This document shows, piece by piece, positions 1 to 36,848 of a stretch of DNA of 36,848 nt. Made by a program: the position numbers and the translations under genes. Location: positions 1 through 36,848 of the forward strand of contig CAKQDQ010000013.1 in assembly GCA_934229335.1 (NCBI GenBank), given 5' to 3'. The notes under the pieces are model-generated. The model made no database searches. It saw nothing but the letters and a program-made list of their open reading frames with translations, and was not told where the DNA came from. Each line of letters starts with the position of its first letter. Positions within the stretch are counted from its first letter, which is position 1. Source of the stretch: an uncultured Prevotella sp. (lineage in GTDB: Bacteria > Bacteroidota > Bacteroidia > Bacteroidales > Bacteroidaceae).

Positions 1-296
1 GCATAATATTCACTATACTAACGCAGATGGCTTGTCTCTACGTGATGAATCGTATATTCCCTATAAGCATTTCTGAATATATGAGGAAAACCATTCTTCC
101 GTTGGCTTTGATTACCATTCTATCTCCTATCGCGGGATATTACATAACACAAACAATGGAAGAGTCATTCCTAAGAATGATAATAGTAGGGATAACCTCT
201 GTCGTTATCTGTGTCCTGCTGTCATATATGGTAGCACTGCAAAAGGAAGAGAGAAAAAACATCACAACATTCATTATAAAAAAAATAAGAAAATGA
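1..296 (+). CDS. Wzx-type polysaccharide flippase, C-terminal fragment
   Basis: This frame is open to the left edge of the window, so the gene starts upstream and only about the last 98 codons are present. A Met at 27 exists, but the reading frame continues before it without a stop. The visible part has two hydrophobic segments (about residues 25-45 and 50-70 counted from that Met) and a Lys/Arg-rich cytoplasmic tail. This pattern fits the last helices of a MOP-family O-antigen/capsule repeat-unit flippase, which moves undecaprenyl-linked oligosaccharide across the inner membrane. The call rests mainly on context, because polysaccharide genes follow directly. Its stop overlaps the next start (ATGA at 293-296), which indicates translational coupling. 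A Wzy polymerase or another membrane protein cannot be excluded. Confidence 0.5.
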   Translation, partial: IIFTILTQMACLYVMNRIFPISISEYMRKTILPLALITILSPIAGYYITQTMEESFLRMIIVGITSVVICVLLSYMVALQKEERKNITTFIIKKIRK

Positions 297-889
297 TATT
301 AACAAAAATCCTTGAGTATAGAAGAAAGCGTAACGCAAAAGCGAATGTAAAGGCAAACTCAACAATGGTTGGAAACAATCATGTTCTCGGCCCTTCATCA
401 CACATATATCTTCAAGATGGCGCAACAAAGGATTCTGTTGTACTGGAAGATCAAGTGTGGATGTTAGGAACAATAATGGTACAAAACAATGGAAAAGTTA
501 TAATGCACGAGTTGTCTAAGATAGATGATACTACATCTATTCTTTGCGTAGATAGGGTGGAAATCGGTGCATATACAGCTATAGCAAAGGACACTGTTAT
601 ATGCGATAATAACAATCATCCCATAAGCCCAGCATTCCGAAGAAAAATGCGTCCGACACCTGTCGGTGATGACATGAGAATGTGGAAACATTCCGCACAT
701 GCACCTATCATAATAGGAGAGAATGTATGGATAGGATCCTGCGTAAGGATATGTAAGGGAGTAACAATAGGTGACAATGCGGTAATCGCAGCAAATTCCG
801 TAGTCACGAAGAACGTTCCTGCAAACTGTATCGCGGCAGGCAACCCTGCAAAAATCGTCAAGACTGATATCGACCAAATTGACAAATAG
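293..889 (+). CDS. Hexapeptide-repeat acyltransferase (left-handed beta-helix)
   Basis: 198-residue protein of the maltose/galactoside O-acetyltransferase (LbH) superfamily, probably transferring an acetyl group from acetyl-CoA to a sugar of the repeat unit. The C-terminal half shows the imperfect [LIV]GxxxX hexad pattern (IIIGENVWIGS, VTIGDNAVIAANSVVTKNV) and ends in the typical AAGNPAKIV stretch that caps the coil and contacts CoA. The likely catalytic His lies in the NNNHPIS motif near residue 108. A loop (about 109-135) interrupts the coil, as in true sugar acetyltransferases. Start ATG at 293 overlaps the flippase stop. The TAG stop is directly followed, in the same frame, by a second acyltransferase reading frame. 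The acceptor sugar cannot be told from the sequence. Confidence 0.85.
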   Translation: MILTKILEYRRKRNAKANVKANSTMVGNNHVLGPSSHIYLQDGATKDSVVLEDQVWMLGTIMVQNNGKVIMHELSKIDDTTSILCVDRVEIGAYTAIAKDTVICDNNNHPISPAFRRKMRPTPVGDDMRMWKHSAHAPIIIGENVWIGSCVRICKGVTIGDNAVIAANSVVTKNVPANCIAAGNPAKIVKTDIDQIDK

Positions 890-892
890 CAA

Positions 893-1405
893 ATAAGACG
901 AATATACCGCCTTCTATATTATCACTTTGCCATATATCTGCCAAAGAGCTACAGATGGTGGGGCATTGGGCGCATCATAAGGTATGCATTATGCAAACAT
1001 ATCTTTGAATATTGTGGGAAGAATGTAAATATCGAGCAAGGTGCTTTCTTCGGAGCAGGGACCCATATAAGAATAGGTAACGGTTCGGGAATAGGTATCA
1101 ACGCTTCTATTCCTGATGGTACCGTCATCGGAGAAAACGTTATGATGGCACCTAATGTGTATGTACATAACCGTAATCATCGTTTTGATAGAACGGACAT
1201 TCCTATGCGCTATCAAGGCTACGGCGAAGAAAAGCCGCTTATCGTAGAAGATGACGTGTGGATTGGACAAGACGTTACTATCATGGTAGGAAGGAAAATC
1301 TCAATGGGTAGCATTGTTGCTGCAAACACTGTGCTGACAAAGGATTTCCCACCATATTCCATAATAGGTGGTAATCCATCAAAACTTATAAGGTCAAGAA
1401 TATGA
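893..1405 (+). CDS. Second hexapeptide acyltransferase; no canonical start codon
   Basis: The frame is open from the codon after the preceding TAG (887-889) to the TGA at 1403-1405, about 170 codons. Its translation starts QIRRIYRLLYYHFAIYLP and carries on with KNVNIEQGAFFGAG, IGINASIPDG, VYVHNRNHRFDR and VWIGQDVTIMVG. That is a complete LbH acyltransferase with the usual amphipathic N-terminal helix and catalytic His region (NRNH). The first ATG is at 1142 and would cut off the helix and the first coils. Upstream there is no in-frame ATG, GTG or TTG. The nearest candidates are ATA at 893, CTG at 938 and ATT at 965. I place the start at 893 by homology expectation only. A lost start (pseudogene), a rare initiator, readthrough of the TAG, or a sequence error are all possible. 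The 3' end overlaps the next gene by 4 nt (ATGA). Confidence 0.65.
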   Translation: MRRIYRLLYYHFAIYLPKSYRWWGIGRIIRYALCKHIFEYCGKNVNIEQGAFFGAGTHIRIGNGSGIGINASIPDGTVIGENVMMAPNVYVHNRNHRFDRTDIPMRYQGYGEEKPLIVEDDVWIGQDVTIMVGRKISMGSIVAANTVLTKDFPPYSIIGGNPSKLIRSRI

Positions 1406-2556
1406 AAAAAAAGAGCATCCTTTTTATTGTCAATACGCTCACTACAGGTGGAGCCAACTCTTCACTCTCTGCATTATATGCCGAGATGAAGGAGTACTAT
1501 GATATAAAGGTTTTCGCTCTTACACATGATGGAGTACCAGAGGCTCATGGATTCAAGAGTGTCTTATTACCAAGAGATAGAGACGTTGACGCTTTCTTGG
1601 GCGATTTTAATAAGGCGAGCGCAAAGAGCCGAAAATATAAACTGATAATAAAAGTTCTGAAACGAATATGTATAAAACTGGGTATAAGTATAGAAAGACT
1701 TATATATCAGAAGGCTGTAAAGAATATAGAAAAGGACTATTTCTTTGACAGTATTATAGCCTTTCAGGAGAAGGAATCTGCCATGTTAGCAAGTCTGTTC
1801 CGATGTGATAACAAACTGGCATGGATTCACTGCGACTTCACCAAAGGTTTCACGGCGTGTGATGCAAGGATATACAGAAACTTCAAGAAAATAATCTTCG
1901 TTTCAAAATATACAGAGAAACAGTTTTTGAAGAGGTACCCACATTACGAAGGTAAAACATGTTTTGTTTATAACTTCCTTGATGAATCAAGAATAGAAAG
2001 ACTGGCCAAGGAACCTGTAACAGACCTGGATTTGTCCGACAATAGATTTACAATATTGTCACTCGGAAGAATAGTACCGCTAAAACGCTTCTCAAAGATT
2101 CCGCACATTGTGTCTGAAATTAAAGAGAAGGGTATTGACTTGAGATGGATAATACTCGGACCTGCTTTCGATATAGAAGAACACCGGAAGCTGTTAGAGA
2201 ATATAGACAGGTACAATGTAAAAGAGAATGTATATTGGCTTGGCAACAAGTTAAATCCATATCCATACATGAAGCATTCAGACTTGTGTGTATCACTATC
2301 CACAACTGAAGCCTGTCCGATGGTGTTCAATGAAGCCAGGGTTCTGAACGTACCCATAGTGAGCACAGACTTCGGTTCTGCTGGTGAATTTGTAACGAAT
2401 GGTTCTGACGGATATGTATGTCCTATCGAAAGCATAGCTGATACCATAAGCAGGCTGTGTATGAACAGCGCAGAGTACGATGCAATTCATTTGCAAGGAG
2501 GAAGGAGATACATAAACAATGATTCCATTCGTCAGCAGCTGTTGGCGTTACTATAA
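1402..2556 (+). CDS. Family 4 glycosyltransferase (GT-B fold)
   Basis: 384-residue retaining glycosyltransferase, expected to add one sugar from a nucleotide-sugar donor to the undecaprenyl-linked repeat unit at the cytoplasmic face of the inner membrane. The N-terminal Rossmann domain opens with ILFIVNTLTTGGANSSL, with the small-residue loop seen in GT4 enzymes. The C-terminal domain has the GRIVPLKRF strand-loop and the E-x7-E nucleotide-sugar motif (EACPMVFNE, residues 303-311), followed by NVPIVSTDFGSAGEFV. The length is normal for the family. The start ATG at 1402 overlaps the preceding stop, so the gene is coupled to the acyltransferase. Donor and acceptor are not predictable. Confidence 0.9.
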   Translation: MKKKSILFIVNTLTTGGANSSLSALYAEMKEYYDIKVFALTHDGVPEAHGFKSVLLPRDRDVDAFLGDFNKASAKSRKYKLIIKVLKRICIKLGISIERLIYQKAVKNIEKDYFFDSIIAFQEKESAMLASLFRCDNKLAWIHCDFTKGFTACDARIYRNFKKIIFVSKYTEKQFLKRYPHYEGKTCFVYNFLDESRIERLAKEPVTDLDLSDNRFTILSLGRIVPLKRFSKIPHIVSEIKEKGIDLRWIILGPAFDIEEHRKLLENIDRYNVKENVYWLGNKLNPYPYMKHSDLCVSLSTTEACPMVFNEARVLNVPIVSTDFGSAGEFVTNGSDGYVCPIESIADTISRLCMNSAEYDAIHLQGGRRYINNDSIRQQLLALL

Positions 2557-2749
2557 TTTAGGGAAAAGACATTAAAATAAATACAATTACATCATCAATA
2601 GACAGACATAGGGACGTTGCCAAATGCTTTCTGATATTATTATTGATAATGGATTATATAGTTGTCTTTGGGAATGTTAGATAAGTACCAAAATCTGCCT
2701 GTAGTTTCAATCAATAAAAAAGCCAAACAATTATCAAGTAAATAATGTT
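2557..2749. other. AT-rich gap inside the polysaccharide operon
   Basis: This 193-base spacer is the longest break in the plus-strand polysaccharide run. I see no gene, no strong hairpin and no full TTTG/TAnnTTTG promoter in it. A TTTG lies near 2665, but no matching -7 element follows at 19-21 nt. It may be a recombination scar between cassette segments, which is common in capsule loci, but nothing in the sequence proves this. Confidence 0.4.
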
Positions 2750-3904
2750 ATGGGAAAAGTACTATTCATATCCAACTGTGATCCTATGGGTATAGGTGGA
2801 GGAAGCTTTGCTACTCATGCGTATGTAAAGGCTTTCTCGGAAGTCTTGGGAGGAGACTCGTATATTCTCTTGCCAGAAGAAGGCAGTAAGGACATTGACG
2901 AGACCATTCCAGTCAGCAAGTATATCCGCGTAAAGCGACGCAATGTTTTCCAGAAAGCGTTAGCACTCATTACTGGTGATGTACAAAGATATACCAATGT
3001 TGTACAAAAGATTGTAAGAAACAATCAAGTAGACTTTACACATGCCGTGTGTAACAGTAGTATGTCAAGTGGCGCATTAGTGGAATTTCTCCATTCACAG
3101 AATATTAGGGTTATTACTGTTCATCATAACTTCGAACGTGAGTATTTCAAGGATAATCCTACAGTTAGATGTTTCAAAACGTTGTATGCACACCATATAG
3201 CTGAGCTTGAAAAAAAAGCATACACAAAAAGTGACAGTAACATATTCTTAACAAAAGAAGATCAAGACAGATTCGAAACATTCTATGGTAAAGTTGATGG
3301 TAGGAACGTTACGCTTGGCGTATTCGAGTTTAAGGATATACCACCACTTCCTGAGCAAGCAAAGGATAAGTCCGTCAAGCCAATTACTTTCGTCATAACG
3401 GGACAGTTATGCTTGGACCAAGGCATTGACAGCGTCATATATTTCCTTGATGAACTATATCAATACATTCCTAAAGACTGCAAGATTATCATTGCTGGAA
3501 GAAATCCATCGCCAATAATAGAGGAAAGATGTAAAAACTTTCCAAACATATCGCTTGTTCCCAACCCTAAAAATATGCGAGAGGTAATACTACAGGGCGA
3601 CATATACATATGTCCTACTCGTATGGGAGGAGGGTTGAAGTTACGTGTTATGGACGGATTAAGACTCGGTTTACCAGTAATAACGCACGTTTGTTCGGCA
3701 AGAGGCTACGATATGTTTGCTGATTTGGACTTTTTCCAGACGTTTAGAAATCAGCAGGAATTCTCCAAAAGTGTAAATTATTTAGTCGAATTATGTAAGA
3801 ACAATAAGATAGATAAAGAAACGATATACTCTGAATACAAGAAGAGTTTCTCCTATCAAGCAGGAATGGAACGAATAAAAAAAATACTACATACTACCAA
3901 TTGA
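2750..3904 (+). CDS. Family 4 glycosyltransferase (second)
   Basis: 384-residue GT-B enzyme, unrelated in detail to the GT4 at 1402. The N-terminus reads VLFISNCDPMGIGGGSF, the glycine-rich first loop. VITVHHNFEREYF and IFLTKEDQDRF are typical of the acceptor domain, and FVITGQLCLDQG begins the donor domain. The usual E-x7-E is replaced by a GGGLKLRVMDGLRLGLPVI motif, where Asp stands for the first Glu, a variant I associate with Bacteroidales capsule transferases. Start ATG at 2750 follows the 193-bp gap. The gene ends 4 bp before the next start region, so it leads a second coupled block of genes. Donor and acceptor sugars are unknown. Confidence 0.88.
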   Translation: MGKVLFISNCDPMGIGGGSFATHAYVKAFSEVLGGDSYILLPEEGSKDIDETIPVSKYIRVKRRNVFQKALALITGDVQRYTNVVQKIVRNNQVDFTHAVCNSSMSSGALVEFLHSQNIRVITVHHNFEREYFKDNPTVRCFKTLYAHHIAELEKKAYTKSDSNIFLTKEDQDRFETFYGKVDGRNVTLGVFEFKDIPPLPEQAKDKSVKPITFVITGQLCLDQGIDSVIYFLDELYQYIPKDCKIIIAGRNPSPIIEERCKNFPNISLVPNPKNMREVILQGDIYICPTRMGGGLKLRVMDGLRLGLPVITHVCSARGYDMFADLDFFQTFRNQQEFSKSVNYLVELCKNNKIDKETIYSEYKKSFSYQAGMERIKKILHTTN

Positions 3905-3908
3905 ACAG

Positions 3909-4826
3909 ATGACAAATACTCCCATACTTTTCATATTCTTTAACCGTAAGGATATAGCGATGCAGACCTTCCAAAGGATAAAGTCTGCCAAGCCGGCAAC
4001 TTTATATCTGTCTCAGGATGGAGCGAGAACAGCGAAAGGTGAAACAGAGGCTAAAATCGTAAAAGAAACGCGCGATGACATCATGTCGATGATAGACTGG
4101 GAATGTGATGTCCATACACGTTTTATGAACGAGAATCTTGGCTGTGCCCAAGGAGTCAAAACTGCAATAGACTGGATGTTCGAAACTGAAGATTATGGAA
4201 TAATCCTTGAAGATGATTGTATCGTGTCGGATTCGTTTTTCCCATATATGGAAGATATACTCAAAAGATACATTAACGACCAACGCATAGGGATGGTGGC
4301 AGGGACAAATCCTATTTCAGAATTCAGAAGCGACACCTCCTTTCATTTCTCACGCTTTAAGAGTTGCTGGGGGTGGGGAACATGGGCACGTGCATGGAAG
4401 AATATGAATATGGATATGACGTGGCGTAAACACGACATGGAAAACGTTATAAACAATAGTGGCTTCAATGGTCGCAATAACTCAAAGTGGAAGTTTCAAC
4501 TAAAATGTATCGATAATGACTATGTTTCAGCCTGGGATTGGCAATGGTATTTCTCGCTCGCTGCGCAGAACCAATTATGTGTATATCCCGTAGTCAACCT
4601 TGTATCAAATATAGGCAACGATAAAGAAGCTACCCATACGTCGTTCGGCAATATTACATTAAAGAGTGGCAACCTTACGTTCCCACTTACAGCACCTACG
4701 ATAGTTGCACCGAATTATAGGTTTGACAAAATGTTCGATGCTAATGAAAATACTTTAAGAATAAAACTAACGAGAATAATTCCACATTTCATCAAAAGAG
4801 TAATAAAGAATATATTATTAAAATGA
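3909..4826 (+). CDS. GT2-like (GT-A) glycosyltransferase, HlpA-like
   Basis: 305-residue nucleotide-diphospho-sugar transferase. It opens with TPILFIFFNRKDIAMQTFQRI and YLSQDGAR, then has a metal-binding acidic motif LEDDCIVSDSFF (about residues 98-109) and SCWGWGTWARAW near residue 155. These are marks of the GT-A group often named hemolytic protein HlpA-like or GNT-I-like. It probably adds one sugar to the lipid-linked repeat unit, or to a LicD-decorated residue. It begins 4 bp after the preceding stop, and its TGA overlaps the LicD start (ATGA at 4823-4826). The C-terminus is basic (FIKRVIKNILLK), consistent with membrane contact. The acceptor is unknown. Confidence 0.85.
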   Translation: MTNTPILFIFFNRKDIAMQTFQRIKSAKPATLYLSQDGARTAKGETEAKIVKETRDDIMSMIDWECDVHTRFMNENLGCAQGVKTAIDWMFETEDYGIILEDDCIVSDSFFPYMEDILKRYINDQRIGMVAGTNPISEFRSDTSFHFSRFKSCWGWGTWARAWKNMNMDMTWRKHDMENVINNSGFNGRNNSKWKFQLKCIDNDYVSAWDWQWYFSLAAQNQLCVYPVVNLVSNIGNDKEATHTSFGNITLKSGNLTFPLTAPTIVAPNYRFDKMFDANENTLRIKLTRIIPHFIKRVIKNILLK

Positions 4827-5536
4827 AACTCAAGATACAAACTTCAAAAGGTTTATATAAATATGAATTTGTACCACTATTTACTGGTACAAAAATAATA
4901 GACAAAGATATTTCTGCCAGAAATCTTATTTTGTTCTATTCTATATTAGAGAAGCACAACATAACGGTAGGGCTTGCTTACGGTACTCTTCTCGGAGCAG
5001 TACGTGAACATGACTTTATAACGCATGATGAGGATATAGACCTTTTCATGTCAAAGGAATATGAACAAAATCTACGTGATTCTCTTTTCGATTTAAGAGA
5101 TAATGGTTTTGAAGTATGCCGCTATGATAGACGGGGACTGATATCATTCATGCGCCAAGGCGAATATATTGACATATATATATTCCATCATCACACGGAT
5201 GGTGTAGTTATATGCGGAAGAGAAATAATGCCAGAATACTTCATGACTGATGTTCAGCCAATGGAATTCAAAGGTCATACATACCCAGCACCACGTGATT
5301 ACGAAAGATATCTAAACTTTTTTTATGGAGACAACTGGCGTACACCTATTAAATACTATCACTATGAGCAGCCAAAATGGAAACGCTGTATAAATATTGC
5401 TTTACAGTACATAAAAGAGTTCCTACCAGATACTGTCTTCTATGCTCTTACTGCAAAAGGAGATAATGATTATCGTAGTAAGTATGAGAAGAAATTACCA
5501 CAATTCATAAAACGAGAAAGAATATGCAAGCCATAA
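4823..5536 (+). CDS. LicD family phosphotransferase
   Basis: 237-residue LicD-type protein. The diagnostic nucleotidyltransferase-fold core is at residues 52-76: AYGTLLGAVREHDFITHDED followed by IDLFM, with the Asp pair D71/D73 expected to bind metal. It also has YIDIYIFHH and a PRDYERYLNFFYGDNW stretch near residues 155-172, which LicD proteins share. Characterised LicD proteins transfer phosphocholine or a related phospho-alcohol from a CDP donor to a glycan. Here it overlaps by 4 nt with the transferase before it and by 13 nt with a nucleotidyltransferase-aminotransferase fusion after it. The close packing argues that the fusion protein supplies its activated donor. Whether the group is phosphoethanolamine, phosphocholine, an aminophosphonate or something else is inference. 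Confidence 0.88.
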   Translation: MKLKIQTSKGLYKYEFVPLFTGTKIIDKDISARNLILFYSILEKHNITVGLAYGTLLGAVREHDFITHDEDIDLFMSKEYEQNLRDSLFDLRDNGFEVCRYDRRGLISFMRQGEYIDIYIFHHHTDGVVICGREIMPEYFMTDVQPMEFKGHTYPAPRDYERYLNFFYGDNWRTPIKYYHYEQPKWKRCINIALQYIKEFLPDTVFYALTAKGDNDYRSKYEKKLPQFIKRERICKP

Positions 5537-7335
5537 TATTAGCTGCAGGCATGGGAAAACGCCTTGGCAAATATACACAAAACAATACAAAATGTATGGT
5601 GGAGGTGAATGGGGTAAAACTCATAGATCGGGTTATTAACCAACTTGCCCAATTTAACCTCAGCAAACTTATCTTAGTAGTAGGATATGAGGCGGATAAC
5701 CTTATTAACTATATAGGCAACAGATATGACAATATTCTAAAGATTGAATATATCCGCAACGACATCTACGACAAAACAAACAACATATATTCTCTTGCAC
5801 TTGCAAAAGAAGAACTATGTAAAGATGATACCATATTACTTGAAAGTGATATAATATTTGAAGACAAGATGCTCAACTTGCTCATCAATCATCCAGACCA
5901 TGACCTTGCGCTTGTTGCCAAGGCTGAGAGTTGGATGGATGGTACTATGGTATGCATTGATGTAAATCGTAATATCACAAGTTTTGTATCAAAAACAGAT
6001 TTCGATTTTAATTATTCTGGCAAGTATTATAAAACTGTCAATATATATAAGTTCAGCAAGGATTTCTGCAAGAACTATTACGTACCGTTCCTTGAAGCCT
6101 ACTGCAAAGTACTTGGAAATAACGAATATTATGAACAGGTTTTACAAGTATTGGTACATCTGCATAAGTCGCCACTCAAGGCTCTGCCTATAAGCAAAGA
6201 GAAATGGTATGAGATAGATGATGCACAAGACCTTGATATCGCTTCAACAATCTTTGCTGCGGACAATGAGAAGTATTCTATCTACCATAAACGCTACGGA
6301 GGATTCTGGAGGTTTCCCAAAATACTTGACTATTGCTACCTGGTAAATCCTTACTTCCCAACCCCAAGGATGAAAGAAGAGATAAAAGCGAACTTCGATG
6401 TATTGTTGGAGAATTATCCTTCTGGTATGAATGTGAATTCGTTGTTGGCAGCAAAATACTTTAAGGTCTCACAGGAATACATTATTGTAGGCAACGGTGC
6501 TGCAGAGCTAATAAAATGTGTTATGGAGAGACACGCGATGGATAAAGTCGGAGTGATATACCCAACATTCGATGAGTATCCCAACAGACTAACCCAAGAG
6601 AATATAGTGCCACTTATCATAGACAGCAAGGACTTCCGCTACAGTGCAGACAACGTGATGGAATACTACGAAGATAAGCACATATCGTTGCTGCTGCTTG
6701 TCAATCCTGATAATCCTTCAGGCAACTATATAAAGCGTTCTGACGTGCTACGTCTCGTAGCATGGTGTAAGACGAGAAATATAAGAGTACTACTTGACGA
6801 GAGTTTCGTTGATTTTACCGATGATTTTGAAAACAACAGTCTTCTCGATGACACTATACTTGTGACATATAGCAATCTCATGATAATGAAGTCCATCTCT
6901 AAGTCATATGGTGTGCCGGGTTTGCGTCTTGGTGTATTTGCGACCTCCGACAAAGAGATGATAGCCCACATGAAGAAAGAAGTCAGCATATGGAACATCA
7001 ACTCTTTCGCGGAGTTCTATATGCAGATATATGGCAAATACGAGAAAGACTACCACAAAGCCTGCCAACTCTTCATAGAAGAGCGCAATCGCTTCCAAAG
7101 CCTTCTTGAACAGATACCTTTCCTTCATGTCATGCCGTCACAGGCAAACTACTTCCTTTGCGAGGTAACTGAGAAATATACTTCAGCAGAACTTGCAAAC
7201 ATTCTAATGCAAAACGACATTATAATCAGCGATTGCAACCGCAAAACCCACATGCAAAAGAAACAGATAATACGTCTTGCTGTACGCAGTAAGGAAGACA
7301 ATGACCTTTTGATACAAAAGCTACAGGGACTATAA
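5524..7335 (+). CDS. Nucleotidyltransferase-PLP aminotransferase fusion
   Basis: 603-residue two-domain protein. Residues 1 to about 240 are a sugar-phosphate/choline-phosphate nucleotidyltransferase: AIILAAGMGKRLGKYTQNNT is the nucleotide-binding loop, followed by KCMVEVNG, and LLESDIIFED is the metal site. Residues about 255-603 are a fold-type I aminotransferase of the HisC/CobD group: VGNGAAELI, LLVNPDNPSGN, LLDESFVDF, and the PLP lysine K460 in SISKSYGVPGLRLG. A CobD-like domain could decarboxylate O-phosphoserine to phosphoethanolamine, or transaminate an aminophosphonate precursor. The first domain would then make the CDP-activated form for LicD. Fusions of this kind are known, for example PntC in phosphonate pathways. 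No phosphoenolpyruvate mutase is visible here, so the substrate is open. The 13-nt overlap with licD shows tight coupling. Confidence 0.85.
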   Translation: MQAIILAAGMGKRLGKYTQNNTKCMVEVNGVKLIDRVINQLAQFNLSKLILVVGYEADNLINYIGNRYDNILKIEYIRNDIYDKTNNIYSLALAKEELCKDDTILLESDIIFEDKMLNLLINHPDHDLALVAKAESWMDGTMVCIDVNRNITSFVSKTDFDFNYSGKYYKTVNIYKFSKDFCKNYYVPFLEAYCKVLGNNEYYEQVLQVLVHLHKSPLKALPISKEKWYEIDDAQDLDIASTIFAADNEKYSIYHKRYGGFWRFPKILDYCYLVNPYFPTPRMKEEIKANFDVLLENYPSGMNVNSLLAAKYFKVSQEYIIVGNGAAELIKCVMERHAMDKVGVIYPTFDEYPNRLTQENIVPLIIDSKDFRYSADNVMEYYEDKHISLLLLVNPDNPSGNYIKRSDVLRLVAWCKTRNIRVLLDESFVDFTDDFENNSLLDDTILVTYSNLMIMKSISKSYGVPGLRLGVFATSDKEMIAHMKKEVSIWNINSFAEFYMQIYGKYEKDYHKACQLFIEERNRFQSLLEQIPFLHVMPSQANYFLCEVTEKYTSAELANILMQNDIIISDCNRKTHMQKKQIIRLAVRSKEDNDLLIQKLQGL

Positions 7336-7464
7336 GAATACTGTCGCAACATAACAACAAAAGCAGTATACTTTTTCCTAAACAAGGAAAAGGTATCCTG
7401 CTTTTGCAATATTTTCAGATGTTTGACGTTATATTAAATATCAGTAAGCATTATTCAACCTTAT

Positions 7465-8232
7465 ATGAAAATAACAATAATAACAACAACATATAACAGC
7501 GCCACAACACTTCGTGACACCTTTAACTCTATTCTATCACAAACCTACCAAGAATTTGAATACTGGGTTATTGATGGTGGATCAAGTGACGGAACAGTAG
7601 ACATAATAAAGGCATTTGAACCTAAATTTAACGGTCGAATGCATTGGATTTCAGAAAAGGACAAGGGATTGTATGATGGAATGAATAAAGGCTTTAAGCG
7701 GGCGACTGGTGACGTAATAGGGATATTAAACAGTGATGATTTCTTTGCATCCTGCGATATCCTTGAAACTATAGCTAAGGCGTTTATTAATGACAAAGAA
7801 GGGAAATTAGACGCTATTTATGGAGATGTCCATTTTGTAAAGCCTAATAACCTTAATAAATGCATACGCTATTACAGTTCTAAAAAATTCAGACCATGGT
7901 TGTTACGATTTGGCTATATGCCTGCACATCCATCCTTCTATGCACGTAGAGAGATTTTCGATAAACATGGTTTATATTCTCTTGAATACAAACTTGCAGC
8001 AGATTATGATATGATGGTAAGACTGTTTTGTAAGCATAAAATCAATGCAAAATACATAGAGAGAGATTTTGTAACGATGCGTACGGGAGGAGCAAGTACA
8101 CGCAATATTTATCGTCGCTTACTGCTAACCAAAGAAGACGCCAAAGCATGTCGTAAACATGGTATTTATTCTAATTTTATAATGTGTTCTGTGAAATACT
8201 TCAGCAAAGTCCTTGAATTTATACATAAATAG
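7465..8232 (+). CDS. Family 2 glycosyltransferase
   Basis: 255-residue inverting GT-A transferase of the WcaA/colanic-acid type. The N-terminal nucleotide-binding motif is ITIITTTYNSATTLRDTF, followed by VIDGGSSDGTVDI and the DxD-like metal motif GILNSDDFFAS (about residues 86-96). The acceptor side has GYMPAHPSFYARREIF and AADYDMMVRL, the usual catalytic-base region. The length is normal and no membrane segment is present. It stands 129 bp after the fusion gene and is the last plus-strand gene before the minus-strand WecA-type gene. It is probably part of the same polysaccharide pathway but could be separately transcribed. Confidence 0.9.
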   Translation: MKITIITTTYNSATTLRDTFNSILSQTYQEFEYWVIDGGSSDGTVDIIKAFEPKFNGRMHWISEKDKGLYDGMNKGFKRATGDVIGILNSDDFFASCDILETIAKAFINDKEGKLDAIYGDVHFVKPNNLNKCIRYYSSKKFRPWLLRFGYMPAHPSFYARREIFDKHGLYSLEYKLAADYDMMVRLFCKHKINAKYIERDFVTMRTGGASTRNIYRRLLLTKEDAKACRKHGIYSNFIMCSVKYFSKVLEFIHK

Positions 8233-8375
8233 AAGTACAAAATCTATACACTACTATCGTTAAAGGCATTGATTTTTATGCATTTTGCTTACCGTATGCC
8301 CCCGAGGGGAGCAATTACCGTATTTAAAGGAGCCCCAAAAGTATTTCTACTATGGCAGAATAGTTATTATATGCA

Positions 8376-9503
8376 TTAAATCGTATAACTACGTTTATGC
8401 TCTATACCAGTACTATTTTCTCTTCGAGCAATAAACCAGTTTATAACTATATGTATAATTACGAACAGTACTACGTCTGCAACGATAATCAACGTCTGAC
8501 TTAGGTATGAGGCAATAAAATAGTTAGACAGTATAAATACAACTGACATTAAAAGTATTACTATCATTGTCATATGCCCAGTCAACCCTGCACGTAACAG
8601 TTTATGATGAATATGGTTTTTATCAGGAAGGAATGGATTTCTACCGTCTCTTATACGTGAGGCAAAAACACGAACTACATCAAACATAGGTATAACAAGA
8701 GTACTTATGGCTACTATTCCCACATTATGAAATTCACTGTTCCAAACAGGATTACGTTGCCAGAAATGCAACACAAGAAACGCTAAAGTAAAACCTAATG
8801 TCAGCGATCCTGCATCTCCCATAAAAGTTTTATACTTCTTATTGACAACATTGAAATAAAAGAATGCCATTACTACGCCAAGATATCCTACAGACAACAT
8901 GGCCCACACAACATCCCCAACAATTAAACACAAAATCGCAATCATTGTCAAAGATATGCATGATAAACCTGATGCCAAACCATCAATTCCATCTATTAGG
9001 TTCATCGCATTAGTAACATATACAACCATAAGAACTGTCACTGGCATTCCAACCCACCATGGCACTGCATCCAGATAAAAAACATGCGAAAAATCTGCAA
9101 CCCATAGACCGCTTACGCACAGTATAGTAGCACTGAGTATTTGTATCATGAATTTTACTTTATACCCAACACCATGAATATCGTCATAAATACCTATCGT
9201 ATAAAGCATCATAACACCTGCCATATATGCAAAGAAATGTTGAGCAATTGTTCCATTACATATATTCTCTATGTCATACCCTAGTCGTAGTAGAACTACA
9301 ATCACAATAGATGTCGTTATTGAAACGACAGGAAGAAACAATACTCCACCAACACGTGGGACAGGGAACTGATGTATTTTTCGTGCATCAGGAACATCAA
9401 AAAGATGCAATTCCTTTGATAAGTTAACAAGGTATGGAGTTAAGAATAATCCTAAGATACTTGTTAGAAAAAATATAAAAAATAGTATAGTTAAAGTTAA
9501 CAT
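8376..9503 (-). CDS. wecA: WecA/TagO-type polyprenyl-phosphate sugar-1-phosphate transferase
   Basis: 375-residue polytopic membrane enzyme of the MraY/WecA (PNPT) superfamily. It transfers a HexNAc-1-phosphate from UDP-HexNAc to undecaprenyl phosphate and so starts lipid-linked glycan assembly. Family motifs are in order: DARKIHQFPVPRVGG in the first cytoplasmic loop, NAMNLIDGIDGLASG, FMGDAGSLTLGF, and the basic DKNHIHHKLLRAGL loop. About ten to eleven hydrophobic helices are visible. It faces away from the polysaccharide operon and diverges from the monotopic initiator at 9619, so the cluster carries two unrelated initiating enzymes. GlcNAc is the usual substrate in the family, but specificity is not proven here. 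Confidence 0.9.
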   Translation of the reverse strand: MLTLTILFFIFFLTSILGLFLTPYLVNLSKELHLFDVPDARKIHQFPVPRVGGVLFLPVVSITTSIVIVVLLRLGYDIENICNGTIAQHFFAYMAGVMMLYTIGIYDDIHGVGYKVKFMIQILSATILCVSGLWVADFSHVFYLDAVPWWVGMPVTVLMVVYVTNAMNLIDGIDGLASGLSCISLTMIAILCLIVGDVVWAMLSVGYLGVVMAFFYFNVVNKKYKTFMGDAGSLTLGFTLAFLVLHFWQRNPVWNSEFHNVGIVAISTLVIPMFDVVRVFASRIRDGRNPFLPDKNHIHHKLLRAGLTGHMTMIVILLMSVVFILSNYFIASYLSQTLIIVADVVLFVIIHIVINWFIARRENSTGIEHKRSYTI

Positions 9504-9618
9504 AATTTGGTCTTTTATTATAAATAAACGAACAAACTGACGATTTATTGTATTTTATACATCAATACAATAAAATCAATTCAATTACGTTTTATACATA
9601 CAACTTTATATACAATAT

Positions 9619-10233
9619 ATGGTACGTAATAAAAATAAAAAACTATTATACAGAAACTACTTAAAAAGGATAATTGACATTATAATATCCGCAATATGTC
9701 TCATCCTTTTTCTACCTTTATTTATTTTATGTTCTATTCTCATCTATATCGAGGATGGAACACCCATTATTTTTTCACAGGAACGTATAGGTAAAGGTGG
9801 CAATCCCTTCTATATTCTAAAATTTCGCACTATGAGACCTAATTGCGAGCAATTAGGTCCGCAACTCTCTAATCTTGAAAATGATCCTCGACTTACCCGT
9901 ACTGGCAAATGGCTAAGAGTACACCATTTAGACGAATTACCTCAACTTTGGAACGTCTTTGTTGGTGATATGTCATTCATTGGTTATCGACCAGAGAGAA
10001 AATTCTTTATTGAAAAGATTATTAAGCATGACTCACGCTATTCTATGCTTTATGATATAAGACCAGGCGTTACCAGTTATGCGACACTCTATAATGGTTA
10101 TACTGACACGATGGAGAAAATGTTAGTACGTTTAGACCTTGACCTGTACTATTTAGAAAAACAGTCTTTTTCCTTAGATGTAAAAATTCTTTGGCTGACT
10201 TTTTACCATATCATAATAGGCAAGAAGTTCTAA
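9619..10233 (+). CDS. Monotopic phosphoglycosyl transferase (bacterial sugar transferase)
   Basis: 204-residue PglC/WbaP-C-type initiator (PF02397 family). It has a single N-terminal hydrophobic re-entrant segment (about residues 19-42, IIDIIISAICLILFLPLF) and then the catalytic module: FSQERIGKGGNPFYILKFRT, NDPRLTRTGKWLR, and the Asp-Glu dyad D105-E106 in HHLDELPQLWNVFVGDMSF, then IGYRPERKFF. It transfers a phospho-sugar, often a diNAc-bacillosamine, FucNAc-like or Gal/Glc unit, to undecaprenyl phosphate. The size is typical of the small PglC form with no extra membrane domain. The 115 bp upstream, shared with the divergent wecA, are very AT-rich without a full promoter match. A strong hairpin terminator follows. 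Confidence 0.92.
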   Translation: MVRNKNKKLLYRNYLKRIIDIIISAICLILFLPLFILCSILIYIEDGTPIIFSQERIGKGGNPFYILKFRTMRPNCEQLGPQLSNLENDPRLTRTGKWLRVHHLDELPQLWNVFVGDMSFIGYRPERKFFIEKIIKHDSRYSMLYDIRPGVTSYATLYNGYTDTMEKMLVRLDLDLYYLEKQSFSLDVKILWLTFYHIIIGKKF

Positions 10234-10268
10234 ATCACTTGTTACACTACAGGAATTAACATATAAAA

Positions 10269-10306
10269 AAGACCGCACATAGGGCTTCTGCCTTCTGTGC
10301 GGTCTT
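10269..10306. terminator. Bidirectional hairpin terminator
   Basis: Perfect 11-bp stem AAGACCGCACA (10269-10279) / TGTGCGGTCTT (10296-10306) with a 16-nt loop. Read on the minus strand it is followed by TTTTTTATAT, a good U-tract for ending malate dehydrogenase. On the plus strand it is followed by GTTGTTTG and ends the sugar transferase gene. The two genes converge on it. Confidence 0.9.
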
Positions 10307-10351
10307 GTTGTTTGTTGGGTAATGCTATATAAGTTTCAGTCGAAACGAATA

Positions 10352-11344
10352 TTAGAGGTTAGGGTTGAGGGTCTTCCAATCCTCAACGGCTGGGATTATG
10401 CCGAGAGAGATAATCTCGTCGCGCATCTTCTGAAGGTGCTCGTATGAAGAGTTAAGAGCAGCCATCTCTTCTGCTGTACCCTCTGGCTTAGTGAAGCTAA
10501 CACCGTTAGCATCGATAGTAGAAGGCATAGCCATCATAACGTTCTTGTATCCGCACTTGTCGCAGTTTACGTAACAACCAGCAGGGAGAGTGAACTTAGC
10601 GCCACCCATAGCAGCCTCAATCATCTTCACAGCCTGATATGCAGGGCTCTGGAATGAAGAACGTCCACGGAGCTTGATGATGTTAGAACCACCCTGAATA
10701 GTATTGTGCTTGATTTCAGCCCAACGCTCAGCAGAAAGATTCATCTCAGAGAGAGGCTTACCGTCAATCTTTACCTGTGATGCGAATACAGCCATCTGCT
10801 CACCGTGACCACCGTATGTGTGTGCACCAGTAACCTTGTCCTGCTGTACGCCGAACTCCATAGCGAGCTGCTGCTGCAGACGCGTAGAGTCGAGGGCAGC
10901 GAGAGAAGTCATCTGATTTGGCTTCAGACCAGAGTGGATAAGAGCAGTAAGAGCAGTAACGTCAGCAGGGTTAAAGATAACTACAACGTGCTTAACGTCT
11001 GGGCAATATTCCTTAATGAAGTCACCGAACTGAGCTGCGATCTGGCAGTTACCCTTGAGAAGGTCCTCACGAGTCATACCCTCCTTACGTGGAGCACCAC
11101 CTGAAGAGATGATGTACTTAGCACCAGTGAAAGCAACCTTTGGATCTACTGTCCAAGTGATGTTAGCACCAGGGAAAGCGCAGTGTGCCATCTCATCTGC
11201 TACACCGTGTACACCTGGCTCAAAGATATCATAGAGACAAATGTTAGGTGTAAGACCAAGCATAAGTGCTGACTGAACCATGTTTGAGCCAATCATACCA
11301 CCGGCTCCAACGATAACGAGTTTCTCGTCTGTCAAAAACTTCAT
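10352..11344 (-). CDS. mdh: Malate dehydrogenase
   Basis: 330-residue NAD-dependent malate dehydrogenase, which interconverts malate and oxaloacetate in the cytoplasmic reductive/fumarate branch used by Bacteroidales. The NAD-binding fold starts with VIVGAGGMIGSNM (Gly-rich loop at 13-19). IFNPADV, ALDSTRLQQQLA (substrate Arg) and HTYGGHGEQMAVF (catalytic His) follow. It belongs to the Bacteroidetes-type long MDH group rather than the E. coli type. The start ATG at 11344 lies 55 nt from a TAATTTTG -7 element on the minus strand. Codon choice is more GC-rich and uniform than in the capsule genes, as expected for a highly expressed enzyme. It is monocistronic and ends at the hairpin at 10269-10306. 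Confidence 0.95.
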   Translation of the reverse strand: MKFLTDEKLVIVGAGGMIGSNMVQSALMLGLTPNICLYDIFEPGVHGVADEMAHCAFPGANITWTVDPKVAFTGAKYIISSGGAPRKEGMTREDLLKGNCQIAAQFGDFIKEYCPDVKHVVVIFNPADVTALTALIHSGLKPNQMTSLAALDSTRLQQQLAMEFGVQQDKVTGAHTYGGHGEQMAVFASQVKIDGKPLSEMNLSAERWAEIKHNTIQGGSNIIKLRGRSSFQSPAYQAVKMIEAAMGGAKFTLPAGCYVNCDKCGYKNVMMAMPSTIDANGVSFTKPEGTAEEMAALNSSYEHLQKMRDEIISLGIIPAVEDWKTLNPNL

Positions 11345-11398
11345 AATTCTAAAAAATAATTAATAGTGTTATTATCCTTATTTTTACTTTTCCTCTTG

Positions 11399-11406
11399 CA
11401 AAATTA
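11399..11406 (-). promoter_or_regulatory. Partial promoter (-7 element) for mdh
   Basis: On the minus strand this reads TAATTTTG, a full match to the Bacteroidetes -7 consensus TAnnTTTG, about 55 nt before the mdh start. The -33 position about 20 nt upstream reads TTTC rather than TTTG, so only the downstream half is convincing. Confidence 0.6.
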
Positions 11407-11445
11407 GTAAAAAATCTATTATTACGGAAATTATTTTGCATTTCT

Positions 11446-11477
11446 TTTGTCTCTACAACGAAATAACACTAACTTTG
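11446..11477 (+). promoter_or_regulatory. Bacteroidetes-type promoter for the aminopeptidase
   Basis: TTTG at 11446-11449, a 20-nt spacer, then TAACTTTG at 11470-11477. This matches the TTTG-N19-21-TAnnTTTG consensus exactly. It would start transcription near 11484, about 25 nt before the ATG at 11509, and it favours that start over the TTG at 11497. Confidence 0.8.
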
Positions 11478-11508
11478 CAAAGTCCATTTTGCAAAATTGT
11501 TAAGTAGT

Positions 11509-13287
11509 ATGAATAATATAGAAAAACGTTTAGAGGCATTGCGCCATGAAATGCGCGCTGAGAGTATTGATATTATTATATTCCCCAGTACTGACCCTCA
11601 TAACAGCGAGTACCCAGCCCCCCATTGGCAGTCTCGACAGTGGATTAGTGGTTTTACGGGTTCTGCTGGCACTGCGGTCGTTACGCTTACAGAGGCTGCC
11701 CTGTGGACGGACTCACGTTATTTTCTTCAGGCGGCACAGCAGTTGGAGGGCAGTGGCTTCCAACTCATGAAGGAGGGACTGGCTTATACACCTACTATTA
11801 TACAGTGGATAATGCGTAAGTTGTCCTCATACGGGGGTAACTGCGTTGCCGTTGACGGCATGGTGATGAGTTATGAGGAAGTAAACGATATGCGGTCAGC
11901 ACTTCAGTGCATAGGTGCTACGGTACGTACCAACTACGATGCTATGAAGATGATATGGAAAGACCGTCCTGCCGTGCCGACTGGCGAGATACGTGTTCAT
12001 CCTATTAAATACGCTGGCGAGAGCGTTTCGCATAAGATTGAGCGTATAAGGGAGACACTGAGAGAGCAAGGTTGCCAAGCACACGTTACCACAGACCTAA
12101 TGAATATCGCTTGGGTTATGAACCTGCGTGGTTGCGATGTGGCTTATACACCAGTCTTTATGGCTTTCCTTTACGTCAGCATGGATAGCGTATGCCTGTT
12201 TGTTGGCAACAACTGTTTATCTGACGAGGCTATGGAACTGATGCAAGAAGCAGGGGGATGCGTGCTGCAATACCGTGCCTTTGCCGATTTCCTCACCTAT
12301 CATCGTGAGGAACGCATACTGTGTGACGGTAGTACTACTTGTTATACTCTTTTCAACATCATTAAGAACAACACTCTCGATGCACCATCACCCATCACGG
12401 CAATGAAGGCAGTAAAGAATAGTGCGGAGATTGAAGGCTTCCGTCAGTCAATGCTGCGCGATGGTGTAGCAATGGTGAAGTTCCTTCGTTGGCTGAAGCC
12501 TGCCGTTGAAGAGGGTGGGCAAACAGAGATTAGCGTCAGTGACAAACTTGAGAGTCTGCGTGCCGCACATCCTATGTTCGAGGAACTTTCTTTTGGAACT
12601 ATCGCAGGATATAACGCCCATGGTGCGATAGTGCATTACTCTGCGACAAAGGAGTCTGATGCTCCTCTCATGCCAGAGGGACTGATACTAATAGACAGTG
12701 GTGCGCAGTATGCCGACGGAACGACAGACATCACGCGTACCATTGCCCTTGGACCTGTTACCAATGAGATGCGCAAGGCTTACACCTTGGTATTGAAGGC
12801 TAACATTGCCCTTGCCACATTGCAGTTTCCTGACGGCAGCACAGGAACGCAGATTGATGCCATTGCGCGCAGCGTGGTATGGCGTGCTGGCATGAACTAT
12901 CTCCACGGCACGGGTCATGGCGTCGGTGCACATTTGGCAGTGCATGAAGGCCCTCACTCTATCCGCATGAACTGGATGCCTGCTCCGCTTCATGCAGGCA
13001 TGACGGTTACTGATGAACCCGGTCTCTATGTAGAAGGAAAGTTCGGCATACGCACAGAGAACACCATGCTGATTATTCCAGGTGACGAAACCGATTTCGG
13101 TAAATTCTTGCGTATGGAGCCATTGACGTTATGTCCTATCGACACCACTCCAATTATGTGGGAGATGCTAACATCTGTCGAAAGGCAGTGGTTGCATGAT
13201 TATCATCAAAGGGTAGCGACAGAACTTATGCCGCTCCTTGACGATGAGGGGGACAGAGAATGGTTACGCAAGAATACGGAGATTTGA
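11509..13287 (+). CDS. Xaa-Pro aminopeptidase, long three-domain M24B type
   Basis: 592-residue metallopeptidase that removes an N-terminal residue preceding proline. It has the long layout of eukaryotic XPNPEP1-like enzymes: two creatinase-like N-domains (about 1-160 and 161-310), the pita-bread M24 catalytic domain (about 310-530) and a short C-terminal extension. Metal ligands are visible in LIDSGAQYADGTTDITRT (two Asp), HGTGHGVGAHLAVHEGP (His), VTDEPGLYVEGKFG (Glu) and IRTENTML (Glu). No signal peptide is present, so it is cytoplasmic. I use ATG 11509 (MNNIEKRLEALR). A TTG four codons earlier is possible but unnecessary. The gene is monocistronic between a good promoter and a small hairpin. 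Confidence 0.92.
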   Translation: MNNIEKRLEALRHEMRAESIDIIIFPSTDPHNSEYPAPHWQSRQWISGFTGSAGTAVVTLTEAALWTDSRYFLQAAQQLEGSGFQLMKEGLAYTPTIIQWIMRKLSSYGGNCVAVDGMVMSYEEVNDMRSALQCIGATVRTNYDAMKMIWKDRPAVPTGEIRVHPIKYAGESVSHKIERIRETLREQGCQAHVTTDLMNIAWVMNLRGCDVAYTPVFMAFLYVSMDSVCLFVGNNCLSDEAMELMQEAGGCVLQYRAFADFLTYHREERILCDGSTTCYTLFNIIKNNTLDAPSPITAMKAVKNSAEIEGFRQSMLRDGVAMVKFLRWLKPAVEEGGQTEISVSDKLESLRAAHPMFEELSFGTIAGYNAHGAIVHYSATKESDAPLMPEGLILIDSGAQYADGTTDITRTIALGPVTNEMRKAYTLVLKANIALATLQFPDGSTGTQIDAIARSVVWRAGMNYLHGTGHGVGAHLAVHEGPHSIRMNWMPAPLHAGMTVTDEPGLYVEGKFGIRTENTMLIIPGDETDFGKFLRMEPLTLCPIDTTPIMWEMLTSVERQWLHDYHQRVATELMPLLDDEGDREWLRKNTEI

Positions 13288-13293
13288 TAGAAC

Positions 13294-13325
13294 AAGAATG
13301 TCGACTAACAATAGCAGACATTCTT
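13294..13325 (+). terminator. Hairpin after the aminopeptidase gene
   Basis: Perfect 9-bp arms AAGAATGTC (13294-13302) and GACATTCTT (13317-13325), loop 14 nt, starting 7 nt after the stop. No clean T-tract follows directly; the next bases are ACAATATTATTTT. It is a modest terminator candidate. Confidence 0.5.
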
Positions 13326-13335
13326 ACAATATTAT

Positions 13336-13366
13336 TTTGCAATACAATATTTTTGTTGTATATTTG
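13336..13366 (+). promoter_or_regulatory. Bacteroidetes-type promoter for the Rpn-like gene
   Basis: TTTG at 13336-13339, a 19-nt spacer, then TATATTTG at 13359-13366, an exact fit to TTTG-N19-21-TAnnTTTG. The start codon is 27 nt downstream, giving a very short leader. Confidence 0.8.
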
Positions 13367-13392
13367 CAACATCTTAACATAGATTATTTATT

Positions 13393-14394
13393 ATGCCCAA
13401 AAGATATCTTGATCCCAAAGCAGACCTTACATTTAAGAAAGTGTTTGGTGAGCATCCTGAACTTGTTATAAGTTTACTCAATGCCCTTCTTCCATTTAAT
13501 ACACCTGAAGAAGATATTAAATCTGTAGAATACTTGGCACCAGAATTGGTGCCAGACAATCCATTCCGCAAGAACAGTATTGTAGATGTAAGATGCAAGG
13601 ACCAGCGTGGCAGGCAGTTTATTGTAGAAATGCAGATGATATGGTCAAAGGAGTTCATGCAACGTGTGATGTTCAACTCTGCCAAAGCATACGTTCGCCA
13701 ACTTGACCGTAACGAAAACTACGAACTGTTAGAGCCAGTCTATTCATTGAATCTCGTTAATGATATATTCGAGAAGGATATACCCGAATACTATCATTAC
13801 TACCGTATGGTGCACGAAATGTACTCTGATAAAGTGATTGATGGTCTCCACTTAATATTTGTAGAATTACCCAAATTCAAACCACATAACTTCTCCGAGA
13901 AGAAGATGCAAGTGCTTTGGCTTCGTTACCTTACGGAAATCGAAGAAAAAACGCGTAACGTTCCGCAAGAACTGCTTGACAACCCTGACATAAACAAGGC
14001 CTTAACCGTTGTAGAAGAATCAGCCTACTCTGATGCCCAACTCCTTGGCTACGATAAGTTCTGGGATATCATACGTACTGAAAAGACTTTATATAACGGC
14101 GCCTTGCGTAAAGGATATGCAGAAGGCATGGAGAAAGGCATGGAGAAAGGCATGGAGAAAGGTATGGAGAAAGGTATGGAGAAAGGCATGGAGAAAGGCA
14201 TGGAGAAAGGTATGGAGAAAGGTATGGAGAAAGGTATGGAGAAAGGCATGGAGAAAGGTATGGAGAAAGGTAGAGAAGATGAAAAACTCAAAACGATAGA
14301 GTCCATGCTTGCAGAGCATTTACCAATAGAAGTCATCGCCAAGTGTGTACGTCTCACCGTTGACGAGATAAATGATATAATAAATAAATCGTAA
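13393..14394 (+). CDS. Rpn-type PD-(D/E)XK nuclease family protein with GMEK repeats
   Basis: 333-residue member of the PDDEXK_2 / Rpn (recombination-promoting nuclease, putative transposase) family. The N-terminal signature is DPKADLTFKKVFGEHPE. The nuclease core shows D65 in SIVDVRCKD and the E79-x-Q81 variant in FIVEMQM, with a Lys-rich helix after it. The middle (about 100-240) has the usual YSLNLVNDIF and HLIFVELPKF segments. Residues 245-292 are twelve exact GMEK repeats, followed by a short helical C-terminus (about 293-333). Family members commonly carry charged G-x-x-K or E-G-x-x-x-G repeat tails. It has its own promoter and terminator and no transposon ends, so it is a stand-alone gene. 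The role (DNA cleavage, RecA-independent recombination or defence) is not shown by sequence alone. Confidence 0.88.
   Translation: MPKRYLDPKADLTFKKVFGEHPELVISLLNALLPFNTPEEDIKSVEYLAPELVPDNPFRKNSIVDVRCKDQRGRQFIVEMQMIWSKEFMQRVMFNSAKAYVRQLDRNENYELLEPVYSLNLVNDIFEKDIPEYYHYYRMVHEMYSDKVIDGLHLIFVELPKFKPHNFSEKKMQVLWLRYLTEIEEKTRNVPQELLDNPDINKALTVVEESAYSDAQLLGYDKFWDIIRTEKTLYNGALRKGYAEGMEKGMEKGMEKGMEKGMEKGMEKGMEKGMEKGMEKGMEKGMEKGMEKGREDEKLKTIESMLAEHLPIEVIAKCVRLTVDEINDIINKS
14125..14268 (+). repeat. 12 x 12-bp minisatellite inside the Rpn-like gene
   Basis: Twelve back-to-back copies of GGYATGGAGAAA. The only variation is one synonymous C/T at the third base (order C C C T T C C T T T C T). Each copy encodes GMEK. 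Because 12 is a multiple of three, gain or loss of copies by slippage changes tail length without frameshift. The repeat also keeps other frames open, which produces spurious overlapping reading frames. Confidence 0.97.
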
Positions 14395-14457
14395 AATGTA
14401 CGGAGAATCCCAATAGACAGGTTACATTCATCGTCTACAATTAAAAATAATAAAGAA

Positions 14458-14502
14458 AAACATTCCCGGCAAGATCACTATTGACTCTTTCCGGGAATGT
14501 TT
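14458..14502. terminator. Bidirectional hairpin terminator
   Basis: Perfect 12-bp stem AAACATTCCCGG (14458-14469) / CCGGGAATGTTT (14491-14502), loop 21 nt. It lies between the converging Rpn-like gene (plus) and the nitroreductase gene (minus). On the minus strand it runs into TTTTTCTTTATTATT, a good terminator tail. Confidence 0.88.
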
Positions 14503-14570
14503 GTAATATGCGATAATGCTAAAACGAGGTAATCTATCACCTCTTTATATTTATATCCTGCTTGAACAAA

Positions 14571-15227
14571 TTATTTCTGTATACCCCAAGTAATTTTCTT
14601 AGTGTCCCATTTGTCTTTGGGATGTAAAGGCTCGTCAGGATAACCTATGATTATGCCGTTAAGCGGTATCAGATTGCCTGGGAGTTTTAGTGTTCTTGAG
14701 ATGCCCATCACCTTTTTCTGAATAGGATAGATGGTTGTCCAGCAAGCACCTAAGCCCATAGCGTTGGCAGCAAGTAATATGTTCTCAGAGACAGCAGAAA
14801 GGTCTTGTATCCACAGTTCACGACCTTGACCATCTGCCATGCGAGTAGTATCGGCACAAACAAAGATGAAGAGTGGCGTCTTCTTAATGTCTTCAGCATG
14901 ATACTTGTTAGATGCCGCATACATTTCTATGTCTTTTTGGTCTTTCAAAACCACGAAATGCCAGGGTTGCAAGTCACCAGATGTTGGCGCTGCCATACCT
15001 GCACGAAGTAATGCCTCAATCTTAGCATCTTCTACAGGTTGCTGCTTAAACTTACGAACGCTTGTTCTTGAAAATATATTCTGAAATACTGCTGCCGCAG
15101 ATGCGTCGTTACCTATTGCTTTTTCTACTGCTTCTGGTATGATAACGGTATTTGTTGTCTGACCATATACCGAAGCAATGCTTGCGACTGCTATCGCAGC
15201 CACAAGCAAAGACTTTAGTTTATTCAC
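14571..15227 (-). CDS. Exported nitroreductase-family flavoprotein
   Basis: 218-residue protein with an N-terminal signal peptide (MNKLKSLLVAAIAVASIASV, probable cleavage after YG at residue 22) and then a complete nitroreductase domain. FMN-contact motifs are RTSVRKF (54-60), PTSGDLQPWHF (81-91) and MGLGACWT (157-164), and the C-terminus keeps the IIIGYPDEP strand. Most relatives are cytoplasmic NAD(P)H-FMN reductases, so a secreted form is unusual. It begins 29 bp after the second DUF4374-like gene on the same strand with no terminator between, so it is the last gene of the TonB-receptor operon. A plausible role is reduction of an iron-siderophore or other imported ligand in the periplasm; this is inference, and the electron donor there is unknown. 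Confidence 0.85.
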   Translation of the reverse strand: MNKLKSLLVAAIAVASIASVYGQTTNTVIIPEAVEKAIGNDASAAAVFQNIFSRTSVRKFKQQPVEDAKIEALLRAGMAAPTSGDLQPWHFVVLKDQKDIEMYAASNKYHAEDIKKTPLFIFVCADTTRMADGQGRELWIQDLSAVSENILLAANAMGLGACWTTIYPIQKKVMGISRTLKLPGNLIPLNGIIIGYPDEPLHPKDKWDTKKITWGIQK

Positions 15228-15256
15228 AAATAAAACTAAATTAAAATAAAAAGGAT

Positions 15257-16591
15257 TTACTTCTTTAGAATTGTTATAGCCTTTAGCAGGTTTGCATTGC
15301 TAAATGTCATAAACGCAGTAGCTACACCGGTGTTGGCATCAATCTTATAAATAGTTGGCACTACAGTAGATGCTGTTGCGCGTGTGGTAGACTTGCCACC
15401 ATGATTCCAACCACCTCCAGCAGAACCAGAGTCGCTACCAGAACCACCACTCATGCTTGTTGGAGCAGCAACAGGCAGATAGTAAGCACCATCATAACCG
15501 TCACCCCAACCTAAAGATACGCTTGTAGGGTCTGGCAAACCTGTAACCCAAGTAAGAGTTTGTGCTTCCATGTCAACTACAGCCATCTTACCAGATGCCG
15601 CCATATTACCATACTGAGTCTTGTCAAGATAGAACTCCAGAAGGAACTTGCTGCCGCTGATATGGAATGCCTTACGGAAACGATAGCCATCAGCCTTGCT
15701 GAATATGTTAAACTTATAGTCTTTGTCAAACTCTGTCTCGCCTTTCTTGATGCGCAATGCGCCAACCTTGCTGTCTTTGGCACTTGAACCTGAGAATACA
15801 TAGACATTGCCGTTATCATCTGTACCGCTCTGTGTATAGCGAACAGAACGCATAGCACCAACAGATGTACCGATACGGTCGTCATACAGCACCTTCTTTA
15901 TATTGAGACTATAGTCACAAATAGCCACTACGGCAGAGTCACGGTTGCTATAGTTCAATACCATTGCTACCTGATTGTTACCCATATCCACAATGTTGGA
16001 GATGTTAGGGTTCACCTCATCAATAGCATACTGTGGCAAGTTGATAGAGATATTGTTGCCTGCACCCGTAGCGTCTACAACCATAGCGTATGGTGAACTT
16101 ATTTGAGCTGCATAAGAATAGTTGCCGAAAGTACCAGTGTTACCAAAGGCAGTCACTTTAACAGGACTTCCTACTTCAACCAACTTACCATTTTCGACCT
16201 TGTAACTATGAAGACCAGCCTGCTTGTCTCCTAAGCCTTCTGCAGACGCGCCACGGGCATATACATAACCTGTAAAGACACCACTTGTCTGATTGTACGT
16301 CATCTGTGTAAAACTATCAAAACACTTTGCGGCATCTTCGGCACCGTAGACGTTTTCGTTGTTCTTGGCTGTAGACAAGTCATTGTAGATCTTCATGTAT
16401 GCTCCGCCTGACAGGTCTGTTTCTACGTCGCCTGCTGTTACTATGAAACTTAGATCTTTCGGATCTACCTTCGTCGGTTCGCTTGTTCCTGGTTGTCCGT
16501 TTCCTTGTGTTGGTTCATCGTCAGAGCATGATGTGAATGTCATGCAAGTTGCGAGCGCGACAAGCGCTGTTGAGTAAAATAATTTCTTCAT
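15257..16591 (-). CDS. DUF4374-like (XusB-like) surface lipoprotein, copy 2
   Basis: 444-residue lipoprotein. The start at 16591 (MKKLFYSTALVALATC) is preferred over the longer in-frame Met at 16624, because it puts a proper signal and lipobox in place, with Cys22 in MTFTSCSDDEP. A Gly/Pro/Glu-rich linker follows, then a beta-rich body consistent with a propeller. Near residue 310, FRKAFHISGSKFLLEF and MAVVDMEAQTLTWVTGLP match the same segments of its neighbour, so the two are paralogs. A Gly/Ser-rich loop (about 395-412) interrupts the C-terminal blade. DUF4374-type proteins include the siderophore-binding XusB of Bacteroides; the ligand here is not known. It lies 63 bp after copy 1 and 29 bp before the nitroreductase gene. 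Confidence 0.75.
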   Translation of the reverse strand: MKKLFYSTALVALATCMTFTSCSDDEPTQGNGQPGTSEPTKVDPKDLSFIVTAGDVETDLSGGAYMKIYNDLSTAKNNENVYGAEDAAKCFDSFTQMTYNQTSGVFTGYVYARGASAEGLGDKQAGLHSYKVENGKLVEVGSPVKVTAFGNTGTFGNYSYAAQISSPYAMVVDATGAGNNISINLPQYAIDEVNPNISNIVDMGNNQVAMVLNYSNRDSAVVAICDYSLNIKKVLYDDRIGTSVGAMRSVRYTQSGTDDNGNVYVFSGSSAKDSKVGALRIKKGETEFDKDYKFNIFSKADGYRFRKAFHISGSKFLLEFYLDKTQYGNMAASGKMAVVDMEAQTLTWVTGLPDPTSVSLGWGDGYDGAYYLPVAAPTSMSGGSGSDSGSAGGGWNHGGKSTTRATASTVVPTIYKIDANTGVATAFMTFSNANLLKAITILKK

Positions 16592-16654
16592 TTTGTTTCT
16601 TTTTGGATTTATATTATAATTCAATAATTTTCTTTCAGCAATACTACTTGTGGT

Positions 16655-17992
16655 TTATTTGTTTAGTTTTCCAAGTGTTCTAATTTCCGTTACGCCCTTG
16701 ATAGTTATTCCTTTGGTTGCTACACCCGTGTTAGGGTTTACAAGATAAATGGCGGCATCCTGTCCAAACTGTGTGATTGGGAGATAAATAAGTCCGTCTG
16801 CAAACATTGGCACTCCGCCTGTTTCTGCTCCTGACGTTATCATGTTCTTAGCTGGTATACCACTAATCCAAGTAAAGTTCTTGCTTTCCATGTCAACAAG
16901 AGCAAACTGGTGTCCTGGCGTTATTGTCGTAACGTTCTTCTCGTTGTATATTTCGAGTATGAACTTACTGCCTGTCATGTGCCATACTCGGCGGAACTTA
17001 TACCCGTTGGCAGGTGTTTGCAGGTCGAAGTAATAGTCTTTGTCGAATTCCTCAGCACCCCTCTTTATGCGCAAAGCACCAGCCTTATGTGTCGTGGCAG
17101 TGTTGAAGGCATTAGAGAATACGTACACAGTTCCATCGTCTGCCTTATGCACTTCGTGGAGCACCTGTGAACGATAGTGTCCAGCGGCATAACTGATACG
17201 ATCGTCACGATATACTCTCAGCACGTTTAGGTCACCGTCCATCTTGGCTACCCAGCAACTGTCAGGGTATCTTACCTCACCTACACTTGAGCCATCGCCC
17301 GTGCCTGTTTGGTGGAAGGCAGACTGTACCATCGCTGTTAAGAACGTTCCATCACCATTATCCACAATACTTGAGAACGTTACCTGCTGTCCGTTGCCCG
17401 TTATGTCTTCAGTCCAAATGGTTTTTGTATGGTCAAGTCTTACACCACTTTCCGTGATATTCCAGAAAGCGAATGTCGCACCGTCGTTGCGAGTACCGTC
17501 ATTTGACAACTGACCTCCTACGCTCGTAACCAACTGACCATTGAAGAAACCATAGTTAGAGAAACGTGTGTCTACGCGGAACTCACCGAGTTTTGACAGT
17601 TGAGCATTGTCTGATGTCCAGCGTAGTCCATATCCTAAGCCAGCGAACTGCTGTTGATACACCATGCCTATAGCGTCGTGGTCACTGAACACCCATGTAT
17701 AGTTGGTCTGTGGCAGTTCCATTATGTTGTCTTTAATGTTAAGGTCGCCAGTCGTCAGACTGTTGGTCTGCATGATATACTCAGTGCCCTGGTCAGTCTT
17801 CACAGCAATAAAGTATGAGCCTTTGCCATTTTGTACCGTTCCTTCATTGCCCGTTCCGCCTCCTTGTGATGGTTCGTCAGCTGGAGAATCATCGCCACCG
17901 CCACAGCCTGTAAGCAGGGGAGACATTCCGAAAAGACACAAGAATAGCCCTGTCGCCGTCATTTTCGACAGCGAGAAATAAGTTTTCTTCAT
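16655..17992 (-). CDS. DUF4374-like (XusB-like) surface lipoprotein, copy 1
   Basis: 445-residue lipoprotein with a long signal sequence and lipobox LLTGC (Cys30), followed by GGGDDSPADEP and a Gly-rich tether, which suggests surface display. The body is beta-rich and begins GSYFIAVKTDQGTEYIMQ. Other recognisable parts are YSYAAQ-like blade edges, FRRVWHMTGSKFILEIY and FALVDMESKNFTWISGIP, which align with the neighbouring copy. XusB-type proteins bind iron-siderophore complexes at the cell surface and pass them to a TonB receptor; I infer a similar job from family and order. It follows the receptor gene by 41 bp on the same strand. Confidence 0.78.
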   Translation of the reverse strand: MKKTYFSLSKMTATGLFLCLFGMSPLLTGCGGGDDSPADEPSQGGGTGNEGTVQNGKGSYFIAVKTDQGTEYIMQTNSLTTGDLNIKDNIMELPQTNYTWVFSDHDAIGMVYQQQFAGLGYGLRWTSDNAQLSKLGEFRVDTRFSNYGFFNGQLVTSVGGQLSNDGTRNDGATFAFWNITESGVRLDHTKTIWTEDITGNGQQVTFSSIVDNGDGTFLTAMVQSAFHQTGTGDGSSVGEVRYPDSCWVAKMDGDLNVLRVYRDDRISYAAGHYRSQVLHEVHKADDGTVYVFSNAFNTATTHKAGALRIKRGAEEFDKDYYFDLQTPANGYKFRRVWHMTGSKFILEIYNEKNVTTITPGHQFALVDMESKNFTWISGIPAKNMITSGAETGGVPMFADGLIYLPITQFGQDAAIYLVNPNTGVATKGITIKGVTEIRTLGKLNK

Positions 17993-18033
17993 TCTTAGTA
18001 TGTATTTTTTTGATTATGTTTTTCTTTCCACTC

Positions 18034-20229
18034 TTATCGTTTGTAGAACACATAACGGAATTTAACAGAGAAATTCCGTCCAGGTTTCTGCAAACTATAA
18101 TTGTCGTAGAGTAAGGCATCGGTAAAGTTATTCGCCTCTACTGACACGTTGTATCTACCATTCTGTATGGCATATACGAGGTTTGCATCGTGACTCAACT
18201 GGTTTGGTACATACAGTTTTGCACCCTCGCCCGACCATGAACGGAAGAACTTATGCACATAATGCATAGCCCATCCTATAGTAAGTTTATTGCCTTTGCC
18301 AAGCACATTTTTGAAAGTGTAGTTAGCGTCGGCACCTCCAAAAGAGTAAGGTAGATTGGGTACACGGTTGTTGTACGTTACAGACTCAGCTCCAAGCGAA
18401 TTAAACCGTTCTTTGTTGCGAGTGTTCTGTATGGAGAAATTTCCTCCAATGCTTGCCACATCCTTAAAATAATAATGCAGTCCGAGGTCTACGCCCAGTC
18501 CCAACACCTTTCCGTGGTTGGTGCTTACGGCAACACCTTTCTGCCCGATGGTCCTGATAATATAGTCGCGTACATTACGATTGTTAAAACCAGCGTCAAT
18601 GCTCAGTGTGTGAACATCGTTAAAGGTATGTTGGTAGCCAAAGTTTATGTTGATATTATCACTCTTTTCTGGTCGTAGTGTCGCGTTGCCGTCCTCATAA
18701 TCTCCATCGCCAAAGAGTTCACGGTCGGTAGGCATACGGTAGGTGCGTTCGTACGACAACTTTATCTGTAAGTCCTTGTTCAACAAGAAATAAGTGCCTG
18801 CCGCACCCCAACCGAGAGCATCATTGCCACGCTCTTGTTCCTCATAATCAGCGCGACCTGACGAAGCCACATTCACAGGGCCTTGCACTTGCGAGTTGTA
18901 GTATTTTAGGAAGGCAACAATGTTCCAGAAATCTTTAGGTATGAATTTATATGACAGTCCCAACACATTCTTACTGTTTACACGACGCATGAATGTAGAT
19001 GCGGTTTGTTGCACGTTGTTGGCTGCACTATTAGTAGTACGACGGCGATAGTGTGTGTAAGTGTCGTTAAGAGTAAAGAAATGCTGTTCACCAATGTGGT
19101 AAGTCATATTAGCCACTCCGGCAAAAGTATATCCCTTAAACTCGGCAAGCGTAGGTACTCCCTCTCCTTGGTAACTGTTAGCCTTATACTCGCCAGTCCA
19201 ACTGTAGGTACGGCTGAGTGTATCCACGTTATTAGTTTTTACAATGTCGTATCGAGCAGACAGACGGAGGTTTAATCCCTGAACACCTAAGTTGCGCTTC
19301 TCGTAAAGCAGTGATGGCGTTACCCCTTGCGCAGTGCGATACTTTCCACCAAACACAATCTTCATAAGGTTCGCGTTCTGTATCTGCGCATACTCGTGAG
19401 TATAATTGAAGCCAAGCATCAACTTGTCTGCCCATTTCTTTTCCACTAATCCAATCTGAAAGATTACCGCCTCGTTGTGGTAACGGTCATGAAAACGACG
19501 GAACCAGCCTTCCTCTTGACTTACGGCATTAGTCTGAAGGTCTGTCCATTGTGTTTTTACCTTATAGTCATTGTCAGAATAGTTCTGATATGCGTTGAGA
19601 CGGAGGGTTAACCCTTGCTTGCCAGTCCAGCCCAAAGCGAGGTTGCTACGATGCGTGTTAAACGAGCCGTAACTGTAACTTACGTCCATGTAGGTATGTG
19701 GCGAATGGTCACTAACGATATTGATGGCTCCGCCAAGAGCGTCACCTCCAAAGTCTACTGGTACAACGCCCTTGTAGACTTCTATGCGGCTGGCAAAACT
19801 TGCAGGTATGTTGTTGATACCAAAACTTGACGATGCACCCTCCATAGGCACGCCATCAATAAAGAGTTTTACGTGTTTTCCTGTAAAACCATTAAGATTT
19901 ATGTTTGCCGCAGAACCTAATCCACCGTCTTCACGCACCTTAACGCCCGACACACGGTCAAGGACGTGCGCCAAGTCAAGGTTCGTATTGCGCAGACTTC
20001 GTGTGTCCACCGCCATCACGTTGTATGCCGATGAATTAACACGCTGCACCTGATTGCCACGAACGACAACCTCTCCCAACTGGTGAGTCTTCTTAAAACT
20101 GCCACTCAATTCTGTGTGGGCTTTCTTAAAATCTACAGAGTCTTTCTTGTGCTGAGCCGATGCTATTGATGAAGTCACCAATACACATAGCACAACGAGA
20201 CCCCTACGTATGTAGTTGCTTCTTATCAT
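18034..20229 (-). CDS. TonB-dependent outer-membrane receptor
   Basis: 731-residue receptor with a signal peptide (MIRSNYIRRGLVVLCVLVTS to about residue 25). It then has a TonB-box-like LGEVVVRGNQVQ (52-63), a plug domain (about 60-170, with VLDRVSGVKVREDGGLG and NLNGFTGKHVKLFIDGVPM), and the barrel entry GGDALGGAINIVS. The barrel continues with alternating aromatic strands to the C-terminal FSVKFRYVFYKR. It lacks the N-terminal carboxypeptidase-D-like domain of SusC-type glycan receptors, so it looks like an iron-complex or cofactor importer. It is the first gene of a four-gene unit with two XusB-like lipoproteins and an exported nitroreductase. A structured leader and promoter lie upstream. 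The ligand is unknown; siderophore is favoured, cobalamin is less likely but possible. Confidence 0.9.
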   Translation of the reverse strand: MIRSNYIRRGLVVLCVLVTSSIASAQHKKDSVDFKKAHTELSGSFKKTHQLGEVVVRGNQVQRVNSSAYNVMAVDTRSLRNTNLDLAHVLDRVSGVKVREDGGLGSAANINLNGFTGKHVKLFIDGVPMEGASSSFGINNIPASFASRIEVYKGVVPVDFGGDALGGAINIVSDHSPHTYMDVSYSYGSFNTHRSNLALGWTGKQGLTLRLNAYQNYSDNDYKVKTQWTDLQTNAVSQEEGWFRRFHDRYHNEAVIFQIGLVEKKWADKLMLGFNYTHEYAQIQNANLMKIVFGGKYRTAQGVTPSLLYEKRNLGVQGLNLRLSARYDIVKTNNVDTLSRTYSWTGEYKANSYQGEGVPTLAEFKGYTFAGVANMTYHIGEQHFFTLNDTYTHYRRRTTNSAANNVQQTASTFMRRVNSKNVLGLSYKFIPKDFWNIVAFLKYYNSQVQGPVNVASSGRADYEEQERGNDALGWGAAGTYFLLNKDLQIKLSYERTYRMPTDRELFGDGDYEDGNATLRPEKSDNININFGYQHTFNDVHTLSIDAGFNNRNVRDYIIRTIGQKGVAVSTNHGKVLGLGVDLGLHYYFKDVASIGGNFSIQNTRNKERFNSLGAESVTYNNRVPNLPYSFGGADANYTFKNVLGKGNKLTIGWAMHYVHKFFRSWSGEGAKLYVPNQLSHDANLVYAIQNGRYNVSVEANNFTDALLYDNYSLQKPGRNFSVKFRYVFYKR

Positions 20230-20511
20230 ATCAGAGTTATTGCCTTTTGATGGGTAATAATTGTGGTACCATAAGGAGTATTATACGTCGGGCCTAGCAC
20301 ATTCTTTATGTATAAATACAAAAGGCATTAGTGCCTTCTATATAACAAAAAAAGGAATGATATGGGCAATGACTGTTTCTCACTTATCCGTTGCTTTTAT
20401 TCCAATCTTTTACACATTACAGACACGTCACCACACCTGATGACGCTCTTTGCGTCCGCCTCTGTGTAGCATTACAAAGTGTTTCCTCGTAAGTGGGCAC
20501 CCCTTGTTTTG
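20230..20511 (-). promoter_or_regulatory. Long structured leader of the TonB-receptor operon
   Basis: The predicted transcript start is near 20511, so the leader is about 280 nt. Given in plus coordinates, it can form a hairpin GACGC (20442-20446) / GCGTC (20452-20456), and a closing helix CACTTA (20381-20386) with TAAGTG (20490-20495) that encloses about 100 nt. An attenuator-like hairpin (20322-20337) lies downstream. I could not match it to a known riboswitch: the cobalamin boxes (GCCACTG, CCGCAACTG) and the TPP CTGAGA motif are absent. It may be an uncharacterised regulatory RNA or a simple attenuator. Confidence 0.5.
20322..20337 (-). terminator. Attenuator-like hairpin in the receptor leader
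   Basis: 6-bp stem AAGGCA (20322-20327) / TGCCTT (20332-20337) with a TTAG loop. Read on the minus strand it is followed by TTGTATTTAT, so it can end transcription about 95 nt before the receptor start codon. Its position inside the leader, not after a gene, suggests conditional termination. Confidence 0.55.
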
Positions 20512-20517
20512 CGAGTG

Positions 20518-20549
20518 CAAAGGTAGTAAGTTTTTCTCAATTACGCAAT
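20518..20549 (-). promoter_or_regulatory. Promoter for the TonB-receptor operon
   Basis: On the minus strand: ATTG (plus 20546-20549), a 20-nt spacer, then TACCTTTG (plus 20518-20525). The -7 half is an exact match and the -33 half has three of four bases. No Fur-box-like palindrome was seen beside it. Confidence 0.7.
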
Positions 20550-20766
20550 ACCTATAAATTGTGATTTCGTTTTTCCGACAGCTTGTTTCGTAAAGCGAAA
20601 TTTCCATCTTAGATAGACTTTCCTATATTTACCATTTTGACAGTCTGTTTTTGTCGCTGTTGTAAATGTCTGTTATTCAGTTGTATAGCATTTTACGGTT
20701 TTGCGTAATTCTTTTCGTGTCGTAAAAGCATAGTTATTACGATGCTATTAGATAGCAATCGCAATA
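20550..20766. other. AT-rich intergenic stretch, no gene seen
   Basis: About 217 bases between the receptor promoter and the lipoprotein terminator. It has short inverted repeats only, for example TTTTACG (20691-20697) with CGTAAAA (20721-20727). There is no open frame with family features, no tRNA-like cloverleaf and no promoter pointing into a gene. Confidence 0.5.
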
Positions 20767-20805
20767 TAATAAGGGCTCTTTCGCACTGCGAAAGAGCCCT
20801 TATTA
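20767..20805. terminator. Strong 18-bp hairpin terminator
   Basis: Perfect 18-bp arms TAATAAGGGCTCTTTCGC (20767-20784) and GCGAAAGAGCCCTTATTA (20788-20805) with a three-base loop. It lies 76 nt after the lipoprotein stop on the minus strand. The outer stem AATAAGGG...CCCTTATT is shared with the inverted repeat at 27317-27395. Confidence 0.9.
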
Positions 20806-20881
20806 CAATATTTCCCAAATTTACCATTTGTGTATGTGGCTATAAACATGGTGCGAAACACCTGTTATAACGCCACATTTA

Positions 20882-21673
20882 TTACTTCAATATCTGTGCA
20901 CGAGCAGTCTCTATCTGTGGCTTAACCTTTGCTATCTGCTCCTTCAGCTGTGCAACGTTGATAGCGTTGATTTCGTTCAGTGGAGCGAGAATTTCCGCAA
21001 GATTCTTGATGTTGTTGTCATAGTCAGCGAGGTCGTCGAGCGACAGCTTCAGCAGTGCTACGTGATAGGTGAGGTCTGAGGCACTCTTGTCGTCGAAGGC
21101 AGGCATAAACTTCTCCGCGTTCTGTGAGATAACATAGAGCTGTTCGATAACAACGGCTGTAGCAGTCTCCCAGAAGAAGTTGAGGCGACCGTTCTCCTTA
21201 GCACTTGCGTAACGAGCCTTGAAGTCCTCGGCAGTGAGATTCTCGTTGAACTTAATGCTTGGATCGTTAACGTCGGTAGCAATCTTGGTGATGGCAGCCT
21301 TGTATGCGTCGGTGTCCATCTTGTAGAGTTCAGCCACCTTAGAGTCTACTATAAGCACGCCGAGCGCGCGATATTTCTGTGACAGCAAGCTGAGATTGTC
21401 GATAGACTTGAGGTCCATGAGATAAGATGGCTTAGCTTTCAGCTCATCGTTAGACAGCGTTATTTTACCGTTAGACAGCACGCCTTCTACAGAAGGAAGG
21501 TTAGTGTAGATATTAGCGATAGAGTCCAGCTCCACCATAATCTTCTGTTCAATCTGTGACTGCTCAAATGATACTGAATCGCTCTGTACCTGTTCAGTCT
21601 GAGTTTTCTTACCTCCGCATGAAGCGAGTACCAAAGCTGCTGCGGCAGCTGCAATGAATGTCAGTTTCTTCAT
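20882..21673 (-). CDS. Small lipoprotein of unknown function
   Basis: 263-residue protein with a lipoprotein signal (MKKLTFIAAAAAALVLASCG, Cys19) and then a mostly helical body rich in Lys, Asp, Ala and Leu. No domain is recognised. Hydrophilic helices such as LYKMDTDAYKAAITKIATDV and the C-terminal INVAQLKEQIAKVKPQIETA suggest a helical bundle or short coiled coil in the periplasm. It begins 70 bp after an ABCG-like transporter gene on the same strand and precedes a strong terminator, so the two probably share a transcript and may work together, for instance in lipid or envelope transport. That role is not shown by the sequence. Confidence 0.8.
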   Translation of the reverse strand: MKKLTFIAAAAAALVLASCGGKKTQTEQVQSDSVSFEQSQIEQKIMVELDSIANIYTNLPSVEGVLSNGKITLSNDELKAKPSYLMDLKSIDNLSLLSQKYRALGVLIVDSKVAELYKMDTDAYKAAITKIATDVNDPSIKFNENLTAEDFKARYASAKENGRLNFFWETATAVVIEQLYVISQNAEKFMPAFDDKSASDLTYHVALLKLSLDDLADYDNNIKNLAEILAPLNEINAINVAQLKEQIAKVKPQIETARAQILK

Positions 21674-21743
21674 AGTTCTTTAGTTTTAGAATTAATATAA
21701 TTTAGTTTTTAATTATATACATTACTGTGTGGCTGGTTGACAG

Positions 21744-24647
21744 CTATTCCTTTCGTATATAGCGTCCTGGCACGTCGTATAGCAACATCATTATTGTGAT
21801 AATGCACATCAGTGCCATTACTCCGAGGTTGAACCACAGTGTGGGTATTGACAGGTTACCTATGCGTTTCACACTGCTGTAGAATGGTGCGTTGCCGTAT
21901 TTAGTACGTGGTGTGAGGTACACGAAGCCTGCTCGCGGCACTACATGTCCGCCAACCACCTCGCATAGCTTCTTGGCATCGTAACCAGCAAGCTGTGTTT
22001 GCAACTGTAGGTTGAAGCTATTTTTTTTTAGTCCCAGCAGTCCCTCACGTCCTAAGCGTGCTTCTTTATCCACCATCATGTTGTCGGCATTGAGAGTAGC
22101 CACGTTGCCAACGTCTATCATCTTTTGCTCCGCTTGGTCAAGATATGCGTGCAGTGAGGTGTAATCGTAGCGTCCAGCATATTCTTTCATGTCGCATACG
22201 TTTGCTACGTATGGCAGCTCGTTGCGTATTAGTGCTTTCTGAGCTTCGTCTTGCTGCTTGCCCTGCTCTGCGTCTGCCTTTAGAGATTCGTTAGCTGATT
22301 GCAGTTCGTATATCAGACCGTAGCGGTAGTACTGCGTCTCATACTTTACTTTATCCAGTTCAAAGAACTCTCTCTCGTAGGCATTGTCGGCATAGTTCTC
22401 CACGGCTAAAGCCTCATATGCCCATCTTGAGGGAATAATGTTGCCTATTGGTGGCACGTTGCCAGTAGTGCTTTTGGGCGTAAGGTCACTAAAGTTCACC
22501 ACCAGTCCGCACAGCAGTATCTGCGGAATGAGCAGTATAGGAATGGTGATGTATATAGCCACCACCGAGCTGAGGTTTTGTGACAGCAGCAACCCAGTGA
22601 GATTTGCCAACACCGCCGTTGTGAACAGTATGCCCCACCACGTTAATGTCAGGTCTGTGACACCCATTATGCTGTTGCCAACTATAATGAACAGAAGTGT
22701 TTGTAGCAGTGATACCACCGCCATAATAGCCACCTTCGACCATATATAGCTATGGTATGACAGACGAAGAAACTTCTCGCGTTTCAGTAGTGCGCGGTCT
22801 TTGATAATCTCTTCCGCCGAACCACTCATGCCGACAAACGTCGCCACTATGATAGCCATGAACATATATGATACAAAGTTCTTGTTGTCCATCAGCGAGT
22901 AGTCTTCATCAGGCGGAGTATAGCGAGTCAGTGCCGCGCAAACCATGGCGAGTAGGGGCGAGGCAAGTAGCGTGATAGCTAAATATTGCAGGTTCGTTAT
23001 TTTTGTGAGTACACTCCTTTTAACGAAAATCCACCATTGCTCTATCACCCCTGGTTTATGCAGAGACGTCTGCGGTATGTCCACCTTTTGCGGTTCGGCA
23101 AGCCCTTCTCTTGTCTCAAGATACATCTCATGCCATCTCTCTGGAGTCACCTTACGCTCGTCAGTAATCTGTCCCTTGCTGTCAAGTGCGTTCTCTTCTA
23201 TGATGTTAAGAAGCACCTCTGGGTTCACATTGCCACAAACAGGGCAGGTACTGGTATCGGCATCGGCATAGTTAGCGGCTGTCTTGAAGTATGTTATAGC
23301 TTCAATAGGGTTGCCGTCGTATACAGGGTAGCCACCTTTGTCTAATATCCACAAACGGTCAAAGAGCTTGTATACGTCAGAAGAAGGCTGATGTATGTTG
23401 GTCACTATTAGCTTTCCGCGTGACGATTGCTCTTTCAGCAGAGAGATAACGTTCTCCGTGTCGGCAGAAGAAAGACCCGATGTAGGCTCGTCGAGCAACA
23501 GCACGGCAGGCTCACGAATCAGCTCCAAGGCAATGTTCAGTCTTTTACGCTGTCCGCCAGAAATTACTTTCTTGATGGGAGAGCCTACCTTGAGGTCACG
23601 CGTCTGGTACAGTCCGAGGTCTTTCAGCGTAGTGTTCACCCTGTTGTCTATCTCCTCTTCTGACATTCCCGAAAAGCATAACTTTGCGGTGAAGTAGAGA
23701 TTCTGATACACCGTCAGCTCTTCTATCAGCATATCGTCTTGCGGTACAAAGCCTATCAGGGCTTTTGCTTCAGGACTGTTCAGCGAATATCCGTTAATCT
23801 TTACGCTTCCTTTCTGGGGTATAATGTTACCATTAAGAATAGAGATGAGCGTAGTCTTGCCCGAACCGCTGCCACCCATTATGGCTATCAGTTCGCCATC
23901 GTGAATGTCGAAGGAGAAACCGTGCAGCCCGTTGGTGCTGTTAGGATAGTGAAAGTCGATGTCTCTGCCGCTTAATATAATGCGTCCCTTCTTGTTTACT
24001 GCGTGATATTGCGCCAATATCATGGAGTAGTAAACGGGTTTTGCCAGTTTGTTCTTCAGTACTCCGCTGGTGTCCCATACCTGATACATTCCCTTTGCTA
24101 TAGGAACGTCATTGAACATCACGTTGCGTATGTCGCTTCCGTCATACGAGAATATCATTAGGTTCATCGTCTTGAGCCATAATGTCTTGATGGGAGCCTT
24201 GAATCCATCGAATCGGCACAGCTTAACGTCGCGGCTTTCGTAACCAAGCACGAAGTCAACAAAGGTGTTAAACAGCTTCTTGGGTATCCCTAACTTGTGG
24301 GCTGTTCGTGTAAATATAGGGTCGGCACTATCGAATCGTTCAGGTGTCTTAGCGCAAAATTCCAGCAGTCTGAGGAAGACCATAGCTCCTTCTTCCTGCC
24401 TTATTTCTGATTTCAGTCCTGTGCATATCCCGTCTACGATGCTTTCGATGTCGAGTCCGGGCATTTCCTCGTATAACTCGCGTAGGTCCTGATATAGCTT
24501 TATATATTGTTCTTTGTTACGTATGCTGAAATGGCTACCGAAATAGTTATCTAACATTTTGGCAGATACCTTCTTGTCTACTCCTCCTCTGGAGCAGAAT
24601 AACGCAAATAGGTTAGTTAATGCTGATATGATAGTATCTGTTACCAT
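21744..24647 (-). CDS. ABCG-like ATP-binding/permease half-transporter
   Basis: 967-residue fused ABC protein in ATPase-then-membrane order, as in eukaryotic White/ABCG proteins. Residues 1 to about 215 are an extra helical N-terminal region (LFALFCSRGGVDKKVSAKML looks TerB-like) whose function I do not recognise. The ATPase shows Walker A GGSGSGKTT (258-266), Q-loop PQDD, signature SGGQRKR (363-369), Walker B LLLDEPTSGL (383-392) and H419. A CPVCGNVNPE motif (Cys468, Cys471) follows in a linker. The ABC-2 type membrane part (about 560-967) has six hydrophobic helices, with a long hydrophilic helical domain (about 770-900) between helices 5 and 6. It is the first gene of a pair with the lipoprotein. 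Substrate unknown; lipid, hopanoid or cell-envelope export are options. Confidence 0.85.
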   Translation of the reverse strand: MVTDTIISALTNLFALFCSRGGVDKKVSAKMLDNYFGSHFSIRNKEQYIKLYQDLRELYEEMPGLDIESIVDGICTGLKSEIRQEEGAMVFLRLLEFCAKTPERFDSADPIFTRTAHKLGIPKKLFNTFVDFVLGYESRDVKLCRFDGFKAPIKTLWLKTMNLMIFSYDGSDIRNVMFNDVPIAKGMYQVWDTSGVLKNKLAKPVYYSMILAQYHAVNKKGRIILSGRDIDFHYPNSTNGLHGFSFDIHDGELIAIMGGSGSGKTTLISILNGNIIPQKGSVKINGYSLNSPEAKALIGFVPQDDMLIEELTVYQNLYFTAKLCFSGMSEEEIDNRVNTTLKDLGLYQTRDLKVGSPIKKVISGGQRKRLNIALELIREPAVLLLDEPTSGLSSADTENVISLLKEQSSRGKLIVTNIHQPSSDVYKLFDRLWILDKGGYPVYDGNPIEAITYFKTAANYADADTSTCPVCGNVNPEVLLNIIEENALDSKGQITDERKVTPERWHEMYLETREGLAEPQKVDIPQTSLHKPGVIEQWWIFVKRSVLTKITNLQYLAITLLASPLLAMVCAALTRYTPPDEDYSLMDNKNFVSYMFMAIIVATFVGMSGSAEEIIKDRALLKREKFLRLSYHSYIWSKVAIMAVVSLLQTLLFIIVGNSIMGVTDLTLTWWGILFTTAVLANLTGLLLSQNLSSVVAIYITIPILLIPQILLCGLVVNFSDLTPKSTTGNVPPIGNIIPSRWAYEALAVENYADNAYEREFFELDKVKYETQYYRYGLIYELQSANESLKADAEQGKQQDEAQKALIRNELPYVANVCDMKEYAGRYDYTSLHAYLDQAEQKMIDVGNVATLNADNMMVDKEARLGREGLLGLKKNSFNLQLQTQLAGYDAKKLCEVVGGHVVPRAGFVYLTPRTKYGNAPFYSSVKRIGNLSIPTLWFNLGVMALMCIITIMMLLYDVPGRYIRKE

Positions 24648-24695
24648 TTCTGACTTGGTATGCGTACTTCTTCTTCTTGTTTCTACTTATGTTAG

Positions 24696-24703
24696 CAAAG
24701 GTA
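24696..24703 (-). promoter_or_regulatory. -7 element for the ABCG-like gene
   Basis: Reads TACCTTTG on the minus strand, an exact TAnnTTTG match, 48 nt before the start codon. No TTTG was found at the expected -33 spacing, so support is partial. The rest of the gap (24704-24878) is AT-rich and holds nothing else I can name. Confidence 0.5.
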
Positions 24704-24878
24704 ATAAAATATTAAATACGTGCTACTATACATATTCTTTATTTAATGTTTTTTAACCGTAAAAAGATGTAGCAAGGCGGTATTATGACAGAGTGATTAT
24801 ATTCATGTTACAATGCTATAAAATGTAAAATTATAATAAAATAAGTCCATTTAATATATTGTAGTCGATTATTTATAT

Positions 24879-24886
24879 TACCTTTG
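24879..24886 (+). promoter_or_regulatory. -7 element for the TlpA-like gene
   Basis: TACCTTTG on the plus strand, 35 nt before the start codon at 24922. An ATTG at 24858-24861 is the nearest -33 candidate, but its 17-nt spacing is short for this promoter class. Confidence 0.5.
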
Positions 24887-24921
24887 TGTGTGGAAATCTG
24901 TAAAATATAACCACAAATAAT

Positions 24922-27225
24922 ATGCAAAAACGTTTTATTACAACATTACTCGCACTGCTTGTCGTTATTGTGTGCGCTGCGAAAAGTAAGCCAACGGTAT
25001 GGATAAACCCTGCTGTGAGCAGCGGAAACTTAAGTGGTGATGGATTCTTTAGGTGTAATTTCGAAATAAAGAAAGTTGAGATGACCAGCGACTATACGGC
25101 TATACACGGAAGGATGAGGTACAGGGGTGACCATCCTAAGGTGGTGTTCAGCTTCTCGAAAGAAACGTGTCTTAGGGCTAATGGGGTGAAGTATGCCGCT
25201 ACAAGGACAGAAGGCTTTGAGTTGGGCAAATGGAAAAGAACGAATAATGATGGCTTTTGTGATATAACCTTATATTTCCAGCCATTGCCAGTGGGCACAA
25301 AGACTTTCGACCTCATGGAGGGTGAGAAAGAAAGTGACTTCAAGATATTAGGAATAATGTCGCAGGAAGAAAGAAACAAGCGTTTCTTTCCGTCATATTG
25401 GCGCAACGAAAAGACAGGAAATTGGGACATCGCGTTCTTTGATGATTTCGTGATTTACAAGAGCCGTTTCTGGAATTACAAGTCCAAACCTGTGCAAAAG
25501 GACAATGTCGGGGCTGTAAACTTTGTCATCACTAATAGTGGTAAAGAGCTTCAGGTAAGTGTAAGCAAGGAGAAAAAGGGTAAGCGCACGATACAAATAG
25601 GCAACGAGAGTGATGTCTATTCGCTGCTTAATGGTCGCACATTGCCTGACTATCCACAAAAAGATGAACGAAGTGGCTTTGTGAACACAAACTACAAGAG
25701 TGGTGACAGCGTAACTATTACAGGATGGCTAAAAGACTGTTACAATGCAAAAAAGAGACCGAAGTATTATAAATTCATGTATTCTGACGAGCTTGGTAAC
25801 TATAGGGAGCAAGGGTATGCAGCGCCATTGGATTCGCTCGGACGCTTTTCTGTCAACATACCGCTTATAAACAGCACTGAGTTTTTCTGCGACTGGGAAC
25901 GTACGTTCCTACAGACGTTGTTTGAACCTGGTAAGGAATACTTCTTCTTGTTTGACTTTGACGAGAACAGATGGTATGTTATGGGCGATGACGCAAGGCT
26001 ACAGAACGAATTGATGAGGTTTCCTTTGGATGGGGGGTACATCTCTAATGAAGAAATAAAGAATGGTGTTGAGGCGTATATACATAAATCTGATAGTCTG
26101 CTAAAGAGTAAAAAGGAGTATATTGATAGCTTATGCGTCCAGCATCCTTATTTGTCTAATCGTTTCAAACAGTACAGATACGGTAACACTCTCTGCAATC
26201 AGGCTACAGAAATGGTACATACAAAATGGAACACTAACTGGAAACTGTTGCCAGAAGTGAAACGGTATATCGATGAAAAGCTGTGGGGGAAGATGGAAGA
26301 ACCATACACATTGCATCGTGAGTGTATGAGTTTTCTCTTAGGATATATAGAATGTGAATTTGACAGAATACGTGCTTCTGCCGGTGTTAACATCTTGGAC
26401 AAGATAGATGAGTTGGTATGTACGGATGCTGACCGAAAGTTAGCGGAGCGTGTAAAAGCCATAGGAAAAGTGCCTGCGGAATTGAGTAAAGAGTTTGAAA
26501 TGTTCGTGCAACGGAAGGATGTCAGCTCAAAGCTGTATGATATGCTTTTCTATGATAGACTGAAGAAACAGTACGCTACGCTCGATTCATTGGGGTGCGA
26601 CGATAATCTAAAGGATATAATGATGGCAAATACGGCTATGGAATACTTCAAACATGACCGCTGTCCTTTGCAACAGAATAGTTATAACCTTCTGAAAGAG
26701 ATGGTGAAGAATCCTGATATCTGGCGTAATGTGGAGATGGAGCAGGAGAAGTATGTAGCGATAGAGAATAAAGAGTTTGACAAGGTCGTTCTAAAGTCTT
26801 CCGAAGATTTACAGAATATCACAGAAGGTGAGGCTCTGTTAAAGAAAATAATAGCTCCATACAAGGGACGGTTTGTGGTTGTTGATGTCTGGGGTACATG
26901 GTGTGCACCGTGTAAAGAGGCTCTGTCGCACTCCAAAGAACTGTACTCTTTCTTTGCGAACTATCCTATGGCGTATGTATATCTCGCCAATAGCAGTCCG
27001 CAGGAGTCATGGGAGAATGTGATAAAAGAATATGACGTTGTGGGCGATAACGTAGCGCACTATAACCTATCGGCGGTACAACAGGAGACCATAGAGCGTT
27101 ATCTAAAGGTGAACAGTTATCCGTCTTACTTCCTTTTTGATAGGGAGGGTAATCTGGTTAACCTCAAAATTGACGTGAGGGATAAGGAAGATTTGGAGAA
27201 GATAATTAAGAAAATGATGAGATAA
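24922..27225 (+). CDS. Large exported protein with C-terminal TlpA/thioredoxin domain
   Basis: 767-residue protein with a signal peptide (MQKRFITTLLALLVVIVCAA) and a C-terminal thioredoxin-like domain (about 630-767). The redox motif is WCAPC (Cys661, Cys664) in VVVDVWGTWCAPCKEAL. The cis-Pro region is NSYPSYFLF. The first 600 residues have no clear catalytic motif. They hold beta-rich parts (about 25-330, including NTNYKSGDSVTITGWLKD) and then a helical region. This is the Bacteroidetes style of AhpC/TSA-TlpA proteins with long N-terminal domains. It probably acts in the periplasm on disulfides of envelope proteins. It is a single gene with its own promoter. The target is unknown. Confidence 0.82.
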   Translation: MQKRFITTLLALLVVIVCAAKSKPTVWINPAVSSGNLSGDGFFRCNFEIKKVEMTSDYTAIHGRMRYRGDHPKVVFSFSKETCLRANGVKYAATRTEGFELGKWKRTNNDGFCDITLYFQPLPVGTKTFDLMEGEKESDFKILGIMSQEERNKRFFPSYWRNEKTGNWDIAFFDDFVIYKSRFWNYKSKPVQKDNVGAVNFVITNSGKELQVSVSKEKKGKRTIQIGNESDVYSLLNGRTLPDYPQKDERSGFVNTNYKSGDSVTITGWLKDCYNAKKRPKYYKFMYSDELGNYREQGYAAPLDSLGRFSVNIPLINSTEFFCDWERTFLQTLFEPGKEYFFLFDFDENRWYVMGDDARLQNELMRFPLDGGYISNEEIKNGVEAYIHKSDSLLKSKKEYIDSLCVQHPYLSNRFKQYRYGNTLCNQATEMVHTKWNTNWKLLPEVKRYIDEKLWGKMEEPYTLHRECMSFLLGYIECEFDRIRASAGVNILDKIDELVCTDADRKLAERVKAIGKVPAELSKEFEMFVQRKDVSSKLYDMLFYDRLKKQYATLDSLGCDDNLKDIMMANTAMEYFKHDRCPLQQNSYNLLKEMVKNPDIWRNVEMEQEKYVAIENKEFDKVVLKSSEDLQNITEGEALLKKIIAPYKGRFVVVDVWGTWCAPCKEALSHSKELYSFFANYPMAYVYLANSSPQESWENVIKEYDVVGDNVAHYNLSAVQQETIERYLKVNSYPSYFLFDREGNLVNLKIDVRDKEDLEKIIKKMMR

Positions 27226-27316
27226 GTGCTTAGGGGAGGTGGCAATGGGAGCTAATGAATTGTCTGTTCAGCTTCTTGGCGTATGCCATAACGCCTCTTA
27301 CCCTATGATAAAACGA

Positions 27317-27395
27317 AAAATAAGGGTTCTGAAAATCGCATGATACAAATGTGCTTGTAGCATAATGTAAATGCGATTTTCAAAACCCTTATTTT
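27317..27395. terminator. 25-bp inverted repeat, probable bidirectional terminator
   Basis: Arms 27317-27341 and 27371-27395 match at 24 of 25 positions (AAAATAAGGGTT... / ...AACCCTTATTTT), with a 29-nt loop. The right arm overlaps the last codons and stop of the S41 peptidase gene. It lies between converging genes and has T-rich ends on both strands, so termination of both is likely. The stem is much longer than usual, so a mobile palindromic element is another option. Confidence 0.75.
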
Positions 27396-28429
27396 AATTC
27401 TCTTCTGGCTGATTCTATTATAGTATCAATGCCTTTCTGTAAGTCGGTGTCGCTGATACTGACGTTTATGTCTGGGGCGATGCCGTTCTCTGTGCTGTTT
27501 CCGTCTACATCATACATTGGGCAGGCAGAGAAACGTACACTCCAACCGTTAGGTAACTCTGATGAGAATGGCATACCAGAGCCTCCACCGGTATGGTCGC
27601 CCACTATCGTTACATTTGGCATACGCTTCATGTACTTTACAAACTCGTTTGCTGCGCTGTAAACACTACGATTGGTCAGCACGCATACCGCTTTCTGCCA
27701 GCGTATGCCTGCTGACGGCGCAATGTATTGTTCTTGCGCAGCGGAGAAATCGGTGTGCCCAGTACCTGTCTTGTGACGCATATAGCCAACGAGTGTTTTC
27801 TCATTACAGAAGCGTGCCGCCACACGCTCAGCTTCTGACAGCATACCTCCGCCATTGTTGCGCACGTCTATGATGAGTCCTGTGCAGGGAGCAAGGTACA
27901 ACAATATCTCGTCGAGGTTGCCATCGCCTATTGCGTCTGAGAAGCTACCGAGGTAAACGTAACCGATGTTGTCGTCGAGTATGCGGTAATACATTCCTGA
28001 TGCTATGCGGTAGTCGGTGCCGAGGTAACGTCGTTGTAGTGTATCGGAGAAATTGGCGGGATAGCTTTCTTTCCACGACCAGTTGCGAGCGTAATCGAAA
28101 GAGGCTGAGAGGTTGACGTGACCGTCACGTAGCTCGCCTATCATGTTGCCCAAGAACTCAAACAGTTGAGTGCGTGACATCTTGTCGCTAACGTTGGCTC
28201 TGTAGCGTGAGTGTACGTCGTTCCAGTCTACTCCTAATGTATTCTCTTTCTCTGGGAAGAAACAATAGTGCTCGTCCATAATCTTCCATAACGCCTCGGT
28301 GTTGTCTGTAGCGGTGTTGCTGTAATCGTCTACGTCTACGCACGATGTGAAAAGAGACAGTAGCAATACTGCCATGATACTTCTTATTGCAACAGTTGCG
28401 TGATTATGGTATTGATATTGTGCTATCAT
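27389..28429 (-). CDS. S41-family peptidase lipoprotein
   Basis: 346-residue lipoprotein (lipobox LFTSC, Cys30) with a tail-specific/tricorn-like S41 peptidase fold. Visible motifs are GELRDGHVNL (98-107), LIIDVRNNGGG (185-195), the probable nucleophile Ser258 in NRSVYSAANEF, and VGDHTGGGSG near 276-285. I do not see the Lys spaced as in CtpA, so it fits the S41B-type arrangement with a different catalytic partner. There is no obvious PDZ domain. It starts with ATG at 28429, which overlaps the UraA stop (ATGA). This supports the start even though the N-terminus before the hydrophobic core is long. It is the last gene of the exporter/permease unit. Substrate unknown. Confidence 0.85.
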   Translation of the reverse strand: MIAQYQYHNHATVAIRSIMAVLLLSLFTSCVDVDDYSNTATDNTEALWKIMDEHYCFFPEKENTLGVDWNDVHSRYRANVSDKMSRTQLFEFLGNMIGELRDGHVNLSASFDYARNWSWKESYPANFSDTLQRRYLGTDYRIASGMYYRILDDNIGYVYLGSFSDAIGDGNLDEILLYLAPCTGLIIDVRNNGGGMLSEAERVAARFCNEKTLVGYMRHKTGTGHTDFSAAQEQYIAPSAGIRWQKAVCVLTNRSVYSAANEFVKYMKRMPNVTIVGDHTGGGSGMPFSSELPNGWSVRFSACPMYDVDGNSTENGIAPDINVSISDTDLQKGIDTIIESARRELK

Positions 28430-29655
28430 GATGCCTTAGGCAGAACGAGATTTAGTATTACACCGATAACAGCAGATAGTCCTATACCGGAGATAGCGAA
28501 AGCTCCTGACGAGAGAACGGCTCCACCGAGACCCATGGTGAGCATTACTGATATGATGATAACGTTGCGGGTGTCGTTCATGTCAACCTTGTTCTGCATC
28601 AGGTTCTGCACGCCAACGCTGGCGATTGTACCGAAGAGCAGCAGCATGATGCCGCCAAGTACAGCCTGAGGGATGCTTTGCAGCAGTGCGCTGAGCTTAC
28701 CGAATATAGAGAAACAAATGGCGGTAACGGCTGATATGCGTATTACGGCTGGGCTTGTTACCTTGGTTATTGACATGGCTCCCGTTACTTCTGAGTATGT
28801 AGTCTCTGGAGGACCGCCAAGGAAAGCGGAGCAAAGGCATGCTATGCCATCGCCCAACATGGTGCGATGTAGTCCTGGCTCTTTTACAAAGTCTTTCTTT
28901 GCCACTGCGCTAACTACGTAGACGTCGCCGATGTGTTCTAAGACTGGGGCTATGGCAACGGGTATCATGTATAGGAATGGACTCCACTCAAAGTGCGTAA
29001 TGGTGTCGAAAGAGACGGGGCAGGACAGCCATGAAGCTGCAGCGACACCGCTGAAGTCTACTTCGCCAAGTGTGATGGCTAATATATAACCTACTACTAC
29101 ACCTGAGATAATAGGCACTAACTTCATCAATCCCTTACAGAAGGTAAGCACAAGAATGGCTGTTATGAGGGATGTAAAGGCGAGTATCCAGTTTGTCTTT
29201 GCCATGTCTACGGCACTACCAGAGAGCGATAGGCCTATAAGTATGATGGCTGGACCTATGACTACGGGTGGAAAGAGACGGTCAAGGATTTTACGTCCTT
29301 GCCACTTTACTAAGGCACTCATAATGAAATATACCAAAGATACGCTGGTAAGTCCGGCAATGGTGCCTGGTAGTCCCCACTGCTTGGTGGCTGCTATGAT
29401 GGGGGCAATGAAGGCAAAGGAGCTACCTAAGAATATAGGTACTTTGCCTTTGGTGACAAAGTGAAACAAAAACGTGCCGACACCTGCTGTAAATAGTGCT
29501 GTCGCTGGGTCGATACCGATGAGTAGGGGTACTAAGACTGTTGCACCAAAGGCTACAAAGAGAAATTGTATGCCAACAATAGTCTTCTTGGCTATGGATA
29601 ACTGTTCGGTATCCACATAGCTCTTTGGGGTTGAGGATTGTTGTTTGGTATCCAT
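28426..29655 (-). CDS. uraA: UraA-type nucleobase:cation symporter
   Basis: 409-residue NCS2/UraA family permease that imports uracil or xanthine with a proton. About 12-14 hydrophobic segments are visible, with family motifs LGSSFAFIAPIIA, the substrate-site region LGGPPETTYSEVTGAMS near residue 270, and LFGTIASVGVQNL. I place the start at 29655 (MDTKQQSSTPKSY). The longer open frame to 29784 would run through the end of the upstream permease gene and adds no family sequence. It lies 14 bp after the ABC permease stop and overlaps the S41 gene by 4 nt, so it sits inside the exporter transcript. The combination with an exporter has no obvious functional reason. Confidence 0.92.
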   Translation of the reverse strand: MDTKQQSSTPKSYVDTEQLSIAKKTIVGIQFLFVAFGATVLVPLLIGIDPATALFTAGVGTFLFHFVTKGKVPIFLGSSFAFIAPIIAATKQWGLPGTIAGLTSVSLVYFIMSALVKWQGRKILDRLFPPVVIGPAIILIGLSLSGSAVDMAKTNWILAFTSLITAILVLTFCKGLMKLVPIISGVVVGYILAITLGEVDFSGVAAASWLSCPVSFDTITHFEWSPFLYMIPVAIAPVLEHIGDVYVVSAVAKKDFVKEPGLHRTMLGDGIACLCSAFLGGPPETTYSEVTGAMSITKVTSPAVIRISAVTAICFSIFGKLSALLQSIPQAVLGGIMLLLFGTIASVGVQNLMQNKVDMNDTRNVIIISVMLTMGLGGAVLSSGAFAISGIGLSAVIGVILNLVLPKAS

Positions 29656-29669
29656 CTTTTGATATGTGG

Positions 29670-30848
29670 TTAGAGTGGTTGTTTTCTTGGTTCTTGGGAG
29701 GTCGTCACGGCGTTTGTGCCCATTTTTACTCTGCGCCAGATTACAAACATGGCGGTTGAGGCATAGAATATGGTCTGTAACCATAGTGCCTTAAACTCAT
29801 CGGCTACGTCAGGGAGTAATGCTCCCATACTGCTCATACGCAGAAAACCGCGTATACCGTATGTGCTTGGTATTAACGCACCTACACCTTGCCATACTCC
29901 TGGTATGTTGCTTTGAGGCCAACTGACACCTGAGAGAAACAGAAATGGCACTGACGTGAATACTACTATGAGCATTACACTCTCGCGATAGCGTACTAAC
30001 TCGCTGAATGTTATGGCGAAGAAGACGCAGGAGAGAAGGTATGGCGTGAGGAATAATAGTAGGTCTCTGCCGTGAACCAATGAGACAAAGCCGAAAATGT
30101 GAGGCACTGCAAGCGTTATCCACGCTAACATGACGGAGAATATCAGTATGTATGCTAAGGACTTGCCACAGAAGATGCTGGCGGTTCGTGTAAACATGGA
30201 GATGCCTTTCTGTTTAACATAGTTGGCAAAGCCTTTTTCTCGTTCTGTACCGGATATCATGCCGACACCGAGGAGTATGGCTTGCTGAATGATAAGCACA
30301 AGCACTCCTGGCAGAATAAAGTTGCCGTAACCACCTGTAGTGTTGAATATCGGCACTTCATCGTAAGCTAATGGGTGGGTAGCTATCTCGTCTTCACGAT
30401 TAGTTTTGTTGCCGAGCAGATGCTTTTGTATGTCGGTACCCATATCAAGGGATACCGCTGTAGCGGCTCCGAAGATGGCTTTGTAGGTGAGCATATAGCT
30501 CATGTCGCAGTATACAGAGACGTGTGCTTGCTCCATTCTGCCTATACTGCGGTCAAAGTCTGACGGTATGTATATGATACCATAAGCTTTGCTGTGACCT
30601 ATCAGGCTTCTTGCCTCGAGCATATCAGTGCTGCGGTAGGCAACATTGACGTCTGGTGTAGCGTCAAGTTTCTCTGCAAAGGTGCGGCTAAGGGCTGAAT
30701 GAGAGTTGTCAATGAGTACTACTGGCACTTCGCGTACTACCTCATTATTGTATATCCACGAGTAGAGCAGGGGATAGGCGATAGGGAGGAAGAAGAAGAA
30801 TAGCAGCACGCCTTCATCCTTTAGTATGGCTTTTAGTTCTGTAAACAT
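29670..30848 (-). CDS. ABC-2 type exporter permease, second subunit
   Basis: 392-residue ABC-2 membrane protein of the YhhJ/YbhR kind. It has one N-terminal helix (LLFFFFLPIAYPLLYSWIYN), a large extracytoplasmic domain (about 40-165), then five C-terminal helices. GMISGTEREKGF marks the start of the conserved cytoplasmic loop and FLFLSGVSWPQSNIP the last extracytoplasmic loop. It is expected to pair with the adjacent permease and, with HlyD and TolC proteins, form an envelope-spanning exporter. No ATP-binding gene lies in this cluster, so the motor must be encoded elsewhere or be missing. It starts 6 bp after the first permease stop. Confidence 0.9.
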   Translation of the reverse strand: MFTELKAILKDEGVLLFFFFLPIAYPLLYSWIYNNEVVREVPVVLIDNSHSALSRTFAEKLDATPDVNVAYRSTDMLEARSLIGHSKAYGIIYIPSDFDRSIGRMEQAHVSVYCDMSYMLTYKAIFGAATAVSLDMGTDIQKHLLGNKTNREDEIATHPLAYDEVPIFNTTGGYGNFILPGVLVLIIQQAILLGVGMISGTEREKGFANYVKQKGISMFTRTASIFCGKSLAYILIFSVMLAWITLAVPHIFGFVSLVHGRDLLLFLTPYLLSCVFFAITFSELVRYRESVMLIVVFTSVPFLFLSGVSWPQSNIPGVWQGVGALIPSTYGIRGFLRMSSMGALLPDVADEFKALWLQTIFYASTAMFVIWRRVKMGTNAVTTSQEPRKQPL

Positions 30849-30854
30849 AGTTGA

Positions 30855-32024
30855 TTATGGTTGGTATCCGAACTCGTTGAATGCTTTTTTCATTCGTTTT
30901 ATTACAAATGCTGGTAGTATGGTGAAACAAAGCAGGGCGATTATGGCAGATGAAGCGTCTGCCAACGGATAGTCATTGAATACGCACAGTTGATAAATCA
31001 AGTAATAATGACGCATGGGGAAGAGCCACGCCATAGTTTGAAGGGGAGCGTCCATGGCAAAGATAGGGTATGTTGTACCTACCATAGAGAAGCTTAGTAC
31101 GCCCCATAGTGAACAAACACTCATCGCCATACGCAGAGATGGCACAAGTCCGAAAATAAATACAGCGAAGCCCTGTGCTGCGATTATTGACAGAATGCAT
31201 AGAAATATGAGGTGGGGCATACCGCCTGGAGCGGGAAAATGAAGTATTCCAAACATATAAACCATGCAGACTGACATGGTGAAAAGGAATATAATAGTCT
31301 GTGGAAACAGTTTGGTGAACAGAGCTAACGCAAAGTTATCGTCTGCCATCTGTAGCCATTGCTTGTGTGTTCCAAATTTTATCTCAGTGCCTAACGAATA
31401 GGCTGTCATCAGAAAGACAAAGAGAAGAAGGCACGTAGGTACGAACATTGTGCTTAGGTAGATGTTGTAGTTTACCCAAGGGTTACCAATGTTGTGTGCG
31501 TCTAACGTGATAGGCTGAAGAAAAGCGGTAGCTTGCTGCTTAGTAGCTCCTTTGGCTAACAGCGTAGACTGACCTACAGCGGCGGAGCCAAGGTTACACA
31601 ACACCTTCATCTCTTTATACAATAGTGCTCCAGCTGTAAGCGAAACGTTACTGTAGTATATTGACATCTTGGGCTGTCGAGCCGACAAGAGGTCTTGAGT
31701 CATGTGTTCTGGGAAGTAAATGAAGCCGTATATCTCGTTGCGTTGCACAGACTTCCTCGCTTCATCGATAGTAGGGTAGTGCGCAACGACATGCGAAGAC
31801 TGAAAACTGTCTATCATACGTGTAAGCTTTCGCGTTACTGTAGTATTGTCGTTGTCTACTATACCTATCGGCATTTCTACTGGCTGTCCTCCATTCATCA
31901 GTGAAGTGAAGAATAAGGTGACAAATACTGGCAGCACCACCATACAGATTATGTATATCGGGTGACGCAGCAATATAAGCAGTTCACGCTTTAACAGTCC
32001 TGGTATTTTGCTTGTTGCTTTCAA
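30855..32024 (-). CDS. ABC-2 type exporter permease, first subunit
   Basis: 389-residue permease related to the neighbouring one, with the same plan: N-terminal helix (HPIYIICMVVLPVFVTLFF), extracytoplasmic domain (about 45-200, with YGFIYFPEHMTQDL), then five helices. SLGTEIKFGTHKQWLQMADD is the conserved loop before the second helix and FSMVGTTYPIFAMDAPLQTM the late extracytoplasmic segment. It is likely to form a heterodimer with the second permease. It lies 50 bp after the HlyD gene. YbhS/YbhR- and YhhJ-type pairs move drugs or other small molecules outward; the cargo here is unknown. Confidence 0.9.
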   Translation of the reverse strand: MKATSKIPGLLKRELLILLRHPIYIICMVVLPVFVTLFFTSLMNGGQPVEMPIGIVDNDNTTVTRKLTRMIDSFQSSHVVAHYPTIDEARKSVQRNEIYGFIYFPEHMTQDLLSARQPKMSIYYSNVSLTAGALLYKEMKVLCNLGSAAVGQSTLLAKGATKQQATAFLQPITLDAHNIGNPWVNYNIYLSTMFVPTCLLLFVFLMTAYSLGTEIKFGTHKQWLQMADDNFALALFTKLFPQTIIFLFTMSVCMVYMFGILHFPAPGGMPHLIFLCILSIIAAQGFAVFIFGLVPSLRMAMSVCSLWGVLSFSMVGTTYPIFAMDAPLQTMAWLFPMRHYYLIYQLCVFNDYPLADASSAIIALLCFTILPAFVIKRMKKAFNEFGYQP

Positions 32025-32074
32025 TGTTTTCTTAGGCTGGTTGGGAGCTAATGGTTGTTATCTTTATCGTAACA

Positions 32075-33058
32075 TTACTTAATTATGACAGACATTCCAG
32101 GACGTAGTCCATCGAACTTTGTCGTAGGACGTGCCTTTACCTCAAATGTCTTCATGTCATACTGTCCATTTGACTTTGTAGCTTTCCATGTAGCGTAGCT
32201 TCCAAGGTCTTTGATAGAAGATACTTTAAGTGTAATCTCTTTGTCGAAGGCAGGCAGATAAGCCTGAAAAGTATCACCTTTCTTTATGCCCTTGAGTTGG
32301 TCTTCACGCATGTTAAAGGATCCCCAAACGTCGTTCATGATGCTGATAGTCATGATAGGAGAGCCACTTCCTATCAGTTCTCCGACTTTTGGGTATATAG
32401 TAGTTACCTCACCCTCAATCTGGGCTACCTGTACAGTCTCGCTAATGTATGACGATACTTCTTTGACAGCTCCCTTGGCACGGTTCACTTGCGCCTTGGC
32501 AGCAGCCTTTTCTTCACTGCGTGCACCGTTTTTTGCCATGTCATACTGGCTCTTTGCTGCCTTCTCCTGCGCTTCAAAAGCTTTGTATGAAGCATAAGCC
32601 TCGTCGCGCTTCTGTTCGCTTATCACTCCTTCATCAAACAAACGCTGCACACGTTCGTATGACTTCTTATGAATATCGAGTCCTGCTTTAGCTTGTTGCC
32701 ATAGCTCATAGGCACCTTGTATCTGCTCTTGGCGTGCTCCTGCTTGTGCCATTTCGCTCATAGCAGCCGCTGCGTTCTCTGCACTCTCTGCCTGTATCTT
32801 CTTCGCTTCCACTTCTGGAGCATCGAGAATAGCGAGCGTGTCGCCAACGTGAACGTAGTCACCTTCCTTTACTCTCAGTTCAAGAATACGTGAAGGCACC
32901 TTGCTTGAGACCCTGTATTCTTCTACATCAATCTGACCTTGTATCACTTCATCGTCCTTGCCGATAGTGAGGAAGCCAATTATTGCTACGAGTATTACTG
33001 CTATGCTGAAGGCTGCGAGAGCCATTATTACGCTTTTATGTTGTTCTTTATTTTCCAT
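32075..33058 (-). CDS. HlyD/EmrA-type membrane fusion protein
   Basis: 327-residue periplasmic adaptor anchored by one N-terminal helix (about 13-32, MALAAFSIAVILVAIIGF). A split lipoyl/biotinyl-like domain follows, with the first half around VSSKVPSRILELRVKEGDYV and LAILDAPE. The long alpha-hairpin coiled coil (about 78-195) is rich in Ala, Glu and Lys. The second half returns at VAQIEGEVTTIYPKVGELIG, and the beta-barrel and C-terminal part end in RPGMSVIIK. It should bridge the inner-membrane permeases and the TolC channel. It lies 51 bp after the tolC-like stop on the same strand. The length and shape are normal for the family. Confidence 0.92.
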   Translation of the reverse strand: MENKEQHKSVIMALAAFSIAVILVAIIGFLTIGKDDEVIQGQIDVEEYRVSSKVPSRILELRVKEGDYVHVGDTLAILDAPEVEAKKIQAESAENAAAAMSEMAQAGARQEQIQGAYELWQQAKAGLDIHKKSYERVQRLFDEGVISEQKRDEAYASYKAFEAQEKAAKSQYDMAKNGARSEEKAAAKAQVNRAKGAVKEVSSYISETVQVAQIEGEVTTIYPKVGELIGSGSPIMTISIMNDVWGSFNMREDQLKGIKKGDTFQAYLPAFDKEITLKVSSIKDLGSYATWKATKSNGQYDMKTFEVKARPTTKFDGLRPGMSVIIK

Positions 33059-33109
33059 AATGCTGTTGTTTGGTCATTTCATTCTTTGTGTATTTAGGCA
33101 TATACTAAA

Positions 33110-34654
33110 TTACATTTCGCCGAGAGCCTTCTTTAATGCTGTCTCACTGAGCTTCATGTCTATCTCCGCGTCAATCTTCTGCGTTTGCGCTTGTAGCCAT
33201 GATGTTTGCGCAGCCATAACGTCTGTTGTTTGCATTACGCCCTCTTTGAACCCGATGTTGGCGCATCGTAGGTTCTCTTCAGCCCGCTCTATGTTCTTCT
33301 TTGCTGTTGCAAGATTCTTTGATGACTCTCTGACTTTGAAGTTACACTGGTTTATCTGTAGCTCTACAAGTTCTTGAGCCTCCTGTAATTTTAGTTCGGC
33401 AAGCGTGGTAGCACATTTGGTCGCTCTTACGTTGTAAGTAGCTTCTCCCCAGTCAAGCACAGGTATTCTCACCATGACGCCGATATTAAAAGCTCCTTTG
33501 AATTTGCGTTCAAAGCTGTTGTAGACACTTGGGTTAGAGAAAACGGCACCTGTCATCAGTGCTACTTGTGGCATATATCCTGCTTGTGCTATTTTAGTCT
33601 GTTGCTTAGAAAGGTCTATAGCGTTAGTAAGCAGCTGTAGTTCGTGTCTTTTTTCAAATGCTGTTGACACGTTGTATGTCCCCATAGGCTCTGCTGTCAG
33701 TTCCTCGCTGTTCTCGTCTTCGAGAGTTATGTCGCTGTCAAGTGCCATTCCGCATAGCTGACATAGGCTCATCTTAGCAAGTGCCAAGCCATTATCCACC
33801 TTAGCTTTAGTCATGTCAGCCTCGTTAACCGCAACGCTCACCTTCAGTCCGTCGGCTCTTGTAGCAACGCCGTTGGCAATCATCTTCTGCACGTCACTTT
33901 CTAATTTCTTTACGAGTTCGAGGTAGTTCTCTGCCAAACGTTGCTTTTGTCGCAGTGAAACGACAGTCCAATATGTATTGTCAATACTGAAGATAACATT
34001 GTCTTCTGTAGCTTCAATAGTGGTGTTTGCCATTTTGTCCGCTATGTCCGCCATTTTATTACCAGCAGTTATTGCTCCACCCATATATATAGGTTGAGTT
34101 ATTATGGCAGATGCAGTGAACATATGGTGTGTATTAGTGTTGAAAGCGTCCACAATTTGTTGTCCAAGTGCATCACCAGCTTGTGCCAACTGGTTCGCCA
34201 TCTCTTGTCCTAATTGTCCGAAAGCGACTCCAGCTTTATTAGCAATATTACCAAAAGCCTGTGCTTGTGCAGGGGTAATAATTCCCTGTGCTGCCATTTG
34301 TTGTATGGTAGCAGACACGTTTTGCCCCATTTGTCCGGTGATAGGAGCGAGCTTTCCGCCTAATGCTTGTGTAGCGTTTGTGCCAGCGTTGCTGAGCATG
34401 GCTTTTTGGTCATCACTGAGTAGCGAAATCTCTCTGCTGGAGTACATATATCCTCCAGTAACGTCAAGGTGCGGCAGATATTTCGTTCTTGCTGCCTTCT
34501 TAAGATTTTCTGTCGTAGTCTTCTTCACCTTTGCCATGCTCATCTGCTTGTTTGCGCGTAAAGCACGTGCACGACAAGAGTCAAGTGACAGTGTCTCTGC
34601 GTTTGTTGGCGCGATGGCTAAGAGTGAGAAGAGTAGTGCTAATATCCTATTCAT
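33110..34654 (-). CDS. TolC-family outer-membrane channel
   Basis: 514-residue outer-membrane efflux protein. I choose the start at 34654 (MNRILALLFSLLAIAPTNAE, a clean signal peptide) over the open frame to 34711, which would cross the promoter. The two duplicated OEP repeats are present, with DSCRARALRANKQMSMAK at the start of the first and the ITQPIYMGGAITAGNK edge. In the second, VRIPVLDWGEATYNV is the matching element. Between the first helix pair and the barrel strand lies an Ala/Gln/Gly-rich insert (about residues 90-172). The gene is first in the exporter operon (TolC, HlyD, two permeases, UraA, S41). Confidence 0.9.
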   Translation of the reverse strand: MNRILALLFSLLAIAPTNAETLSLDSCRARALRANKQMSMAKVKKTTTENLKKAARTKYLPHLDVTGGYMYSSREISLLSDDQKAMLSNAGTNATQALGGKLAPITGQMGQNVSATIQQMAAQGIITPAQAQAFGNIANKAGVAFGQLGQEMANQLAQAGDALGQQIVDAFNTNTHHMFTASAIITQPIYMGGAITAGNKMADIADKMANTTIEATEDNVIFSIDNTYWTVVSLRQKQRLAENYLELVKKLESDVQKMIANGVATRADGLKVSVAVNEADMTKAKVDNGLALAKMSLCQLCGMALDSDITLEDENSEELTAEPMGTYNVSTAFEKRHELQLLTNAIDLSKQQTKIAQAGYMPQVALMTGAVFSNPSVYNSFERKFKGAFNIGVMVRIPVLDWGEATYNVRATKCATTLAELKLQEAQELVELQINQCNFKVRESSKNLATAKKNIERAEENLRCANIGFKEGVMQTTDVMAAQTSWLQAQTQKIDAEIDMKLSETALKKALGEM

Positions 34655-34680
34655 TATTGGTTTGTTATGTATATCGCTTG

Positions 34681-34712
34681 CAAAGTTAGCTATTTTTTGT
34701 AAAACAACCAAT
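34681..34712 (-). promoter_or_regulatory. Promoter for the TolC-HlyD-ABC exporter operon
   Basis: On the minus strand: ATTG (plus 34709-34712), a 20-nt spacer, then TAACTTTG (plus 34681-34688). The -7 half is exact and the -33 half has three of four bases. It sits in the 67-bp gap after the GT2 gene, so the exporter can be transcribed independently. Confidence 0.75.
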
Positions 34713-34721
34713 AAATGTTAC

Positions 34722-35492
34722 TTATTTTCTGATTAAGAACCAAAAGTGAACACATAATGTGCGTAATAAACCATAGTGCTTTACCATAATCTTAAAACGT
34801 TCTATCAGTGATGCTCTATGATTTTTTACTGACATTCCACCTTCAAGATACTTGCACAGTGTGAGGTGAGTGTTGTGCAAAGCTAACCCTTTCTCTTCTG
34901 CCATTTTCATTATTCTGATGCACCAATCCACATCAGCAGACAGACGATATGTTAGGTCGTATGGCGTAGCACGTGCCAAATCGGTTCGTGCGTAGAATGC
35001 TTGGTGACACACAAGCATTCCCATTTGAAACGATTTCCATGTAAGGTTCTCTGGTGGTTGCAGTCGTCTTTTACACAAGAAGTCGCCTCTTTCGTTAATT
35101 ATGTCAGTGTCTCCGTATATAACTCCAGGCAGTTCTTCGCTTTTATTGCGTTCCAACTGTCTCACAATCCTTTCTATTGTGGTATCGTCAGCGAGGCTGT
35201 CGCCAGCGTTAAGAAACACGAGATAGTCACCTTCCGCCATGTTTATAGCTTTGTTCATGGCGTCATACAGCCCCCCATCTTTTTCACTTGTCACGGTGAT
35301 ATGATGGTGACTGCCTTTCTCCTCACATTCTTTAGCGTACTGATTAGCGAGGTTCACGGTGCCGTCAGACGATAGTCCGTCTATTATATAATGGTTAATA
35401 TGCGCATACGTCTGCGTCTTCACGCTCTCAAGGGTGCGTGGTAGTTCTTTTTCTGCGTTGTATGTGCAGGTTAATATACAAAAGGTAAGCAT
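34722..35492 (-). CDS. Family 2 glycosyltransferase (outside the capsule cluster)
   Basis: 256-residue GT-A enzyme. It opens with MLTFCILTCTYNAEKELPRT, then YIIDGLSSDGTVNLA, the metal-site region YLVFLNAGDSLADD (about 90-103) and CHQAFYARTDLA with SADVDWCIRI on the acceptor side. I use the ATG at 35492. The open frame extends to a TTG at 35546, but that part has no family sequence and would overlap the upstream gene. It lies 40 bp after an SGNH hydrolase gene on the same strand, so the two may form an operon. It resembles the GT2 at 7465 in type but sits far from the polysaccharide genes. The acceptor is unknown. Confidence 0.9.
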   Translation of the reverse strand: MLTFCILTCTYNAEKELPRTLESVKTQTYAHINHYIIDGLSSDGTVNLANQYAKECEEKGSHHHITVTSEKDGGLYDAMNKAINMAEGDYLVFLNAGDSLADDTTIERIVRQLERNKSEELPGVIYGDTDIINERGDFLCKRRLQPPENLTWKSFQMGMLVCHQAFYARTDLARATPYDLTYRLSADVDWCIRIMKMAEEKGLALHNTHLTLCKYLEGGMSVKNHRASLIERFKIMVKHYGLLRTLCVHFWFLIRK

Positions 35493-35532
35493 TTCGTATC
35501 GTGGTTTGATAGACTCTTTTATATATTTATTT

Positions 35533-36342
35533 TTAATAAACAGCAATTCCGAGCAGTTGGTACATCAATGCCTTTGCCATGCGTTCGTGTCCCTTATTGT
35601 TAGGGTGTAGGCGGTCATTGTCCGCATTGTTGAAGTACTGTGCGTATTCATCAAGCATAGGATACAGCCCACATACAGCGTTAAGGTCAATTACAGGCAC
35701 CGCCCATACGTTGCCCACTTCCTTTGTCGCGTCAACATAGGCTTGCAGATACTCGCCACATTTGTTGGTATAGTCCTCAGAACACTGCCAGTTTGTGTCG
35801 CTGAGGTGGAAGTTCTGGCGGTGTATAGGAGTGAGAACGACAATCTGTTTCGTTGGGTACATACGTTTTATCTTATCCATCGCGATGTTAATTCTGCCTC
35901 GATAAGTATCTTTGTCCATGCATAGGTACTGACGTTTACGTGTTACCATCTCCTTAAGTTTGCCGTGACCGTACATTACCTGTTCCTCCTTCTCATCGTA
36001 CCATTTACCGAGACGCACCCCATTATTATAGTCATTCGTGCCCATAAGTATAATGATGGCGTCTACGGAATCCCCATGTTCCTTCATCAGTTTGTCTGCT
36101 TGACGTGGTATATCGTTCCATTGTCTGCCGCTAACAGCATATACGTATGGTGTAATGCCCAGCCACTTCTGTAACCAATTCCAATATTTATTATTAGAAG
36201 CCGTATTGCGTGGGTCGGTGATAGAGTCGCCGAAGTATGCCACTCTTTTCCCCTGCCAAGGGTGCTGCACCATTAGTTGGGCGTTGCTGTTAAGTGTTAG
36301 GGTGCAGAGCATGATGATAAGTGTTAGAATTCTTTTATGCAT
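35533..36342 (-). CDS. Exported SGNH/GDSL-type hydrolase
   Basis: 269-residue protein with a signal peptide (MHKRILTLIIMLCTLTLNSN, cleavage near Ala21) and a complete SGNH fold. Block I is FGDSIT (Ser40), block II SGRQWND (Gly72), block III LMGTNDYN (Asn103), and block V is DRLHPN (Asp243, His246). Relatives are esterases, including those that remove O-acetyl groups from cell-wall or plant glycans. The protein is expected in the periplasm or at the surface. It is transcribed from a strong promoter and followed by a GT2 gene. Substrate unknown. Confidence 0.9.
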   Translation of the reverse strand: MHKRILTLIIMLCTLTLNSNAQLMVQHPWQGKRVAYFGDSITDPRNTASNNKYWNWLQKWLGITPYVYAVSGRQWNDIPRQADKLMKEHGDSVDAIIILMGTNDYNNGVRLGKWYDEKEEQVMYGHGKLKEMVTRKRQYLCMDKDTYRGRINIAMDKIKRMYPTKQIVVLTPIHRQNFHLSDTNWQCSEDYTNKCGEYLQAYVDATKEVGNVWAVPVIDLNAVCGLYPMLDEYAQYFNNADNDRLHPNNKGHERMAKALMYQLLGIAVY

Positions 36343-36415
36343 AGAGACTTTGATGTTTATTAAATAAAATATGTATGTATAGGAGTATGCCTCCTTTGTG
36401 GTTTCTATTCGCTTG

Positions 36416-36447
36416 CAAAGTTATACTATTTTTAACGTAAATCCAAA
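36416..36447 (-). promoter_or_regulatory. Bacteroidetes-type promoter for the SGNH hydrolase gene
   Basis: On the minus strand: TTTG (plus 36444-36447), a 20-nt spacer, then TAACTTTG (plus 36416-36423). This is an exact match to TTTG-N19-21-TAnnTTTG. The start codon is about 74 nt downstream. Confidence 0.82.
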
Positions 36448-36502
36448 TAATTCGTAGATTATTTTTTGTGAAGCTTATTGGGTAGAAAATGATACAGAAA
36501 TC

Positions 36503-36543
36503 GCCATTTTGTGACAATATGACTGTGATTTCGACAAAATGGC
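36503..36543. promoter_or_regulatory. Inverted repeat upstream of clpB, candidate operator
   Basis: Perfect 10-bp arms GCCATTTTGT (36503-36512) and ACAAAATGGC (36534-36543), separated by 21 nt. It is centred about 95 nt before the clpB start. The arms do not match CIRCE or a CtsR site. It has no following T-tract, so it is more like a protein-binding site than a terminator. A weak TATACTTTG element follows at 36563-36571. Confidence 0.45.
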
Positions 36544-36617
36544 ACTACAAATAGCGGTGGTATATACTTTGAGAAGAAGGAAGCAGAAACATAAATTAAA
36601 AAAGAAAGGAGTTAGTT

Positions 36618-36848
36618 ATGATGATGAATCAACCAGAAATGACAAACAAAGAGGCTCTGCAACGGTTTGCAAAGAACCTTGTTGGCGATGCTAAGGCAGG
36701 CAAGCTTGACCCTGTCATAGGCAGAGACGATGAGATTCGTCGTGTGTTGCAGATTCTCTCTCGTAGAACAAAGAATAACCCTATACTTATAGGTGAGCCT
36801 GGTACAGGTAAGACAGCCATAGCAGAGGGACTTGCACAGCGTATAGTC
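36618..36848 (+). CDS. clpB: ClpB-type AAA+ disaggregase, N-terminal fragment
   Basis: The gene runs off the right edge after 77 codons. It starts ATG ATG ATG at 36618 behind an excellent Shine-Dalgarno AAAGGAG (36605-36611), which is unusual in this window. The visible part is [20 protein letters not shown], then [20 protein letters not shown] and Walker A GEPGTGKT (59-66), the first AAA domain of Hsp100/ClpB. The Clp N-domain of about 140 residues that normally precedes this part is missing. No open frame upstream could supply it. The layout resembles the short ClpB made from an internal start in E. coli. The protein should dissolve aggregates with DnaK. Confidence 0.85.

What the first reader, a model, noticed from the sequence alone, without database searches (positions are those of the whole stretch)
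14571..20229. Xus-like importer with two lipoprotein paralogs and no inner-membrane PepSY gene
The sequence shows one minus-strand run: TonB receptor, two related DUF4374-like lipoproteins, exported nitroreductase, with gaps of only 41, 63 and 29 bp. In the Bacteroides XusABC system the order is receptor (XusA), one lipoprotein (XusB) and a PepSY membrane protein (XusC). Here the lipoprotein is duplicated and divergent, and the last place is taken by a predicted secreted flavoprotein. I infer a variant that captures more than one iron complex, or hands it from one lipoprotein to the other, and releases iron by reduction outside the cytoplasm.
Basis: partly seen in the sequence, partly recalled or inferred. 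Interest (0 to 1): 0.7.

Follow-up and report, generated by a model that had tools for sequence, protein, structure and literature searches.

The report
Two-lipoprotein iron-piracy operon with exported flavoenzyme
A bacterium likely related to Prevotella carries an operon akin to a known iron-stealing system, but with two diverged lipoproteins likely to capture the iron complexes and, where relatives have a membrane reductase, an enzyme predicted to be exported that would free the iron, behind a conserved RNA leader that matches no Rfam family and likely controls it.

Summary
In detail: four minus-strand genes at 14571-20229 with gaps of 41, 63 and 29 bp, between a promoter-like site and a terminator-like hairpin. 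The receptor is a XusA homologue (E 1e-177). Both lipoproteins are DUF4374 proteins whose predicted structures match XusB crystal structures best; LP1 keeps a shortened hook loop, LP2 has none. The order receptor-LP1-LP2-nitroreductase recurs in eight other Prevotellaceae loci (two nearly identical, one receptor broken, one cut). Other loci hold receptor-LP1-PepSY and LP1-LP2-PepSY, so nitroreductase and PepSY share a slot; 4 of 8 nitroreductase genomes showed no PepSY_TM gene. Relatives of the nitroreductase sit beside NapH-like or small FMN-binding carriers in 9 of 29 loci, a plausible electron source. The operon begins with a conserved, paired leader RNA without an Rfam match; seven genomes have it at high score, each time before this receptor gene or its remnant. 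Verdict: real, a new variant of a known kind; not XusABC proper, because PepSY is missing. Siderophore import is likely; reductive iron release, the roles of the two lipoproteins and the leader's function are inferred.

The parts
20517..20552 (-). promoter-like pair (GGTATTG, 20 bases, TACCTTTGC); a TAnnTTTGC box lies 146-300 nt before the receptor start in 8 of 8 loci compared
   Evidence: that this is the Bacteroidota promoter type is recalled
20230..20400 (-). conserved leader RNA, core 20260-20394; candidate cis-regulatory RNA
   Evidence: no Rfam family at gathering score
18034..20229 (-). XusA-like TonB-dependent receptor, 731 aa
   Evidence: Pfam Plug and barrel; XusA 9gbc_A E 1.2e-177
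16655..17992 (-). LP1, DUF4374 lipoprotein, XusB-like, shortened hook loop
15257..16591 (-). LP2, DUF4374 lipoprotein, XusB-like, no hook loop
14571..15227 (-). nitroreductase-family protein with a signal-peptide-like N terminus
14461..14499 (-). terminator-like hairpin (9-bp outer stem, then TTTTTC) after the nitroreductase gene

Best explanation
The locus encodes a XusA-family TonB-dependent receptor, two diverged XusB-family lipoproteins predicted to fold as propellers, and a nitroreductase-family protein with a predicted export signal, which together likely import ferric siderophores made by other microbes and would release the iron by reduction in the periplasm. Shown by calls: protein families, gene order, recurrence, and that relatives carry a PepSY gene in the nitroreductase's slot. 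Predicted: the folds, the lipidation and the export. Inferred: LP1 and LP2 act as interchangeable surface lids of the one receptor with different ligands, LP1 more catecholate-like, LP2 hookless and perhaps for hydroxamates. Inferred: the nitroreductase replaces the PepSY reductase XusC, takes electrons from a NapH-like or small covalent-FMN carrier, and Fe(II) then enters by FeoB. Inferred: the leader RNA controls expression of the receptor gene.
Against: No binding, expression or enzyme data. The window's own genome is not held, so its electron carriers, FeoB and PepSY genes are unknown. Four of 8 nitroreductase genomes do have a PepSY_TM gene elsewhere, and G002 lacks the NapH-like protein. 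20 of 29 nitroreductase relatives have no FMN_bind gene in the stretch held. L051 has both lipoproteins with neither enzyme next to them. Nitroreductase-family enzymes do many reactions, and a signal-peptide-like N terminus is a prediction.
Confidence: 0.6

Rival explanations
1. The importer is Xus-like, but the nitroreductase does not reduce iron: it alters the siderophore's organic part or an unrelated nitro or quinone compound, and iron is freed by another enzyme.
For: Nitroreductase-family proteins are diverse: the solved relatives include flavin reductases, BluB and albonoursin synthase. Exported relatives occur in many contexts, 20 of 29 without an FMN_bind gene in the stretch held. P. 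distasonis has an esterase in its Xus operon (PMC13142918), so siderophore-altering enzymes can take such a place.
Against: It stands in the PepSY slot, and 9 of 29 relatives sit beside one-electron-type flavin carriers.
Confidence: 0.25
2. The two lipoproteins form a relay: LP2 captures the complex at the surface and hands it to LP1, which alone is the receptor's lid. They are not two alternative lids.
For: LP2 changes faster (stem of its clade 2.23 changes per column) and LP1 is also found without LP2 (L052, L053), so LP1 may be the core partner. B. theta XusB covers nearly all outer loops of XusA (PMC13142918), so two lids at once are hard to place.
Against: The hook differs between the two, which fits different ligands; nothing here shows contact between them.
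Confidence: 0.35
3. The leader is an ordinary conserved 5' region bound by a protein or small RNA, not a ligand-sensing riboswitch.
For: Whole-leader folding is only slightly better than shuffles (z -1.5, 15 of 200 as good); the hairpin before the start codon is within shuffles in the 8 loci (33 to 210 of 500 as good); only two pairs have changes on both sides, and 9 of 10 pairs of the long helix never vary.
Against: On ten leaders 96.8% of cells pair against 29-53% when slid, and 0 of 500 shuffles reach the covariation score (the alignment was fitted to the structure). Position after a promoter-like site and variable inner length fit a structured leader.
Confidence: 0.5
4. The locus is a vitamin B12 importer of the BtuB-BtuG kind with a BluB-like enzyme.
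For: BtuG is also a propeller lipoprotein and appears below XusB in the structure lists; BtuB and BluB models are weak hits.
Against: BtuB scores 48 bits against 596 for XusA; BluB scores 65.8 against a cut-off of 150; no cobalamin riboswitch in the window.
Confidence: 0.03

Closest known systems
XusABC of Bacteroides thetaiotaomicron (BT_2065-2063; PMC13142918)
   Same: XusA-like receptor followed by a DUF4374 XusB-like lipoprotein in one operon
   Different: two diverged lipoproteins, nitroreductase in place of PepSY XusC, shorter receptor (731 aa) that aligns to XusA only from residue 107 on, leader RNA; B. theta XusB aligns to LP1 as a circular permutant would
Ferrichrome Xus system of Bacteroides fragilis (BF9343_4229-4227; PMC13142918)
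   Same: hookless XusB; LP2 and LP1 models score highest with its crystal structures, though tied with or close to B. viscericola XusB
   Different: one lipoprotein, PepSY present
Xus operon of Parabacteroides distasonis with a periplasmic esterase (PMC13142918)
   Same: an extra soluble enzyme in the operon
   Different: esterase rather than nitroreductase, PepSY kept
NapH-like and PepSY-like flavinylated electron transfer systems (PMC8238504, passages)
   Same: the proteins beside five relatives of the nitroreductase have FMN_bind plus Fer4_5, the NapH-like make-up
   Different: nitroreductases are not named in the paper's main text; none is adjacent in the window
hiuABC of Caulobacter crescentus (PMC13001220, passages)
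   Same: TonB receptor with a predicted siderophore reductase in one operon and no ABC importer
   Different: the reductase is a PepSY protein; no surface lipoprotein is named in the passages seen

Membership tests
XusABC xenosiderophore system | receptor homologous to XusA | tested here: met
   E 1.2e-177 to 9gbc_A
XusABC xenosiderophore system | DUF4374 lipoprotein with XusB fold | tested here: met
   for both lipoproteins (predicted models)
XusABC xenosiderophore system | PepSY inner-membrane protein in the operon | tested here: not met
   nitroreductase in that place; no PepSY among 19 window proteins scanned
XusABC xenosiderophore system | lipobox and acidic surface-export signal on the lipoprotein | tested here: met
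   by pattern only: 117 of 120 LP2 relatives have a lipobox, all 117 with two or more acidic residues after it; LP1 relatives 116 of 120, 92 of them acidic
XusABC xenosiderophore system | binds ferric siderophore | not testable with these tools
   needs purified protein
XusABC xenosiderophore system | induced by iron starvation | not testable with these tools
   a recalled Fur consensus gave nothing above shuffles, which does not decide it
Hook-type (catecholate) XusB | hook loop | tested here: inconclusive
   LP1 has a shortened loop; LP2 has none (alignment A6)
Nitroreductase family PF00881 | Pfam cut-off and R-x-S-x-R-x-F/Y motif | tested here: met
   89.5 bits against 23.5; motif in all 8 operon proteins compared; its FMN role is recalled
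BluB (TIGR02476) | NCBIfam equivalog cut-off 150 bits | tested here: not met
   65.8 bits
Known Rfam cis-regulatory RNAs | match to one of 4227 models at gathering score | tested here: not met
   none in the window; with E up to 10 none of 13 matches in 20100-20950 overlaps the leader

The most novel reading that the evidence does not exclude
A new branch of iron piracy in Prevotellaceae: one XusA-type gate served by two specialised XusB lids, iron freed by a periplasmic nitroreductase fed by covalent-FMN carriers instead of a membrane PepSY reductase, and the operon switched by an undescribed riboswitch that senses iron, a flavin-related state or the siderophore itself.
Probability: 0.25. Interest if true: 0.85.

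Novelty: new variant of a known kind. Interest (0 to 1): 0.62.

Why it matters
Iron sources of Prevotella-type bacteria are poorly known (recalled). The locus names testable genes for xenosiderophore use in them, suggests that a soluble exported flavoenzyme can stand in for the PepSY reductase, sets two hook variants of XusB side by side under one receptor, and contains a candidate regulatory RNA outside Rfam whose ligand, if any, can be looked for directly.

Tried and rejected
Vitamin B12 uptake was considered and rejected on scores. A Fur box search with a recalled E. coli-type consensus gave nothing above shuffles in any of 14 upstream regions. Rfam was searched with the window, and with the leader stretches of L004 and L054 at E up to 10; the few matches there overlap the leader in part but stay far below the families' gathering scores. 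Two weak genome hits of the leader model (G159 26.2 bits, G094 24.7 bits) overlap coding genes and are taken as chance; so the L004 and L007 leaders (22.4 and 23.5 bits) are accepted only for their position before the receptor and shared sequence blocks. A first lipobox count took an earlier cysteine in LP2; it was redone with the last match and a slightly wider pattern. The idea that a short receptor marks the new branch is weakened by the canonical receptor of L059, which is also short (725 aa). Whether the window's own genome holds an electron carrier could not be tested. The L063 and L008 lipoproteins gave long branches that meet, so their place in the tree is unsure.

Full report
1. Observation. 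A promoter-like pair lies at 20552-20517 and a terminator-like hairpin followed by TTTTTC at 14499-14461, so one transcript is likely, though untested. The next gene upstream, on the same strand, ends at 20882.

2. Receptor. The best solved relative is XusA (9gbc_A, E 1.2e-177, residues 48-728 on 107-793); BtuB scores about 48 bits. The complete receptors of the nitroreductase-type loci are 715-734 aa long (window, L001, L002, L003, L004, L054, L055), against 789, 796, 792, 816 and 807 aa in L052, L053, L005, L058 and L008. The extra N-terminal region therefore seems to be missing here. But L051, which has two lipoproteins and no nitroreductase (735 aa), and the canonical L059 (725 aa) are short as well, so this is no clean marker.

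4. Hook. PMC13142918 (outline and parts 1-4 of 8 read) links the hook loop to catecholate binding and its absence to ferrichrome binding. I placed the residues that it names on the printed B. theta sequence and compared columns in alignment A6. In the 23 LP1-type rows (window included) the loop is several residues shorter than in the 9 canonical rows; G-S-S stands in it in 20 of 23, the R-S pair is kept in 19 of 23 and Y-x-Q in 20 of 23. The four LP2-type rows lack the loop, keep R-S in four of four, and have Y-A-R in three (Y-R-Q in L004). This suggests different ligands but does not show them.

5. Recurrence. A scan of genome contigs with the receptor gave eight loci. Receptor-LP1-LP2-nitroreductase stands in L001, L002, L003, L004 and L007, and in L054, L055 and L057 from genome searches; L007's receptor is broken, L057's cut, and L006 ends within the operon. 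L057 is 96% identical to L004 over 7 kb and is hardly an independent case. LP2-type genes are rare: with the window's LP2 as query 40 of 251 family genomes matched at 1e-10, but only G002 and G121 over the full length; 6 of 299 and 7 of 398 genus genomes matched at 1e-25 (overlapping sets, G006 by a part only).

6. The last slot. Receptor-lipoprotein-PepSY stands in L005, L008 and L058, and a canonical lipoprotein gene next to a PepSY gene shows in 23 of the 26 short loci L013-L038 (L021, L036 and L038 do not show both). L059 (G007) has a canonical receptor and lipoprotein without PepSY next to them. L052 has receptor-LP1-PepSY and L056 has LP1-LP2-PepSY, with PepSY_TM confirmed by Pfam. L051 has LP1-LP2 with neither enzyme, L053 receptor-LP1 with other genes next. 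So the second lipoprotein and the terminal enzyme are separable. PepSY_TM was found in 6 of 10 genomes searched; the four without it (G001, G004, G007, G293) are all among the eight nitroreductase genomes. The other four have one: G002 beside a separate canonical locus, G490 beside another DUF4374 gene, G003 and G391 a longer type elsewhere. Completeness of these genomes is not told, so absence is soft.

7. History. In a tree of 50 lipoproteins the LP2 types form one group (100/100), the LP1 types one (87/67), and both together are parted from the canonical ones (93/80; canonical 96/99). The bootstrap had not settled and two outlying rows have long branches. This fits one old duplication in the operon followed by fast change in LP2. 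LP1-type genes without LP2 (L052, L053) would then have lost it, or the split is older than it looks.

8. Nitroreductase. The nearest solved relatives are Bacteroidota-type putative nitroreductases such as 3m5k (E 5.5e-39). The N terminus looks like a Sec signal, and 108 of the 120 listed relatives (of 919 at 1e-20) have a hydrophobic N terminus by a simple hydropathy count; of the 12 below the threshold nine seem to lack their first residues and three are at it. The R-x-S-x-R-x-F/Y motif is in all eight operon nitroreductases compared, which form one group of their own in a tree of 41 (100/100). The periplasm is held to lack NAD(P)H (recalled), so a donor is needed. Of 201 family genomes 38 have a relative at 1e-30; in the 29 best loci other than G002's own, 9 have an FMN_bind gene in the stretch: five are NapH-like with FMN_bind plus Fer4_5 by Pfam (L077, L087, L094, L100, L103), four are small ones found by BLAST only (L084, L086, L088, L090). 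NapH-like plus nitroreductase pairs also occur in L112, L113 and L124. L001 has a 136-aa FMN_bind protein directly after the operon's nitroreductase; the other operon loci do not. A full-length NapH-like protein was found in 7 of the 8 nitroreductase genomes, not in G002, in G003 on the operon's own contig. ApbE, which attaches such flavins, is in 9 of 9 genomes searched, FeoB in 10 of 10. PMC8238504 (passages) describes NapH-like and PepSY-like flavinylated systems as membrane electron carriers and links PepSY-like ones to iron reduction; the stem nitroreduct is not in its main text.

9. Leader RNA. The 171 nt before the receptor's start hold blocks that are nearly identical in loci whose surroundings differ. 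The core pairs AUAAG-n-GAG with CUCCUUAU, and two inner stems of three pairs each; two pairs change on both sides (A-U for U-A in L003 and L006; U-A for C-G in L054 and L055). On ten leaders 96.8% of cells pair, slid versions 29-53%, and the covariation score was reached in 0 of 500 shuffles (six leaders). That alignment was fitted to the structure, nine of ten pairs of the long helix never vary, and the number of pairs with double changes is reached in 118 of 500 shuffles. Folding energy is weak evidence (z -1.5), single-sequence folds of L001 and L055 differ from the core fold, and the hairpin before the start codon is within shuffles. The model finds strong matches (96 bits or more) in 6 of 398 genus genomes (G001, G003, G006, G281, G391, G490) and, of 251 family genomes, in G002. 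All seven lie directly before this receptor gene; in G281 the receptor is a remnant of 154 aa. Of the eight nitroreductase loci whose upstream region is held, eight match, two of them (L004, L007) weakly; of L005, L008, L051, L052, L053, L056, L058 and L059 none matched, though L056 lacks its upstream region. Six of the leaders built the model, so this is in part circular; L006 and L124 did not.

10. Literature. A full-text search for DUF4374 found two papers: PMC13142918 and PMC10434189 (passages; the B. theta xus genes are 489- to 676-fold up without iron). Searches with nitroreductase, TonB, Prevotella, iron, PepSY, Xus and riboswitch terms listed no paper on a two-lipoprotein or nitroreductase-bearing Xus locus, judged by the titles, starts of abstracts and term counts shown; only the listed papers were looked at, and most subscription papers are not held.

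11. Verdict. The receptor and lipoproteins belong to the XusA and XusB protein families; the system is not XusABC, because PepSY is missing, but it likely works like it. Commitment: siderophore import by a receptor with two lids and reductive iron release by an exported nitroreductase. The roles of the lids, the reduction and the leader's function are inferences.

Noticed in passing
L124 (G281) 4978-9523: The leader RNA precedes a receptor remnant of 154 aa, and a NapH-like plus nitroreductase gene pair lies on the same strand about 2.2 kb further on.
   Followed up: partly
L003 19754-20941: A second nitroreductase with a hydrophobic N terminus, joined to a flavin-reductase-like domain, lies about 4 kb after the operon.
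   Followed up: partly
L006 8839-10089: One reading frame runs from the receptor into the C-terminal part of LP2 near a contig end: a deletion or an assembly error.
   Followed up: no
window 14110-14272: A 12-base unit repeated 13.6 times, inside the Rpn-family nuclease gene 13393-14394, where it encodes GMEK repeats.
   Followed up: no
window 20771-20801: A perfect 14-base inverted repeat between the upstream gene and the operon, terminator-like.
   Followed up: no
window 29670-34711: Minus-strand export cluster: two ABC-2 permeases, an HlyD-type protein and an outer-membrane efflux protein.
   Followed up: no
window 21744-24647: 967-aa protein with an ABC ATPase and an ABC-2 membrane domain in one chain.
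   Followed up: no
L014 1339-2739 and solved XusB chains: B. theta XusB aligns to a canonical relative in two pieces in swapped order, so it looks like a circular permutant; the paper parts read describe the hook as sitting in another blade.
   Followed up: partly
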